A stretch of DNA of 64,000 bases from Elusimicrobiota bacterium. Lineage in GTDB: Bacteria > Elusimicrobiota > Endomicrobiia > Endomicrobiales > Endomicrobiaceae. Under the pieces are notes generated by a model. The model was not told the origin of the DNA and did not search any database. It saw nothing but the letters and a program-made list of their open reading frames with translations. Position 1 is the stretch's first letter; every line of letters begins with the position of its first letter. Made by a program: the position numbers and the translations under genes. The DNA is taken from assembly GCA_017528425.1 (NCBI GenBank), contig JAFXOV010000057.1:1-64000 (forward strand), given 5' to 3'. This document shows positions 1 through 64,000 of the stretch, piece after piece.

Positions 1-1
1 G

Positions 2-3000
2 AAAGTAAAAGGATTGGACGGCGCATCAGATTGGGATGATGAATACATATATTCGTTAATCTTGAACGAAGACGGAACATTGAAAGATAATTATTTGGAT
101 ATAGTAAAGGGAATAATAAGAGCAGATAAGATAGCGGAAGAACAAGCCGCAGCAGTAGCAGCAGCATTAGCGGAAGTAAAAGGATTAGACGGAACATCAG
201 ATTGGGGAGACGATTATATATATTCATTAATTTTGAACGAAGACGGAACATTGAAAGATAATTATTTGGATATAGTAAAAGGAATAATAAGAGCAGATAA
301 GATAGCGGAAGAACAGGCCGCAGCAGTAGCATCAGCGTTGGCGAAAGTAAAAGGATTGGACGGCGCATCAGATTGGGATGATGAATACATATATTCGTTA
401 ATCTTGAACGAAGACGGAACATTGAAAGATAATTATTTGGATATAGTAAAGGGAATAATAAAAGCAGATAAGATAGCGGAAGAACAAGCCGCAGCAATAG
501 CGTTAGCATTGGCGGAAGTAAAAGGATTGGACGGCGCATCAGATTGGGATGATGAATACATATATTCGTTAATTTTGAACGAAGATGGAACGTTAAAACT
601 TAACTATTTGGACATAGTAAAGGGAATAATAAGACAAGATCAGATGACGGAGCAACAAGCAGCGGAAGCAGAGGCTGCAAGAGCTGAAGCAAAAGAAGCT
701 TTATCTAAATATGGATATACTGATGATGCTATAGATGAATTATTATTTAAAGACGGGAAATTAAGAGATGACTATAAAGATGCTATACAAAATGTCATAA
801 ATATCCAAGAAGCATTCAAGACAGTGAGAGGAATGCAAGGAACGGAAAAATGGAGTGATGAATACATATATGCATTGGTTACAGATGGAGACGGAAAATT
901 CAAAAAAGATTATTTAGCATATGTAACCAACATAATAAACAATATAGCAGAACAAGAAAGAATAGCAAACGCATTAGCAGAAGTAAAAAAATTAAAAGAT
1001 GCAAAAGGTTGGGATGACGAATACATATACTCACTTATATTAAATGAGGATGGTACATTAAAAGATAATTATTTGGATATCGTAAAAGATGCAATAAGAC
1101 AAGGAGAGATAAACAACACCGTTGGTACCATAAGATATTGGTTAGAACAATATCAAAAAGGGAACACATCCGCTGCCGGAGACTTAGCTTACTATTATAA
1201 ACAATTGACGGAAGAACAAAAGAAGGCTTACTTCTCAGCAGCTGAAAGAGCATTAATAGAAAGTATAATATCACAAGGTGGAAGTTCCGGAGTGGATCAG
1301 ACCGGTGCTTCAGGTTGGACACAAGAAGAAGGACAGGGTGAGCAACAAGTTGGTGCAGGAGAACAAACAACCCCGATATCAGGAACGAAATTTAGAGCAT
1401 CGGACGTTTTAAGATCAGGGGAAACATATGCTTATAAATACAATTTTGATTTTGTAAAATATGATTCTGATTTATATAAGGCAGATAGTTTCTTCTCTTC
1501 GGAAAAAGTTAACTTTGATGCAACAGTTAGCAGTTTAACAGAAGAAATAAATACGGATCTCACAGAAAAAGTAACGGAGCAGTTATCTGCTTTCAAACAG
1601 TTCTGGAATGATAATGTTATCATAGGTACGATAGTAGCAGCTGCTATTGCGGTTGCAGCTGTTGTTTCTGTCGTTTTCCTTTTAGCACCTGCTCTTACTC
1701 TTTCCATACCTGTAGTGTTGATATCTCTTGCAGTCGGTGCAGGACTTGGCGGAATATATGTTGCTATTGCATCACAAACATCGTTACCTCTTCCTTTGTT
1801 TGTTGGAAAAACAGAAGAAGTTACGACCAAAAGAACGGAAGCACATTCTTATAGTGAAGTTAAAGATGGTGATTATATTGTTGAAACTACCAGTGAAGCT
1901 AAAAAGAATGATGAAGGAATTATTTCATATACATATAATAAGGTTATTAGAGATTCCAGTGGTAACATGGTTGCAGAAATAACCATTACATCTTCTTCGG
2001 AAGAAGGATTGCCGATAAGCTATACGGTTAGAAGTTACGATAATGGAGTTTTGAGTACTGAAGTTAAATGTGAAGATTCCACAAAACAAGAATATGTAAA
2101 GACATCTTATGATGATAGAGGAAACAAACAATTTGAAGAAACAATAGATATAAATGAAGCGGAACAGATTTATAACTCTTTGGGAGTAGGAAATTTAGCA
2201 ACTTCAATGGCTTCTTTTGCAACCGGAAAAGATACACTTTATCCGTACTTCTCTTTCTTGGATCCTAAACAAAACGGAGAAACTACACAATTGTACGATA
2301 ACTCTTTGGTAGGAATTGAAGTGTTACAGGAAGCTGTTCTTAGAGGAGATAAACAATCATCCGAAGAAGTTTTGAATTTGTTGGAAAAAGTAGCTTCTAA
2401 ACATTTAAGATTATCTGACAGAGAAGACGAAAACTATGTAAAGACCGGAGAAGCATTATGGGCAGGTATTTTTGCTGAATATTGCAGAAATTCCGGAATA
2501 GATTTCGGCAGTGAAGAAGATAATGCAAGAGCCAATGCTGCGATAGATACTATATTAGGCGATGTTGATAGTTATTTGGGAACAGTAGATATAGATAAAA
2601 ACGGAATGCTTGCTTTTGAAGGTATGAAATTTAATGAAGATCAAACTCATTGGATTTCTACGGAACATATGTTTGATGCCGCAATGTATTATGCATTGAA
2701 AGGTGATACAGATTCATTGAATAAAGTTTTAAAATACATAAAAACAAACTTGGTTAATAATGACGGAAGTTTAAAACAAGGATTAAACAACAATAACCAA
2801 GCAATAGATACATATACTTGGGGTTATATGATGTTGTCTTCTATAAAAGATATGAACTTAGAAGGCGTTGATGTTGATTCCGTATTTGGTGAGAATTTCT
2901 TGGATGGATTGTTAGATAGAATGATGTCATATAGAAAAGCAGATGGTACTTTTGCTTTTTCGGATATGCCTTATGGTGTTACCAGCGGCGAATTTACAAT

Positions 3001-6000
3001 GCAAGCTTATGCTGCGTTAGCTTCAGCCGGAAGAGAGGCAGAAGCAAATGATGTTTTACAATCTGCCGTAAAAGCCGGTTTGGTTGTTATCGAAGATGGT
3101 AATATTTATGTTAAATATACAACCGAGGCAGACAGCGGGAAAAACAGAGATTATGAAAATTATCCTGTTTATGCTGATAGATCATTAGCAGCGACAGCTT
3201 GGTTGAAGTTTGGTATGGAAGAACTTCAGTCTAATCTTAATGGCGGTTCAACAAATATTTTCACTATAGCAAATAATGGAAATATCGGAACAACAACTAA
3301 CAAAAATATAGAAACAATAGATTCAATAGTAACCACATTGAATAGCATAACAATAGATACGAAAATTGATGCAAAAAAAGCTACGGAAAATGCTTTGGCG
3401 GAAGTAGAAGCTGTCGGACAGCAGATATACGATTACTACGAAGCAGGTAATTTAACAGAAGCACAAAGAGATCAACTTTATGGCTTTGTTCAACAGAAAG
3501 CTATGGATATAGATTTGTCTGCAGGTAGCAGTGTAAGACAACCCGTAAATGCCAATGCCGTAAGAACTCAGGAAGCAATAAGAGAAGTCGGATACAGACA
3601 ATATACGGTAACCGACGGGAAATTTGAATTGGAAAAAACTGGAAGTACATCGGATAAAGGTTCATATTTGGGTAAAGTTAATACTCTTGCAACAGATAGC
3701 ACTTTCCAAGAGTCTGTGGCAGAGAAGATGTTTAATGCTATTGTTGATGAACTTAAAAAGGTATTAGGTTTAGATTTCTTAAACGGCAATATTATTGGAA
3801 AATTAGTAAATAAAATTATGGGAGCTGAAGAATATCAAAAGACGGACGATATTGCTACATGGTCTACAAGAGCAGTTAAGAATTATTTTTCCAGTGCTAA
3901 AAATTTTGATGATATTTTTGCAAGCCTTTCCGAAATGGATAAAGATGAACAAACAGAATTATTAACAAAATTAATAAATTTCTCTAATACTAACACTATT
4001 GCAAACTTGATAAATAATGTTAAGAATTCTAAAGACTTGGATGAAACTCAAAAACAGGAATTGTTGGGATTAGCTTATGAAAAACAAATAAGTTTAGCCG
4101 GCTCGTTAACAGATATAGATAAAATAATAAGATATATAAATAGTACGGATTCAAGCTTATTAACGGATTCGCAGAAAGCTGATTTATTAGGCAAAGCTTA
4201 TGAAAAAGAAATATCAGTTGCGACAACAATTAACCAATTGAAAGATAATATAATACCAAATATAAATAAATCAAGTTTAGATGATCAAACAAAAGCTTCT
4301 TTGTTTGAACAAGCATATTTAAAAGAAATAGAAGTTTCAACAAGTTTTGACAATATATATGGAAGAGTAAGAGATATACAAAACTCTGATTTGGATGATG
4401 CTACGAAAGAATCTTTAATTAATGTAGCACGTAACAGATTAAAAGAAATATATATTGCCAGAATGAATAAAGAAACAAACAGAGCGGAAATTAGAAAATT
4501 AAGCACAGAAATTTTCAATGCATCAAAAAATAAAAATAATACTAACTTGGGTGTAGAAATATTGACTCAAGATATGGTGGAAGATTTGTTTGGTGCTCTC
4601 GAAACAAGAGTATTTGCTTTGGATATTTCCAACGGAAGTTATGTAAGAAAGGGAGTAAAGTACAATGCTGTAATTACGAAAACTGCGATGCTCGAAATGA
4701 GAGATGCAGGAGATTATCCGAAAATTAACAGAGAAACCGGAGTTATGGATTCTGCTGATCCGTATATTACAAGAATAAACAATTACATAGCTGAAAATAA
4801 TTTAGAGGCTACCGTACAACAAAATATTAGAGCAGAAGTTCGTAAACAATTTGAAAAACTTTTAGGCGTTTCTTCCGAACAACTTTTAACGGATGAAGCA
4901 ATTGATAAAATGCTTACGGATGTTAATGTTGTTGCTTCAGATACACAAAAGAGTTGGGCAACAAAAGCATTAAATATCCTTTTCTATGATGATGACAGTG
5001 TTAATGCATTGGTGGCTAATATAAAAGATTTGAATTTGCCTAACGAAGAGGATGTTATTGCTGTTATAAACGATAAATATTATGACACTCTTAATGAAAG
5101 AATAGATAACGCCACTACAATGAATGAAGTTGATGAAATAGCCGGTATAATTGCATCATCTGCTATATTAAGTGATGCACAGAAAGAAAAACTTAATGAC
5201 AGTGTAGATTGGTATAAGACCGATTTGGTTGATTTAATTGCCGGTCTTGATAATGTTGAAAAAGTAGAAAATGGTTCTTATTTGGATAAGTCAAGCGGAT
5301 ATTGGGTAGGTAACTCAATAGTATATCCTAAAATATTTAGATATTTGGTAACCATGAAAGATGGCAGCAGTATGTATATTTACAGATATAGTGGAGGAGA
5401 AGACAGATTCTCTATTGCTAACAAGAAACAGACTTTTGAAGATTTATCTAACATAATAAATGCTTGGCAGGCCTTATCCGGAGAAGGTTATCAGGTAGAA
5501 TCAAAATTAGACAACAATAAAAATCAATATTTCACCATTACAAAAGATGGTGTTAGTGTTGATATTTATTTGTTTAATATTGATGGAAATTATATTTTTG
5601 ATCTTGACAAAACAGAAGCATTATTTGATTTGTACGCAAACTTCAAATCGGACTTGGAAGGTTTGAATGATGGCTACAGCGTAAATGTAAAAACAGATGA
5701 AAATAACTATGCATATTTTGAAGTAACAAGAAACGGAGTTACCGCAAAAATTTATCCTTATGATGAAAACAGTGAAATGATAGATATATTCGGTCAATAC
5801 ACCAGCAAACAAATAGCGGATGTTTATTTGTACAATGCAGGTGCTCCTCAAGATGCAAGTTTGAAGATGGAACAAAGATTGGATGCCGTTTTGTCTAAAA
5901 CAGTAGAAGATTTTGATTCTCTTGCCGAAGAGATAGATAATATCACACCTACGGTGGAAAGAGAATTAGCAAGTAAAGATACCTATTCTACAAAAAGAGA

Positions 6001-9000
6001 AGTACAAAATGCAGATGGTACAAAAACAGTTTTCGGTGTAACCGCAAGACAAACCACAGCAGGAATATTGATTACGTATACAAAACAAGTTTTTGATGCT
6101 TCCGGAAAACTTATTGAATCTGTAGAAGTATCTCATACTCCGAAAGGGAATGTTTATACGAAGACAATAATTGCAGAAGATGGTACACAACAACAAATTA
6201 CAAGATCGGATGAGTTTGTAACAGAAAATGGTACAAAAGGTATCGTTTATGCTAAAAACTTCTTTGATGAAAACGGTGAATATTTAGGAACAGAAGAATT
6301 TGTGGATTATCAGAATGCAAAATTGTCTGACGAAGAAGGCATTGTGTTCTATACGAAAGACAGTATCCTTGAAGATGAAGATGGTATATCCGTTATTGAT
6401 GTTGATACCACTATAAACAGAGATCAATTAGCAAGTTTCTTGAAAAAATCTTTGATTCAAAATCATTGTGATGCTTTGGGAAGAATGAGATATTTCATAA
6501 ACAACAATGTAGAAGAAGATAGTATTTTACTTGGAAAGTTCAATATAAACGGTGTTATAGAATACATATATATAGAAAATATTGTTGATAACGGAGACGG
6601 AACATATACTTTCGATGTAATTTCTTCTACAAATGACAAGAAGACGGATACAAGATCTCTCGGAACTGCAACAATAAGAATTGAAGACGAATACGGAAGA
6701 TTGGAAACAGCTCAGTATAAAGATATATTTGAAAATATTGAACAATTACATGGTAATGATTATTATACCGGAATTTCCGTAAGATATGATAAGAGCATAG
6801 AACAAGATTCTAAATATCAGCTTGTATTCAGAGACGGGAAATTTGTATACACATACGATGGTGAAGAAGTAGCTTTCTCTTATGGTTCATATCATGATAT
6901 TAAAAATGCTGAAGTAAAAACATTTAATGAATATGAATTCGGAATTATTTCTCCTGCTGTAATGTTTGTTCCTGAAACCGTATATATAGCAGATTTGGAT
7001 ATAACAGTATTATCTAAAGATTTATATAACTATGCACAAGGAAAAACAAAGGAATTGAAAGATACTGCAGGAAATATTGTATCCGGTTTAAATTTATATA
7101 AAATGGCTAAAGGTTTTTCCGAAACCGGTTTGTGCTTCGAAAAAGGTATTTGGTTTACGGACAGTAATGTTAAATTCAGTTTCGAAAATACCGATGAACC
7201 CGGAAAAGAAGATGAAGGTATGGCTACCGTTACTCATAAGCAAAATAATCTTTCCGATGGTAAAAATTACAGAGCTACACGTACTCAGGAACAAGGTGAG
7301 TTACCTGTTTATTCCGTAGAACAAGTTCCCGGAGAAAGTTCTCCGATAAGTGTATTCGACGGTATGACTTATACTCAATTACTTGATACAAATACTTCAG
7401 GATTTACCTACGATACAAATAATTTGGAAGCTTTGTTCGGAAATATACAAGATTATTGTGATTATAGTTTGCAAGATTTAACATGGACAAGAACAGATGT
7501 TTTGTCTCCTGAAGGAGATATTATACAAACCAGTTGGGCAGCATATTCCGAAGAACACGGTTCAACACCTGTTGTAAAAATAACTCCTGACGGTTATGTC
7601 GATTTTTCAATAGATTATGAATATAAAGGTACAGATGCCCAATATAAAGGAGAAACTTTGGATTGCGGTATCAGATACAACTTATTAAATACCGATATGA
7701 ACCAGGATCCTATCAACTTGGTATCTATTGCCGGAATCGGAACTGTTGTATTGGATTTATATAAAGGAACGGCTTTCATAGAAAACAGAAACGAAGACGG
7801 TTGTTTGGAAGAAAAGTATTATATCACCATGAAAGATACTTCAAGCTTGTTCTCTTATGGAAGTAACGATATAAATTGGCAAGATACATTGGATGAATAT
7901 TTTGGTGATTGGAAGGCAATGAAAGACAGCAGCACAATCCCCGGTTTAATCAACAGTGTAAATAATTTAGGCAACGGAAACATTTGGGAAGTAACAAAAG
8001 TTGAAGAATATTCTTATGAAGATGTAGATATACAAGACAGTCTTTATGCAGATAACAGAATGTATAAGGCTGCTTGGTTGAGAGCATTGGGTATTCCTTC
8101 TTATACAAAAACTTACTTGGTAGATGATAAAGGTCAAATCAAACGTCAAGACGATCCAATAAGCGAGAGCTATTTTAAAGGTATAAACTGGGATAAAGGA
8201 ACCATATACAGTGAAGAAAATATTTTCGCAAAAGTTGATGGAGAAGAAAAGAAAGAAGCTCAGGTGATTAGAACTTACCAAAGAGAAATGGATTTCAGAG
8301 GTAATGTTTTACAGCAATATGAAATTGAAAACGGTGTATATGTTTCAGGTATTATAGTTCCGGAATACGATCAGTACGGAATAGGTTTAAGATCATATTC
8401 TCTTGTTTTCGAAGATGGTAGAGCTTATGTTGCAAGTTCATCTGAATTTGCCGGCAGAGTAAGCGAAAGAACTATTGTTTACGATAACAACGTAAACACC
8501 GTAATGTTTGCACATGAAAGAACACAATTGGAAGACCAGAATCCTCTTGCAGTCGGTGATATGTCTGTTGATGATATAGATTTTAATATTTTTGAAAGAA
8601 TACAGGGAGATGTATTGGATTCTTCAGGTAATTTAAGAGATCCTGATACCAAAATTCAAACAGAAAAATCTTACATATTTAACAATGCGGAAGGTAGAAA
8701 CGTTATAACTTTATCGAATATTAGAGTTGATGCCAACGGAGATATTGAAAAAGCAGATCAGAATGACACGAATGCAACGGAATTTGAAAAGATGTTCGGC
8801 TATCCTGCAGTAATTTCGTTCAGCAGATATTCTCAGGAAGAAGAAACAAATATTGCAGATGAAAGAAGACAGTTGAATATCGGTCATCCGACCGTTGTTG
8901 TATCGTATCCTTATGTCGGAGAATTAGGTTTCCAACACTATGGAGTAACGGATGCAAACGGAGATGTGGAAGATGTCAATACTGCTATAGACGAAAGTAA

Positions 9001-12000
9001 CTATCTCACAAAAATGAACAATATGAGAATCGTTAAGACCACGGAAGGAGATAAAGATTATATATCCTTGGTTTACACAATGTATTCAAATCCTAATTTT
9101 AACGATGATAGTTGGTTCGCGGGAGTTACAGATAGATTAGCCTATGAACTTAATCCGAACTTCTTTAGAGGTCAAGCGGAAGCCGTAGCAAGATATCGTT
9201 CGCAGATGAGCGGTTTGGATACGGTAGTATTCAAGAGTGACGGATTAAAATATTTTGAAATTTACGAATATGCAATAACGGATACTCCGTTCGGAACATT
9301 TGCAAACAACAATTATGAAGTTAATATGTTGAACAGAAGAGGAAAATCTCAATACGCTTTCTTGTTGAATCCTGACAACGATGAATATTTTGGATTGACA
9401 AGAGGAGAAGAAGGCAAAGACGGACGCAATTGGCAACCTTTATTGGAAAAACTAAGTTATATAAATAATAATGTTAATTACGATGATTTATTGGCAAATG
9501 TTTCCAATGTTGAAACACAAGATCAAATTCCGTATGGAGTAGATATTGGTAACGGAGTAACATTAACGATAACTAAAGTTTATGCTACTACAGAGAACAC
9601 AACAAAAGGTAACGATTATTCTGTTACAAGTACATACTATGAACCTTCACATTATGTTGCTGATGAACATCCGGCATTCTTAGAATATTCTTATGTTTAC
9701 GGTAAATACGGAAACCTTGAAAGTAAAGATCAAACCGATGCTATTTCCGATTGGGGAAATGAATTAAAAGTTTTATGGCTTAATTTAACAAGATATGTAA
9801 ATCCTAAAATTTTGATAGGTTTGATGATTGCTGTTCCGTCTATTTTCGGCGGATTAATTATAGGAGCTGTTTTCAAGAAAAACAAAAAGAAAAAAACTTT
9901 GAGAGAAAAAGAAAAGGAAATAGAAGCAGCAGAGCCGCCGAGTGACGAAGAAAAAGCTGAACAAATGCAAAAGGTTGCCGGAGAAGAAAAAGAAGCCTTA
10001 GAAGAAAGAGCAAAACAAGCTGCAGCCGGACGTGTTGTCGAGACTCATGTTGCTGCATACAACTTTGATATGCAAAGATTCAAGAGAGCATTGGAAGGCT
10101 CTAACATTATGAATCAAAAACATGCTGAAATGTTTAAAGTTTGGGCACAACAGCATGGAAAAGCAATTACAGATATTAACAAAGCAAGTGATGCTGATGT
10201 ATTTGAATATATTCAAGACTTATTAAAAGAAAAGCTTCAACTTTTATCTTTTGAAGATTGGAAAGCCGCTTATGTTACCGAAGGTGATACAAGAACAGAA
10301 GCTCAGTTGAAGGAAGATTATGAACAATATAAACAAATGCATGCCAATGATAAAAATGATCAATCTGTTTTCTCCGAATACAGATGGTGGATCAAAAATG
10401 TTATGGCTGAAACATTGCCGGAATCCGAAAGAGAACAATTTATTAAAGATAATACCGGAAACTTTACAAACGAAGATTTATTATTGTTCTACTACATATA
10501 TATTGCTTGTGATTCTATGAGACAAGAAGCAATCGGTTTTAGAAATTTCTTGTTCTTTGAAGCAAAGAAAATGATTGCCGAAGGAAATACCGACAAAGTC
10601 GGTTACATGATAAATGTAGAAACATCCAGATTTATGAACTTTGTTGAGAAAGGAATAAGTATTCAAGAACAGATAAATCAAATGAAATATGCTGTTGCCG
10701 AAATGGACAAACAAAAAGGTTTGTTAAATAAAATAAGAAACTTCTCCAAAAAGAGAAAGATGAAGAGAGCAATAACATATTATGAAGCGCACAAAGCTCA
10801 AATTGATGAAGAAGAAGGTATATATAAGGCAGCTGTGCTTGGAAGTTATAACGGCTATAAGACTAACATTAAACCGCAAGAAAATGAAGGTTTAACCGGT
10901 AAATCGGAAATGAGTCCGAGATTCTTGCACTATACGAATATAATGGATAATTATTTTAAAAAGTTTGGTTTTAGAGCTTTGTTTGGTGTAAAAGGCGGTT
11001 TCGGCAGCAGACTTCCTACAAGACCTGATGAGAATTTCTCTTATTACGATATAGATGCAGACTTTAGAACACCGGAATATGTAACAAGATATATGTCGTT
11101 TATTAATAAGAATATTTCGGATGGCGTTTATTCCGAAGAACAATATGCAAAAACAAATAAGAGAAATTACACATTTGCAACGGAAGTAGTTCCTTTCAGA
11201 AGTTATATACCTTATGCTGATTTACTCCAGAGCTTAACAAATTCAAGAAAAGTTATAACTTTATGGCTTGGTAATTTGTCTGTTACACTTGGTATTGTTT
11301 CCTATTTTATAACGGGAGCTCTTATAGGTTCTATAGGTGCTGCACTTCCGGTTGTAGGAATAGGAATGCTTATAACCCTCGGTGTTCATGCTTTCTTGAA
11401 ATATACCGAATACCGCAGACAAAATCCGATGAATCCTATTAGAAGTCAATTTGGAAAAACAGTATACAGTTCTCAAGATAGAGATTTGGCTGGCAGAGAA
11501 GATGTTAAAACTGCCGGAAAATCTATGCTTGCAAGATATATACCGTTATTAACTATTAAAACAGCATGGGAAAGCGTTTTGTTATATTTTGCTATTGCTC
11601 CTATGGCAAAAGCCGGTCTCTTTACTTATGTTATGGATATTTCCATAAAAGGATTAGGCTTATCTTTCTTGGTTTCTCCGTGGCTTATAGGTATACCTGT
11701 TGTATTGGGTATAGCTCTTGTAATTAGAATGCATAAATCTGTGGATAAAAAAATTATTGCAGGTGCAACGGATTTAAAGACAGGAGAGATTGATAAATCT
11801 GCGGTTAAAGGAAAGAGATATTTGGCAGGTTTAGCATTGTTTGCTGCTCCCGGTGTTCTCATGTTGATACTGCCGTATATTGCATTAATACCCGGTATTG
11901 CCGGTCTCTTTTACGCAGCATTTATTTTGGCTCCTATAATAGCATTTACATTCTTGGATTTCTTTGGTTTTAACGATTTACTTAAATCCGTAAGCATCAT

Positions 12001-15000
12001 AATACAAAAAATAAAGAAAGGTGCTTTTGTCGGAAGAAGTTGGGGATCTTTCAAAAAGTATGCGATGCCGACAGATGACAGAACCGAAGCTCAACTTAGA
12101 GAAGCTTTACAGGCGGAAGGTGATAATGCAACCAAACAGGAATTTAAACAATATCAAGCTGATATTATTGCTGTTGAAACATCTGCAAAAGGTGAATCTG
12201 ATTTTGACAAATTATCAGATGAAGAAAAAATTAAAAAGTTCATAGAGTATAAACTTAGCATGACATCTTTAAATATGGCAGCTTTCTATGAAGATTGGAA
12301 ATCCGTATTCTTACCTGAAGATGTAGCTAAGAGACTTACCGAAGAACAAAAACAGGTAGCTTTTGCAATGTACTGGAACAGAGTGATTGAGGATTATTAT
12401 AATACTAACAAGATTTCTAAAGAAGAATATGAAACATATAGATTTGAATTTGCTGATTATGGTTATCAGGGTAATAAAGGTAAAGGAAATTTAGACAGAA
12501 GAATTGTAAAATATCCTGATTTGTCTGCAAAACCTCAAACGGATACTGCAAGAGAATTGTTCTTCAGATTGAACCAAGAAACCCAGGTTAGACTTCAAGA
12601 AGGATATAGACAACCGAACTTGGATGACATAAGTTTGAGTGCTCTTATACCTGCAAACGATGAAGCTGTTTCCACCACACTTAAAGAGTTGAACGGAGAT
12701 GTTGTTGACGAGAAAACATTGTTAACACATTTGATGTCACAATACAAAGGTGAATGGGAGAACATGCTTTCGAGATTGGATTATACCGTAGGTAAAGACG
12801 GCAAGAAATATGCAAGAGATTTCAGAGGCAGAATGAGAGAATTGACGGATGATGATGTGGAAGTCCTTGAAAGAATGAGAGATATGTTAGATAAAGATGA
12901 CGGCTCCATAAAAATGAAACAAAAACTTACAAGAGCAGACGGTTCTGAATTGCCTGATTGTTGGATGAAGGAAGAGATTATAAGATGGGCAGAACCTAAA
13001 TTGCAGCCATTGTCTCCTACACAAATCGGACTTGCAAATTTAAGAGATACATTGGATTTCTTAGCTGAAATAGAATTTGAATATTTAAGAGCAGATGGTC
13101 AGGAGTATGATGAATACTTGTTTGAACAAGCCGGTGGCTTGATACAGGGTGTTGATTATGCCGGATATCAACAGTTATTAAAGAAGAGTGCGGATAAAAC
13201 CATTACTGATTCCGAAAAAGCTTTATTGGAAAAAATAATAGCTGATTTACAAGCTCAAAAAGATCAGTATGAAACATGGGCACGAGAAGGAAAAGAAGCA
13301 GATAAAGTTGCACAGTATAGACAAAGAGGAAATGCCGCTTGGAAAAAGAGAGTACATGATTTGGTTGACAGTAAGAACTGTTTCCAAGCAATAGTAGGTT
13401 ATCAACAGTTTGGTAAACTTTATAACGATGGTTTGGGTGCAGATGATCCGAGAGTTGTGGCTCTGTTTAGAAATTTAAAAGAGTTTAGATTTCTAACGAC
13501 TCCTGTTATTCACGGAAGAACACATTCTCTTAAAGAATATGCACACCTTAAATACTTAAAAGAAATTGGTCGTGCTTCAGGCTATGATTTGGCATTGATT
13601 GCAGAAATGGAAAGAAATGGCCTTCCTCAAGAATGGAAAGATGAAATAGCTAAATATTCCAGTTTTGCAGCCTTATATAATGCACATAAGAATCGTACGG
13701 TAGAAGTAGACGGTAAGGAATATACTGTTGAACAATATATCCAACTGACAGTTAGAAATGACAAAAAGAAAGGCGATGATAAAATAACTAAAGCGATAGA
13801 AAAGAAGATGCCTTTATGGGCAGCCAAAATACAATTAGTTTCGTTCAGAAGATTGGAAGCACAAGATGTTTCTTACGAAAAATATAAACAATTGTTGCAA
13901 GATGAGAAAAACGGAATAATTACTACTGCAGACGAATTCTTACTTAAACAAATAAGAATAGAGTTGGATAAAGAGAAAGCAAAGTTTGAAAGATGGGAAA
14001 AAGAAGGAAAAGAAGCGGATAGAGTTGCACAGTATAAGTCTAAAGGCGAGAGTTATTTGTTCGAACAAAAAGACGGGTTAATAACCGTTGTAGTATTCAA
14101 CGATGCTGATGTGGAGTTTACACAATACAGCGATTATAAGGAATGGTTAAAACGTTATAACGAATTGTTAGATAAACAAGATAAGGGTACAATTACCGCT
14201 GAAGAGATAGTTGAATTAGATAGACTTTATAAAAAAATAGATACTCTTCAAAAAGCTATATTTGCCGAACAGACAAAGTATGAAATGTATGGCCCCAGAA
14301 TAGCCGAATACGACAGTGCAACAACAGAAGAAGATAAAATTAAAGCTATTTTCACGACAAGCGATGAATTGGCTTCTTTGGGTGTAGATTATGCTGCTTA
14401 CAGATCTTTGTTGGATAAAGAAGCTGACGATACAATTACCAACGAAGAAAAAGATTTGTTGGAAGCCATAGAAAATGCGATAGCAATGGAAAAAGACTTA
14501 TATGATATGCTGAGAGATAAAATAGCAGCATTTAATGCCGCTGCCACCAAAGAAGATAAAGTCAGAGTTATATTTGAAAAAAATGGCGGCTTCAACATAA
14601 ATTCTTTTGAAGAAGGTGCTACATACGCTACACCGTTTAACGGTATGTTTAACGGAGGTATTTACGGACAAGGAAAAGTAGATCACCACACATATCTCCA
14701 AAGCTATATCAGAAATAAATTCATATTGCAGATGGATATGAACCAGGGTATATATGCTCAAAGTGCCTTAACATTCTTCACTGCAATGCAACCTTTATTA
14801 CAAGATGATGAAGTTTACAATGTATCAATGCAAGAAAATATACCTACTAAGAGATTGACTCCGGTAGGTGCAAAAGGTGCTTTGGCTGAAGCCGGATTTA
14901 ATGCTTCTCACCAAGATATGAACAATATGTGGCAACTCCACATGTACGGACATCCTAACATCTTGAGAGCAAGCTTCATACAATCAATAACCGGTCAAAG

Positions 15001-18000
15001 TAAATCTGTAGTGAGTGAAGATGCTGCAGCCGGTAAATTTGCAAAGACAAAAGGCGGAAAGACGGTTACCGTTTTGGGAACTTCAGTAGAAAAAACAAGA
15101 GAAGCCGGAGTTTCTCCGCATACCGGAATGGTAAACAAATTCTCTATGGGATCTGCCGAGTTGTTGCAATCTCCTATGGAATATGAATATCAAAAAGCTG
15201 AAGTAGCAGCTTTTGGCAGAATTGGAAGTATTTTTGCAACATCAATTGATTTCTTTGAAGGTCCCGGATTCTATCTTAAAGAAAGATTGGTTGTCCCTGT
15301 TGTTAAGTTGTTTATATTCGGAATATTATTCTTGGGATTAAGTCCTTTTGCATCTGTACCTATAGCATTCTTGTTAGCTATATTCGGTGTTATCTTGTCT
15401 CAAAATGCAGGTCTTCCGGGATTAGTAACGAAGTTTACGACTTATGAGCCCGGAGTTAATTATGATCACAAGATTTTCGGACACGAGATACAATCTCCGG
15501 CTGTCAATGAATTCTTGAATTTCTTCGTTTCTATCGGAGTTTGGTTGAAAGGTTTGGTTGCAAACTTTAAGTTCTTTGTAACACAAATACAAACCCATTG
15601 GGATGGTAGAATAAAAGGAACAGAAGGAAGAGCCGCATATGTAAATACGGGAAGAGGACCGGGAGTAGAATTCTCGGATATATTGGAAGGCGGAAAAGTA
15701 ATGGATACTCTCTTGTATTCTCACTTTGCACCGTCTGTTTCTACCGTTTTTGTAATTCTAGCGGCACTTATATACAAAATTACACCCAAAACACAGGCAT
15801 TCTCTCTTATATATATATTGATTCCGTTTGCATTCATATTGGGACAAACACAATTGTTGCCGGGATACAATGTATTTGTGGATGGCCCTAAATTTGCATT
15901 CAAGAATTTAGGAAAAGAATGGAAAAAATGGCCTAAAGCGGTATTTGAAGAAAAACACAGTTGGTATTATGGAATAGTATCTTTTGCTGTATTGAGCATA
16001 TTAACACTTTTCGATATCATAGATACAATTGTCTACGGCTTAATTAAATTTGGTCCGAGAAGCCTTGGAAGAAATCTTGCAAACGGTAAGATTGGTTTGG
16101 CATTGATTTCTCTTGCAGAAACTATTGCTATTCCGTTTGTAGCCGTTGCACTATTCTCTGCATTACCATATTTAACCTTAATTGCTCCTTTAGCTGTAGC
16201 TGTAATATTTGGCGCATATGTTCTTTACTCTGCGATTACCGGGTTTATAAATCAAAGACAAGCTATCAGTGAAGAAAGAGAAGCAAGAACGAACAGAATT
16301 TTGGAAGATATTAAATTTGAATTAAAAGCGCAGGGAATATTAGATGTTGATTTCTCTGTTCAAGACGGTAAAGCTGTATTGAATTTGGACGGAATTGAAA
16401 GTGAAACTGAAAAAGCGGAAGCTAAAGCAATAGCAGACAGTTTAATGTTTGCGGCCGGTACGGTAGCCGGAGATTCTGGCAAAATAGAATATGATATATC
16501 ATCATTGTATGTTAGAAATACCAGAAACAGATTGAATCAGTCAGGTTTAGCAGCAGATAGCCCGATGTATAAGACAATAGACGGTTTGATAAAACAAGCG
16601 GAAGAAGCTGTTTCCAAGAATAGAATAAGTGCTGCAAATGAGATTTTGAAAGATATAAATAACTTGATGACCGTACAAAAGGAACTTGATTCGGCAAGAG
16701 CAGCATTTGAAAAGTTAGGATTGGAAGAATCCGATAAGTTGTATAAAGACATAGATGAATTGTTAAAAGAAGCTGAACAATCTTTATTGAAAAATAAAGC
16801 CGATAATGCTGGTGACTATATAAATGAAGTAAATAAGTTAATAATGAAATTCAATGATATTAACAAGAAAATCGAAGCTGCTGATAAGGCCTTTAAAGGT
16901 TTAAAATTAGATGAAAGTGATCTTAAAAAAGAAATAGAAGAATTGATTGAAGATGCAAAGTCCGAAGTAAAAGAAGGTAAGTTTAATGATGCCTATAGAG
17001 ACATAGAAGATGCAAATGATTTTATAGCGACTATTAAGAGTATTAATGATGCAAAAAAACAATTGAGCGAATTGTCGTTGGAAAAGGACGAAAAGTTATT
17101 TAAGAAAATAAACGGACTTTTAGAGAGAGCAGACACTTTGGTAGCTGCAGGAAAGACAAAAGCAGCTAATAGAAGAGTCAATAAAGCAAACAAATTGATT
17201 TCGAAAGAAAAAGAAAGAAGAGCATCTGTTAAAAAGATTGCTGAAGAATCTAAGAAGATTTCTGAAGAAATTGCTAACTTGAGAGCAGAATTAGAAAAAT
17301 TAGATTTAGATAAGAAGAGTCGTTTATATAAAGAAATAAACGGTCTTTTAAATGCTTCTGAAAAGAATCTTAAAAAGAATAAATTGAATTTTGCCGGTGA
17401 ATATTTAGATAGAGCACAAGAATTAGTAAAGTTCCAAAAGACAGAAGTTAACAGACTAAGAGCAGATGCAAAAAGATTAAAACTTGGTTCGGATAAACAG
17501 ATAAGTAAATTGTTCAAAAAAGCAGAAGATTTAGCTGCCGATTACAAGATAGGTAAAGCATATAAGAGATTAGAGCAAATAGTTAAATTGATGGATAAAA
17601 AGAGCAAAGGTTTGGAAATCTCTGATATTGCGGAAGAATCAGTGGAAGTTGCGGAAGAGGCAGTGGAAATTGCGGAAGAAGCAAAGGCTCCTGTAGTTGT
17701 GGAAACAGAAGCTGTAGCACCGGTAGTAACAACCGAAAAGAAAGAAAGAACGGAACAAGAACAAAAAGTAATAGATACATTAAACGACAAAGGATATATT
17801 ATTATCTCCGACGGTGTAATAGAAGTTACGGAATTGTTCGAGACATTAACAGACGAATTTGGTGAAGATAAAGTAGGAATGTTCCTTTCTGCCGATATGT
17901 CTGAAGATCCTGACTCAAGTGTTACTGTTGTTTATTTAGCTGAAAAGTTTACATCTGACGGAAGAAGAGATGATGGTATAGCAGAAAGAAAAATAACAAC

Positions 18001-21000
18001 TATACATACCGCTGAAGCTTTGAAGGACAAGACGTTAAGACTTGTTGCTGTCAGAGATTCTGACAGTTTGGAAATTGCTCCTTCTTTCGCTTCTGAAATA
18101 GGAAAAACAACACAACTTACCATGGATGATAAAGGTATAGTTTCTCTTGCCGGAGATTATAGTCAGGTCTTTGGTGATAATGCAACCGTAAAATTCATGG
18201 ATAAAGATAAAAAGACTATTAGAATTGTTGTTCCGGGACATGAATACATATATGATCTTGAAATTGTTGAAGACAAAGGACCCGGAGTCGGAGAAATAGT
18301 ACCTTCAAGTGAATCTGCAAGACCTTCCGGATCAGATGCGGCCGCAGAAGAAGAAATAAAACCTGCTATAGAGATAGTAAGTTCAGAGCCTGCGAAAGAA
18401 ACAGATGCGGTAGATTTGAGCAAGATGGGAGAGGCGGAAGCATTAGAGAAAACGAAGAGAGGAGCGGAGAGAGTATTGGCCGGAGAGGCAGTATTTGCGG
18501 TATTGGCAGCCGGAGCAAGCAGCAGAATGAGTGCGAAGGAAGCAGGTAAACATATACAAGGAATGTCGGAAGAAGCGACGAATATAGAATCAAAAGCAGC
18601 AGTACCTATAAATGATCAGGGAGATACATTCTTAAGTTTGTATATAGATAATGTAGTAAAGATGTTGGAAGAGATAAAAGGAAAGGCAACTGCGGCAAGA
18701 GAAGATACGAGTGCGATGAAAAACAATACGATATTGATAATGACAAGTGCGAGATATGAAGCAGAACAAGTAAAGATAATAAGAGAGACATTGAAGAAGA
18801 AGGGATATGAACTTAAAGGAATAAAAGGTAAAGCCGGCAGTTATACTATAGTAGATAAAGACGGTAATGTATTATGCAATATACAATTATTCAGACAAGA
18901 TAGCGGAACGGTAAAATATGCGACAGTTGAACAAGTAAGAAGCATGAGAAGTAAATATGCAAGTGAAGAGGAATATTATACAGCATTATATTTTGCATAT
19001 GAACAAGAGAGAGCAGGAAAGACAGAATTCAAAGAAGAAAGTTCACCGTTAGGACATGGAGAGTTCTGGCATCAGATGGTAGCAAAAGGAGTATACGGAG
19101 ATTTAGTAGGAAGAGGGAATAAATTCATATCGTTAAGGAATATAGATAATGCTGCAGCATTGATGAATGATGTATTGTTGCAGGAAGTAGCGACGATGGA
19201 AGAAGAGGGGGCCGACGTATTAATAGAAGCATCAAAGAATGCACCTGGATTAGCAGGAGGAGGATTCATAATAGAGAGAGATGCGGAAGGAAGAACTTAT
19301 GCAAGACAATATGAATTCCAAGCAAATCCTGATGTAAAGAAATCAGAGTTGTTTAATGATGCGGTAGGAATATTTAATATAGAAGCTATAGCAAGAATCT
19401 ATAAAGCAGACGGACAAAGTGTAGAAGATTTCTTTAAAGAGTACGATAGATTAGCAAAAGCAGGAGATATGGAAGGCTTGAGAGCTATATCGGAAAGATG
19501 GAAAAAGAAATTTAAAACATATCCTGCAATAAAACAAACGGGATCTGCATATTCAGTAGCAATACCTACGGGAGTATCAGTAGAAGGATTGACTGCAGAA
19601 GAAGCAGCGGGAATAAGAGCATTGGCAGGAAAGACAGTATCGGCAAGATTGTGTTCTGAAAAGACAGAGTCTTCAGCATGGGGAGTAAGTTGTATAGATG
19701 AAATAAGAACGATGTTGTCGCTAGTAGGAAACGGAAGTAATTTAGATGCGGTAATAGAGGGATTGAATAAAGAAGGTAAGACATATAGTGACTTAACATG
19801 GGCAGAGAAATTACCTATATTGAGGTCGTTAAGATTCTTAGGGACGAAACAATGGACATTAAGTGAAGATGCATTGATAAAGATAATGAATACATTGAAT
19901 GAAGGATTACCGGAGGGAGAAAAGATAACAAGCGTTGATGATATGAGAGTATTGTTAAGAGCGGAGACATATGTAGGAAACAAAGAGATAATACAAGACT
20001 ATGTAAGATACGTAAAAGAAGAACAAAGTTACTTGCCGCAAAATTTATTCGGAGAAGTAATTGAAGCACCTAAGACGGCTATGGGTGTAGCAGCAGAAAC
20101 AGCAACAGAGGCAGTTCAAAACACGGCTGCAACACCGGCTGTTCCTGTTCAGAAACAAGTTATAAATTGGATCTTTGGAAAAGGAGAAAATACAGTATCA
20201 AAGAAAGTATCAATTAATATTGAAGAACTTCTTGAAACAAAAGCAGGACATACGGATTTGGAAACTGTAAATGAACCTTTTGTAAGTTTAGAAGACAGAA
20301 AAGGAATAAAAGAAAGATTGGAAGCGAAAGGTGTAACCGTTAGAGAAGTTAAGAATGCGGATGGTACAACTACTTTGGAACTTTTTGCAGAAGGTAAGTT
20401 TGTAGGAAAAATAGATAGTAAAGGTTATTTGTCGAATTCAAGAGGACAACAATTGAAATTTAATGTTATGTTAGATGAAAACACATTGGATATTCATTTC
20501 CATTTGAATAAAAATTCAAGAGATTTGTTGAATCTTTTAGATGATCAAACAAGAAATCATATTTTAGAATCGGCAAAACTTGTATTGATGACAGACTTTA
20601 TATCTAATTTGACACTTGAAAGAAAGATGATGAAATTGTTGTTTAGTGAAGCATTAACATCTGCTAATATTGAAAACTTATCACTTGATAGTGACTTTAG
20701 GAGAGCGATAGAGAGTATAATCAAAGGTAACACTTTGAATTATTCCGGTTCAGAACTTAAATCTTTACTTAGAGTTGATTCATTGGAATTCGACGCTTTA
20801 CTTAAAGCCAATGCAATCGATAGTGTTAAGTCTGTCAGCAGACAAGAAGTTCCTTTGAACGTAAAAGCAAAAACTGATATAGCAAAAGCACTTCTTTCTT
20901 TTGGTAGATCAGGTGTAACTTCCATATTGTTAAGAGGTACGTATAATGCCGATACAATAAAGTTTATAAGAGAACACGGATTTGATGTTGTTGTTGAAGT

Positions 21001-22159
21001 TGATTATGAGGAAGTTTGCACAACTGATAATATCGCAGATGTTGAAGTTATAAAAGGTGTTAAATTAGGAAGTTGTGTTGAAAACGGCTTGAGCGGCTTA
21101 AGATTTAAGATTGCAAGTTCGAGCAGAGTTACAACACTTAAAGCAGATTACGATGCTAATATTGCAAAACTTAATAACTTAATGTTTAGAACTATTCCGA
21201 CAATATCTTATAACTTTACCGGTGATGTTCTAACTGCAAATGCGGAAGATATAATTAGGTTCGTTGAATCTGAAAACACTGAATTATTCATAGACATTTC
21301 AAATGTTAAAGATGAAGATTTAGAATCTCTCTTGAAACAATTTGAAGGTTTGGCAAATGATTTTAAACTGATGGTTGGTGTCAATGATAACAGAGATGAA
21401 AAGGCAAGAATGGTATTATCTAAATTCCAAGGTATAGCGTTATTCGCTAATACGGTTCGCAGAGGAAGTATAGACAATATCAACAAATTTATAGATTCTT
21501 TAGGTTACAATCCGAGATTTGCCGGCAGGAATGTCGCATTAGACAATCTTTTCAAGAACGGAGTAACCGTAACCACTGAAGATATAAAGAAACTTTTGGA
21601 AGGAACCGAAGAAATAAACGAATCCAAACTTAGATCTTTACTTACCGAAACAGCTATAAAGGAAATATTAGATTTGACTCCGAAAACAAATGGCGAAAGA
21701 ACCGCAAAAGATTTAACAATAACAACCAGAGAATACATTTTGGGTTCAATGATAGCCGAGATTGAAAGTGAGATTATAACACCTGACGTTAAAGCCGGTG
21801 AAAAGAACTACAAAGTCTTAGTTGGAGCAGCTTTGTTAATGATGGTTAACGGTGAAAGTTTGGATAACATTAAAGCAGACTTAGACAAAGTAAAGATTAC
21901 CGGAGAAGGTTCACTATCTCAATTGTTGAACAATGAAGCAAATTCTGTATATGCAAGAGTTGCAAAGAGCATTTTGAGTATGTGGAAAGGTAAGGATATG
22001 AAGATAAAGATAGAAAATCCGGAAGCAGACTCAATTGCTTTGACAGGTCTTATAAAGCTTATACTCACAATGGATACAATATTACCGGAAGAAGGTTTGT
22101 TAGATTCGTCAATGAACGTTTCGTTAGACGGAATCAAGGGAATCTTGTCAGCTGCATAA
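2..22159 (+). CDS. Giant modular membrane protein with GT48-like glucan synthase and UDP-sugar pyrophosphorylase modules (5' partial)
   Basis: The reading frame is open from base 2, and the TTG at 14 lies inside a repeat, so the true start is upstream of the window. Residues below are counted from base 14. Order: 57-residue repeats (1-365); membrane hairpin (535-586); alpha/alpha-toroid-like domain (about 726-1075, STEHMFDA near 881); helical repeats (about 1310-1490); very long beta-rich region (about 1740-3250); membrane segment (3262-3287) followed by KKNKKKK, suggesting the chain enters the cytoplasm here; membrane clusters and a GT48-like 1,3-beta-glucan synthase module (about 3740-5412); helical repeat array (5498-5863); small unknown domain (5915-6093); UDP-glucose pyrophosphorylase-like module (6150-6683); C-terminal domain that may be TIM-barrel-like, ending in ILSAA. 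Inferred role: synthesis of a beta-glucan at the inner membrane from UDP-glucose made on the same chain. The GT48 and UDPGP assignments rest on several recalled family motifs in the right order; the product sugar is inferred. Confidence 0.85.
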   Translation, partial: KVKGLDGASDWDDEYIYSLILNEDGTLKDNYLDIVKGIIRADKIAEEQAAAVAAALAEVKGLDGTSDWGDDYIYSLILNEDGTLKDNYLDIVKGIIRADKIAEEQAAAVASALAKVKGLDGASDWDDEYIYSLILNEDGTLKDNYLDIVKGIIKADKIAEEQAAAIALALAEVKGLDGASDWDDEYIYSLILNEDGTLKLNYLDIVKGIIRQDQMTEQQAAEAEAARAEAKEALSKYGYTDDAIDELLFKDGKLRDDYKDAIQNVINIQEAFKTVRGMQGTEKWSDEYIYALVTDGDGKFKKDYLAYVTNIINNIAEQERIANALAEVKKLKDAKGWDDEYIYSLILNEDGTLKDNYLDIVKDAIRQGEINNTVGTIRYWLEQYQKGNTSAAGDLAYYYKQLTEEQKKAYFSAAERALIESIISQGGSSGVDQTGASGWTQEEGQGEQQVGAGEQTTPISGTKFRASDVLRSGETYAYKYNFDFVKYDSDLYKADSFFSSEKVNFDATVSSLTEEINTDLTEKVTEQLSAFKQFWNDNVIIGTIVAAAIAVAAVVSVVFLLAPALTLSIPVVLISLAVGAGLGGIYVAIASQTSLPLPLFVGKTEEVTTKRTEAHSYSEVKDGDYIVETTSEAKKNDEGIISYTYNKVIRDSSGNMVAEITITSSSEEGLPISYTVRSYDNGVLSTEVKCEDSTKQEYVKTSYDDRGNKQFEETIDINEAEQIYNSLGVGNLATSMASFATGKDTLYPYFSFLDPKQNGETTQLYDNSLVGIEVLQEAVLRGDKQSSEEVLNLLEKVASKHLRLSDREDENYVKTGEALWAGIFAEYCRNSGIDFGSEEDNARANAAIDTILGDVDSYLGTVDIDKNGMLAFEGMKFNEDQTHWISTEHMFDAAMYYALKGDTDSLNKVLKYIKTNLVNNDGSLKQGLNNNNQAIDTYTWGYMMLSSIKDMNLEGVDVDSVFGENFLDGLLDRMMSYRKADGTFAFSDMPYGVTSGEFTMQAYAALASAGREAEANDVLQSAVKAGLVVIEDGNIYVKYTTEADSGKNRDYENYPVYADRSLAATAWLKFGMEELQSNLNGGSTNIFTIANNGNIGTTTNKNIETIDSIVTTLNSITIDTKIDAKKATENALAEVEAVGQQIYDYYEAGNLTEAQRDQLYGFVQQKAMDIDLSAGSSVRQPVNANAVRTQEAIREVGYRQYTVTDGKFELEKTGSTSDKGSYLGKVNTLATDSTFQESVAEKMFNAIVDELKKVLGLDFLNGNIIGKLVNKIMGAEEYQKTDDIATWSTRAVKNYFSSAKNFDDIFASLSEMDKDEQTELLTKLINFSNTNTIANLINNVKNSKDLDETQKQELLGLAYEKQISLAGSLTDIDKIIRYINSTDSSLLTDSQKADLLGKAYEKEISVATTINQLKDNIIPNINKSSLDDQTKASLFEQAYLKEIEVSTSFDNIYGRVRDIQNSDLDDATKESLINVARNRLKEIYIARMNKETNRAEIRKLSTEIFNASKNKNNTNLGVEILTQDMVEDLFGALETRVFALDISNGSYVRKGVKYNAVITKTAMLEMRDAGDYPKINRETGVMDSADPYITRINNYIAENNLEATVQQNIRAEVRKQFEKLLGVSSEQLLTDEAIDKMLTDVNVVASDTQKSWATKALNILFYDDDSVNALVANIKDLNLPNEEDVIAVINDKYYDTLNERIDNATTMNEVDEIAGIIASSAILSDAQKEKLNDSVDWYKTDLVDLIAGLDNVEKVENGSYLDKSSGYWVGNSIVYPKIFRYLVTMKDGSSMYIYRYSGGEDRFSIANKKQTFEDLSNIINAWQALSGEGYQVESKLDNNKNQYFTITKDGVSVDIYLFNIDGNYIFDLDKTEALFDLYANFKSDLEGLNDGYSVNVKTDENNYAYFEVTRNGVTAKIYPYDENSEMIDIFGQYTSKQIADVYLYNAGAPQDASLKMEQRLDAVLSKTVEDFDSLAEEIDNITPTVERELASKDTYSTKREVQNADGTKTVFGVTARQTTAGILITYTKQVFDASGKLIESVEVSHTPKGNVYTKTIIAEDGTQQQITRSDEFVTENGTKGIVYAKNFFDENGEYLGTEEFVDYQNAKLSDEEGIVFYTKDSILEDEDGISVIDVDTTINRDQLASFLKKSLIQNHCDALGRMRYFINNNVEEDSILLGKFNINGVIEYIYIENIVDNGDGTYTFDVISSTNDKKTDTRSLGTATIRIEDEYGRLETAQYKDIFENIEQLHGNDYYTGISVRYDKSIEQDSKYQLVFRDGKFVYTYDGEEVAFSYGSYHDIKNAEVKTFNEYEFGIISPAVMFVPETVYIADLDITVLSKDLYNYAQGKTKELKDTAGNIVSGLNLYKMAKGFSETGLCFEKGIWFTDSNVKFSFENTDEPGKEDEGMATVTHKQNNLSDGKNYRATRTQEQGELPVYSVEQVPGESSPISVFDGMTYTQLLDTNTSGFTYDTNNLEALFGNIQDYCDYSLQDLTWTRTDVLSPEGDIIQTSWAAYSEEHGSTPVVKITPDGYVDFSIDYEYKGTDAQYKGETLDCGIRYNLLNTDMNQDPINLVSIAGIGTVVLDLYKGTAFIENRNEDGCLEEKYYITMKDTSSLFSYGSNDINWQDTLDEYFGDWKAMKDSSTIPGLINSVNNLGNGNIWEVTKVEEYSYEDVDIQDSLYADNRMYKAAWLRALGIPSYTKTYLVDDKGQIKRQDDPISESYFKGINWDKGTIYSEENIFAKVDGEEKKEAQVIRTYQREMDFRGNVLQQYEIENGVYVSGIIVPEYDQYGIGLRSYSLVFEDGRAYVASSSEFAGRVSERTIVYDNNVNTVMFAHERTQLEDQNPLAVGDMSVDDIDFNIFERIQGDVLDSSGNLRDPDTKIQTEKSYIFNNAEGRNVITLSNIRVDANGDIEKADQNDTNATEFEKMFGYPAVISFSRYSQEEETNIADERRQLNIGHPTVVVSYPYVGELGFQHYGVTDANGDVEDVNTAIDESNYLTKMNNMRIVKTTEGDKDYISLVYTMYSNPNFNDDSWFAGVTDRLAYELNPNFFRGQAEAVARYRSQMSGLDTVVFKSDGLKYFEIYEYAITDTPFGTFANNNYEVNMLNRRGKSQYAFLLNPDNDEYFGLTRGEEGKDGRNWQPLLEKLSYINNNVNYDDLLANVSNVETQDQIPYGVDIGNGVTLTITKVYATTENTTKGNDYSVTSTYYEPSHYVADEHPAFLEYSYVYGKYGNLESKDQTDAISDWGNELKVLWLNLTRYVNPKILIGLMIAVPSIFGGLIIGAVFKKNKKKKTLREKEKEIEAAEPPSDEEKAEQMQKVAGEEKEALEERAKQAAAGRVVETHVAAYNFDMQRFKRALEGSNIMNQKHAEMFKVWAQQHGKAITDINKASDADVFEYIQDLLKEKLQLLSFEDWKAAYVTEGDTRTEAQLKEDYEQYKQMHANDKNDQSVFSEYRWWIKNVMAETLPESEREQFIKDNTGNFTNEDLLLFYYIYIACDSMRQEAIGFRNFLFFEAKKMIAEGNTDKVGYMINVETSRFMNFVEKGISIQEQINQMKYAVAEMDKQKGLLNKIRNFSKKRKMKRAITYYEAHKAQIDEEEGIYKAAVLGSYNGYKTNIKPQENEGLTGKSEMSPRFLHYTNIMDNYFKKFGFRALFGVKGGFGSRLPTRPDENFSYYDIDADFRTPEYVTRYMSFINKNISDGVYSEEQYAKTNKRNYTFATEVVPFRSYIPYADLLQSLTNSRKVITLWLGNLSVTLGIVSYFITGALIGSIGAALPVVGIGMLITLGVHAFLKYTEYRRQNPMNPIRSQFGKTVYSSQDRDLAGREDVKTAGKSMLARYIPLLTIKTAWESVLLYFAIAPMAKAGLFTYVMDISIKGLGLSFLVSPWLIGIPVVLGIALVIRMHKSVDKKIIAGATDLKTGEIDKSAVKGKRYLAGLALFAAPGVLMLILPYIALIPGIAGLFYAAFILAPIIAFTFLDFFGFNDLLKSVSIIIQKIKKGAFVGRSWGSFKKYAMPTDDRTEAQLREALQAEGDNATKQEFKQYQADIIAVETSAKGESDFDKLSDEEKIKKFIEYKLSMTSLNMAAFYEDWKSVFLPEDVAKRLTEEQKQVAFAMYWNRVIEDYYNTNKISKEEYETYRFEFADYGYQGNKGKGNLDRRIVKYPDLSAKPQTDTARELFFRLNQETQVRLQEGYRQPNLDDISLSALIPANDEAVSTTLKELNGDVVDEKTLLTHLMSQYKGEWENMLSRLDYTVGKDGKKYARDFRGRMRELTDDDVEVLERMRDMLDKDDGSIKMKQKLTRADGSELPDCWMKEEIIRWAEPKLQPLSPTQIGLANLRDTLDFLAEIEFEYLRADGQEYDEYLFEQAGGLIQGVDYAGYQQLLKKSADKTITDSEKALLEKIIADLQAQKDQYETWAREGKEADKVAQYRQRGNAAWKKRVHDLVDSKNCFQAIVGYQQFGKLYNDGLGADDPRVVALFRNLKEFRFLTTPVIHGRTHSLKEYAHLKYLKEIGRASGYDLALIAEMERNGLPQEWKDEIAKYSSFAALYNAHKNRTVEVDGKEYTVEQYIQLTVRNDKKKGDDKITKAIEKKMPLWAAKIQLVSFRRLEAQDVSYEKYKQLLQDEKNGIITTADEFLLKQIRIELDKEKAKFERWEKEGKEADRVAQYKSKGESYLFEQKDGLITVVVFNDADVEFTQYSDYKEWLKRYNELLDKQDKGTITAEEIVELDRLYKKIDTLQKAIFAEQTKYEMYGPRIAEYDSATTEEDKIKAIFTTSDELASLGVDYAAYRSLLDKEADDTITNEEKDLLEAIENAIAMEKDLYDMLRDKIAAFNAAATKEDKVRVIFEKNGGFNINSFEEGATYATPFNGMFNGGIYGQGKVDHHTYLQSYIRNKFILQMDMNQGIYAQSALTFFTAMQPLLQDDEVYNVSMQENIPTKRLTPVGAKGALAEAGFNASHQDMNNMWQLHMYGHPNILRASFIQSITGQSKSVVSEDAAAGKFAKTKGGKTVTVLGTSVEKTREAGVSPHTGMVNKFSMGSAELLQSPMEYEYQKAEVAAFGRIGSIFATSIDFFEGPGFYLKERLVVPVVKLFIFGILFLGLSPFASVPIAFLLAIFGVILSQNAGLPGLVTKFTTYEPGVNYDHKIFGHEIQSPAVNEFLNFFVSIGVWLKGLVANFKFFVTQIQTHWDGRIKGTEGRAAYVNTGRGPGVEFSDILEGGKVMDTLLYSHFAPSVSTVFVILAALIYKITPKTQAFSLIYILIPFAFILGQTQLLPGYNVFVDGPKFAFKNLGKEWKKWPKAVFEEKHSWYYGIVSFAVLSILTLFDIIDTIVYGLIKFGPRSLGRNLANGKIGLALISLAETIAIPFVAVALFSALPYLTLIAPLAVAVIFGAYVLYSAITGFINQRQAISEEREARTNRILEDIKFELKAQGILDVDFSVQDGKAVLNLDGIESETEKAEAKAIADSLMFAAGTVAGDSGKIEYDISSLYVRNTRNRLNQSGLAADSPMYKTIDGLIKQAEEAVSKNRISAANEILKDINNLMTVQKELDSARAAFEKLGLEESDKLYKDIDELLKEAEQSLLKNKADNAGDYINEVNKLIMKFNDINKKIEAADKAFKGLKLDESDLKKEIEELIEDAKSEVKEGKFNDAYRDIEDANDFIATIKSINDAKKQLSELSLEKDEKLFKKINGLLERADTLVAAGKTKAANRRVNKANKLISKEKERRASVKKIAEESKKISEEIANLRAELEKLDLDKKSRLYKEINGLLNASEKNLKKNKLNFAGEYLDRAQELVKFQKTEVNRLRADAKRLKLGSDKQISKLFKKAEDLAADYKIGKAYKRLEQIVKLMDKKSKGLEISDIAEESVEVAEEAVEIAEEAKAPVVVETEAVAPVVTTEKKERTEQEQKVIDTLNDKGYIIISDGVIEVTELFETLTDEFGEDKVGMFLSADMSEDPDSSVTVVYLAEKFTSDGRRDDGIAERKITTIHTAEALKDKTLRLVAVRDSDSLEIAPSFASEIGKTTQLTMDDKGIVSLAGDYSQVFGDNATVKFMDKDKKTIRIVVPGHEYIYDLEIVEDKGPGVGEIVPSSESARPSGSDAAAEEEIKPAIEIVSSEPAKETDAVDLSKMGEAEALEKTKRGAERVLAGEAVFAVLAAGASSRMSAKEAGKHIQGMSEEATNIESKAAVPINDQGDTFLSLYIDNVVKMLEEIKGKATAAREDTSAMKNNTILIMTSARYEAEQVKIIRETLKKKGYELKGIKGKAGSYTIVDKDGNVLCNIQLFRQDSGTVKYATVEQVRSMRSKYASEEEYYTALYFAYEQERAGKTEFKEESSPLGHGEFWHQMVAKGVYGDLVGRGNKFISLRNIDNAAALMNDVLLQEVATMEEEGADVLIEASKNAPGLAGGGFIIERDAEGRTYARQYEFQANPDVKKSELFNDAVGIFNIEAIARIYKADGQSVEDFFKEYDRLAKAGDMEGLRAISERWKKKFKTYPAIKQTGSAYSVAIPTGVSVEGLTAEEAAGIRALAGKTVSARLCSEKTESSAWGVSCIDEIRTMLSLVGNGSNLDAVIEGLNKEGKTYSDLTWAEKLPILRSLRFLGTKQWTLSEDALIKIMNTLNEGLPEGEKITSVDDMRVLLRAETYVGNKEIIQDYVRYVKEEQSYLPQNLFGEVIEAPKTAMGVAAETATEAVQNTAATPAVPVQKQVINWIFGKGENTVSKKVSINIEELLETKAGHTDLETVNEPFVSLEDRKGIKERLEAKGVTVREVKNADGTTTLELFAEGKFVGKIDSKGYLSNSRGQQLKFNVMLDENTLDIHFHLNKNSRDLLNLLDDQTRNHILESAKLVLMTDFISNLTLERKMMKLLFSEALTSANIENLSLDSDFRRAIESIIKGNTLNYSGSELKSLLRVDSLEFDALLKANAIDSVKSVSRQEVPLNVKAKTDIAKALLSFGRSGVTSILLRGTYNADTIKFIREHGFDVVVEVDYEEVCTTDNIADVEVIKGVKLGSCVENGLSGLRFKIASSSRVTTLKADYDANIAKLNNLMFRTIPTISYNFTGDVLTANAEDIIRFVESENTELFIDISNVKDEDLESLLKQFEGLANDFKLMVGVNDNRDEKARMVLSKFQGIALFANTVRRGSIDNINKFIDSLGYNPRFAGRNVALDNLFKNGVTVTTEDIKKLLEGTEEINESKLRSLLTETAIKEILDLTPKTNGERTAKDLTITTREYILGSMIAEIESEIITPDVKAGEKNYKVLVGAALLMMVNGESLDNIKADLDKVKITGEGSLSQLLNNEANSVYARVAKSILSMWKGKDMKIKIENPEADSIALTGLIKLILTMDTILPEEGLLDSSMNVSLDGIKGILSAA
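14..1110 (+). repeat. In-frame 171-bp (57-codon) tandem repeats
   Basis: Four units start at exactly 171-bp spacing (14, 185, 356, 527). Each encodes a version of GLDGASDWDDEYIYSLIL followed by NEDGTLKDNYLDIVKGII and an Ala/Glu-rich helix. Three more divergent units follow up to about 1110 (TDDAIDELL, EKWSDEYIYAL and GWDDEYIYSLIL versions). Units 1 and 3 are almost identical in DNA over their first 110 bases, indicating recent duplication. The array runs off the left edge, so the copy number is unknown. I do not recognise the fold; each unit looks helical with an acidic DG turn. Confidence 0.9.
11240..16250 (+). other. GT48-like (1,3-beta-glucan/callose synthase) module within the giant gene
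   Basis: Motifs familiar from fungal FKS and plant callose synthases occur in the family's order: ALIPANDE followed by LLTHLMSQYKGEWENML (near 12640; FKS has LIPHYGE and LLEYL..VEWDN); RWAEPKLQPLSPTQIGLANL (near 12990); QQFGKLYNDG then VALFRNLKEFRFL (near 13400; family: Q.YG, then LM..YEALRVAY); QMDMNQGIYAQSAL (near 14733; family: IDMNQD.YLEEAL); MYGHPNIL (near 14944; family: YGHPD); NKFSMGSAELLQSPMEYEYQ (near 15130; family: F..K...G.GEQ.LSR..Y); GPGFYLKERLVV (near 15260); AAYVNTGRG (near 15640; family: ATGRGF) followed by LYSHFA. Membrane clusters flank the catalytic part (11250-11990 and 15280-16250), matching the family's membrane-cytosol-membrane plan. About 400 residues are inserted between the first and later motifs. 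Confidence 0.82.
13151..14545 (+). repeat. Four ~60-residue helical repeats inserted in the GT48-like catalytic region
   Basis: Copies begin VDYAGYQQLLKK (13151), VSYEKYKQLLQDE (13868), TQYSDYKEWLKRYNEL (about 14120) and VDYAAYRSLLDKE (14384). Each continues with a TIT..E segment, then a long charged helix. Copies 1 and 2 also share a REGKEAD(K/R)VAQY-type end. The first copy sits apart from the other three, with recognisable synthase motifs between them, so these are insertions into the catalytic domain rather than a separate domain. Confidence 0.75.
16505..17600 (+). repeat. Helical (coiled-coil-like) repeat array linking the GT48 and UDPGP modules
   Basis: About six degenerate units of 55-60 residues are visible. 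Each follows a plan like KLGLEESDKLYKDIDELLKE, then a second helix with K(N/A)..(A/N)..Y(I/L)..(V/A)..L. They are rich in Lys, Glu and Leu and lack membrane segments, so they should form an extended helical spacer on the same side as the UDPGP module. They are followed by an Ala/Glu/Val-rich, likely flexible linker (17620-17760). Confidence 0.75.
18480..20060 (+). other. UDP-glucose pyrophosphorylase-like (UDPGP) module within the giant gene
   Basis: FAVLAAGASSRM followed by a GK and SKAAVPI matches the nucleotide-binding start of UDPGP-family uridylyltransferases (L.GG..TR...GPK...). It is followed by TFLSLYIDNV, ILIMTSARYEAEQ, PLGHGEFWHQM (near 19046; family PPGHGD), KFISLRNIDNAAA (family VFVANSDNLGA), a GGG(F/T) segment and NDAVGIFNIEAI (family FNTNNLW). 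The reaction would be UTP plus sugar-1-phosphate to UDP-sugar plus pyrophosphate. The usual first GG is AG here, and a Ser-rich loop replaces the usual TR. Codon use differs from the flanking parts of the gene: ata, aga, gga and gcg are frequent and ctt is rare. Confidence 0.8.
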
Positions 22160-22171
22160 TCAAAACAAATA

Positions 22172-22208
22172 ATGAATATGGCAAAGTGTTTACCTTTGCC
22201 ATATTCAT
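22172..22208 (+). terminator. Perfect 15-bp hairpin after the first giant gene
   Basis: The arms at 22172-22186 and 22194-22208 are perfectly complementary around a 7-base loop. No clean run of T follows (GTTTATAAAGG instead), so this may be a weak terminator or an mRNA-stabilising hairpin between the two giant genes. Confidence 0.5.
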
Positions 22209-22225
22209 GTTTATAAAGGATTGTA

Positions 22226-25200
22226 ATGAACAGAAAATATACAACACTATTCAAAAAGATTTGTGCAACAATAACATCGGCGTGTTTTATCTTTACGATT
22301 ATCGGCAACAATTTATTTGCTGCCGTTAATGCCGACACTATGCAATCGAAAAAACAATATTTTGAATTAAAAGATACAAATGATTTGGATTCTCTTTTTC
22401 CGAGTAAGTACGGAAAAGTTGTTTCTTATAACAACAATTCAAGTGATACTGTTGTAATAAATATACAAGATTTGCATTGTGATTATTTCGTTCAAAAAAA
22501 CATAGCTTATCTGATAGAAGAGATATCAAAAAAATATAATATTGATAACGTTTATGTCGAAGGCGGAATCGGGAATGTAGATACAAGCTTATTGGCAAAT
22601 ATCAATCCTCAATATAAACAAGATATTCTGACAATGTTGCTCAAAGACGGTAAGCTTACCGGAACAGAATATTATTCGGCAATAAACTCTAAAACAGATT
22701 TGTTGAAAGGTGTTGAAGAAAAAGATTTATATCTAAACAACATAGTTCGTTTGGATACAATAATAAAATCAAGAGAAGAAATTTCTGTTTGTTTGTCAAA
22801 AATAGATACGGAAATAGATTTTTTAAAATCGAAATATTTAAAATCAAAAAATAAACAGTTTGATAAATTATTAAAACAATTTGAAAACCAAGAAATACCC
22901 CAAGATCAATTTATAATAGAGCTGTTCAATTATGCAAAAAGAAATAACATTTCTTTAAAAAATTATGAAAATTTACAAGTCTATTTAGGACTGTTCAATT
23001 ATTCGATAAATAATAAAAAGGTTCAGAAAGAATTAGTTGATTTATTAGGAAATATAAAGAAAGTTTTATCTTATAACGAGTATAACCAACTTGCGAAGTT
23101 AACATCGAATTTTACCGATGTTCAAAAATTAGGGATGTTTGTAAAAGAAATTTGTGTTGATAATAATATAAATTTAAGCAAGGAATATCCTAATGTAAAT
23201 AAATTTTTTGCTTTAAAAGAACAATCATTAAAATACAACCCGATAGAACTTGTAAAAGAAGAAAGAAAATTAATAGATGTTTTAAGAACATTTTTGTCCG
23301 ATACTGAAACGGAATTAGAGATTTCTTATATCAGTGATTTTGAACAATTTTATAAAGGTTACTTAACGGCAAGTTTAACGGCAACTCAATGGGAATATGT
23401 GAAGTTGGGCTTGGATAAATTTAAAGAATTATATGCGAAATATTCTGTTTCAAACGATATTGAAAAAATGGAAAAATATTCAAAACTTTTAACGGAATTC
23501 TACGATGTAAATACCGAAAGAAACCAAATTTTTATTAAGAAGATGGAATTATCAAATGGTTCTGTTTCCAATCATCCAATCATCCAATCTTCCAACATTC
23601 TATCTTCTGCAAAAAAGATAGTTGTTCTCGTTGCCGGCGGTTATCATACGGATGGAATAAGCGAATTGTTAAACAAAAAAGGTATTTCAAATATAACCAT
23701 AACACCCAATATAACAAATTCAACACAAAAATCAAGAACGGAATATGAATATTTAGTACAGCAACAGGCTATGTCGGTAAAACAAATGATAGCACTCGGT
23801 TTAATATCAAACAAATCACCGAAAGAACAGGTTTTGGCTGTGGCTTTATCTTTATTGAAAAACAGTAATTTGGACGGCATAAATATAAATATATTGGCAC
23901 AACAGTTGAATCAAATTTTCTCCAGGAATATAAATATTTCCTTAACGGAAGAAGGCAAACAAATAGAAGTTACATTTGAAGATGGCTCAACACAAATTAT
24001 AGACGTAGATAAAGATATTGCAACGGTTATATCGGATCAAGATATGCAACAGTTACCGGCAAGGCCATTACTTCAGGTTTCCGGTGATAAACTGCAAACT
24101 TTGTTAAAACAAGTAGCAAATACCGTATCAAAAACAACATTGAATTACGGAACGGATATTTTTGTTCCGCAAGTATATCAGATAAGTGAAGATGTTTGCT
24201 TGTTTATGGTTGAAAACAAATTATATTTGGGTAACGGAGCAGTATGGGAAATTGCAAATTCCGAATATGACGGTCAAGCATTGAATGGTGTTGAACCGGT
24301 AATTTACGAGTATATGCCCGAATATATGCAAAGGTCAATGTTGTCCAAGCAACGTAGAAATGCCATAAAAAGAAAATTGAATTTTAAGTCTATTATATTA
24401 AAAATAATTCCGGTTATTTTGGCAATAGCGATTACCATATCTGCGGCATCTTGCCTTTTGGTAAAAAAGACGGGGAGTGATAATATTTATGAACCTTATA
24501 CGATAGAATCTGTCGATTTGTCTAAAGAACAACAAAGCTTTAATGCGGAAATTGAAGATTTATTAGATCAATATTATGCCGGTAACGGAGCATATAAATC
24601 CTTTGTTTATAGTCTTATTAACGATAAATTGCCTTTGATTTCTGCTTCCGGAGATGATAAATATGCATTGGTAAATATTGAAAATTTGTATGATCAGGCT
24701 TTGATAGCATTGGCTTATATGCAAATAGGAGATACTTATAAAGCTGCGGAAGTTTTAAGTGCAATAGAATCTAAAGGTAATTTATACATGTCTAATTTGG
24801 AAAGAAGACAAAAAACCGGTGAAAGCGTTTGGGTTGGAATAGCCGCCGTTCAGTATAAATTATTGACCGGAGATAGTCGTTTTGACGGCTTAATAAATAA
24901 AGTGGATTCTTATCTCAACAAAGTTTATAGAAGTGACGGCTTTTATTACGGTGAACTATCAAACAGGTATGTTTCTACGGAACATATGCTCGATATTTTA
25001 GCTTATTTTAATTTAAGAACTTTGTTATATGAAGATCAAACGAGTGCTGCAAATGAAGAAAATAGAGCTCGTTTACTTGAAGCCGCAGAATATCTCTATT
25101 TAAATTTGTATGATTCTGAAACCGGTTCTTTTAAAAGAGGGTTAAATGATAATTCTCAGGCTTTGGATACTTATTCATGGGGAATTCAAGTTTTACTTTC

Positions 25201-28186
25201 AATAAAAGCCGTTAATCCGGAGATATATGAAAATTCATCTTTATCTAAAATAGATATAGAAAGACTTGTGGAATATGTTGAAAATAATTTTGTAGCCGAT
25301 GTTGAATATATCGGAACAAAATATGGAAATCTTTACAGGTGGAGCAATGAATCGGATAGTCCTGTAAGTTTTGAATGGACAATGCAGATGGCTATAGCGT
25401 ACGAAATGCTTGGCAATGAGTATAAAGCAGGTTTGATAATGTCGGATGTTGAAATTTATTCAAAGGCTATGGGCTTTGGCTCTCATATTCCGTATTCCGA
25501 TACGAACGGAGTTTATAATTATACATCTAACGGTTGGAAAGTATTTGCCGTTCCTGCTGTTTGTACATCGGTCGGTCAAAGAGTTCAATACGAGTATCAA
25601 AGTTTCTTCCTTCCTATAACCAGAATAAACGGTGAAAGTTATGATGTTAATACGACAAATGAGCAGAGATTGTATTTTGTCAGACAGGAAAGTTCCAATT
25701 GGAGAACATACGGAGCCAATGAAACAGTTAATTTATTAAATGCTAAGACGATAGAAATAGATGTAGAACTTTTGAACAACGTTCCTAATGCGTGTGTTCA
25801 ACTGCAATTATTGACGGTTGATCCGGAGGGACGTCAAAATTTAGAGGGAACATCGTTCGGACTTTATGATCAAAAATATTATTTTGATTCGGACGGTAAA
25901 TTGAAAATTAATCTTGATATGAGAGATTTTTTGGGAACGGAAACTTATGAATCTCCGGAAATGATAACAACAAATTTAGGATATATAAAATTAATAGTAA
26001 TCGCCGGTAAAACGAGTTTTGGTGAAACACTTAACACAAAATCCCTGGACTTGGACATAAAGAAAGTTACGATAACTTATGTGGATGGTTCAAGTAAAGT
26101 CTATACTTTGTTGGGAAATCCTTCAACTTCGCAGGAAGAAACTGCATCTACCCAACCTACAACTTCCATCTTGCCGGACACCGTAAAGTCAATCAACGAT
26201 ATGATATCAAACGGGCTTTTTACGATAAGGAAAGCTTTAACCGACATTATTAAAAAAGAAACATTTAAATCTTTTTTTGATCCTATAGGTTTTATAAATG
26301 CTCATGTAAATCCTAAAGGAGCAACTTTGTTGACTATATTTACGGCTCTTTCGTTCTTTATTATGTTTGGAATGTCTATGGCTTTGCTATATGGTTCATA
26401 CGTGTTCTTATGGCAACTGGTATTATCATTATCGGCATCAATTTTGGCAGCATTTGATGTTAATGTCGGTTCTCACATAATTATGGATTACAGACACTTA
26501 AAATCTGTCGGTTTGGCAGAAGCTATAAAGTTATACGGAAAAGAGAATGTTGCTATGGCTGAAGATGGAAGTGTTATAATTAATAACAGAGAACAACATA
26601 TTCCCGTATATGTAATAAACGATAAACCTAAAAACTCGGAAGAATTCAACTTCAAATCCGTTCCTGTTAAAATTAAAACCGAAAACGGTAAAGCTGTTAG
26701 ATGTTGGATAGGTAATTATGAAGGTTCAACCGTAATTTTCGCCGATGGTGTAAAATATGAAGCTATTGTCAAAGAGTTTAGTAAAACAAGACAATTTGAA
26801 ACAATATATTCCAAAAAGACCGCATTAAGAGCAAATGTGGATGTTATCGAAATAGATATGAATAATCCCGACAGAGAGTTAAGATATTCCGAGATGGGCA
26901 ATCCTATTATAGGTGTTAATATTTTAAAGACTGCAGACGGAATTGATTTGCAAAAAGAAATATCATTGCTTAAAAATAAAGCAACGGAAGCTGTTACAAT
27001 TAACCAAAATGTTGCAATTTATATAGATGATGTACCGGAAATATCCGCATCGCAAGATTTTATTAAGCTTGTAAATTCATTTGTAAACGGAAATTCTTTG
27101 GGTGCGAACGTAAAAATATTATTTACCGATAAATACATAGAAGAAACAATAATTCCTCTTTTAGAAAAAGAATATGGTAGCACAGAACAGGCAAAAGAAG
27201 AATTTATGAAAATTATTGAAAGTTTAAAAGGTGAAAATAAAGAAATTTCTTTGGTTTTGGATGAAGCGGGAAAAATGGAAACTTATAAGCAATACGGTAT
27301 ATTCTCTTATGTGATAAGCAAAGACAATTACAGTTATGAATATGTTGATACTGTTTCGTCAACAAAAACCAAAGCAAATTTTATTACAAATTTAAATCAA
27401 ATTAAAGCTGACGGCAACTTGTCGATAATAAAAGTAAGTGATTTTAAAAAGGAAATTTCAAAATCATCCGGCATATTTGCTTTCTTAAATTCTTCTTTGA
27501 ATTTAAAAGAAATGTTTGAGAAAAGGAGTATAGAGTTTATCAAACAAACGGCAAATAATTTTGATTTTAATCAAATACCGAATATAGATATAGAGTCAAT
27601 AGCACGAATTTCGTTCACTTCAAAAAATAAATTTGATGATTTGTCGGAATATTTGAACAGTTCGGATTCAATATCAATGTATTATTTGGGATTATCAACT
27701 GACGAGCAAAAGAATGTTTTTATAGAAGAAATTTTGAAGAGAGCTTTGGTTATAAACTATTTGAGGAACTTGGAACAAGATAATGTTTATTATGGATTGA
27801 AAGATAAAAATTTAGAGAATGTGTTGGCTAAAGCTTTATTTGAAAAAATTAAAAAAATATTTGAAAATGATAAAGAATTATTTAAAAACGGTAGATTCGA
27901 AGACAGTTTTGCAAATGTTGATACTAAAGGCATTGTGGAAACTTTTTATAAAAATCTAGAGGAAAAATTGAACCAAAAAATGCCTACGGCAACAGATGTT
28001 GAATTTGAATTATTACAAACAATATCTCAATTAACACAAAAAGCTTTTGAACAAAATGATTCTCAAGCTATAGACGACATAATTCATTTAATTCCTGCAT
28101 ACGCGGACAGGAATATAGAATTAAGAACGTCAAATGCTGCCGTGATGGAAATAAAAGCCGTTAAAGGTATTTTAAGTGCTGCATAA
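22226..28186 (+). CDS. Exported giant protein: TIKI/ChaN-like domain, alpha/alpha toroid, jelly-roll-like domain, ILSAA C-terminus
   Basis: 1,986 residues. The ATG is preceded by AAAGGA. The N-terminus is a signal peptide or anchor (KKICATITSACFIFTII...). Residues about 60-500 look like a TIKI/TraB/ChaN-type domain: VVINIQDLH (near 80), VYVEGG (near 109) and VLVAGGYHTDGI (near 469) match that superfamily's GE.H, E and G..H signatures. A membrane segment follows (724-747), then an alpha/alpha-toroid domain (about 772-1142) sharing STEHML, GLNDNSQALDTYSWG and EWTMQMA with the upstream giant protein, then a jelly-roll-like, possibly carbohydrate-binding domain (about 1145-1292), a membrane hairpin (1362-1415) and an unrecognised C-terminal region ending ILSAA. 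The function is unknown. Shared domains and position suggest work on the same glycan or envelope structure as the first giant protein. Confidence 0.9.
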   Translation: MNRKYTTLFKKICATITSACFIFTIIGNNLFAAVNADTMQSKKQYFELKDTNDLDSLFPSKYGKVVSYNNNSSDTVVINIQDLHCDYFVQKNIAYLIEEISKKYNIDNVYVEGGIGNVDTSLLANINPQYKQDILTMLLKDGKLTGTEYYSAINSKTDLLKGVEEKDLYLNNIVRLDTIIKSREEISVCLSKIDTEIDFLKSKYLKSKNKQFDKLLKQFENQEIPQDQFIIELFNYAKRNNISLKNYENLQVYLGLFNYSINNKKVQKELVDLLGNIKKVLSYNEYNQLAKLTSNFTDVQKLGMFVKEICVDNNINLSKEYPNVNKFFALKEQSLKYNPIELVKEERKLIDVLRTFLSDTETELEISYISDFEQFYKGYLTASLTATQWEYVKLGLDKFKELYAKYSVSNDIEKMEKYSKLLTEFYDVNTERNQIFIKKMELSNGSVSNHPIIQSSNILSSAKKIVVLVAGGYHTDGISELLNKKGISNITITPNITNSTQKSRTEYEYLVQQQAMSVKQMIALGLISNKSPKEQVLAVALSLLKNSNLDGININILAQQLNQIFSRNINISLTEEGKQIEVTFEDGSTQIIDVDKDIATVISDQDMQQLPARPLLQVSGDKLQTLLKQVANTVSKTTLNYGTDIFVPQVYQISEDVCLFMVENKLYLGNGAVWEIANSEYDGQALNGVEPVIYEYMPEYMQRSMLSKQRRNAIKRKLNFKSIILKIIPVILAIAITISAASCLLVKKTGSDNIYEPYTIESVDLSKEQQSFNAEIEDLLDQYYAGNGAYKSFVYSLINDKLPLISASGDDKYALVNIENLYDQALIALAYMQIGDTYKAAEVLSAIESKGNLYMSNLERRQKTGESVWVGIAAVQYKLLTGDSRFDGLINKVDSYLNKVYRSDGFYYGELSNRYVSTEHMLDILAYFNLRTLLYEDQTSAANEENRARLLEAAEYLYLNLYDSETGSFKRGLNDNSQALDTYSWGIQVLLSIKAVNPEIYENSSLSKIDIERLVEYVENNFVADVEYIGTKYGNLYRWSNESDSPVSFEWTMQMAIAYEMLGNEYKAGLIMSDVEIYSKAMGFGSHIPYSDTNGVYNYTSNGWKVFAVPAVCTSVGQRVQYEYQSFFLPITRINGESYDVNTTNEQRLYFVRQESSNWRTYGANETVNLLNAKTIEIDVELLNNVPNACVQLQLLTVDPEGRQNLEGTSFGLYDQKYYFDSDGKLKINLDMRDFLGTETYESPEMITTNLGYIKLIVIAGKTSFGETLNTKSLDLDIKKVTITYVDGSSKVYTLLGNPSTSQEETASTQPTTSILPDTVKSINDMISNGLFTIRKALTDIIKKETFKSFFDPIGFINAHVNPKGATLLTIFTALSFFIMFGMSMALLYGSYVFLWQLVLSLSASILAAFDVNVGSHIIMDYRHLKSVGLAEAIKLYGKENVAMAEDGSVIINNREQHIPVYVINDKPKNSEEFNFKSVPVKIKTENGKAVRCWIGNYEGSTVIFADGVKYEAIVKEFSKTRQFETIYSKKTALRANVDVIEIDMNNPDRELRYSEMGNPIIGVNILKTADGIDLQKEISLLKNKATEAVTINQNVAIYIDDVPEISASQDFIKLVNSFVNGNSLGANVKILFTDKYIEETIIPLLEKEYGSTEQAKEEFMKIIESLKGENKEISLVLDEAGKMETYKQYGIFSYVISKDNYSYEYVDTVSSTKTKANFITNLNQIKADGNLSIIKVSDFKKEISKSSGIFAFLNSSLNLKEMFEKRSIEFIKQTANNFDFNQIPNIDIESIARISFTSKNKFDDLSEYLNSSDSISMYYLGLSTDEQKNVFIEEILKRALVINYLRNLEQDNVYYGLKDKNLENVLAKALFEKIKKIFENDKELFKNGRFEDSFANVDTKGIVETFYKNLEEKLNQKMPTATDVEFELLQTISQLTQKAFEQNDSQAIDDIIHLIPAYADRNIELRTSNAAVMEIKAVKGILSAA

Positions 28187-28209
28187 TATTTGTGAACAGT
28201 TTAATAAAT

Positions 28210-28248
28210 AGGATAGAAAATTTATATTTTTTCTATCCTGTTTTTTTT
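28210..28248 (+). terminator. Rho-independent terminator
   Basis: AGGATAGAAAA (28210-28220) pairs with TTTTCTATCCT (28229-28239) around an 8-base loop and is followed by eight T. It closes the transcript of the second giant gene. Confidence 0.85.
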
Positions 28249-28272
28249 ATTAATAAAACTTTATAAATATAC

Positions 28273-28278
28273 TATAAT
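28273..28278 (+). promoter_or_regulatory. Possible -10 box upstream of the FtsH-like gene
   Basis: A perfect TATAAT lies 37 bases before the ATG, in AT-rich sequence just after the previous terminator. No convincing -35 box is seen at the right distance, so the call rests mainly on position. Confidence 0.35.
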
Positions 28279-28315
28279 ATACTAAATATGTAGAATTTTG
28301 TTTTTGGAGTAATAT

Positions 28316-30121
28316 ATGAGAAAATTAAAAATGTTTTTTATGGACCATTGGGGAAAAATATCAATAGTAGTTGCGACCGTTTTACTTATATATGTTTTTG
28401 TCTTTTTACTTTTAAGATTGGACTCCTATGCAAGATTAATGACATTAACATCTTTACCTATGTATATTCTTATGGGAGCAATTCAAGCCATAGTTTTTGT
28501 CGGTGCATATATGTTCTTTTTCAGCGGAGGTTTCTCGAAATTAAAAAAGAACAAAGTAAATGCAAGCAGAGTAAATGTTAAGTTTACTGATGTTATAGGT
28601 TTTGAAAATGCTAAAAAAGAAGCAATGGAAGTAGTTGATATAATAAAGGACAGCGCGAGAGTAAAAAAAATAGGCGGGAAACTTGTAAAAGGTATTTTGC
28701 TTATGGGCCCTCCGGGATGCGGTAAAACATTACTTGCAAAAGCTATTGCTACGGAAGCTAAAATGCCTTTTATTTCTATAGCAGGTAGTGAGTTTGTGGA
28801 AGTTTTTGTCGGAGTAGGTGCATCAAGAGTAAGAAAACTTTTTAAACAGGCAAGAAAACTTGCATATACTGAAGGCTCATGTATCATTTTTATAGACGAA
28901 ATAGATGTTATAGGTAGAGGAAGAACATTTTCTTATATGGGCGGTGGGGAAGAAACCAATAGTACTCAAAACCAACTGCTTGTTGAAATGGACGGTCTTG
29001 AAAGTACCGGTCAGAATATTATTGTTATAGCGGCAACAAATGCTAATGAGGGTGTGTTGGATAAAGCTCTTTTAAGACCGGGAAGGTTTGACAGAAAAAT
29101 ACAAATAACATTACCTACTCTAGAAGAAAGAGAAGATATTTTTAAATATTATTTAGGCAAAATAAAATCGGGAAATGATATAAATGTAAGGAAGTTAGCT
29201 TCCGGAACAAAATTTAAATCTCCTGCGGAAATAGAAAACATTGTAAAAGAAGCTGCTTTAATATCAACAAGGAATAAAAAACAATTTGTTGATATGGAAG
29301 ACTTGTCATTGGCTATGGATAGAGTAAATCTGGGTTTAGAGACCAGCCTTACCATGACAAAAGAGGAAAAAGAAATGACGGCATATCATGAAGCCGGTCA
29401 TGCCGTTGCCGTATACTTATTACATCCTACAGATGAAATTTTTAAAGCCACGATAAGATCAAGAGGCGGTGCATTAGGTTTCGTTTATCATACTCCGAAG
29501 GAAGAATTACATAATCAAAACAGAGAGCAGATGTTAGCATCTGTTATGGTTTCTCTAGGCGGTTATGTTGCCGAAAAAATAAAATACGGGACAACCTCTA
29601 CCGGAGTTTCGAGTGATTTTAGACATGCTATGGCGGTTGCAAATTCAATGGTATGGAATTTTGGTATGGGAACCAGAGGCTTTGTCGGTGATTTTACCGC
29701 AATTCCTAAAGACTGTATGTCTTCAAAACTTAAAGAAGAGTTGAATACCGAGACTATGGAGATAATGAATACTTGTTTGAACAAAGTAAATGAATGTTTA
29801 ACAAAGGAGTGGTCTATTGTTGAAGATTTGGCACAAGAAATGTTGAAAAAAGAAGAACTTACATATGCCGAAGTTGATGAAATATTTGTAAAGCATGGCA
29901 AAAGTAAAGTTATTTCCGATAAAGAATATATTGGTATAAAAGACTCATCCGATAAAAAAGAAACGGAAATTAAAGATGAAATACAAAATGAAGATAATGT
30001 AAAAAGTGAAGAAATAAAAACTAAAGAACCGAAAGCTGAAGAACAGAAAATAGACGGGCATAAAGCGGAAGAGTCGAAAGCGGAAAATTATAAGGCAGAA
30101 GAACAACAAAACAAAGAGTAA
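28316..30121 (+). CDS. FtsH-like membrane AAA+ zinc metalloprotease with minimal periplasmic loop
   Basis: 601 residues. Two membrane segments (about 15-35 and 45-70) are separated by only about 10-15 residues, whereas typical FtsH has a folded periplasmic domain of roughly 75 residues there. The AAA+ module shows GPPGCGKT (Walker A), FIDEID (Walker B), the pore-loop region [12 protein letters not shown] and the SRH segment [11 protein letters not shown]. The M41 protease has YHEAGHAVA (zinc HExxH) and SSDFRHA, matching the usual third-ligand Asp region. The C-terminus is a Lys/Glu-rich tail with EE.KAE-type repeats. TTTTTGGAG precedes the ATG. The catalytic residues look intact, so it should degrade membrane or cytosolic proteins using ATP. 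The lost periplasmic domain and the location among giant membrane proteins suggest a specialised paralogue, not necessarily the housekeeping FtsH. Confidence 0.92.
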
Positions 30122-30891
30122 TGTTAAAAAAATTTTCATGTTTTTTATTCTCGATTTTTATGCTGTCTTCTTGTAATGTTTCCTTTCCTAAAGAAACATT
30201 GGAATTGGATGCGGTTAAATTAATAAAAGAAGAAACACAAAAAGATGTTTCCGTGCAAAAATGCGGGTCGACATTATATTTAGATGTTTGCTTTGATGAT
30301 CTCGTTACCAATGATGCCGAAAAAATTTCTGCAATTTACAAGGTTTTACAAAAAATAGTTTCAACAATTGTAAGGGTTCCGCTAAGTTCGGATGCAGACA
30401 TAAATTTTATTGTGATATCGGCATTTGATCCGAATTATCAAACTTTATTGAGATTGTTTGAAAATATTGACGATATAAAAAAATATTCGCATCAATATAT
30501 TTCAAGAGAAGATTATTCCGAAAGACAATTAATGGAATTGGAAGGTTCCGAAAAAGCTAAAGAAATTTTAGAAAACAAGTATGATATCTCACAGGAAGAG
30601 TACGTTGCCAGATTAATAATTTCACAATTGAATAATACTGCAAGAACAAATCCTTTTTTAACGGTACTTATACAAGCTTTGAACTTAAGATTTTCTAAAA
30701 TTGAAGATAATATTTTTTATTTTCTTACTTCAAGGAAACTTGATAATGATGAGTTGAAGGTTATATTGGAAAAAATGCTTGAAAAAGAGGTGGTTAAAAA
30801 TATACAAAAGTACAAGCTTTTTTCCATAAAATCGGCTATACTTAAAGATGAAGAAAATAATATTATTTTAACTATACCGATAAAAGCATAA
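30121..30891 (+). CDS. Predicted lipoprotein of unknown function
   Basis: 256 residues. The ATG shares one base with the stop of the FtsH-like gene (TAATG), indicating translational coupling. The N-terminus is a lipoprotein signal, KKFSCFLFSIFMLSSC, with the lipobox Cys at about residue 18. The rest is mixed alpha/beta and charged, with no motif I recognise. Its operon position suggests that it works with, or is a substrate or adaptor of, the FtsH-like protease. Confidence 0.8.
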   Translation: MLKKFSCFLFSIFMLSSCNVSFPKETLELDAVKLIKEETQKDVSVQKCGSTLYLDVCFDDLVTNDAEKISAIYKVLQKIVSTIVRVPLSSDADINFIVISAFDPNYQTLLRLFENIDDIKKYSHQYISREDYSERQLMELEGSEKAKEILENKYDISQEEYVARLIISQLNNTARTNPFLTVLIQALNLRFSKIEDNIFYFLTSRKLDNDELKVILEKMLEKEVVKNIQKYKLFSIKSAILKDEENNIILTIPIKA

Positions 30892-30895
30892 AACT

Positions 30896-31324
30896 ATGAA
30901 AAAGATAATATCTTTAATAATTACTCTTTTGTTTGTTTTTAATTTGTTGCCGTCTGTTTTTGCTATGCAACAAGAAACCGTTGATATAAACGGTTTTGAT
31001 AATTTTTCTATTGAACAAGTACAAAAAACATTTTCAAATACATTATCTCAAGAACAAGCTTCCGATAATCAGAACAATGAAGAACAAAATTTATATTTAA
31101 ATGAAATTTTTTGTAATGTTCAAAATATTTCATCTCTGAAATTAAGTTTTACTTCAAATGTTTTATTTTCGGAAAGCAACGGATATGGCTTAAATTATTT
31201 GTATCAGTACAAACTGTTTGAAAAAAAATTTCAATCGGATGGTATTAGCGAATATAAAATAAATTTTAATTCGTATATTGCTACGGCTTTGTTTGATATT
31301 TACGGAGTAATGTTTTATATATGA
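30896..31324 (+). CDS. Small secreted protein of unknown function
   Basis: 142 residues, starting four bases after the preceding stop. A classical signal peptide is present (MKKIISLIITLLFVFNLLPSVFA). The mature part is Asn/Gln/Phe/Tyr-rich with no recognised domain. It is the last gene of the FtsH-like operon; a terminator begins six bases after its stop. Confidence 0.75.
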   Translation: MKKIISLIITLLFVFNLLPSVFAMQQETVDINGFDNFSIEQVQKTFSNTLSQEQASDNQNNEEQNLYLNEIFCNVQNISSLKLSFTSNVLFSESNGYGLNYLYQYKLFEKKFQSDGISEYKINFNSYIATALFDIYGVMFYI

Positions 31325-31329
31325 TTATA

Positions 31330-31359
31330 AGGCTGACATTTTATGTCAGTCTTTTTTTT
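31330..31359 (+). terminator. Rho-independent terminator between the secreted protein gene and the third giant gene
   Basis: AGGCTGACAT (31330-31339) pairs with ATGTCAGTCT (31343-31352; one G-T pair) around a TTT loop and runs into eight T. It lies inside the longest possible frame of the following gene, so that gene must start downstream at 31372. Confidence 0.9.
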
Positions 31360-31371
31360 ATGGAGATAAAA

Positions 31372-34300
31372 ATGAATAAATTAAAAAAAATGGTATCTGC
31401 GATAATTTCGTTATCGCTAATGATTACAACCTTACCTGTAAATTCTTTTTCCGCTTCATACCCTGTATTACCGCAATACGATTTCAGTAATTTTGCAAAA
31501 ATAACATCGGCCAATTTTTGTGAAAACAGTGATACTACTGTTATAAATATTCAAGATTTGCATAATAATAAAGAAGTTCAGGATAACATTTGTAAGTTAT
31601 TGGAAAAATTAAATTCTCAATGCGAAAACTTGGATGTATATATAGAAGGTGCAAGTATTCCTATAGACTACAACGAACTTTCATCTTCTATGACAAAAGA
31701 GGAAGTGTCTGTTTTAATGAATGCCTTATATGCTAATGATAAACTTTCCGGTGCCGAGTTTTTCGGATACCAAAATAATAAAGTATTAAAGCCGACGGAA
31801 CAAAAAAATATTTATGACGAAAATATACAGAATTACTCTTTCCTAATAAAAAATAAACAAAAAATAAACGAACTGTTGAACGAGAAATATACAAAAATCA
31901 GAAGATTAGATGATTATTTGGAAAAAGAGCAAAGGAAAACTTTAAAGTTTTATAATGCTTACTTGAATAAGAAAATATCTTCTGAACAATTCTATGGAAA
32001 AATACTTCAAGAATTGAACAGAAGAAAAATTTCTACGTTAAGATATATAAATACAAAGTTGTATCTGGATATCTTAAATGCAAACAAGACTATAAATCAG
32101 AAAGCGGCGGAAAGACAACTTCAGACGGTTGTTACCAATTTGAAAAATACTATTACATACCAAGAATATGTTAATCTTTTGCAAGATTCAAAAAACTTGT
32201 CGGACATAAATGTTATTTTTGCTTACTTGTCTGCAAATATTAAAGACTCCGATAAAATTACAAAATATCCGGATTTGTTTAGATTAATAAGTTTAAGAGA
32301 ATTATCTTCTTTAATAAATCCGTTGGAGTTAATCGAAGAAGAAAATCAAATGATGGAAGATATTTTGCTCTCTTACAGCAAAACTACCGGTAATAAGGAT
32401 GTTGTATTTATAAATTTGTTTTTTCAGATATATAAAAAATTATTGTTGGCAAGTATATCTTCGAATGAGTATGTTTATTATAAACAAAATTATAAGAATT
32501 TTGTCAGGCTTTATTCCAAATATGTTCAGAATGATGATTTGTTTAATTTGTACAGATACCTTGTGGTTGCGGAAAACTTTAACGAATTAAATATTCAAAG
32601 AAATATAACATTTGTTAATAGTCTCGTTCCCGAAAATAAAAACGATGAAGTAAAGAATAATTACAGAGGTAAATTTTATAATATAAATAAGATTTTATCG
32701 GGTCTAAACAAAATAAAAAATATTAAAGTTATAATTTCAGGCGGATTTCACACGGAAGGTATAAATGAACTTTTGAAAGCAAAAAAAGTTTCCTATATTA
32801 CTCTCACACCTAATGTTAAAGAAACGGATTCCTTATATGAACAAAATTATTTGGATAGTATCGTGGAACAAGCCGAAGTTGATATAAATGCAATATCAAA
32901 AAAACCGTTTTCCGAACAGGCACGTAATATCATAGCCGATAATATCGTTTCTTCTTTGGGTTCTATATTGGAACAATTGAAAACGAAATCCGATATAACA
33001 GCCGAAGAAATTGAACAAATTAACAAAATTATTGAAGATATTATTAAAGCAAATGAAATTGATGATATTGTTCAGTTTGATATTAACAGTAATGGCACGG
33101 CAACTGTAACTGTTGAAGGTAAAGTTTATACTTTAAATTATAAAACCGGCACAGTAAAATCCGGAGACAGCTTTGCTACAACGCTTGCTAAAAATATAAA
33201 AATATTAATAAAGGAAGCTTTTAAGAACCCTTCAATAAGATCGTTTTTGGTGGTTAATGCGCAGGATAAGAGACTAACTAAAACCGTTTCGGGTGAATAT
33301 GTAAGGTTGGCGGAAGAACTTTTGATGAATCATAACATATTACTTCCCGGTATTACCAATTATGTTTTGGAAAAGATTTTCTTGGATCATGATACAAATG
33401 GAGATATTAATGAATATGAAGTCATAAATTCGGCATTAGAAAATGTTGCTCAAAGTGAGTTTGCTAATGCGGAAATAATTGTAAGTAAGACCGGAAGCCT
33501 TTTCGGTGTTACTCCGGACGGATACGGAAAAACAGAAGAATACGGTTCGTTGTTTTATGTTGTGTGGAATAAAAATGCAAGCGGTAATTATGAAGCAAGC
33601 AGAATATTAATATCTGATGTTTTTCTTAAGTATTTAGAAGATCAGGGATATTCTAAAAAAGAGTTGGAAGAAGTTTTCAGAAATATATTTATTCATGAAA
33701 GATTGGAAATGCTTGCGCTTACCGGACAAAGTGAAAGTTTTAACAAATATGTTTTATCACATAAACTTTCTGCCACGTCCGACTCGTTTCATAAATATAT
33801 AAAGTCCGTTTCGTTCAAAAATATGCTTGCAGAATACAAAATGAGTCCGAATAATCATGAAAAGCAAAAATCCCTTTTAAATGTATTGGATAATCTTATA
33901 TCTTCTGTCAATAGGGAAAATTCCGAATATTCCGATGTTATTTCCGTTTCTTCTCTTGAAGACGGTAATGAAGAATACACAGAGGACGTTGTGGAAGCTT
34001 TCTTGTCAATAAGAGCCGGAGATAATGATATTATTGCAAACTACAACGAAAAGTTGATAGCAAAAATTGTTTCTTTAATAGACAATTTAATTGGTTCCGA
34101 ATCCTATAAAGACGAAAATCAAATAAATGATTTGATAGATAATATAAACAGTATAACCATTGCTTACAGAAAAGAAAGCAGATATATTATGGATGTTAAT
34201 TTTGCAAAAGAAATAAAAGAGGCATTGGCTAAAAATTTTGATATACCTTCGGAAAGAGTTAACGAAATATCCATAAATGTTTGCGAGATACAAGAAAAAG

Positions 34301-37300
34301 ACGGGGAACTTGTTTTTTCGGAAGATGTTGACGGAAAAATGGTTTTTCTTGTTGATGATATAATTTCAAGAAGAAGTAATACTTTTAATAAAATTTATAC
34401 CGCTTTAAATAAACAAAGCCCCATTCGTGTTCAGGGAGCAGCTTTCTTTGATTTATCAAAAGAAGAGGATAAGAAAAATGTTATCACGGAACAAGCATTC
34501 GAACGGATAAAACAAGAACCGCAAATATTAGTCAATTTAATAAAAAAATTAAACGGAAATGTTCAAAAATATTTTTCGTTATATCTTGTAAGATTGCTTA
34601 ATGACAGTGCGGGCGAAGAAATCTTAAAACAAATTTACAATTTGGACAAAACAACTATCGGCAATTTAATGACCGGTTTTATTGATATGTTAAACAACAA
34701 CAATTTACCGAGAGATGTTAATCCGTATGATATCATAGATCTTATTCTTTTTATGGAATACGGAGAGAAAAAAGATGCTTTTGATTTAGATAAAAGCGAT
34801 ATAGATGCTTTGTCATTAAAATATAACTTTAAAGTAAAAAAAGGCAGGGGGAATGCGCCGTTGGCAGCAAACTACGGTGATTGGCAGGGAGATATAGAAA
34901 AACTTATAATTTATGCTCGTATGTTGGGTTATGAGTACATAGATTTATCCGGTATAACTAATATTAATCAAATAAATGAAAAAAGAAATTTGTCAAATAA
35001 AGATATAATTGAACAAGTTTGCAGTAAATTCGATATTTCCTTCGTGGATAGAAAAACAAAATCAAAACGCACTCATTTTACAAAAGTGGAAAGAAAATAT
35101 ACAGAACGAATAAAAAAGCAAGAAAGAAAATTATCCGATGCAAGAGACTTTTTTGAGAAAAGAATCAAAAAAATAGACGAACAATTCGGAATAACAAAAA
35201 ACAGAGTTTTGTCGCAAGAAGAATACGAAGATTATTTACGACAAATTGATTTTGCCGGTTCTCAATACAGAAGTATTGTCAGAGAAGTTATGCTTTCTGC
35301 AAGAGATATTACGGTTGAAGTGTTGTCCGATAAGGGCATGAATATAGATACCTCTCTTTTTATGATAGTGGTAGGCGGATCTTTAGTAAAAGGAAATATG
35401 ATGTCCGATTCCGATATTTATTATGATATTATCGTTCCGGACGGAAGTATTTCCAAATCGATACAGAATCGTTTTGCACCTTTATATTCGTCGATATTGC
35501 AACAAGTAGGATTAACAAATTATCATGTACTGAAATATTCTTCTACGGATATAACAAGAGCGAATTTCGGTACTTTTATTGATGAGAAAGAAATTGCAAC
35601 ATTTTTGAACTATGCACCTTTAAGTCAAGATGATACCAAGAAAAAAATGTATTTTAATTATATGATGGAAGCATTAAAAAAAGCAAGCACCGCAGATCTT
35701 AAAAAAGATACAAAAGATAAATTGGGTTTGATTACAGAAAAATATTTTGCAATTTCAAGCAGGGGAAAAGGTTGGTTCGGCAATTCTTTCCAAGTTGCAC
35801 ATGATGAAACGGAATCTTTTTCGGACAGATGGACATTATTGGCTTTACAATCGAAATTAAATGAAATAATGTTCGATTATTATGTAAATAATATCGGTGC
35901 TATTAATGTTCTTCCGGTTTCAATTGAAGAACAAATTACATTTATAAAAAGAAATATAGCTAAAACCGAGGAAGAACAACAAGTTTTGGATAATGTACAT
36001 AATGCTTGGAAATTTTTGGCTTCTTGCAGAAATATTAAAAGCAACAATAAATGGACGGGTTTCTTAGCACTGGAAAAACAAGCGGTGGATACAATAAATA
36101 CTTTCGTTTCCGAAGGTACGAATATTTCGGAAGATGAACCGGTCGGAACAATAAACACGCCTAAAGAATTGTTGTCGGTAATAGAAACTTTTTTTAACGA
36201 TAATTATCCGTCCGAAAAAATTCGTATAAACAGTTATGATAAGTATGATCACTTGGATAAATGGAAAGAATTTGTTTCCGGAGAGAATGCAAAAATTACG
36301 GCAAAGAACCGGGATATTTTTATAAGAGCTCAAATTATAGCGTTATTAATAGAAATTGATAGTCCGGAAATAAGAAATAAATTAAGAGAACTCGGAATAC
36401 CTAAAGAAGAGTTAAATTTTATTATTTCAAGCTTAGACTCAATAAAAATAATAGACAGAGACTTTCCTGATTACTATTCGATACAAGGTGAAAGATCTAT
36501 GCAGAATTATTGGGACGGAGTTGCGGTTACGGCACAAAATCCGGAAACGGTTTTTGCATTGATAGCACATAAACTTACGTCTGCAAACTTTATTGATGTT
36601 AACGATTTCGAAAATGAAGACGATTTCAATGCTGCTAAGAAAAATGCGGAAATATTATTGCATTCCGTGTATTTGCCGTTATCTAAAAGATTCGGGAATC
36701 CCGCTATTTATGAATATGTAAGAAACGATTCTTTTGAATGTTCTCATCCTGCGGAATATTTAAATTTATTAAATATAATAGAAACGTTGTATGGAATACC
36801 ATATTCCCAACTTAGAGATTATAATGATAATTTAAGAGATGTTATAGTCAAGTATTTGGAAGATAACGACTTTCAATACGGAAAAGATTTTGAAATAAAA
36901 ACAAGGGTTAAATCTTTATATAGTATATATGAAAAATTAAATTCCGCAAGAAAAAATGATGAAGATTTAAAGGCTCTTTCAGATATTGAAAAACCTGCCG
37001 CCAAGTACATATTAAATTCAAAGGAGCCGTTGTTTGACGAAATATTGCAAGGTGTTAATTATGATAGAGTTCGTGATTTAAATGTCGTAAGACAAAGACT
37101 CATAAATTTAGTGGATGCGAACTTTGATACATTATCAATTGAGGATAAAAAACTTTTAAATGATTTTTTAGGTCAGATGAAAAATGCTGTTTTTGCCAAT
37201 TATAAAGTTGTAAATCGTATAAAAGGTACTATTTCAGGATGTTTGCCGAATAGTCTGAATGATGACGGTTATGTGGATATAGAAAAACTCGGAGATAATA

Positions 37301-40300
37301 TAAAAGCATTATCCGAAGAAGAAAAATTTTTAAATTTATGGTTTTTGGATATGTTTGGAGAGGAATTAAGAGACCTTGTCGGCCTTCATGTTGTTGCACA
37401 AGATGAAAAATATGCAGATGTTGTCAATGCACTGGAAAAAGATAAAGAAAAAGACCCCGAAAATCCGTATTCTGCTTTAGTAAATTTTTTCCTTAAGACA
37501 AAAGGTATGTTGTTTCAATATTTTAATAAAGATTTAAAAAATAAACAGGCAAGATTAAAAATTAATGCGGCAATAAATTTGGCTAACGGAGTTCCTATTC
37601 CGGTGGAAGTTTGTTTTTACGAACAGACCGATTACGATGCCGAAACTTATGGTATATATAACTATAAGAAAATATCCGCGCCTCACTACATATACAAAAT
37701 GGGTAAGAATTTTGATGCCTTATTGTTTGAAGATATATTTTCCAAGGAATTGGATTACAGCTTTATAGATAAGAGTCAACAAGAAAAGAAAAGAATGGTA
37801 TTTACTTCGGACGGTGTTGTTCCGGGTGAAGATTTGGCTGAAAATTTTAGAGACATATTTGAAAAAAGAAAACTGGATGGTACGATAACCTGTTTTGTGG
37901 AATATGATGGCGCAATATATGTTCAAAAATTGCAGAAAGGTGCAACCATTTTTGATCTTGCAACCGGCAGAAATTTTTCAGATGATGTTAATGTTTCCGT
38001 TTATACTGATAGAGGTGATATGTTGTCTTCAAATGTTCTTTTGGATAATGCAAGATTATATAAAATAATTAAAGCCGGAGATTCTGCTGTTTCCGTTCCA
38101 AGAACAGATAAAAGTATCAAAACAAAAAGAGGTAAAGTTGTATATCAAAGAGAAAAGAATGAAATAGGAAGCGATGTTTCGGCTTTTTTCAAGTCTATAA
38201 AATCAGCGGGCGGTAATGTTCATACAGTTACGGATTTGTTGGAAGAAATTTTAACGAACGAAAAAATAAAAGAAATTTTAATTGACGAGAAGAAAGGATA
38301 TTCGGAAAAAGCAAAAGCTATTTACAACGAAAAAACTAAATCTGATAACATAATTTTACAAAACGAGCAATTAATAACAGATTTTATAATGCTTCTTTCG
38401 GACTTGATTTCAGAATATAATTTAGGAAATATATCGTTGTTATCTTTCATTAAAAGGTCTACTCAAATAGCAAATCATTATGATTTTGCCAATATGTTTG
38501 AATTATTTGAAGCTATAGATTATGGAATAATAGATTTTAACGACATAGAAGCATTCTACAATATGTGTGTTGTAATAAAAACAAAAATGGAAATATCAAA
38601 CAGCAAGCTTTTAGAAGCAATTTCAACTTCAGGATTGGATATAGAATTTGTTCCGGCTAACAGTTCCGAATATAATCTCATGATAAATAAAGAGAAATTT
38701 TTTATAAGCGGAATAGATTTAATAGATTACAGAATTATTGAAACTATTATCGGGTTGTTGCAAAACGGCGGTATAAAGACAGCTCAAGCATTTGATAAAG
38801 ATGATAAAAGAATTGACGAAGAAGAAGATACTGTTTTTGTTGCTGCGGATTTTGTTCAACCTAAAAAAGAATTTTCATTGATGTCTTTAGGTAACAGTGT
38901 TGAACAGTTGGTTCGCTATGCCATGGTGCATCACAGCAGAATTGTAAGTGCGATTCTCGAAAAAACGCATGAAATTGCTCATAAGTATGAAATCACTCAG
39001 AAAACAGATGAAAGTATGGATTCTTTGACACAAGAAGAAAGCGGTTTAATGGCACAAATATTGATGGGTATATTTTCTCGAGACAGTTATTATGATAAAC
39101 GATATGAAGATACGCAAAATTTATTGGCTCAAGAAACGCCGTATTTAACACAGGAAGATATAGATATTATTAAAGATATTGAACATTTGGACTTGTCGGA
39201 GTATGCCGATTTAATGGAAAAATTCGGAATAGATGAAAAACAAATAATAGAAAGATTTAAGGGTATAAATTTTAAAGTTTCAAGAAGTTTTGATTTGCAG
39301 GTTGACAGCAGAGATATGTTTTCATTTGCAACGATCGGTATTGACCCTGTTACGGGCACTGAAACTCTTTTTATGAGTGAAGCTTTGTTAAGGGAAATAT
39401 CTAATTCGTATCCTGAGGAAGAGGAAGCAGAAAGAACAAATAAAAGACAGATTTTATTAAGACAAGCGGTAATACATGAACTTATAGAAAAGGCAATATT
39501 GGATTTGCAACAAATAGATACCGGTGAAGAACAATATAATGCCGTAAATTACGAAAAAATCCATGAGTTGTTTGAACAGTATGAAGGTCAAAAAACATTA
39601 ATGGATTTTATAAGAAATACGGCAGTACCGAATACATTACATTTAAAAGAAGCATTGTTTGATGAAATAGATTCTATAATGGAACAATCCGATACAACGG
39701 AAACAGATGCGAAATCTACAATAGCTTTAATGTTCGGCAATCTCAATATAGATTCTTTCATAAATACATACAGAGCATACAGAGATAAAAAAGTAGGAAG
39801 AATTTTTATTTCGGGTAACACAAGAGGTTCTTTAGCTATTTTAAAAATTTTAAGAGATGTAGATAATCATCCTGAATTTAAGCCGTTTTTAGACGGAATA
39901 GTTCAAGGCGGAGATATAAGTTCTGTTCGAACCGTAAAAGATTTACTGTCTTTGCCGAAAGAGGAATTTGAAAAACTTACACCTAAAGATTTAGAAGCTC
40001 TTCCCAAAAGGTCATCGGAAGTGTCGTATCTTAAGGAAGAAAAAACGGGACCTGTATCAAAAGAAGAAATATTTGAATTGGTATCCAAAGACGGTGTTAC
40101 GGAAGCCGCTATAATTAAATGGATAATGTTGGAATCTGCAAGGCAGGATGCAGAGAAATATGGTTTTACAAGGAAGGATATTAATAATTTGATTAGGTCT
40201 ATATCTTTGGAAACGGATGCCGCGAATACGTTACAAAATATAGAAAATATTTTCTCACAACAAGAATTTCTTAATTTTATTTCGGAACAGGATAATATAG

Positions 40301-40914
40301 ATATTGTTATTGTTCAAAATCCGTTTTCTCAGTTAAGAGCAAAAGCAACTCTCAACAAATATTTACATTCCGACAGAAGAAATGCCGCTACACAAAATAA
40401 AACATTTAATATTCATACGATGAAATTCGATGATAATTCTTTGGATTATTATACAACTACCGAAAAAATGGATAAATCTATAGGTGAGTGGGCGAGACTT
40501 ATAGCATATACTTTAAAGGGAGATATTTATCCCGTTATCGGCGAACAAGAGGGATTAAATGCAATTCCTTTGGAAGCATTGTTGGACAATCTTCATTTAA
40601 TGGCTGCTCTTAATGATGCTCAGAAAAAAGCTTTGGCCAAAGTATTTGAAGATGTTGCTAAACAGAACGATTCGTTTAAATCTTTTGACGATTTGTTAAC
40701 GTTGTTGAAAGAACAGAATTTGACGGCCAATCACTTTAATTTGATTTCCGATTTTATTAAATACTTATATTCAGATACTACCGAACAGAGATTGCTTGAA
40801 AGAAAATGGGCAAATATTAAGTCGGTACAGGAAATACCGCAAGTCGACTTGGAGCAAGAATTATCTTTGGAAAACAGAATGGAAACTATGCAGTCCATAC
40901 TGTCAGCGGCATAG
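31372..40914 (+). CDS. Exported giant protein: TIKI/ChaN-like domain, nucleotidyltransferase-like and degenerate RelA/SpoT-like modules, ILSAA C-terminus
   Basis: 3,180 residues from the ATG at 31372, chosen because GGAG lies 7 bases upstream, a signal peptide starts there, and the earlier in-frame ATG at 31321 precedes a terminator. Order: signal peptide (MNKLKKMVSAIISLSLMITT); TIKI/ChaN-like domain with VINIQDLH (near 59) and ISGGFHTEGI (near 455); EF-hand-like DHDTNGDINEYE (near 672); HERLE (near 775); phosphoribosyltransferase-like VFLVDDIIS (near 991); nucleotidyltransferase-like GGSLVKGNMMSDSD (near 1335); RelA/SpoT-like HD-synthetase-TGS order (about 1700-2240); a second HE..E element, HELIEKA (near 2702); terminal SILSAA. 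I see no strong internal membrane segment, so the whole chain may be exported. The function is unknown. The nucleotide-enzyme modules are unexpected outside the cytoplasm and appear degenerate. Confidence 0.88.
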   Translation: MNKLKKMVSAIISLSLMITTLPVNSFSASYPVLPQYDFSNFAKITSANFCENSDTTVINIQDLHNNKEVQDNICKLLEKLNSQCENLDVYIEGASIPIDYNELSSSMTKEEVSVLMNALYANDKLSGAEFFGYQNNKVLKPTEQKNIYDENIQNYSFLIKNKQKINELLNEKYTKIRRLDDYLEKEQRKTLKFYNAYLNKKISSEQFYGKILQELNRRKISTLRYINTKLYLDILNANKTINQKAAERQLQTVVTNLKNTITYQEYVNLLQDSKNLSDINVIFAYLSANIKDSDKITKYPDLFRLISLRELSSLINPLELIEEENQMMEDILLSYSKTTGNKDVVFINLFFQIYKKLLLASISSNEYVYYKQNYKNFVRLYSKYVQNDDLFNLYRYLVVAENFNELNIQRNITFVNSLVPENKNDEVKNNYRGKFYNINKILSGLNKIKNIKVIISGGFHTEGINELLKAKKVSYITLTPNVKETDSLYEQNYLDSIVEQAEVDINAISKKPFSEQARNIIADNIVSSLGSILEQLKTKSDITAEEIEQINKIIEDIIKANEIDDIVQFDINSNGTATVTVEGKVYTLNYKTGTVKSGDSFATTLAKNIKILIKEAFKNPSIRSFLVVNAQDKRLTKTVSGEYVRLAEELLMNHNILLPGITNYVLEKIFLDHDTNGDINEYEVINSALENVAQSEFANAEIIVSKTGSLFGVTPDGYGKTEEYGSLFYVVWNKNASGNYEASRILISDVFLKYLEDQGYSKKELEEVFRNIFIHERLEMLALTGQSESFNKYVLSHKLSATSDSFHKYIKSVSFKNMLAEYKMSPNNHEKQKSLLNVLDNLISSVNRENSEYSDVISVSSLEDGNEEYTEDVVEAFLSIRAGDNDIIANYNEKLIAKIVSLIDNLIGSESYKDENQINDLIDNINSITIAYRKESRYIMDVNFAKEIKEALAKNFDIPSERVNEISINVCEIQEKDGELVFSEDVDGKMVFLVDDIISRRSNTFNKIYTALNKQSPIRVQGAAFFDLSKEEDKKNVITEQAFERIKQEPQILVNLIKKLNGNVQKYFSLYLVRLLNDSAGEEILKQIYNLDKTTIGNLMTGFIDMLNNNNLPRDVNPYDIIDLILFMEYGEKKDAFDLDKSDIDALSLKYNFKVKKGRGNAPLAANYGDWQGDIEKLIIYARMLGYEYIDLSGITNINQINEKRNLSNKDIIEQVCSKFDISFVDRKTKSKRTHFTKVERKYTERIKKQERKLSDARDFFEKRIKKIDEQFGITKNRVLSQEEYEDYLRQIDFAGSQYRSIVREVMLSARDITVEVLSDKGMNIDTSLFMIVVGGSLVKGNMMSDSDIYYDIIVPDGSISKSIQNRFAPLYSSILQQVGLTNYHVLKYSSTDITRANFGTFIDEKEIATFLNYAPLSQDDTKKKMYFNYMMEALKKASTADLKKDTKDKLGLITEKYFAISSRGKGWFGNSFQVAHDETESFSDRWTLLALQSKLNEIMFDYYVNNIGAINVLPVSIEEQITFIKRNIAKTEEEQQVLDNVHNAWKFLASCRNIKSNNKWTGFLALEKQAVDTINTFVSEGTNISEDEPVGTINTPKELLSVIETFFNDNYPSEKIRINSYDKYDHLDKWKEFVSGENAKITAKNRDIFIRAQIIALLIEIDSPEIRNKLRELGIPKEELNFIISSLDSIKIIDRDFPDYYSIQGERSMQNYWDGVAVTAQNPETVFALIAHKLTSANFIDVNDFENEDDFNAAKKNAEILLHSVYLPLSKRFGNPAIYEYVRNDSFECSHPAEYLNLLNIIETLYGIPYSQLRDYNDNLRDVIVKYLEDNDFQYGKDFEIKTRVKSLYSIYEKLNSARKNDEDLKALSDIEKPAAKYILNSKEPLFDEILQGVNYDRVRDLNVVRQRLINLVDANFDTLSIEDKKLLNDFLGQMKNAVFANYKVVNRIKGTISGCLPNSLNDDGYVDIEKLGDNIKALSEEEKFLNLWFLDMFGEELRDLVGLHVVAQDEKYADVVNALEKDKEKDPENPYSALVNFFLKTKGMLFQYFNKDLKNKQARLKINAAINLANGVPIPVEVCFYEQTDYDAETYGIYNYKKISAPHYIYKMGKNFDALLFEDIFSKELDYSFIDKSQQEKKRMVFTSDGVVPGEDLAENFRDIFEKRKLDGTITCFVEYDGAIYVQKLQKGATIFDLATGRNFSDDVNVSVYTDRGDMLSSNVLLDNARLYKIIKAGDSAVSVPRTDKSIKTKRGKVVYQREKNEIGSDVSAFFKSIKSAGGNVHTVTDLLEEILTNEKIKEILIDEKKGYSEKAKAIYNEKTKSDNIILQNEQLITDFIMLLSDLISEYNLGNISLLSFIKRSTQIANHYDFANMFELFEAIDYGIIDFNDIEAFYNMCVVIKTKMEISNSKLLEAISTSGLDIEFVPANSSEYNLMINKEKFFISGIDLIDYRIIETIIGLLQNGGIKTAQAFDKDDKRIDEEEDTVFVAADFVQPKKEFSLMSLGNSVEQLVRYAMVHHSRIVSAILEKTHEIAHKYEITQKTDESMDSLTQEESGLMAQILMGIFSRDSYYDKRYEDTQNLLAQETPYLTQEDIDIIKDIEHLDLSEYADLMEKFGIDEKQIIERFKGINFKVSRSFDLQVDSRDMFSFATIGIDPVTGTETLFMSEALLREISNSYPEEEEAERTNKRQILLRQAVIHELIEKAILDLQQIDTGEEQYNAVNYEKIHELFEQYEGQKTLMDFIRNTAVPNTLHLKEALFDEIDSIMEQSDTTETDAKSTIALMFGNLNIDSFINTYRAYRDKKVGRIFISGNTRGSLAILKILRDVDNHPEFKPFLDGIVQGGDISSVRTVKDLLSLPKEEFEKLTPKDLEALPKRSSEVSYLKEEKTGPVSKEEIFELVSKDGVTEAAIIKWIMLESARQDAEKYGFTRKDINNLIRSISLETDAANTLQNIENIFSQQEFLNFISEQDNIDIVIVQNPFSQLRAKATLNKYLHSDRRNAATQNKTFNIHTMKFDDNSLDYYTTTEKMDKSIGEWARLIAYTLKGDIYPVIGEQEGLNAIPLEALLDNLHLMAALNDAQKKALAKVFEDVAKQNDSFKSFDDLLTLLKEQNLTANHFNLISDFIKYLYSDTTEQRLLERKWANIKSVQEIPQVDLEQELSLENRMETMQSILSAA
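36480..38090 (+). other. RelA/SpoT-like (HD, synthetase, TGS) module within the third giant gene
   Basis: The order matches RSH proteins. VFALIAHKLTSANFI resembles the HD-domain segment ..KLADRLHNMRTL, and AEILLHSVYLPLSKRFGNPA resembles ETL.IYAPLA.RLG. RVKSLYSIYEKL (near 36904) matches the synthetase start VK..YSI..K. EELRDLVGLHVVAQ matches the (E)iyDl.g.Rvi segment. IPVEVCFYEQ followed by AETYGIYNYKK (near 37600) matches VEIQIRT..M...AE.G.AAHW. YVQKLQKGATIFDLATG (near 37915) matches TGS. Hydrolase residues (HDxxED, RLHN) and the synthetase YQSLH segment are not recognisable, so it is probably catalytically dead or altered. Confidence 0.65.
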
Positions 40915-40984
40915 TGTTTTGTTTTATTTGAAAAATGTAGTCTAAATTGTTAAAATTTATAAAATTTTGTTTTGGAGAAGAATT

Positions 40985-41284
40985 ATGGAATTATTTAAGA
41001 TGGCTAAAGAAGCAATGTCAATGAGAAGTAAAGTTAAAGAAATGGAAAAAGCTTTAAAATCAAAAATTGTTGATATAGATTATAAAGGTATTAAGATATC
41101 AATGAATGCCAAAAATGAAATAGTAAGTTTAAAATTACCGGAAGATTTCGGTAAAAATTCCGTAAAAGATATGGAAAAAATGATGTTTTCCGCTATGCAG
41201 GAAGCTATAAAAGAATCTCAAAAAGCCATGGCTGAAGAATCAAAAAAACTTATGGGTGGAATGAACATACCGGGTTTAAACTAA
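40985..41284 (+). CDS. YbaB/EbfC-family nucleoid-associated protein
   Basis: About 99 residues. The ATG at 40985 follows TTTTGGAGAAG; the in-frame TTG at 40967 is rejected because it lies before this ribosome binding site. A Lys/Met-rich N-terminal helix (MAKEAMSMRSKVKEMEKAL), a central beta segment and a C-terminal helix ending GGMNIPGLN (family GG...PG) match the small YbaB/EbfC dimer that binds DNA. Here the gene sits next to lptFG rather than dnaX/recR. Confidence 0.8.
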   Translation: MELFKMAKEAMSMRSKVKEMEKALKSKIVDIDYKGIKISMNAKNEIVSLKLPEDFGKNSVKDMEKMMFSAMQEAIKESQKAMAEESKKLMGGMNIPGLN

Positions 41285-41321
41285 TCTGATATTTTATCTC
41301 ATTATTTCTTTGTAGTTTAAA

Positions 41322-42440
41322 ATGATAAAAATATTACATAGATATATTCTAAAAGAGTTTATAGGCTCGTTCGTTTTTGGGCTTATAATATTTTCTGCAA
41401 TATTGTTGTTGGACCAAATTTTTCAACTTGTTGATTTGTTTTTATCAAAAGGTGTAAGTCTTGGTTTAATCGCACAGTTGTTTATTCTTATCATTCCGAA
41501 TATCTTAACTCTTACCATTCCTATGGCAATTTTGTTTGGTGCTTTGCTCAGTTACGGCAGGTTTGCCGAAGATAACGAAATTACCGTAATGAAAGCTACC
41601 GGTATAACATACAAAACATTGTCTATGCCTATAATAGTTTTTGTCGTTCTTATGAGTATTGGACTCGTTTATTTTAATCATTATTTGTCTCCGTCAACAC
41701 ATATGTATTTCAGAACTTTATATAAAAAGATTCTTACGGAAGCTCCTCTTGCAAAATTTAACGAAAAAACGATAACTTCCATAGATCAGTATAAAATATA
41801 TGCTCATGAAGTTGATTCTAAGAATAATACATTAAGCGGAGTAAATATTTATAAATTTGAAAAGATAGAAAACAAAGATGAAAACAGAAAAACAGAATAT
41901 ATTCCCTGGAGAATAGCCGCTTCTTACGGGACCATAGGAGTACATCATAATGCAGTTGAATTAACTTTGCACGACGGATATTGGCAAAGAACTGATCCTA
42001 ATGAATTAGGTTGTATGATACATATGAATTTTAAAACTTATAAATTTACTATACCTATAGGTTCAAGTATAGATTTTTCGGATGTGTCTTTAAGAGAATT
42101 GGATTCAAAAAAACTCAGGAAAAAAATAAATAATTTGCCTAAGAACGAACTTGAAAGGAATATGTATACAAATGAATATTGGCTTAGGTGGACGGTTGCC
42201 GTTGCTCCGATAGTTTTTGTGTTAATAGCAATTCCCGTAGGCATTATGGCCGGTAAAGGCGGTAAAGCTATTGGCTTCGGTATGAGTTTGGTTGTGATTT
42301 TTATATATTACCTGTTTTTGGTTATATCAATGAATGTAGGTGAAAAGGGATATATCCCTTCCTGTTATATAATGTGGTTACCGGATTTGGTTTTGGCTAT
42401 AGTCGGAATGATTTTATTTAGGAAAATGTTAAAAAAATAA
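41322..42440 (+). CDS. lptF: LptF/YjgP-type lipopolysaccharide export permease
   Basis: 372 residues. YjgP/YjgQ-family architecture: three N-terminal membrane segments (within about 10-125), a periplasmic beta-jellyroll region (about 130-270) and three C-terminal segments. The N-terminal KILHRYILKEFIGSFVFGL and the LPS-permease segment DNEITVMKATGI are typical. The partner permease starts one base after the stop, giving the usual LptF-LptG pair that, with LptB, extracts LPS from the inner membrane. F versus G is assigned by gene order and is less certain than the family. Confidence 0.88.
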   Translation: MIKILHRYILKEFIGSFVFGLIIFSAILLLDQIFQLVDLFLSKGVSLGLIAQLFILIIPNILTLTIPMAILFGALLSYGRFAEDNEITVMKATGITYKTLSMPIIVFVVLMSIGLVYFNHYLSPSTHMYFRTLYKKILTEAPLAKFNEKTITSIDQYKIYAHEVDSKNNTLSGVNIYKFEKIENKDENRKTEYIPWRIAASYGTIGVHHNAVELTLHDGYWQRTDPNELGCMIHMNFKTYKFTIPIGSSIDFSDVSLRELDSKKLRKKINNLPKNELERNMYTNEYWLRWTVAVAPIVFVLIAIPVGIMAGKGGKAIGFGMSLVVIFIYYLFLVISMNVGEKGYIPSCYIMWLPDLVLAIVGMILFRKMLKK

Positions 42441-42441
42441 A

Positions 42442-43527
42442 ATGATAAAAATTTATACATACATCTCAAAACAATTTTTAAAACCGTTAGTGTTCATTGC
42501 TTTTGCTTTCGGTTTTCTTGTCATGGTTTCTGAATTTTTTAGAGAAATGAGTATGTATATGGAACTCAAAACTCCGTTTTTCACGATAATGGAATATCTT
42601 TTGTTGAGTTTGCCGTGGTGGATGATAGATGTGTTTGCTGTTTCCGTATTACTGGCTCTTTTGTTTTCATTAGGTGAACTTGCTAAAAGAAATGAAATAA
42701 CCGCACTTAAAGCATTGGGAGTTAATCTTTGGAGAATAATTTGTTTGTTTATGGTTTTGGGTTTTTGTATAGGTATTTTTGATTTTTGTATGAGAGAATT
42801 TGTTATTCCTAAAACGGTAATACAAGCCGAATATGTAAAGAAAGTTAAAATAAAGAAGAAAAAGTTCGGTGAAGTTGAAAGTGAACATAAGAACATTATA
42901 GTTACACTTCCCAACAATTCAAGAATGTCAATCGGTTATCTGAATATAAAAGAAAATTATATGAGAGATATTATTATCGATGAGTATAACGATAAATACT
43001 ATCTTACGAAAAATATTGTTGTAGGTGAAGCTGTTTATACAAACGGAGGTTGGTTGTTGAAACACGGTGTGACAAGAACTTTTGATGATAAAAATAATTG
43101 GAATGAACAATATTTTGAAAGCAAAATTTTCGGATTTACGGTTAAACCGCAAGATTTAATAGTTAAAGATACAAGATACGAACAAATGAATTTAAAGACT
43201 TTTAAAGAATATATACGGAAAAAGCAAATGTTGGGTCAAAACACTTTAAAAGAACAAATAAAGTATCACTCGAGATTTGCAAATGTTTTTGCACACATAA
43301 TAGTTATGATGATAGGTATACCTTTTGCTTTAGGTTTGGGAAATAAATTCGGCAAAATAATAAGTTTTACATTTGCACTTATTTTCTCGTTCATATATTG
43401 GTGTATCCAGGCGGTATGTATGAGCTTGGGGGAAAACCAAATTGTAAATGTATGGCTTGCCGCCTGGCTTCCCAACATTTTATTTGGTGTCGTCGGTATC
43501 TACCTTATGTCAAGAATCAAAAAGTAA
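42442..43527 (+). CDS. lptG: LptG/YjgQ-type lipopolysaccharide export permease
   Basis: 361 residues of the same family as its upstream neighbour. It has N-terminal membrane segments with IYTYISKQFLKPLVFIAF, the family segment KRNEITALKALGVN, a periplasmic beta-rich middle, and three C-terminal membrane segments (FANVFAHIIVMMIGIPFAL onward). It starts one base after lptF, so the two are co-translated and presumably form the heterodimeric LPS extraction channel. Their presence supports an LPS-type outer membrane. Confidence 0.87.
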   Translation: MIKIYTYISKQFLKPLVFIAFAFGFLVMVSEFFREMSMYMELKTPFFTIMEYLLLSLPWWMIDVFAVSVLLALLFSLGELAKRNEITALKALGVNLWRIICLFMVLGFCIGIFDFCMREFVIPKTVIQAEYVKKVKIKKKKFGEVESEHKNIIVTLPNNSRMSIGYLNIKENYMRDIIIDEYNDKYYLTKNIVVGEAVYTNGGWLLKHGVTRTFDDKNNWNEQYFESKIFGFTVKPQDLIVKDTRYEQMNLKTFKEYIRKKQMLGQNTLKEQIKYHSRFANVFAHIIVMMIGIPFALGLGNKFGKIISFTFALIFSFIYWCIQAVCMSLGENQIVNVWLAAWLPNILFGVVGIYLMSRIKK

Positions 43528-43540
43528 TCATTTTGTTGTC

Positions 43541-43561
43541 ATTCCGTGCTTGACACGGAAT
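43541..43561. repeat. Small palindromic intergenic element
   Basis: ATTCCGTG (43541-43548) and CACGGAAT (43554-43561) form a perfect 8-bp hairpin around CTTGA. The wider sequence GTCATTCCGTGCTTGACACGGAATC resembles REP/MITE-like dispersed palindromes found between genes in many bacterial genomes. It lies between the convergent lptG and uvrB genes, where it could also act as a transcription barrier. I see only one copy in this window. Confidence 0.55.
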
Positions 43562-43612
43562 CTATAGAAATTAGTCCGAAGGACACAGAAATTATAAATC
43601 GTAAATTATAAA

Positions 43613-45664
43613 TTATAATTTGCTTTTCTTCTTCTTCGGGAAAGACTTTATTGCCGAATTTTTGGAATACATAGAGTTAATGTCTCTTATTCTGTCTCTG
43701 AAAAGAGTTGCGGATTCAAAATCCAAATTGTCGGCAGCTTCTTTCATTTGTTTTTCCAACGATTTTAAAATGCTGTCGATATTTTTTGTCGTTATATATT
43801 TTTCGTCTACTTCTTCCGATAATACCATCAACTTTTCATCTTTAACTTTTTCCTGGAATTCTTCCAAGTTGGCAATAGCCTTTATAATTGTTTTCGGTGT
43901 TATATTGTTAACTTTATTATATTCAAGTTGCTTGTTTCTTCTTCTTTGCATTTCCGTTAAAGCTCTGTCCATGGAACCTGTAATTTTGTCCGCATAGAAA
44001 ATTACTCTGCCGTCAACGTTTCTTGCTGCTCTGCCGCAGGTTTGTATCAATGTCTGTTCCGATCTCAAAAAACCTTCTTTATCCGCATCCAAAATTACTA
44101 CAAGTGTCACTTCGGGTAAATCCAGTCCTTCTCTTAAAAGGTTTATACCTACAAGAATATCGAATTTACCTAACCTTAAATCTCTTATAATTTCTATTCT
44201 TTTTAAAGATTCTATTTCCGAATGCATATATTCCACACGAAAACCCTGATCTTTTAAGTATGCTGTTAAATCTTCCGACATTCTTTTGGTTAATGTGGTT
44301 ATAAGAACTCTTTGTTTTTTAGCTACAACTTTTTTTATTTCTTTTATCATATCCTGAATTTGACCGTCTATCGGACGAATAATTATTTCGGGATCTACAA
44401 GACCGGTAGGTCTTATAACAAGCTCTACTATATCGTTTTTACATTTATCCAATTCATACTTTCCCGGAGTTGCCGATACCATAACACTTTGTTTGATTAT
44501 AGATTCAAATTCGTTAAATTTTAAAGGCCTGTTATCGAGCGCCGAAGGTAACCTGAACCCGAAATTTATAAGAGTTTGTTTTCTGCTTCTGTCACCTTCG
44601 TACATTCCTCTGATTTGCGGTAATGTAATGTGCGATTCGTCCGCTATTAACAAAAAGTCGGAAGTGTCCGGGTTGGATAAGAAGTAATCGATTAAAGTTG
44701 TAGGTCTTGAACCGGCAGGTCTTAATGCAAGGTGTCTTGAATAGTTTTCCACTCCGTTACAAAAACCTGTTTCCTGCAACATTTCCATATCGTATTTTGT
44801 TCTTTGTAACAATCTTTGCGCTTCAAGAAGTTTTCCTTCCGATTTTAAAACCGCAACTCTCTCGTTAAGTTCCGCTTCGATATTTTTTAAAGCTATTTTA
44901 AGTTTATCGTTACTTGTAACAAAATGTTTTGCCGGATATATATAACAAACTTCTTTCTTGTTTAAATTTTTACCCGATATCGGATCAAACTCTTTAATTT
45001 CTTCTATTTCGTCGCCGAAAAATTCCACTTTTATCGCCGTTTCCAAATATGCGGGGAAAATTTCCACGGTGTCGCCTTTAACTTTGAATTTTCCTCTGAA
45101 AAAATCTATTTCGTTTCTTTCATAATGTATGGAAATAAGTTCTCTTAACAAGTTATCTATAGGAATTTTTTGTCCTACCGATATTTTTACACACATATTT
45201 TGATATTCTTCCGGGGCACCTAAATTGTATATGCTGGATACAGATGCAACAACAATAACATCATTTCTTTCAAGAATGGATGTTGTTGCTTTTAACCTTA
45301 ATCTGTCGATATGATCATTTACGGAAGAATCTTTTTCTATATATGTATCGGTTGCGGGAATATATGCTTCCGGCTGATAGTAATCGTAGTAAGAAATAAA
45401 ATATTCTACCGCATTATTCGGGAAAAAAGATTTAAACTCCGAATATAACTGTGCGGCAAGTATTTTGTTGGGGGAAATTATAAGTGCAGGTCTTTGTAAC
45501 TTTTCTATTAAGTTTGCCATAACGAACGTTTTACCGGAACCTGTAACACCCAACAATACTTGAGAGTTTTTACCGTTCTTAAGGTTGTTATAAAGCTTGT
45601 CTATTGCCATCGGCTGTTCGCCGGACGGCTTAAAGTTTGATACTAACTGGAATTTGTTTTTCAT
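43613..45664 (-). CDS. uvrB: Excinuclease ABC subunit B
   Basis: 683 residues, normal for UvrB. Walker A GVTGSGKT (near 40); damage-binding beta-hairpin region YYDYYQPEAYIP; SSVNDHIDRLR; helicase motifs such as LLIADESH, VLITTLTKRM, GINLLREGLDLPE and QTCGRAARN; and a C-terminal UvrC-binding UVR helix pair (LEKQMKEAADNLDFESATLFRDRI, residues about 640-663). It loads on damaged DNA with UvrA and recruits UvrC in nucleotide excision repair. It starts one base after the stop of the flavodoxin gene, so the two share a transcript. Confidence 0.97.
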   Translation of the reverse strand: MKNKFQLVSNFKPSGEQPMAIDKLYNNLKNGKNSQVLLGVTGSGKTFVMANLIEKLQRPALIISPNKILAAQLYSEFKSFFPNNAVEYFISYYDYYQPEAYIPATDTYIEKDSSVNDHIDRLRLKATTSILERNDVIVVASVSSIYNLGAPEEYQNMCVKISVGQKIPIDNLLRELISIHYERNEIDFFRGKFKVKGDTVEIFPAYLETAIKVEFFGDEIEEIKEFDPISGKNLNKKEVCYIYPAKHFVTSNDKLKIALKNIEAELNERVAVLKSEGKLLEAQRLLQRTKYDMEMLQETGFCNGVENYSRHLALRPAGSRPTTLIDYFLSNPDTSDFLLIADESHITLPQIRGMYEGDRSRKQTLINFGFRLPSALDNRPLKFNEFESIIKQSVMVSATPGKYELDKCKNDIVELVIRPTGLVDPEIIIRPIDGQIQDMIKEIKKVVAKKQRVLITTLTKRMSEDLTAYLKDQGFRVEYMHSEIESLKRIEIIRDLRLGKFDILVGINLLREGLDLPEVTLVVILDADKEGFLRSEQTLIQTCGRAARNVDGRVIFYADKITGSMDRALTEMQRRRNKQLEYNKVNNITPKTIIKAIANLEEFQEKVKDEKLMVLSEEVDEKYITTKNIDSILKSLEKQMKEAADNLDFESATLFRDRIRDINSMYSKNSAIKSFPKKKKSKL

Positions 45665-45665
45665 A

Positions 45666-46277
45666 TTATAAAGAGTTAAGCCACGATATTATTTTATTTT
45701 TAACTTGTTCGTTATATTTCGAATCTATGTTATTAAAAGATTCGCCTTTCAATATGTTTGCATTTGTTGCTTTAGTTTTAAAATCCTCAAAATATGTTCC
45801 GTAGTTGCTGCCTTGTGTTGAGAAAGGAACTACATTTTTGTTTTGAAAATCAAACTCTTTCAAAAATTCAAGTACAACAGGTGCTGCTGTATACCACCAT
45901 ATAGGAGAACCTACAAAAATTGTGTCGTATTCTTCAATATTAGGAAAATCATTTACTATTTCCGGATAATTGCCGGAAGAAATTTGTTTTTTAGATGTTA
46001 AATATAATGCCGGTCCTTGTTTTATTTCTTCTTTTGGTTTAATTTCATAAAGATCCGCATTGATTAAAGATTGTATTTGCATTGCAATATCTTTAGTGTG
46101 TCCCGTTAAAGAATAATAAACAACAAGGGTTTTGCCTAAATTTGCTGTCAACTCAACCTTATTTGAATATTTTGCCATTTCAGTTTTATTTCTGTTAGAT
46201 ACTTTTCTTAAATGTACAAGTGAGCAAACTCCTACAATAATTGCGATTATCAGTATTACATATAATGCTATTTTCAT
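45666..46277 (-). CDS. Membrane-anchored flavodoxin-family protein
   Basis: 203 residues. An N-terminal membrane anchor (MKIALYVILIIAIIVGVCSLV) is followed by a flavodoxin fold. VVYYSLTGHTKDIA is the FMN phosphate-binding loop, and TIFVGSPIWWYTAAPVVLEFL and PFSTQGSNYGTY contribute to flavin binding. Family members carry electrons or reduce quinones. An AAAGGAGAG ribosome binding site lies just upstream. The N-terminal anchor places it at the membrane, on which side is not clear. It heads a two-gene unit with uvrB. Confidence 0.85.
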   Translation of the reverse strand: MKIALYVILIIAIIVGVCSLVHLRKVSNRNKTEMAKYSNKVELTANLGKTLVVYYSLTGHTKDIAMQIQSLINADLYEIKPKEEIKQGPALYLTSKKQISSGNYPEIVNDFPNIEEYDTIFVGSPIWWYTAAPVVLEFLKEFDFQNKNVVPFSTQGSNYGTYFEDFKTKATNANILKGESFNNIDSKYNEQVKNKIISWLNSL

Positions 46278-46310
46278 AATTTAAAACTCTCCTTTCAAAA
46301 ATTTTTTAAA

Positions 46311-46316
46311 ATTATA
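46311..46316 (-). promoter_or_regulatory. Possible -10 box for the flavodoxin-uvrB unit
   Basis: On the minus strand this reads TATAAT, about 34 bases before the flavodoxin start and upstream of its ribosome binding site. No good -35 match is visible in this AT-rich intergenic region, which also contains the start region of the divergent flavoprotein gene. Confidence 0.35.
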
Positions 46317-46378
46317 TCATATTTTTTTATAAATAAATTTTGTAAAATATCAAAGTATAAACGATTGTAGGGGGAAAA

Positions 46379-46990
46379 ATGAAAGTTTTACTTATTAACG
46401 GAAGTTGTAACAAAAACGGATGTACATTCAGAGCATTAACGGAAATAGAAAATATATTAAAGAAAGAAAAAATTGAAACCGAAATAATTCAGTTGGGCTC
46501 TAATCCTATAAGAGATTGTATAGGTTGTCGCGGATGTGCTCAAAACGGTAACAAGTGTGTGTTTAATGACGATATAGTTAATGAAATTATCGAAAAAACC
46601 AAAACATCCGACGGATTTATTTTCGGCTCTCCCGTTTATTATGCACATCCCTCCGGAAGGTTGTTATCTGTATTAGACAGAGTTTTTTATGCCGGCGGAA
46701 AATTTTTATCTTATAAACCGGGTGCTGCGGTTGTATCTGCAAGAAGAGCGGGAACTACTGCCGCAATAGATGTAATAAACAAATATTTTACTATAAACAA
46801 TATGCCGGTAGTTTCTTCTCAGTATTGGAATATGGTTCACGGAACAAAAGCCGAAGATGTCGAAAAAGATTTGGAAGGCCTCAATGTAATGCAAAATATA
46901 GCAAAAAATATGGTATGGCTTTTAAATTCAATAAAACAAAATGCACATCCTGAACCGGAAGCAAAACCGATGACAAATTTTATAAGATAA
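46379..46990 (+). CDS. NADPH-dependent FMN reductase/iron-sulfur flavoprotein-family protein
   Basis: 203 residues. It begins with the flavodoxin-like strand MKVLLINGSCNKNGCTFRAL (FMN phosphate loop) and continues CIGCRGCAQNGNKC (residues about 47-60), the compact Cys motif of iron-sulfur flavoproteins that binds a [4Fe-4S] cluster, then GFIFGSPVYYAHPSG for flavin contact. It probably transfers electrons between a cluster and FMN in the cytosol. AGGGGGAAAA precedes the ATG. It is divergent from the flavodoxin gene and lies upstream of the MerR-regulated redox operon. Confidence 0.88.
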   Translation: MKVLLINGSCNKNGCTFRALTEIENILKKEKIETEIIQLGSNPIRDCIGCRGCAQNGNKCVFNDDIVNEIIEKTKTSDGFIFGSPVYYAHPSGRLLSVLDRVFYAGGKFLSYKPGAAVVSARRAGTTAAIDVINKYFTINNMPVVSSQYWNMVHGTKAEDVEKDLEGLNVMQNIAKNMVWLLNSIKQNAHPEPEAKPMTNFIR

Positions 46991-46995
46991 AATTC

Positions 46996-47026
46996 TTGAC
47001 ATTAGAGCGGCTCGAAGGTGTAAAAT
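46996..47026 (+). promoter_or_regulatory. MerR-type promoter with 19-bp spacer and operator
   Basis: A perfect -35 TTGACA (46996-47001) and -10 TAAAAT (47021-47026) are separated by 19 bases, the over-long spacing typical of MerR-activated promoters. The spacer holds the near-palindrome TTAGAGC-G-GCTCGAA. The MerR gene starts 32 bases downstream, so autoregulation is very likely. Confidence 0.85.
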
Positions 47027-47058
47027 TATCGGAAATATAAAAAGAGGTTATATTTCTT

Positions 47059-47490
47059 ATGAAAAAAGTAAAAAAAGAAACACAGTTGGATAAAACTCCG
47101 AAATACACCGTAAAAGAAGTTGCTCAAATAATGAAAATATCTGCTCATACTGTTAGGTATTACGATAATGAAGGCCTTATTCCGTTTGTTTCAAGAACAC
47201 AAAGTAATGTAAGAATGTTTTCCGAATATGATTTATCTTGGATTAGAACTGTTCATTGCTTAAGAGCAACAAATTTATCTATAAACGATATTAAAAAATA
47301 TATAGATTTATGTTTAAAAGGTAATAAAACCATACAACAAAGAGCAAAAATAATTTTTAACCAAGAAAAGAATTTAAAAGAACATTTAAAACAGTTGCAG
47401 GAACAGATGAAAGTTTTGCAAATAAAGAAGAAATATTATACGAACCTTTTGAAGAATAAATCCAAAGATGTTTGGAATCCGTATAAATAG
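47059..47490 (+). CDS. MerR-family transcriptional regulator
   Basis: 143 residues. The N-terminal winged helix-turn-helix is clear: YTVKEVAQIMKISAHTVRYYDNEGLIPF (about 14-42), then RMFSEYDLSWI. A long C-terminal dimerisation coiled coil follows (about 90-140). There is no Cys-rich metal site, which fits the AdhR-like subgroup often paired with oxidoreductases such as aldo-keto reductases. Under the 19-bp-spacer promoter it should activate itself and the three redox genes downstream. Confidence 0.92.
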   Translation: MKKVKKETQLDKTPKYTVKEVAQIMKISAHTVRYYDNEGLIPFVSRTQSNVRMFSEYDLSWIRTVHCLRATNLSINDIKKYIDLCLKGNKTIQQRAKIIFNQEKNLKEHLKQLQEQMKVLQIKKKYYTNLLKNKSKDVWNPYK

Positions 47491-47499
47491 GAGTATAAA

Positions 47500-47982
47500 A
47501 TGAAAAAAATTTTAGCATTGTTGTTATTATTGTGTTTTGTAGCTGTTCCGTTTAGCAATGTTTTTGCCGAAGACGAAAAATGTGGAGATTTTACAATAGA
47601 AGAACTTGCATTGAAACTCGGAGATCACAGCTTATTGGTTTATAAAGACGGAAATATTACTTTTCAAGACGAACATGGAATACAACCTTTACTTATACAA
47701 ATAAAAAAGAAAGGTTTAAAAAATGCCATAGCTGTAGATAAAGTCATAGGTAAAGCTGCAGCTCTTCTTATGGTTTACGGGAAGGTAAAACAGGTTCACA
47801 CAAATATTATAGCCAAAGATGCTATACCTGTTTTTGAAAAATATAAAGTGGAATATTCTTATAATGAAGTTGTGGATTATATCCAAAATAATAAAAAAGA
47901 CGGACTTTGTCCTATGGAACAAAAAGTTTTAAATATTAATAGTCCCAAAAAAGCCTATAAAATTTTTGCAAAGAAAAAATAG
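47500..47982 (+). CDS. DUF1893-family protein with signal peptide
   Basis: 160 residues. The signal peptide MKKILALLLLLCFVAVPFSNVFA is followed by a DUF1893 domain: LLVYKDGNITFQDEHGIQPLL, VDKVIGKAAALLMVYG (near 85) and GLCPMEQKVL near the end. DUF1893 proteins have a cytidine-deaminase-like fold and no established reaction. An export signal is unusual for this family as I know it and fits the exported neighbours in this operon. GGAG lies just upstream, 9 bases after the MerR stop. Confidence 0.85.
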   Translation: MKKILALLLLLCFVAVPFSNVFAEDEKCGDFTIEELALKLGDHSLLVYKDGNITFQDEHGIQPLLIQIKKKGLKNAIAVDKVIGKAAALLMVYGKVKQVHTNIIAKDAIPVFEKYKVEYSYNEVVDYIQNNKKDGLCPMEQKVLNINSPKKAYKIFAKKK

Positions 47983-48020
47983 TTAGTAGTTTGCAGTTGC
48001 CGTTTTGATAAATAAATAAT

Positions 48021-48069
48021 TTGACAGATAAGGTTGCTTAGTTAAAATTTAAAATTTCTAATTTTAAAT
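48021..48069 (+). promoter_or_regulatory. Candidate internal promoter plus palindrome before the aldo-keto reductase gene
   Basis: A perfect TTGACA (48021-48026) lies 16 bases before TAAAAT (48043-48048). Directly after, ATTTAAAATT and AATTTTAAAT (48047-48069) form a 10-bp palindrome around TCT, just upstream of the AGGAG ribosome binding site. This could give the last two genes independent expression, but chance palindromes are common in such AT-rich DNA. Confidence 0.5.
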
Positions 48070-48080
48070 AGGAGAACGAA

Positions 48081-49307
48081 ATGAACAGAAGAGAATTTTT
48101 AAAAACATCATTGTTTACAACGATAGGTGCGGTGGTATTGTCTGCTTGTAACCATATTGCAGTTCGAACAAAAGATTTTATAGATAAAGTTTCTACAAAA
48201 AAATATAAAAATTTAGATATATCCGCAATAGGTTTCGGTGCAATGAGACTTCCTCAAAAAGATGGTGAGCCTGATATAGAAAAAACACAAGAAATGGTGG
48301 ATTATGCCATGGAACACGGTATAAATTACTACGATACCGCATGGTTTTATCATGGCGGAAAATCCGAACTTGCCGTTGGTGAAGTAATGAAAAAGTATCC
48401 CAGAAACAGTTATTATTTGGCAGACAAAATGCCGTTAAGAATATTAAAAGATAAATCCGAAGTTATACCTACATTTGAAGAACAATTGAAAAAATGTCGA
48501 ACGGATTATTTTGATTTTTATTTAGCACATAATATAAATAAAAGAGAATGGGAAATATTAAAAGAATGTAATGTTTATGAACAATTGTTAGAGAAAAAGA
48601 AAGAAGGAAAAATAAAATATTTGGGTTTTTCTATTCATGATACTCCCGAACTTTTGGAAGAAGTTGTAAATAAATACGAATGGGATTTTGTTCAACTTCC
48701 AATTAACCCTATAGATTGGAAAACGGTAGATGCAAAAAGACAATATGAAATTGCAACAAAGGCAGGTCTCCCTGTAGTTGTGATGAATCCTTTAAAAGGC
48801 GGACAGCTTTCAACATTAAGCGAAAAAGCCGTTGATATATTAAAGAACGAAAATCCTGATGTTTCACCGTCTTCGTGGTCTTTAAGATATTCCGCAAGTT
48901 TGCCGAATGTTTTCGTTGTTTTAAGCGGTATGACGGAATTGGAACATGTTATCGATAATGTGAAAACCTTTACAGATTTTAAACCGTTAACTGAAAAAGA
49001 ACAATCCGTTCTTGAAAAAGCAATTGCCGTATACAATTCTTCCGGAGCTATATCTTGTACTTATTGTCAGTATTGTACGGGATGTCCCGTAGGAATAGAT
49101 ATACCGAAAAATTTCTTAATGTACAACCAGTATAAATCAACAAACAGAAAAGACAGATTTGTTTTAGCATATGAGTCAATTAAAGAGGAAAACAGAGCGG
49201 ATAAATGTATAAATTGCGGAATATGTAAAACAAAATGTCCACAGAAACTTGATATTCCCAACTTGTTGAAAGATGTAGCGGATTTATACAAAGAATTGAA
49301 GCAATAA
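48081..49307 (+). CDS. Exported aldo-keto reductase with C-terminal ferredoxin motifs
   Basis: 408 residues. The N-terminus carries a twin-arginine-like signal (NRREFLKTSLF) and a lipobox-like VVLSAC (Cys near 23). The TIM-barrel aldo-keto reductase core has GFGAMRLP, the catalytic region YYDTAWFYHGG (Asp, Tyr), Lys in YLADK and His in YLAHNI. The C-terminus adds CTYCQYCTGCPVGIDIP and CINCGICKTKCP (near 375), room for about two [4Fe-4S] clusters. Tat export fits a folded cofactor protein. It likely couples NAD(P)H or ferredoxin electrons to carbonyl reduction at the membrane. The next gene encodes a membrane ferredoxin that may be its electron partner. Confidence 0.9.
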   Translation: MNRREFLKTSLFTTIGAVVLSACNHIAVRTKDFIDKVSTKKYKNLDISAIGFGAMRLPQKDGEPDIEKTQEMVDYAMEHGINYYDTAWFYHGGKSELAVGEVMKKYPRNSYYLADKMPLRILKDKSEVIPTFEEQLKKCRTDYFDFYLAHNINKREWEILKECNVYEQLLEKKKEGKIKYLGFSIHDTPELLEEVVNKYEWDFVQLPINPIDWKTVDAKRQYEIATKAGLPVVVMNPLKGGQLSTLSEKAVDILKNENPDVSPSSWSLRYSASLPNVFVVLSGMTELEHVIDNVKTFTDFKPLTEKEQSVLEKAIAVYNSSGAISCTYCQYCTGCPVGIDIPKNFLMYNQYKSTNRKDRFVLAYESIKEENRADKCINCGICKTKCPQKLDIPNLLKDVADLYKELKQ

Positions 49308-49338
49308 GTTATAAAATTACATTTATAGGGTATAATAA

Positions 49339-50706
49339 ATGTCTAAGAATAAAACAATATATCGGTTAAGATTATCGTTATCGGCAATAGTTTTAATAAT
49401 TTCGTTTCTTGCATTTACTGCAACATTTTCTTTCTTTACAAAATTTTTTGCCATACAGTTAGGTCCCGGTATTGCAAGTTTGGTTGCTTCTTTTTCAATA
49501 ACAGTTTTAATATCTGTTTTAGCAATTATATTTTTTACTTTTTTGTTTGGAAGATTTTATTGCTCTTTAATTTGTCCTCTGGGAATATTACAAAATTTTA
49601 TAGGATTTTTATCTTTTAAAAACAGTAAAAATTATAAGAATATGGCAAAAACAAGATATACCATAGCAGCATTGGTATTCGGAGCTTTGTCTTGCGGTTG
49701 GGCGGTAGGTTTTAAAATTTTAGATCCGTACACAAATTTCGGGCTAATTGCATCAAGTATTTTTACACCTGTATATAACCTTATAACAAAATCACAAAAT
49801 TATGAGTTTACAATACCTGTTTTAATAATTTCTTTAATACCTTTTATAATTTTAATTTTATTGGTTTTATTTAAGAGAAGATTTTTCTGTACTGTCATTT
49901 GTCCTGTAGGAACAATTTTGGGGTTGTCAGCCAAGTACAGCCCTTTTGAATTAACGATATCGGATAAATGTATAACATGCGGAGCATGTTTTAGAAATTG
50001 TCCTGCCGGAAGTATAAATTTAAAAGACAAAAAAATAAATAATGAACTATGTATAAGATGCTTAAAATGTATTTCCGTATGTCCTAAACAAGCAATAAGT
50101 TTCGGAAGAGAGAATAAAAAACAATCTGCAACATTTAGCCAAAGCAGAAGAAATTTTATTTTAGGTTCTGTTTTTGTCTTGGGTGGTATTGCAACCGGTG
50201 TAGGCAGTGCAATAATCAGGGGAAAAAATTTTTTGAAAGATAAAATAAGGGCAATATTGCCGCCGGGAGCAGGTGATTATTCGAGATTTTCTTCAAAATG
50301 TACAAGTTGTCAGTTGTGTGTTGCAGTGTGCCCGAACAAAGTTATTCATCCGAGAGATTTTAATCATTCTGTAATTTATATGGATTATTCGAAAAATTAT
50401 TGTAAGTATGATTGTAATGCTTGCAGTTCGGCTTGTCCTACGGGTGCAATAAAAAAGATTACATTGGAGCAAAAACAACATACAAGAATAGGTCTTGCAA
50501 AAATTAACAGAGATTTATGTATAAATTGCGGAATTTGTGCTTTTAAATGTCCGGTGAAAGCGTTAAGTATAGAAGAAGATTCTAACGGAGACAGAGTATT
50601 AAAATATAATGCGGCCGTTTGTATCGGTTGCGGTGCTTGTCAGGTTTCTTGTCCGCACAAAGCAATAGAAATTGTCGGAATTGTTGAACAATCCAAAACG
50701 TTTTAA
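49339..50706 (+). CDS. NapH/NapG-like polytopic membrane ferredoxin with internal twin-arginine motif
   Basis: 455 residues. The N-terminal half is a NapH-like membrane domain with about four segments and CSLICPLG and CTVICPVG motifs. Two ferredoxin pairs follow (CITCGACFRNCP, CIRCLKCISVCP), then SRRNFILGSVFVLGGIATGVG (near 273-293), a twin-arginine-like motif before a membrane segment, and then CTSCQLCVAVCP, CNACSSACP, CINCGICAFKCP and CIGCGACQVSCP. Up to about six [4Fe-4S] clusters are possible. It looks like a NapH-NapG fusion that moves electrons from the membrane or cytosol to periplasmic ferredoxin domains, probably serving the upstream aldo-keto reductase. Confidence 0.88.
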   Translation: MSKNKTIYRLRLSLSAIVLIISFLAFTATFSFFTKFFAIQLGPGIASLVASFSITVLISVLAIIFFTFLFGRFYCSLICPLGILQNFIGFLSFKNSKNYKNMAKTRYTIAALVFGALSCGWAVGFKILDPYTNFGLIASSIFTPVYNLITKSQNYEFTIPVLIISLIPFIILILLVLFKRRFFCTVICPVGTILGLSAKYSPFELTISDKCITCGACFRNCPAGSINLKDKKINNELCIRCLKCISVCPKQAISFGRENKKQSATFSQSRRNFILGSVFVLGGIATGVGSAIIRGKNFLKDKIRAILPPGAGDYSRFSSKCTSCQLCVAVCPNKVIHPRDFNHSVIYMDYSKNYCKYDCNACSSACPTGAIKKITLEQKQHTRIGLAKINRDLCINCGICAFKCPVKALSIEEDSNGDRVLKYNAAVCIGCGACQVSCPHKAIEIVGIVEQSKTF

Positions 50707-50748
50707 AGTAGTTTGTCTTTTGCTGTTAAACTATAAACCATAAACTAT

Positions 50749-50780
50749 AAAATTTGTCAAACACTAACTTGACAAATTTT
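50749..50780. terminator. 12-bp inverted repeat, possible bidirectional terminator overlapping a -35 box
   Basis: AAAATTTGTCAA (50749-50760) and TTGACAAATTTT (50769-50780) are perfect inverted copies around an 8-base loop, with A and T runs at the ends. It could terminate the redox operon, but its right arm contains the TTGACA of the tetR promoter, so it may instead, or also, bind a regulator. Confidence 0.5.
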
Positions 50781-50797
50781 ATATTATATGTTATATT
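50769..50797 (+). promoter_or_regulatory. Sigma70-type promoter of the tetR-efflux operon
   Basis: TTGACA (50769-50774), a 17-base spacer and TATATT (50792-50797). It lies 44 bases before the TetR start, with a palindromic operator immediately downstream. Confidence 0.8.
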
Positions 50798-50800
50798 ACT

Positions 50801-50812
50801 TACCGTTCGGTA
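50801..50812. promoter_or_regulatory. Putative TetR operator
   Basis: TACCG-TT-CGGTA is a perfect palindrome just after the -10 box, where transcription would start. ACCG..CGGT half-sites are common for TetR regulators of RND pumps. Its position would allow the adjacent TetR protein to block initiation. Confidence 0.65.
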
Positions 50813-50841
50813 GATAAAATTGATATTTTTTAGAGAATAAA

Positions 50842-51393
50842 ATGAGAACAAAAATATTAAAAACAGCATTTAATTTAATGGGTAAAAAAGCGGTAAAAGA
50901 TGTTTCTATGCAGGAAATTGCTGCTGCATGTAATATAACCAAACCGTCTTTATATTACTATTTTAAAAGCAAAGATGAAATTTGTTATACCATAGTCAGA
51001 TATGTTTTGGATGACCAAAACAAAAAAATTAAGCAATATATAGATCAAGATATGTCTTTGGAAGACGTTTTAACAGATATTTTCCAAAAAACATATAATG
51101 CAAAAACAAAAAAATCACTGGAGTTTTTTTTGCATATGATAGATTATATTAAAGGGGTTCCTGCTCTTGAAAAGCAGTTTAAACCTTTAAAGGAAGAAAA
51201 CGAAAAAAATGCCAAAGAAATTTTTAACAGAGCGGCAAAAAATAAAAATATATCGGAAAACAATGTAGATCTTGCTCACTATTTGTTTGAATCTTGTTTG
51301 TATCACATTGTATTTGCACCGATAAAAGATATAAATTTGCAACCTAAAGATATAGCAACATCAATTTTAAAGGCAATAGACTACAAAAATTGA
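50842..51393 (+). CDS. TetR-family transcriptional regulator
   Basis: 183 residues. N-terminal helix-turn-helix: KILKTAFNLMGKKAVKDVSMQEIAAACNITKPSLYYYFKSKDEI (about 4-47), with the typical SLYYYFKSKDE recognition segment. The C-terminal helical ligand domain is family-variable. It sits directly upstream of a TolC-adaptor-RND set and downstream of a palindromic operator, so it most likely represses its own operon until a pump substrate binds. Confidence 0.92.
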   Translation: MRTKILKTAFNLMGKKAVKDVSMQEIAAACNITKPSLYYYFKSKDEICYTIVRYVLDDQNKKIKQYIDQDMSLEDVLTDIFQKTYNAKTKKSLEFFLHMIDYIKGVPALEKQFKPLKEENEKNAKEIFNRAAKNKNISENNVDLAHYLFESCLYHIVFAPIKDINLQPKDIATSILKAIDYKN

Positions 51394-51421
51394 AGAATAG
51401 AAGATTAGAGGAACGAAAGAA

Positions 51422-52804
51422 ATGAAGAAAATATTGAGTTTGTTTTTAACATTGTTATTCAGTACAAATATTTTTGCTGCGGATTATTCTCATAACAATT
51501 CGATGAATGCAAAATTATTTGAAGAAATACAAAAAAAGAGCGGAACAAAAATAACAATAAAAGAAGCCGTTAAAATGGCGCTAAGAGACAGTTATCAGGT
51601 TTATACCGCAAATAAAATGAAAGAAATCAGTGATGAAGTTTACAGTCAAATGAAATCGTCATATTATCCGTATGTCGATTTTAATGCAAGTTATAACAGA
51701 GCATTGTTAAGAGCAAAAGTATTAAACCCTCAAGAAGATAAAATGGTGGAAGCTACGCCTGTAAATAACACATATACCGCACAGTTACAAGCCAACTGGG
51801 TTTTATGGACCGGCGGTAAAGTAAAAAACACCAAGGAATACGGAAGATTGCAAGCTGAAAGTGCCGAGTATAAATTGAAAGATACAAAAACGGCTGTTGC
51901 CAAACAAGTTGCTCAATTTTGTTACCTGATAATTTATGCATCCGCACTTGTTCATGTTCAGGAAACATATTTGGATATTGCCAAGCAACATTTGGATGAA
52001 ACAAAAGCAAGATACAAACAAGGATTATCAAGTAATTTGGATGTATTAACTCAGCAAGTAAGAGTAGATAATATTGTTCCGCAGGTTTTACAGGCGGAAA
52101 AGAATGTTGAACTTGCAACTTTACACTTGAGACAAATATTGGATAAAGATCCTGAAATGCCGATATATTTAACTTGGACGGAAGAAGATTTGGCTCTTCC
52201 GAGCACGAAAAATCTTCAACAATTATATAACATGGCTTACGAACAAAGACCTGAACTTATAGTATCAAAATTAGCTGCCGATATTGCCGAAGCTAATTAT
52301 AAATTGGCAAAATCGGATCATTATCCTAATCTTTCCGCTTACGGAAATTACGGCTATAACGGTTCCACAATAGAAGGTCTCCCCGATGAAAATCACTACT
52401 ATTGGGGGGCTAATATAGGATTACAGTTTAGTATGCCTATATTTCACGGGTATTCTGTTTCTTCTCAGGTAAAACAAAAAGAAATGTACTATGAAAGTGC
52501 AAAGGCAAGTTACGAAAATTTGAAGAAGAATATAAGAATACAGGTAAAAGAAGCATGGCTCAGCTTGGAAGAAGCAAAAAAAAGAATAGAATCTACGAGA
52601 GGTGTTGTGGAAAGAGCACAAGAAAATTTGAACTCAAAAATGTTGAGATATAGAAACGGATTAATAAGTCAGTTAGAGTTAAACGATGCAATATCGGATT
52701 TGAACGATTCGAATTTAACGTATGTTCAAGCCGTATATGATGCACATGTAGCTTTATCAAACTTAAATTATGCCGTAGGAATGGAGACAGAAGATTATGA
52801 ATAA
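51422..52804 (+). CDS. TolC-family outer membrane efflux protein
   Basis: 460 residues. Signal peptide (MKKILSLFLTLLFSTNIFA), then the two-repeat outer-membrane efflux protein architecture: long coiled-coil helices with beta segments, for example YPYVDFNASYNRA, ETKARYKQGLSSNLDVLTQQV and the equivalent second repeat YPNLSAYGNYGYNG and NSKMLRYRNGLISQLELNDA. It should trimerise into the outer-membrane and periplasmic tunnel of the pump. Its 3' end overlaps the adaptor gene by 8 bases. Confidence 0.92.
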   Translation: MKKILSLFLTLLFSTNIFAADYSHNNSMNAKLFEEIQKKSGTKITIKEAVKMALRDSYQVYTANKMKEISDEVYSQMKSSYYPYVDFNASYNRALLRAKVLNPQEDKMVEATPVNNTYTAQLQANWVLWTGGKVKNTKEYGRLQAESAEYKLKDTKTAVAKQVAQFCYLIIYASALVHVQETYLDIAKQHLDETKARYKQGLSSNLDVLTQQVRVDNIVPQVLQAEKNVELATLHLRQILDKDPEMPIYLTWTEEDLALPSTKNLQQLYNMAYEQRPELIVSKLAADIAEANYKLAKSDHYPNLSAYGNYGYNGSTIEGLPDENHYYWGANIGLQFSMPIFHGYSVSSQVKQKEMYYESAKASYENLKKNIRIQVKEAWLSLEEAKKRIESTRGVVERAQENLNSKMLRYRNGLISQLELNDAISDLNDSNLTYVQAVYDAHVALSNLNYAVGMETEDYE

Positions 52805-53732
52805 TCAAAATTTAAATCAAGAACAGAAAGACACCTCGATGGGTGCAATTGTCGTATGGGGAATTATTTTATTGGTAGCAGCGTTTATTGTTTATCAGGT
52901 AGCATTTAAAAAAGATAATGCTGCAATTTTAGATACCGTTTCAAAGGATGTTTTTGTTGTTAAAACAGAACAAGTTCAAAAAAGAGACTTGAAACATCAA
53001 TTAATAACATCCGGTAACGTAAAAGCTTTGGAAGAGGCCGTATTGTATCCGAGAATTAACGGTAAATTGCAGAAAAATGTATTAAAAGAAGGTGACAGAG
53101 TAAGAAAAGATCAGACGGTATCTTTAATAGACAGAGATGAAGTCGGTGCTAAATATGAACCTGTTGTTGTTCCTTCTACATTGTCAGGTGTTGTTGGTAG
53201 AATTTATCTCGATCCCGGAGAAAACGTTACAACACAAACACCGGTAGCATTGATAGTAAATCAGTCTGTATTAAGAATAAAAGTTGATGTTCCTGAAAGA
53301 TACGTTAACGAAATTTATAAAGGACAAAGAGCTCTGCTTTCAGTTGAAGCATATCCCGACAGAACTTTCGAAGCTAAACTTGATATTATAAGTCCTGTTG
53401 TAGATTCTTTAAGCAGAAGTGTTGCCGTAGAATTTAAAGCTGATAATTCTAAAGGATTATTAAAATCCGGTATGTTTGCAAAAGTAGATATTTCTTTAAA
53501 AGAAGTTAAAAATGTTTTGTCGTTATCTAAAAAAAGTATTTATGAAGATGCAGACGGTAAAAATTATGTTTTAGTTCCTTCCGAGGATAAGGCGACTGCC
53601 GTTAGAAAAGATATAGAAGTTAAATTTAAAAATAACAATAATTGGCAAATTGAAGGACTTGATGAAGGTGATGAAGTTTTGGAATTTGTTTACGGTATTA
53701 AAGACGGCAGTAAGATAGAGATACAACAGTAG
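52797..53732 (+). CDS. RND efflux membrane fusion (adaptor) protein lacking the alpha-hairpin
   Basis: 311 residues. N-terminal membrane anchor (MGAIVVWGIILLVAAFIVYQVAF), then the first lipoyl half (LYPRINGKLQKNVLKEGDRVRKDQ in part), only a short loop, the second lipoyl half (STLSGVVGRIYLDPGENV), a beta-barrel (LRIKVDVPERYVNEI) and a membrane-proximal domain. Most AcrA/MexA adaptors have a long alpha-helical hairpin between the lipoyl halves that meets TolC. Here almost nothing is left, as described for Borrelia BesA. It links the TolC and RND proteins encoded on either side. Confidence 0.9.
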   Translation: MNNQNLNQEQKDTSMGAIVVWGIILLVAAFIVYQVAFKKDNAAILDTVSKDVFVVKTEQVQKRDLKHQLITSGNVKALEEAVLYPRINGKLQKNVLKEGDRVRKDQTVSLIDRDEVGAKYEPVVVPSTLSGVVGRIYLDPGENVTTQTPVALIVNQSVLRIKVDVPERYVNEIYKGQRALLSVEAYPDRTFEAKLDIISPVVDSLSRSVAVEFKADNSKGLLKSGMFAKVDISLKEVKNVLSLSKKSIYEDADGKNYVLVPSEDKATAVRKDIEVKFKNNNNWQIEGLDEGDEVLEFVYGIKDGSKIEIQQ

Positions 53733-53742
53733 GAGCTAAAAT

Positions 53743-56700
53743 ATGCAAGAAAATAAAACTGAAAAAAGACATAGCGGTTTTGCCGCATTTTTTATACACA
53801 GGCCCGTATTTACAATAATGATAAGTGTTTCATTAATGTTTTTAGGGTTTATGGGTTACAGGAATATGGGTGTAAGTATGTATCCGAGTATGGATATTCC
53901 CGTTACACTTGTTCAAACCGTTTTACCAGGAGCAAGTCCGGAAGAAATTGAAACATCTATTTCAAAATATATTGAAGAGGGTGTTAACGAAATTGCCGGT
54001 GTTGATGAAATACATTCATATAATTTGGAAAGTGTTTCAATTGTATTTGTTAAGTTCGATATGGACAAAAATGCCGATGTCGGTATTCAGGAAGTTAGAG
54101 ATAAAATCGAACAGGTTAAATCTAATTTTCCGGATGGAACGGAATCTCCGGTAGTTTTAAAACTTGATATGGATGCTGCAGCTGTTTTAAACGTTGTTGT
54201 TACCGGTCAAAGAGATATTATAGAACTCACAGAACTTGCCAAGAAAAAAGTTAAAGAAGTTATAGAAAACACTTCAGGTGTAGGTTCCGTAAATATAGTA
54301 GGAGGCAGGGAAAGAGAAATACACGTTACAATAAATCCTTTAAAACTTTATTCTTTACAAATTCCTATAACGAGCGTTACGGCAGCTCTTGCACAGCAAA
54401 ATTTCGAAATTCCTGGCGGTAAAGTAGAACAAGAACACAATTCTTACAGCTTAAGAATTTTAGGTAGAATTCCTTCCGTAGATGAATTTAAAAATATATT
54501 CATTGCAACCAAAAACGGAGTTCCTATAAAACTTTCCGATGTTGCTGAAGTTGAAGACAGCGGAGAATATGAACAGCAAAGTACATTATTGGACGGACTT
54601 AGATGTGTAACTTTGGAAATAACAAAACAAAGCGGTTCAAATACATTGAAGGTTATAGATGGCGTTAAAGAAAAAATTAAAATGATAGAACAAACTCTTC
54701 CTTCGGATATGAAAATTACTATAATGTCCGATCAGAGCGGTTCCATAAGAGCTTCCGTTAATACCGTGTTAGAACATCTTTGCTTGGGTGCATTTTTGGC
54801 AGGTATAATGGTTTTGGTATTTATGGGTTCTCTCAGATCTACATTTATAGCTTTCTTGGCTATACCTATATCGGTTGTTGGTTCTTTCCTTTTTATGAAT
54901 ATGAACGGTTTTACTTTAAACAGTATAACTTTGTTGGGCTTGACGGTTGCCGTGGGTATTGTTATTGATGATGCTATCGTTATGCTTGAAAATATTTACA
55001 GGCACATGGAAAAATATAATAAAACACCGGAAGATGCGGCCGTTGACGGTGCAAAAGAAATTACATCTACGGTTATTGCAACGACGCTTGCAATTCTTGT
55101 TATATTTTTACCTTTGGCTTATATGGGCGGTATGGTTGGAAGAGTTTTGAGCAGTTACGGTTGGACAGTGGTTTTTGCCATTGCTCTTTCCGGTATAGTA
55201 GCTTTAACATTAACTCCTATGCTTTGTGCAAAATTATTAAAGAAAGCGGAAGGGGAAAGTAAGATAGATAATATTGTAAGCGGTATAAACGAATATTTGG
55301 TTAAATTGTATATTCCTGTTTTAAATTGGGCTATTCATCATAAAATAATAATGGTAGTTCTTGCCTTCTTATGTATATTTGCAATATTTCCTATGATAAA
55401 AACTATGGGAGGAGAATTTTTCCCGGAAGAAGATTCCGGCAAAATTCAAGTTCAGGTTAAAGCGGAAGAAGGAACAAGTTATACGGATATAAGAGGAATT
55501 TTAGGACAGATTGAAACCGATGTAAGAAGACTTCCGTATATAAAAAGTATTTTAACTGTTGCAGGTAAAGGTGGAGACGGCTTGAGTTCTTTCTCAAGTT
55601 CCGCACCGACAAATAAAGGTTATTTGGAAGTTGAGCTCGAAGACAGAACAAACAGAAATAAAATAAGAACAAAAAAATATGCTCAAGTAATAAGAGAGAT
55701 GATGAAAAAGTATACCGGTCTTACGACAGCGGTTTTTGTTAGAAGTGACGGGCCTTCCGGCGGAAATAAAGCTGTTCAGTTAAGTTTGTTAGGACCGGAT
55801 CTTACAAAATTAATAGGTTATGCTAATGAAACAAAAGATATAATTTCGAAGGATAAAAGATTTATAGATGTTGATTTATCCGTGGATTTGGCAAAACCCG
55901 AATACAGAGTTGTAATAAACAGAGATAAGGCTAACAATTTGGGAGTTAATGTTACGGCTGTTGCTGCAGCACTTAGAACAATGGTTGGCGGAGAAGACGA
56001 TATTACCAAGTATAAAGAAGGTGATGAATTGTACGAGGTAAGAGTCAGAGTTGCCGAAACTTACAGAAATACAAAAGAAGCAATTTCCGCACTTATGATA
56101 CCGGCTGTTATTAACGGACAACCGACAGTTGTAAGACTTGACAGTATTGCAGAACTTGAAGAAGGTGTCGGCCCCAGCCAAATCAACAGAGCCGCAAGAC
56201 AAAGAGAAGTAAGAATAGAAGCCAACTTAAACGGACTTGATACAAGAACGGCAACAAAAATAATGCAAGATACGTTTAATTCTTTAAATCCTGATCCGGA
56301 ATATACCGTTATGCAAAGCGGTATAGCAAAAGAAATGACTAAGATGTTTATAGCTTTCTTGTTAGCTTTTGTTTTGGCATTTATATTCAAATACATAATT
56401 CTCTGTTGCTTAATGGAAAAATTCACACATCCTGTAGCAATTATCGTAAGTTTACCGTTGACGGTACCTTTTGCATTATTTGTACTTATGGTAACACATC
56501 AAACATTAAATATATTCAGCTTGCTGGGTATGTTCATGTTGGTCGGAGTAGTAAGTAAAAATGCTATTTTGCAGACGGATTATACAAACCAGTTAAGAGC
56601 AAGAGGATACGGCAGAACAAATGCTATACTCCAGGCAAACAGAGTAAGATTAAGACCTATTTTAATGACAACATTAACACTTGTCGTTTCCATGATACCT

Positions 56701-56925
56701 ATGTTGATATCTAACGGAGAAGGTGCAGATGTTAGAAGAGGTTTGGCTATCGTTATCGTCGGCGGACAGTTGTTATCACTTCTTGTTACATTGCTTATGA
56801 CACCTGTTACATACATTATTGTTGATTCTATCGGTGATTGGTTTAAACATAAAGTTTCCGGAACACCTATACCGGAAGATAAAGATAAAGAAGTTATTTT
56901 GTCTGAAGTTCCGAATGAATATTAA
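53743..56925 (+). CDS. RND-family (HAE1/AcrB-like) efflux transporter
   Basis: 1,060 residues, a typical RND length. The N-terminus is FFIHRPVFTIMISVSLMFLG, then the periplasmic porter start YPSMDIPVTLVQT.LPGASPEE, the membrane motif GLTVAVGIVIDDAIVMLEN with the two proton-relay Asp, and GVVSKNAILQTDY with the conserved Lys in the second half. Twelve membrane segments and two large periplasmic loops are expected. It uses the proton gradient to export drugs, lipophilic compounds or envelope components. It is the last gene of the TetR-controlled operon. Confidence 0.95.
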   Translation: MQENKTEKRHSGFAAFFIHRPVFTIMISVSLMFLGFMGYRNMGVSMYPSMDIPVTLVQTVLPGASPEEIETSISKYIEEGVNEIAGVDEIHSYNLESVSIVFVKFDMDKNADVGIQEVRDKIEQVKSNFPDGTESPVVLKLDMDAAAVLNVVVTGQRDIIELTELAKKKVKEVIENTSGVGSVNIVGGREREIHVTINPLKLYSLQIPITSVTAALAQQNFEIPGGKVEQEHNSYSLRILGRIPSVDEFKNIFIATKNGVPIKLSDVAEVEDSGEYEQQSTLLDGLRCVTLEITKQSGSNTLKVIDGVKEKIKMIEQTLPSDMKITIMSDQSGSIRASVNTVLEHLCLGAFLAGIMVLVFMGSLRSTFIAFLAIPISVVGSFLFMNMNGFTLNSITLLGLTVAVGIVIDDAIVMLENIYRHMEKYNKTPEDAAVDGAKEITSTVIATTLAILVIFLPLAYMGGMVGRVLSSYGWTVVFAIALSGIVALTLTPMLCAKLLKKAEGESKIDNIVSGINEYLVKLYIPVLNWAIHHKIIMVVLAFLCIFAIFPMIKTMGGEFFPEEDSGKIQVQVKAEEGTSYTDIRGILGQIETDVRRLPYIKSILTVAGKGGDGLSSFSSSAPTNKGYLEVELEDRTNRNKIRTKKYAQVIREMMKKYTGLTTAVFVRSDGPSGGNKAVQLSLLGPDLTKLIGYANETKDIISKDKRFIDVDLSVDLAKPEYRVVINRDKANNLGVNVTAVAAALRTMVGGEDDITKYKEGDELYEVRVRVAETYRNTKEAISALMIPAVINGQPTVVRLDSIAELEEGVGPSQINRAARQREVRIEANLNGLDTRTATKIMQDTFNSLNPDPEYTVMQSGIAKEMTKMFIAFLLAFVLAFIFKYIILCCLMEKFTHPVAIIVSLPLTVPFALFVLMVTHQTLNIFSLLGMFMLVGVVSKNAILQTDYTNQLRARGYGRTNAILQANRVRLRPILMTTLTLVVSMIPMLISNGEGADVRRGLAIVIVGGQLLSLLVTLLMTPVTYIIVDSIGDWFKHKVSGTPIPEDKDKEVILSEVPNEY

Positions 56926-56946
56926 TAAATTGAAAAAATAGAAATA

Positions 56947-56988
56947 AAGAAGACAGATGAGTTTTGCTTAACTCATCTGTCTTCTTTT
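56947..56988. terminator. Strong bidirectional terminator
   Basis: The arms 56947-56963 and 56970-56986 are a perfect 17-bp inverted repeat around TTGCTT, with T on the right and A on the left. It lies between the convergent RND gene and the minus-strand proline-rich protein gene and can serve both. Confidence 0.85.
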
Positions 56989-57001
56989 GTATCTGAATAA
57001 T

Positions 57002-57403
57002 TTATTTTGCTTGAGTATTATTGCTTTTTGCTTGAGCGGCAGCTTTTTCTTTTATTTCATCCGGAATATTTACTTTAGGAGCTTGAACATTTGGCGTATT
57101 AGGAACGGGCGGAGTTTGAATTTTTGGAGTTTGAACTATCGGATTTTTTGGAAAATTAGGCACATTAGGAATATTGGTTTTCGGAGCATTTTGTACTGCA
57201 TTTATTTGACCTGGATTAGGAATCTTCGGTATGCTGCTTGAACTAAAAGGTTTGTTTACTGCAGAAGTAGATACTGTTGCCAAGGATTTACTGCCTGCAT
57301 AATAGCCTAAAAAGAAACATACTAAAGAACAAACAATAACAATTATTATACCTTTTGTACAACATTTTTGTGTCTTACATTCTTTTTGTGATTGTTCTTC
57401 CAT
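57002..57403 (-). CDS. Proline-rich single-pass membrane protein
   Basis: 133 residues. A short Cys/Lys-rich cytosolic start (QKECKTQKCCTKG) is followed by one membrane segment (GIIIVIVCSLVCFFLGYYAG, about 18-37). The Pro/Asn-rich tail has repeated (I/V)PN and (K/T)P(K/N)(I/V) patterns, such as NIPNVPNFP and TPPVPNTPNVQAP, followed by a charged helix. AAAGGAG lies before the ATG. The function is unknown. The extended proline-rich tail resembles spacers that reach across the periplasm or cell wall. Confidence 0.8.
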   Translation of the reverse strand: MEEQSQKECKTQKCCTKGIIIVIVCSLVCFFLGYYAGSKSLATVSTSAVNKPFSSSSIPKIPNPGQINAVQNAPKTNIPNVPNFPKNPIVQTPKIQTPPVPNTPNVQAPKVNIPDEIKEKAAAQAKSNNTQAK

Positions 57404-57500
57404 AAAATCTCCTTTTATATTTATAAATAAATATCACAATTTTTAATATTATAAGATTTGTTGCTTCAAAAATCAACTTTTTATTAAGTAAATTTTATTG

Positions 57501-57529
57501 TTGATAAAAATTAAAGCTTTTGGTAAAAT
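57501..57529 (+). promoter_or_regulatory. Promoter of tRNA-Gln
   Basis: TTGATA (57501-57506), a 17-base spacer and TAAAAT (57524-57529), 14 bases before the mature tRNA. Confidence 0.75.
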
Positions 57530-57543
57530 ATAAAAAAGTGATT

Positions 57544-57616
57544 TGCCCGATGGTGTAATTGGTAACACATCTGTCTCTGGAACAGAATAGTCCTGGTTCG
57601 AGCCCAGGTCGGGCAG
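57544..57616 (+). tRNA. tRNA-Gln (CUG)
   Basis: 73 bases. The acceptor TGCCCGA pairs with TCGGGCA, and the U1-A72 pair is typical of glutamine tRNAs. The anticodon loop CTCTGGA gives anticodon CUG, and the T-arm is CCTGG-TTCGAGC-CCAGG. The CCA end is not encoded. Confidence 0.95.
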
Positions 57617-57622
57617 TTTCTG

Positions 57623-57653
57623 CTCTAGTCTGTTTAAAGATTAGAGTTTTTTT
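57623..57653 (+). terminator. Terminator after tRNA-Gln
   Basis: CTCTAGTC and GATTAGAG pair (one G-T) around an 8-base loop and are followed by seven T. It lies 21 bases before tilS, which must be transcribed by readthrough or from its own start. Confidence 0.75.
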
Positions 57654-57674
57654 ATTTGTTGGTAAGAGAATAAA

Positions 57675-58646
57675 ATGCTTATTTGGGAAAAATTTAAAAA
57701 GAATATTATCGATAATAAATTAGTTGTTTCCGGTGATAAAATTTTGCTTGCCGTTTCCGGCGGAGCAGATTCCATGGTAATGGCAAGTTTGTTTTCCATG
57801 CTTACAAAAATCTTAAACATAGAACTTATCGTTGTTAACTTTAATCATAATCTAAGAAAAGAATCCGTTAAAGAAGCAAAAATTGTTGAAAGGTATATTT
57901 CTTCTTTGAATATCGAGTGTGTATTGAAAAATTTAAATACAAAAGAGTATGCAAAGAAAAATGATATATCGGTGGAAACAGCAGGAAGACAATTAAGATA
58001 TTTGGGATTGGAAGAAGTAGCAAAAAAATACAAGTGTAACAAAATCGCTACGGCACATAATATGAACGATAATGCCGAAACCGTTATTATGTGGTTGTTG
58101 AGGGGAACAGGAACCGACGGACTTACCGGAATTCCGATGGTAAGAAAAATAAATAAAAAGTTATCCGTAATAAGGCCGTTACTTCCAATATCGAGAGATT
58201 TAATAGATGATTATGCAAAGAAAAAGGAAATTCCGTTCTGTACGGATAAAACAAATTTTAAATGTGATTATACAAGAAACAAAATAAGATTAAATCTTAT
58301 CCCTCAGCTAAAAGAAATAAATCCTTCTGTTATAGAGCATATATACAATTTATCTTGTATAGTAAAAGATGAAAGTGATTATTTTAAAAACAAAGTTAAC
58401 TATTTTATATCGAAATATGTAAATATATCGAATAAAAAAATAGTGTTGAATTTAAGAGCTTTTTACAGACAAGAAAATATTCTGCAATATAAGATTCTAA
58501 AAGAAATTCTTCCCGACAAAAAAAGAGCAGTCCAAATAAATAATATTTTTACTTGGTTAAAAGATAAAGAATCTAAGAAATACGTTATTTCTAAAATATG
58601 GGTTGCTAAAAAATCAGGGCAAAAATTATATTTTGTTTCCAAATAG
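57675..58646 (+). CDS. tilS: tRNA(Ile)-lysidine synthase
   Basis: 323 residues. The N-terminal PP-loop ATPase shows LLAVSGGADSMVM (near 26), VNFNHNLR (near 56) and ATAHNMNDNAETV..WLLRGTG.DGL.GIP (near 125). RPLL and DKTNF....RNKIR follow at the end of the catalytic domain. It attaches lysine to C34 of the CAU-anticodon tRNA-Ile so that it reads AUA, important here because ATA codons are very common. The C-terminal part is short compared with the longest family members but ends in the usual small domain region. It is convergent with the histidine kinase gene, four bases away. Confidence 0.95.
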   Translation: MLIWEKFKKNIIDNKLVVSGDKILLAVSGGADSMVMASLFSMLTKILNIELIVVNFNHNLRKESVKEAKIVERYISSLNIECVLKNLNTKEYAKKNDISVETAGRQLRYLGLEEVAKKYKCNKIATAHNMNDNAETVIMWLLRGTGTDGLTGIPMVRKINKKLSVIRPLLPISRDLIDDYAKKKEIPFCTDKTNFKCDYTRNKIRLNLIPQLKEINPSVIEHIYNLSCIVKDESDYFKNKVNYFISKYVNISNKKIVLNLRAFYRQENILQYKILKEILPDKKRAVQINNIFTWLKDKESKKYVISKIWVAKKSGQKLYFVSK

Positions 58647-58650
58647 AATT

Positions 58651-59349
58651 TTAGTCTTCTTTATATGTCGGTAAAGTTATTTTTACCGAGGTTCCTTTTT
58701 GTTCTTCACTTGAAATTTCTATTTTGCCGTTATGCATTTCCGTTATTTGTTGTGCAACGGTAAGCCCCATACCTATAGCTTTTGCAAGTTTTGTAGAGAA
58801 CATCGGATCAAAGCAATTGTCTAATGTTTCCGCGTTCATACCTTGTCCGCAATCCGATATCGTGGTAATAATATTTTGACCGTCAACTTTTGTTGTTATG
58901 GTTATTGTTCCGTTGTTTTTCATTGCGTCTTTGGCATTTTTTATAACATTGGAAAAAACTTGTTTCATCCTTTCAGGGTCGGCATATACTTTTACGGAAA
59001 CTAAATTTTGTTCAAAATTTATTCCGTCGATTTTATTTTCTTCTGTTGCTTTTGTTATTAAATCCTGTAAATCACAAACGGATTTTGTTAATTGTTTAAC
59101 TCTTGTCATATCGAGAACTTCGGTTATTCTGTTATTAAGAGTTATAACTTCAGTTGCCAATAAATCCAACATCTTTTTTTGCGTTTCATTTACGGGCTTT
59201 ACGGTTTTTGAAAGGTAGTATGAAATATTGGATATTCCGCCGACAACGTTTTTTAAATCATGGGATGCTACAGACGCAAATTTTGATAAGACTTTATTCT
59301 TTTCAATGTTTAATTGCCTTTTTGTAAAAGTATAGGTTTTTTCTTCCAT
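58651..59349 (-). CDS. Soluble sensor histidine kinase (HisKA-HATPase only)
   Basis: 232 residues with no membrane segment or sensor domain. The H-box SVASHDLKNVVGGI (near 28-40) has the phospho-acceptor His. The HATPase has N-box VFSNVIKNAKDAM, G1 DCGQGM and G2 IGMGLTVAQQ. It probably phosphorylates a separate regulator; the response regulator gene ends 4 bases upstream in the same minus-strand operon. Its H-box region resembles that of the membrane kinase two genes away (both have SYYLSK or SYFLSK just after), suggesting duplication. Confidence 0.9.
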   Translation of the reverse strand: MEEKTYTFTKRQLNIEKNKVLSKFASVASHDLKNVVGGISNISYYLSKTVKPVNETQKKMLDLLATEVITLNNRITEVLDMTRVKQLTKSVCDLQDLITKATEENKIDGINFEQNLVSVKVYADPERMKQVFSNVIKNAKDAMKNNGTITITTKVDGQNIITTISDCGQGMNAETLDNCFDPMFSTKLAKAIGMGLTVAQQITEMHNGKIEISSEEQKGTSVKITLPTYKED

Positions 59350-59353
59350 AATT

Positions 59354-60427
59354 TTACTTCCCTAATATTTTATTTATTAAGCTGATAACATTTTCTATTT
59401 CAAAAGGTTTTGTGAGATAAAAACAACCTTTTTGTTTTACTGCTTCCAAGTTTTTATCATCATTTAACAAATAAATAGCTCCGATATTCGGCATTTCTTT
59501 TTGTAATTTATCATGGAACTCTGCAATATTTGTGTCTACTTTTGCATTTATCAATGCTATATCGAAGAAAGAGTTGTTTAACTCTTCATATAGTTTGTTA
59601 CAATCGGTATAAGATAATAAATGGAAACCTTCTTCGGCAAGAGCTTTGTTTAAAGATTCAAAATCTTCCGTGTCCATGTTTACCAACGCAATATTTTGTT
59701 TTCTTTTTATAGTTCCTAAAATTGTAAAAATTCGTTTTACATTTATCGGAGATTCAAAGAAATTTACGGTGCCCAACTTTTCGGCTTTATCGACAAAAGA
59801 AGAATTCGGATTTTTTTCGATAATAACTGTTTTCGGAATCTTTCCAAACTTATCTTTTAATTTATTTAAAATATCAAGAGTTTTGTTTTCTTCTTCTTCG
59901 GAATGAACCGCAATAATAAGAATATCCGGTTTGTGTTTAAACATAAAAGCTACTTTTGAAAGATCCATCTCGCTGGAAGCGATGTTTAAACCGCAATTTT
60001 TTAAAGAATTTAAAAACTTTTGATCGACATTTGCCTCTTTATCTATTACTACGGCAAAAGGTCTTGATGTTATATCTTTAATTGTTGATAAAACAGCTTC
60101 TATTTCAAAAGGTTTACTTAAACAGGCAAAAGCTCCCGAGTTAAGAGCATCGATAATTAAATCGTTAAGAGCGTATGCCGTCATCATGACGCCTATAATA
60201 TCCGGCTTGATTTTTTTTATCTCTTTAAAAGTCTCGTTTCCTGTTATTCCGGGCATTCTTATATCCGAAAATAAAATATTGAACTCTTCTTTTTTTGCAA
60301 GTTCTATTGCTTTAAAACCGTCTTCTGCCGTTTGTACTTCGTATCCTTCCAATTCAAGAATACTTGCTAACGATAATCTTAAAGAATCTTCATCATCAAC
60401 AATTAAAATTTTTAGTTTGTCTGTCAT
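59354..60427 (-). CDS. Response regulator with one true and two pseudo-receiver domains
   Basis: 357 residues and no DNA-binding domain. Domain 1 (about 1-120) is a full receiver: ILIVDDEDS, phospho-acceptor Asp in FSDIRMPG (near 57), switch Thr in MTAYA and Lys in SKPFE. Domain 2 (about 125-240) and domain 3 (about 245-357) keep the alpha/beta rhythm and FESP or LTKPFE near their ends but lack the acidic pair and phospho-acceptor Asp (ILIIAVHS and IALINAKV instead). Without an effector domain it is likely a phosphorelay or protein-interaction hub between the two adjacent kinases. Confidence 0.88.
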   Translation of the reverse strand: MTDKLKILIVDDEDSLRLSLASILELEGYEVQTAEDGFKAIELAKKEEFNILFSDIRMPGITGNETFKEIKKIKPDIIGVMMTAYALNDLIIDALNSGAFACLSKPFEIEAVLSTIKDITSRPFAVVIDKEANVDQKFLNSLKNCGLNIASSEMDLSKVAFMFKHKPDILIIAVHSEEEENKTLDILNKLKDKFGKIPKTVIIEKNPNSSFVDKAEKLGTVNFFESPINVKRIFTILGTIKRKQNIALVNMDTEDFESLNKALAEEGFHLLSYTDCNKLYEELNNSFFDIALINAKVDTNIAEFHDKLQKEMPNIGAIYLLNDDKNLEAVKQKGCFYLTKPFEIENVISLINKILGK

Positions 60428-60437
60428 AAAAAAGCTC

Positions 60438-61997
60438 CTATTGTAAAGGTATCTCTATTTTAAAAGTAGTTCCTACGTTTTTGGTACTTGTTACTATAAT
60501 TTTACCTTGATGTGCATCGATAATTTCTTTTACTATCGGTAATCCCAAACCGATTCCTTTTAATTTTGTGGTGAATAACGGTTCAAATAAATGAGAAAGC
60601 GTTTCTTCGCTCATTCCGCAAGCATTGTCTTTTATAAAAATTTGGCACATTGTTGCAGTTTTTTTCGTCGTTATATTTATTTCTCCGCCTTCCGGTGGCA
60701 TAGCATCTCTTGCATTTGTAATAAGATTTATTAGCACCTGTGTAATCTTATCCGGATCCATAACGACATCGAATTTTTCCAAGTTTTTGGTTATAAGTAT
60801 ATTTGTAGGAACCGGTACTGCAGGTATAACTTTATTTATAAAAGTAACGATATCTACCGAAAGTTTATTTAATTTTTTTGTTCTTGAGTAATCAAGTAAA
60901 TCGGTTATGATTTTGTTTGCTCTTAAAACTTCGGATGATAACATATTCACCATTTGTTTTGATTTATTATCGCTGTAAGCTCCCATTTTAGATAAGAAAT
61001 AAGATATGTTCTTTATGGCAGCTAAAGGATTTCTTAATTCGTGAGCAACGGAAGACGCCAATCTACCGATGGTTGCAAACTTCTCGGATTTCAGCAAATC
61101 CTGTTGGATGTTTTGAACTTTATCCAAAGTCTCTTCCAATTCCTGACTTCTTTGTTCGAAAGCTATCTTAAGATTCAACAATTCTTTTTTTTCTTTGTTT
61201 AACTCTCTTATATGTATTTCCATGTCGCTTGCCATAAAATTAAAAGAAGACGCAAGCTCTCTGAATTCATCGTTGGAATTTAACGGAACCCTGTAACCTA
61301 AATTTCCGGCCGTTATTTTTTTTGTTCCGAGCATTAATTCTCTTATAGGTTTTACGATTAGTTTAACTAAGAAAGAAGACATTATTATTCCGGCAAAACC
61401 GATTACCAATGTAATTAAGATTATGCTCTTTGTCATTTTTTCTATTTGATAATTTATTCTTTCAAGAGTTATACCTACTCTTACCGCACCTATTATTATC
61501 TCTTTCTTTGAAGCTTTCAATTGTATTGTAGGGTTATAATCATTCGATACTATAGGTACCAAAATATCCAATACTTCGCCTATGTTAGGTAAAACATTAA
61601 CTTCCTTTATCAATCTGTTTTTTTCCAATTCCGCTATTGTATTGTTATCGATGGAAGCGGCTGAGACAAAGTGAACTATATCTTCGTTTGAAATACATTC
61701 TCTTGATAATACGACACCGTTTACATCGTAAATAGCCGAATAAATGACATCTTCTTCTTTTAAATTATCTTTTGTTATACGAGCCAAAAATTCTCTGCTT
61801 GAAGCGGAAACACCGTATTCACTCGCGGTTGCCAGTGAGGTAGCCAATATAATTGCTCTGTTTTCGGTGAAGTTTTTTAAAAGTAATGATTGTGCTTTAA
61901 CAAAAAACCAAGTCAAAGCTACGGATGTAAAGATTATTACGGAAGAAATTATTAATATAAATTTGACACTTAGTCCGAAGTATATTCTTTTTCTCAT
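60438..61997 (-). CDS. Membrane sensor histidine kinase
   Basis: 519 residues. Membrane segment 1 (FILIISSVIIFTSVALTWFF), a periplasmic single-Cache-like sensor region (about 40-185, with IYDVNGVVLSRE), membrane segment 2 (IILITLVIGFAGIIMSSFLV), HAMP, coiled coil, H-box SVAHELRNPLAAIKN (near 315), N-box LINLITNARDAM, G1 DNACGM and G2 GIGLGLPIV. It should sense an extracytoplasmic small molecule or envelope state and signal to the receiver protein encoded next in the operon. It is the first gene of the three-gene minus-strand unit. Confidence 0.93.
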   Translation of the reverse strand: MRKRIYFGLSVKFILIISSVIIFTSVALTWFFVKAQSLLLKNFTENRAIILATSLATASEYGVSASSREFLARITKDNLKEEDVIYSAIYDVNGVVLSRECISNEDIVHFVSAASIDNNTIAELEKNRLIKEVNVLPNIGEVLDILVPIVSNDYNPTIQLKASKKEIIIGAVRVGITLERINYQIEKMTKSIILITLVIGFAGIIMSSFLVKLIVKPIRELMLGTKKITAGNLGYRVPLNSNDEFRELASSFNFMASDMEIHIRELNKEKKELLNLKIAFEQRSQELEETLDKVQNIQQDLLKSEKFATIGRLASSVAHELRNPLAAIKNISYFLSKMGAYSDNKSKQMVNMLSSEVLRANKIITDLLDYSRTKKLNKLSVDIVTFINKVIPAVPVPTNILITKNLEKFDVVMDPDKITQVLINLITNARDAMPPEGGEINITTKKTATMCQIFIKDNACGMSEETLSHLFEPLFTTKLKGIGLGLPIVKEIIDAHQGKIIVTSTKNVGTTFKIEIPLQ

Positions 61998-62028
61998 AAT
62001 TTCTAAAGGAGAGGCAAATTTATTTAAA

Positions 62029-62101
62029 AGCCGACGAAAGGACTTGAACCTTCGACCGATGGTTTACAAAACCATTGCTCTACCAACTGAGCTACGTCGG
62101 C
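62029..62101 (-). tRNA. tRNA-Thr (UGU)
   Basis: 73 bases on the minus strand. The acceptor GCCGACG pairs with CGTCGGC, the D-arm is TAGCTCAGTTGGTAGAGCA, the anticodon loop TTTGTAA gives UGU, and the T-loop is TTCAAGT. CCA is not encoded. Confidence 0.95.
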
Positions 62102-62143
62102 ATAAACATCTTATGCGCTAAAGGATATCAAAATATTAAGTTT

Positions 62144-62171
62144 TTGTCAATTATTTATGGCTTTGTAATCT
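62144..62171 (+). promoter_or_regulatory. Candidate promoter for the glycosidase-like gene
   Basis: TTGTCA (62144-62149), a 16-base spacer and TAATCT (62166-62171), 49 bases before the ATG. This is a moderate match in AT-rich DNA. Confidence 0.4.
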
Positions 62172-62219
62172 AAAAAAATATATAATAACAAACATTAATT
62201 TCGAAAGTCGGAGTTTCAG

Positions 62220-63278
62220 ATGTTCAATATTATCAACAAATTGTTTTTACAAGTGATAATATCTTTTATTTTTTCAACATTCTTGTTTGCTGAATTTACT
62301 ATAGGTTTATACGATGTAAAAACATCTGCGGATATTGTAAATGCAAAAGAAGCCGGTTTTAATTGTGTTCAATCTTACGATTCTTCTCCGGAAACAATAA
62401 AAATTCTTGCCGAAGAGTCCGAAAAAAACGAAATGAAATTGGTCGTTTATCCCGATAAAATAATAAAAGATAAACAATACAAAACCGAAGCACAAAAATA
62501 TCCTGTAAAAGCTTGGTATCTGTATGATGAACCCGATGTTTGGAGTTTGCCGAGAGAAAAATTAATTTCAATGAACGAAACCGCAAAAAAAATGTATCCG
62601 AACACGAACACGGTTTTTGTGATAGGAGAAGGTTTTACCGATGAGCCGTATTACGATATAGCGGATATTTTAATGGTTGATTGGTATCCTGTTCCGCATT
62701 TACCGTTAGAAAGTTTTGGAGAAAATGTTGCTCTTGCAAAACAAGGTCTTATAATGGTTGGTAAAGACACGAAAGACCTTTGGGCGGTTGTTCAAATGTT
62801 CGATTGGAAAGAATATAAGCAACACAGAAAAGATACAGACAGAATAGGCAGATTTCCCAAAAAAGAAGAAATAAGGTTTATGTCGTACGATGCAATTTTT
62901 AACGGAGCTACGGGATTGTTCTATTTTAATTACTATTCTAACGGCAAACCTTTACCGGAAGCTAAACCTAAAGAATGGGCAAAAGTTGTTGAAGTTGTAC
63001 AGGAAATGTCTTTTGTGGGGGAAATAATAGATAACGGTAAAGAAATAGAAAATCCGACAGAAATTGAAGAACCTTTGAAAGCAAAAAGCTTTGAATACGG
63101 AGGAATAAAATATACTTTTATCATTAATCCTACATCTGAAAGGCAAACTTTACCTCCTTTGTTTTTTCAACCGCAATTTGATGTAATGTACGAAAAATCT
63201 ACAAATTTAAAAAAAATCATGAGAAAATCAAAAAATAATTTCCAACAATACAGAGTTTTTGCTTTCAGATACGAGTAA
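62220..63278 (+). CDS. Secreted glycoside-hydrolase-like TIM-barrel protein
   Basis: 352 residues. The ATG follows CGGAG. Signal peptide: VIISFIFSTFLFA. The mature part has a barrel-like alternation: FTIGLYDVKTSADIVNAKEA, NCVQSYDSSPETIKIL, MKLVVYPD, AWYLYDEPDVW (near 98-108, an acidic pair typical of a glycosidase catalytic strand), DILMVDWYPV (near 150), WAVVQMFDW and NGATGLFYFNYYS, followed by a small beta domain. I cannot name the family. It could trim or degrade a glycan, perhaps one produced by the giant synthase, but this link is only inferred. Confidence 0.72.
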   Translation: MFNIINKLFLQVIISFIFSTFLFAEFTIGLYDVKTSADIVNAKEAGFNCVQSYDSSPETIKILAEESEKNEMKLVVYPDKIIKDKQYKTEAQKYPVKAWYLYDEPDVWSLPREKLISMNETAKKMYPNTNTVFVIGEGFTDEPYYDIADILMVDWYPVPHLPLESFGENVALAKQGLIMVGKDTKDLWAVVQMFDWKEYKQHRKDTDRIGRFPKKEEIRFMSYDAIFNGATGLFYFNYYSNGKPLPEAKPKEWAKVVEVVQEMSFVGEIIDNGKEIENPTEIEEPLKAKSFEYGGIKYTFIINPTSERQTLPPLFFQPQFDVMYEKSTNLKKIMRKSKNNFQQYRVFAFRYE

Positions 63279-63285
63279 CTTTTGC

Positions 63286-63314
63286 TTGACAAAACATATA
63301 TATTTTGATAAATT
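63286..63314 (+). promoter_or_regulatory. Promoter for the small secreted protein gene
   Basis: A perfect TTGACA (63286-63291), a 17-base spacer and TAAATT (63309-63314), 41 bases before the ATG at 63355. Confidence 0.65.
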
Positions 63315-63354
63315 TTTTCTGTCTATAAATATAAATAAAAAGGACGGTATATAC

Positions 63355-63882
63355 ATGTTAAAAAAGCTTTTGATGTTTTCTATTGTCTTTTCTTTTACTG
63401 TAACCGGAGCTGTTGCCGATGTATTGGTAAATGCAGGTGGAAAAATACAAAGATATCCTGACGGAAGTACACTCAATGTAGCAGCGGCAAAAACCTTATC
63501 TTTAAAATATTACGGAATAAGAATAGTCGTTCCTAAAGGGGAAAAAATTTCTTTCAGATTTACGGATAAAGATGAGGGAAATATGGTTTATTGTTCCGGT
63601 AATAAATTTAAAAATATAAAAATCGGTGATTCCGTATTTTTCGCGGAAAAAAAGACTTCTTTTGCGGTTTCTTTAGACGGGAAAATAACTGTCGATGAAG
63701 GAAGTTTGGCAATAAAAGATTCTAAAGAAAATGTTGTTGTGGTGGAACAGGGTGATTCTTATACGATTAGCATAGGAAAAACCTTGAAAGAAACTTCTCC
63801 AAAAGAGACTAAATCTTCAAAATCAAGTTATGAACAGATACAGAAAGATAATGTTTTAAGTCCTTCTGCACCAAGAAACTAG
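63355..63882 (+). CDS. Small secreted beta-rich protein of unknown function
   Basis: 175 residues from the ATG at 63355, chosen because a promoter and AAAGGA lie just upstream and a signal peptide begins there (MLKKLLMFSIVFSFTVTGAVA). Longer in-frame starts would overlap the promoter. The mature part is rich in beta strands with KGEKISFRF and LDGKITVDEGSLAI segments, loosely like FecR-type cell-surface beta domains, and ends in a Ser/Lys-rich tail. The function is not known. Confidence 0.75.
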   Translation: MLKKLLMFSIVFSFTVTGAVADVLVNAGGKIQRYPDGSTLNVAAAKTLSLKYYGIRIVVPKGEKISFRFTDKDEGNMVYCSGNKFKNIKIGDSVFFAEKKTSFAVSLDGKITVDEGSLAIKDSKENVVVVEQGDSYTISIGKTLKETSPKETKSSKSSYEQIQKDNVLSPSAPRN

Positions 63883-63892
63883 GAGTGATACA

Positions 63893-64000
63893 ATGAAAAA
63901 AATAACATTACTATTAACATTAATGTTCTTTTCCGTTTCTGTTATATATGCAGCTAAACCGTTTAAATTTACATTTTCGGAAGATATAGGTTATGATGAT
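63893..64000 (+). CDS. Start of a secreted protein (3' partial)
   Basis: Thirty-six codons are visible. An AGGAGTG ribosome binding site precedes the ATG, and the signal peptide KKITLLLTLMFFSVSVIYA is followed by AKPFKFTF. It begins 10 bases after the preceding gene and is probably co-transcribed with it. The rest lies beyond the window. Confidence 0.75.
   Translation, partial: MKKITLLLTLMFFSVSVIYAAKPFKFTFSEDIGYDD

Follow-up and report, generated by a model that had tools for sequence, protein, structure and literature searches.

A probable bacterial GT48 glucan synthase module within a giant protein of Elusimicrobiota

Introduction

Fungal wall glucan and plant callose are both made by GT48 enzymes, and GT48 is the target of the echinocandin antifungals. 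The literature that we searched treats GT48 as a eukaryotic family, and the 1,3-beta-glucan known from bacteria, curdlan, is ascribed to GT2 and not to GT48 (PMC6821405). The locus described here, from an Elusimicrobiota bacterium, raises the question of whether a GT48 synthase is also encoded in bacteria. The window, meaning the whole stretch of 64,000 nucleotides that was analysed, makes up the opening 64 kb of a contig that is 68.8 kb long and belongs to a 2.08-Mb draft genome. An earlier note had proposed that a giant protein encoded there contains a distant bacterial GT48, with the motifs of the family in their usual order between two membrane clusters.

The giant open reading frame

The window opens inside a very long reading frame, in which the following parts were located outside the proposed synthase module.

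2..22159, + strand: giant ORF, 3' part, 7385 codons, open from the first base and truncated by the contig start
3..660, + strand: 171-bp (57-aa) tandem repeat, the assembly break point
1607..1774, + strand: hydrophobic stretch, probably two membrane helices, ahead of the large extracytoplasmic region (hydropathy)
1799..3721, + strand: extracytoplasmic domain, predicted alpha/alpha toroid (predicted structure, pLDDT 66.5)
9809..9865, + strand: single membrane helix (residues 3270-3288), followed by a K-rich (inside) segment
20402..22156, + strand: C-terminal domain of unknown function, also conserved in other giant ORFs of the family

The 5' part of the ORF was located on a second contig of this genome (G000:C58), as a terminal frame of 3011 codons. 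Since this frame shares 89% identity with the N-terminal part of a 10,563-aa relative (G314), and ends in the same 171-bp repeat that opens the window, the giant protein would very probably comprise at least 10,396 aa, as judged from these sequence matches; the junction between the window and C58 is itself absent from the assembly. In this 5' part, a DEAD-type domain was matched only weakly, and the match was set aside because a PDB search did not back it. The protein begins with a domain of ~500 residues that is carried at 18 places in the genome, followed by a membrane passage, a region of ~2,700 residues, the GT48 module, and a cytoplasmic tail holding helical segments, a PF01704 domain and the conserved C-terminal domain. 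The ~2,700-residue region was placed outside because a K-rich stretch follows the helix at residues 3270-3288, so that its side of the membrane is inferred. Searches of NCBIfam gave no matches for the N-terminal part, the C-terminal part, the second large ORF of the window or most of the third.

A GT48 module between two membrane clusters

The motifs named in the earlier note are all present, in the order it gave and in a single open frame (2-22159, + strand), and both flanking membrane clusters were recovered; the coordinates it assigned to the module (residues 3740-5420), in residues and in nucleotides, are correct.

11264..11986, + strand: first membrane cluster (residues 3755-3995), six hydrophobic helices counted by eye, corresponding to TM1-6 of FKS1
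12599..15271, + strand: GT48 glycosyltransferase domain (Pfam, alignment, predicted structure)
12644: LIPANDE, with E-W-E-N just downstream
12983: RWAEPKLQP
13118..14660, + strand: GT-domain stretch with helical-hairpin insertions absent from FKS1, and a conserved YQQFG segment between them
13400: YQQFGKLYND
14735: DMNQ
14945: YGHP
15008: VVSED
15260: GPGFYL
15263..16237, + strand: second membrane cluster (residues 5088-5412), about seven to eight helices, with the TGRG segment
15644: NTGRG
15713: LYSHFA

By hydropathy, the window thus meets the expectation of a GT domain held between two membrane clusters, as in the fungal enzymes FKS1/GSC2 (CAZy GT48, PF02364), which also have six helices ahead of the domain and the same order of motifs; the FKS1 topology used for the TM1-6 comparison is that of PMC12715860. 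When a 2000-aa slice of the window was searched with Pfam, PF02364 passed its curated cut-off of 37.2 bits marginally, at 38.4 bits (E 6e-10); in a whole-genome scan, the module scored 28.7 bits. The match spans profile positions 269-509 only, the N-terminal part of the domain being recognised only by way of relatives. PF02364 had no match in 14 control genomes. Plant callose synthases (GSL/CalS), which are also GT48 enzymes, may have motifs such as DMNQ, YGHP, KGRD and TGRG in common with this family.

Relatives in Elusimicrobiota

Across 341 Elusimicrobiota genomes, PF02364 matched 11, with scores of up to 216.8 bits and four relatives well above the cut-off, and a profile built from eight relatives matched 19, mostly from Endomicrobiaceae, the window's own family. 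The earlier note had put forward a PF02364 search as a check on its claim; the profile does match, narrowly in the window and strongly in relatives, and together with the recurrence in 19 of the 341 genomes this match supports a distant bacterial GT48 in a giant protein. The relatives lie in long ORFs, the longest among those closed at both ends having 11,689 aa.

Eukaryotic contamination of the metagenome assembly would be suggested by the fact that GT48 is otherwise described from eukaryotes, and by the draft state of the genome. We give this explanation practically no weight, given an uninterrupted frame of >7,000 codons on a contig that also carries FtsH, LptF/LptG, UvrB and RND efflux genes, a locus order that recurs in further genomes of the family, and the relatives in 19 genomes.

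Named records place the group in class Endomicrobia of the Elusimicrobiota; among them are Candidatus Proruminimicrobium quisquiliarum, Candidatus Endomicrobium species from termites and, for two genomes of the window's own genus, the MAGs Red_deer_4_mag_78 and RUG10662. That the window organism lives in a gut of the rumen type is inferred from these titles. A 16S search of the window's own genome gave no match. Some Endomicrobia are endosymbionts of flagellates in termites (PMC11257099), and the class is enriched among rumen-ciliate-associated bacteria (PMC6217230). No relatives were found in phage, plasmid and viral-contig searches. A wider contig scan used one narrow peptide pattern, and does not show that GT48 is absent from other phyla.

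Catalytic residues, fold and selection

When the best-conserved relative, G310, was compared with the PDB, only yeast FKS1/GSC2 were matched (E 1.7e-35), and a profile of eight bacterial rows likewise reached only FKS1/GSC2 (E about 1e-36) and no GT2 chain. A plant GT48 chain was not returned from the PDB. Taken by itself, the window sequence lies at a large distance from FKS1, with 22% identity in the aligned columns and a phmmer E of 0.18; identity to FKS1/GSC2 is 20-30% over such columns in general.

The catalytic and donor-site residues of FKS1 have been listed as E1221-D1222, D1102-x-N1104, K1082 and E851 (PMC12715860). All 20 aligned bacterial sequences retain the equivalents of E1221-D1222, D1102, K1082 and E851, and 18 of them that of N1104 (19 of 21 rows with FKS1; window included), the exceptions being the two most distant rows. 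In the 17-row alignment A2, E817 D818 and D723 N725 are invariant, as are the equivalents of K1082 and E851. Among the proposed UDP-glucose contacts of FKS1, the window retains E851 and K1082, and has N in place of Y849 and H in place of N1085. Part of a second group of relatives has DMNMG replacing DMNQ. No cysteine occurs in the membrane clusters of the window and G310, so that the two extracellular disulfides on which FKS1 activity depends are absent, and the module should therefore be regarded as GT48, but outside the narrower FKS1 subtype. It differs from FKS1 further in its helical insertions and in forming part of a protein of >10,000 aa, and no Rho1-type partner is known for it.

An AlphaFold model of window residues 4190-5389 (pLDDT 73.6, pTM 0.67) was used for a fold search, in which Fks1/Fks2 came first (E 2e-7, prob 1.00) with low global TM-scores of 0.1-0.26. 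BcsA and the hyaluronan, chitin and plant cellulose synthases came next, all top matches being membrane polysaccharide synthases. Because the TM-scores are low, the search supports the fold class and not the detailed model. A predicted fold lacking the GT-A-like core would have counted against the earlier proposal, and no such refutation was obtained.

The presence of GT2 enzymes behind Fks1 in this search could point to a GT2 member (of the cellulose, hyaluronan or chitin synthase type) that is only GT48-like in appearance. Such matches are expected, however, because the cellulose-synthase-like fold is common to both (PMC12715860), and BcsA and curdlan synthase resemble the module in the membrane-embedded processive synthase fold that its model suggests, with UDP-glucose as donor in known members, but show no sequence-level match to it. 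With sequence profiles that reach FKS1/GSC2 only in the PDB, and Pfam giving Glucan_synthase and no GT2 family on the slice, this reading is hardly credible.

Between the window and G317, dN/dS was 0.143 for the GT core and fell to 0.036 in the catalytic part, where purifying selection is very strong. This value, and catalytic residues that are invariant across very diverged relatives, make it very improbable that the domain is degenerate and serves as a mere membrane scaffold in a giant adhesin-like protein, as the insertions within the GT domain and the marginal Pfam score of the window member might otherwise suggest. At the level of sequence and profiles, these comparisons demonstrate that the module is homologous to eukaryotic 1,3-beta-glucan synthases, conserves the catalytic residues, has the membrane-GT-membrane layout and evolves under purifying selection.

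A fused uridylyltransferase-type domain

Downstream of the GT48 module, in the same frame, PF01704 was matched at 32.9-33.8 bits, over its curated cut-off of 22.

18482..19840 (outer borders approximate), + strand: UTP-glucose-1-phosphate uridylyltransferase-type domain, PF01704 match at 19019-19411

The best PDB match of the domain was a UTP-glucose-1-phosphate uridylyltransferase (E 3e-4). The domain goes unmentioned in the earlier note, whose range ended ahead of it. PF01704 and GT48 occur in one ORF in three genomes (the window's, G315 and G308), and we know of no other case in which GT48 is joined to a UDP-glucose-making domain on one chain. The NGGLGSS loop, which we take to be typical of the PF01704 family, is visible in the G315 domain. 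The copies of the window and G315 do not recognise each other in direct sequence comparison, and must therefore have diverged very fast or been gained separately. Within the family, PF01704 and GT48 co-occur (6/11, Fisher p 0.005), but reduced endosymbiont genomes confound this association, and we gave it little weight. The genome also encodes a free-standing NTP_transferase, which at 292 aa has the size of GalU and looks GalU-type, so that a tethered donor source would add to the general supply and not replace it.

The fused domain also bears on whether the enzyme might be a GT48-derived synthase with a changed donor or linkage, producing another polysaccharide (e.g., a beta-linked hexosan or an amino-sugar polymer). 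The replacement of FKS1 Y849 and N1085 in the window clade, the DMNMG variant and the deep divergence inside the family could be explained in this way, and PF01704 spans other UDP-sugar pyrophosphorylases too. The core catalytic residues and the GT48-typical D.N motif are nevertheless retained, and among solved structures the fused domain comes closest to UTP-glucose-1-phosphate uridylyltransferases. We consider a changed donor or linkage unlikely, but it cannot be dismissed in the way that the explanations above can.

Proposed function

We consider it likely that the window encodes a bacterial GT48 membrane synthase-translocase, set in a giant envelope protein, that exports a beta-glucan, probably 1,3-linked. 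Both product and activity are inferred: a beta-glucan is a reasonable inference, and no product, linkage or activity is visible from sequence. Donor, linkage, export and coat function are likewise suggested by analogy with known enzymes. On the analogy of FKS1, UDP-glucose would bind at the cytoplasmic face (PMC12715860), and it may be made in part by the uridylyltransferase-type domain of the same chain. Glucose would then be transferred by inversion, with the help of the E-D pair and the aspartate of DMN, onto the growing chain, which the GT-A domain would elongate, and the membrane helices may form the channel through which the beta-glucan, most likely 1,3-linked, is extruded.

The large outside part contains the predicted toroid, which has weak fold similarity to the putative glycosyl hydrolase 3k11 (E 2.7e-5; model pLDDT 66.5), and invariant motifs STEHM..D, DT..WG and S.E. 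This glycosidase-like toroid might trim, hold or anchor the beta-glucan as a surface coat.

Origin of the bacterial module

A tree was built with more distant Elusimicrobiota sequences as the outgroup and yeast as the only eukaryotic sample. FKS1 was placed at the base of the bacterial ingroup, beside G310 and G291, without support (76/58), and a grouping of FKS1 with the outgroup was not rejected (p-AU 0.365). Because yeast alone represents the eukaryotes, this tree does not decide which way a transfer between bacteria and eukaryotes would have gone, and the two alternatives of the earlier note, ancestral or transferred, both stand. The diversity of the bacterial family is about equal to its distance to yeast FKS1, and since this is so, a recent transfer from fungi appears unlikely on sequence grounds. 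That a deep bacterial GT48 branch constitutes a one-chain glucan factory (donor synthesis, polymerisation, export and outside processing) ancestral to the eukaryotic callose and glucan synthases is a possibility that we raise only with considerable doubt.

No description of a bacterial GT48 was found in the open-access literature; public family databases were outside the scope of this search. The enzyme family is already known; what is new is its bacterial host, its position inside a giant chain of many domains and its union with a donor-sugar domain. Bacterial members would make the origin of the family testable and may give simpler study systems, and through them, part of the giant proteins found in host-associated bacteria would for the first time have an assigned function. 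The giant ORFs of Omnitrophota are similar in having membrane helices and few annotated domains, and in coming from bacteria with host-dependent traits (PMC10066038), but they belong to another phylum, and that study makes no mention of a glucan synthase or glycosyltransferase.

Neighbouring ORFs and other observations

Two further large ORFs follow the giant ORF in the window.

22226..28186, + strand: second large ORF, 1986 aa, sharing the N-terminal domain and the toroid with the giants
31321..40914, + strand: third large ORF, 3197 aa, sharing the N-terminal domain

A counterpart of the second ORF adjoins the giant ORF in four relatives (G314, G315, G318 and G311), and an ORF of 3.2-3.4 kaa occurs in the same order in two of them, G314 and G315. 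The large-ORF family defined by the common ~500-aa N-terminal domain, with its 18 places in the 2-Mb genome, includes window positions 22247-24016 and 31489-33024. The domain has the motifs NIQDLH..., EG..G and GGYHT, and by eye is reminiscent of the ChaN/TraB (Tiki) superfamily.

Other domains were seen in GT48-bearing giants elsewhere in the phylum. An 8368-aa ORF of G246 (uncultured Elusimicrobia AM-2014_bin-1828) has a SecA-like motor domain (L018:4146-6848; PDB SecA E 5.6e-11), which may mean that a translocase motor has become part of a giant envelope protein by fusion. In the same genome (L019:4856-10552), a Glycosyl hydrolase family 2 TIM-barrel match lies behind the GT48 module (28.6 bits, cut-off 21). 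In G315 (L072:8056-16035), a calcineurin-like phosphoesterase (54.2 bits) and RamC_N (33.4 bits) lie between GT48 and PF01704. G296 (C43, C13) and G302 (C33, C101) each carry two GT48-type giants, which fall in different tree subgroups. More distant giants (L021 of G228, G161:C6 and G162:C499) are at the edge of GT48, with DANT, DFDM or DTDM replacing D.NQ, YGHS or YGK, and SED or AED, and are useful outgroups. Farther along the window, at 48081-50706, an aldo/keto reductase with a 4Fe-4S domain adjoins a 455-aa protein with many 4Fe-4S motifs, a putative redox module.
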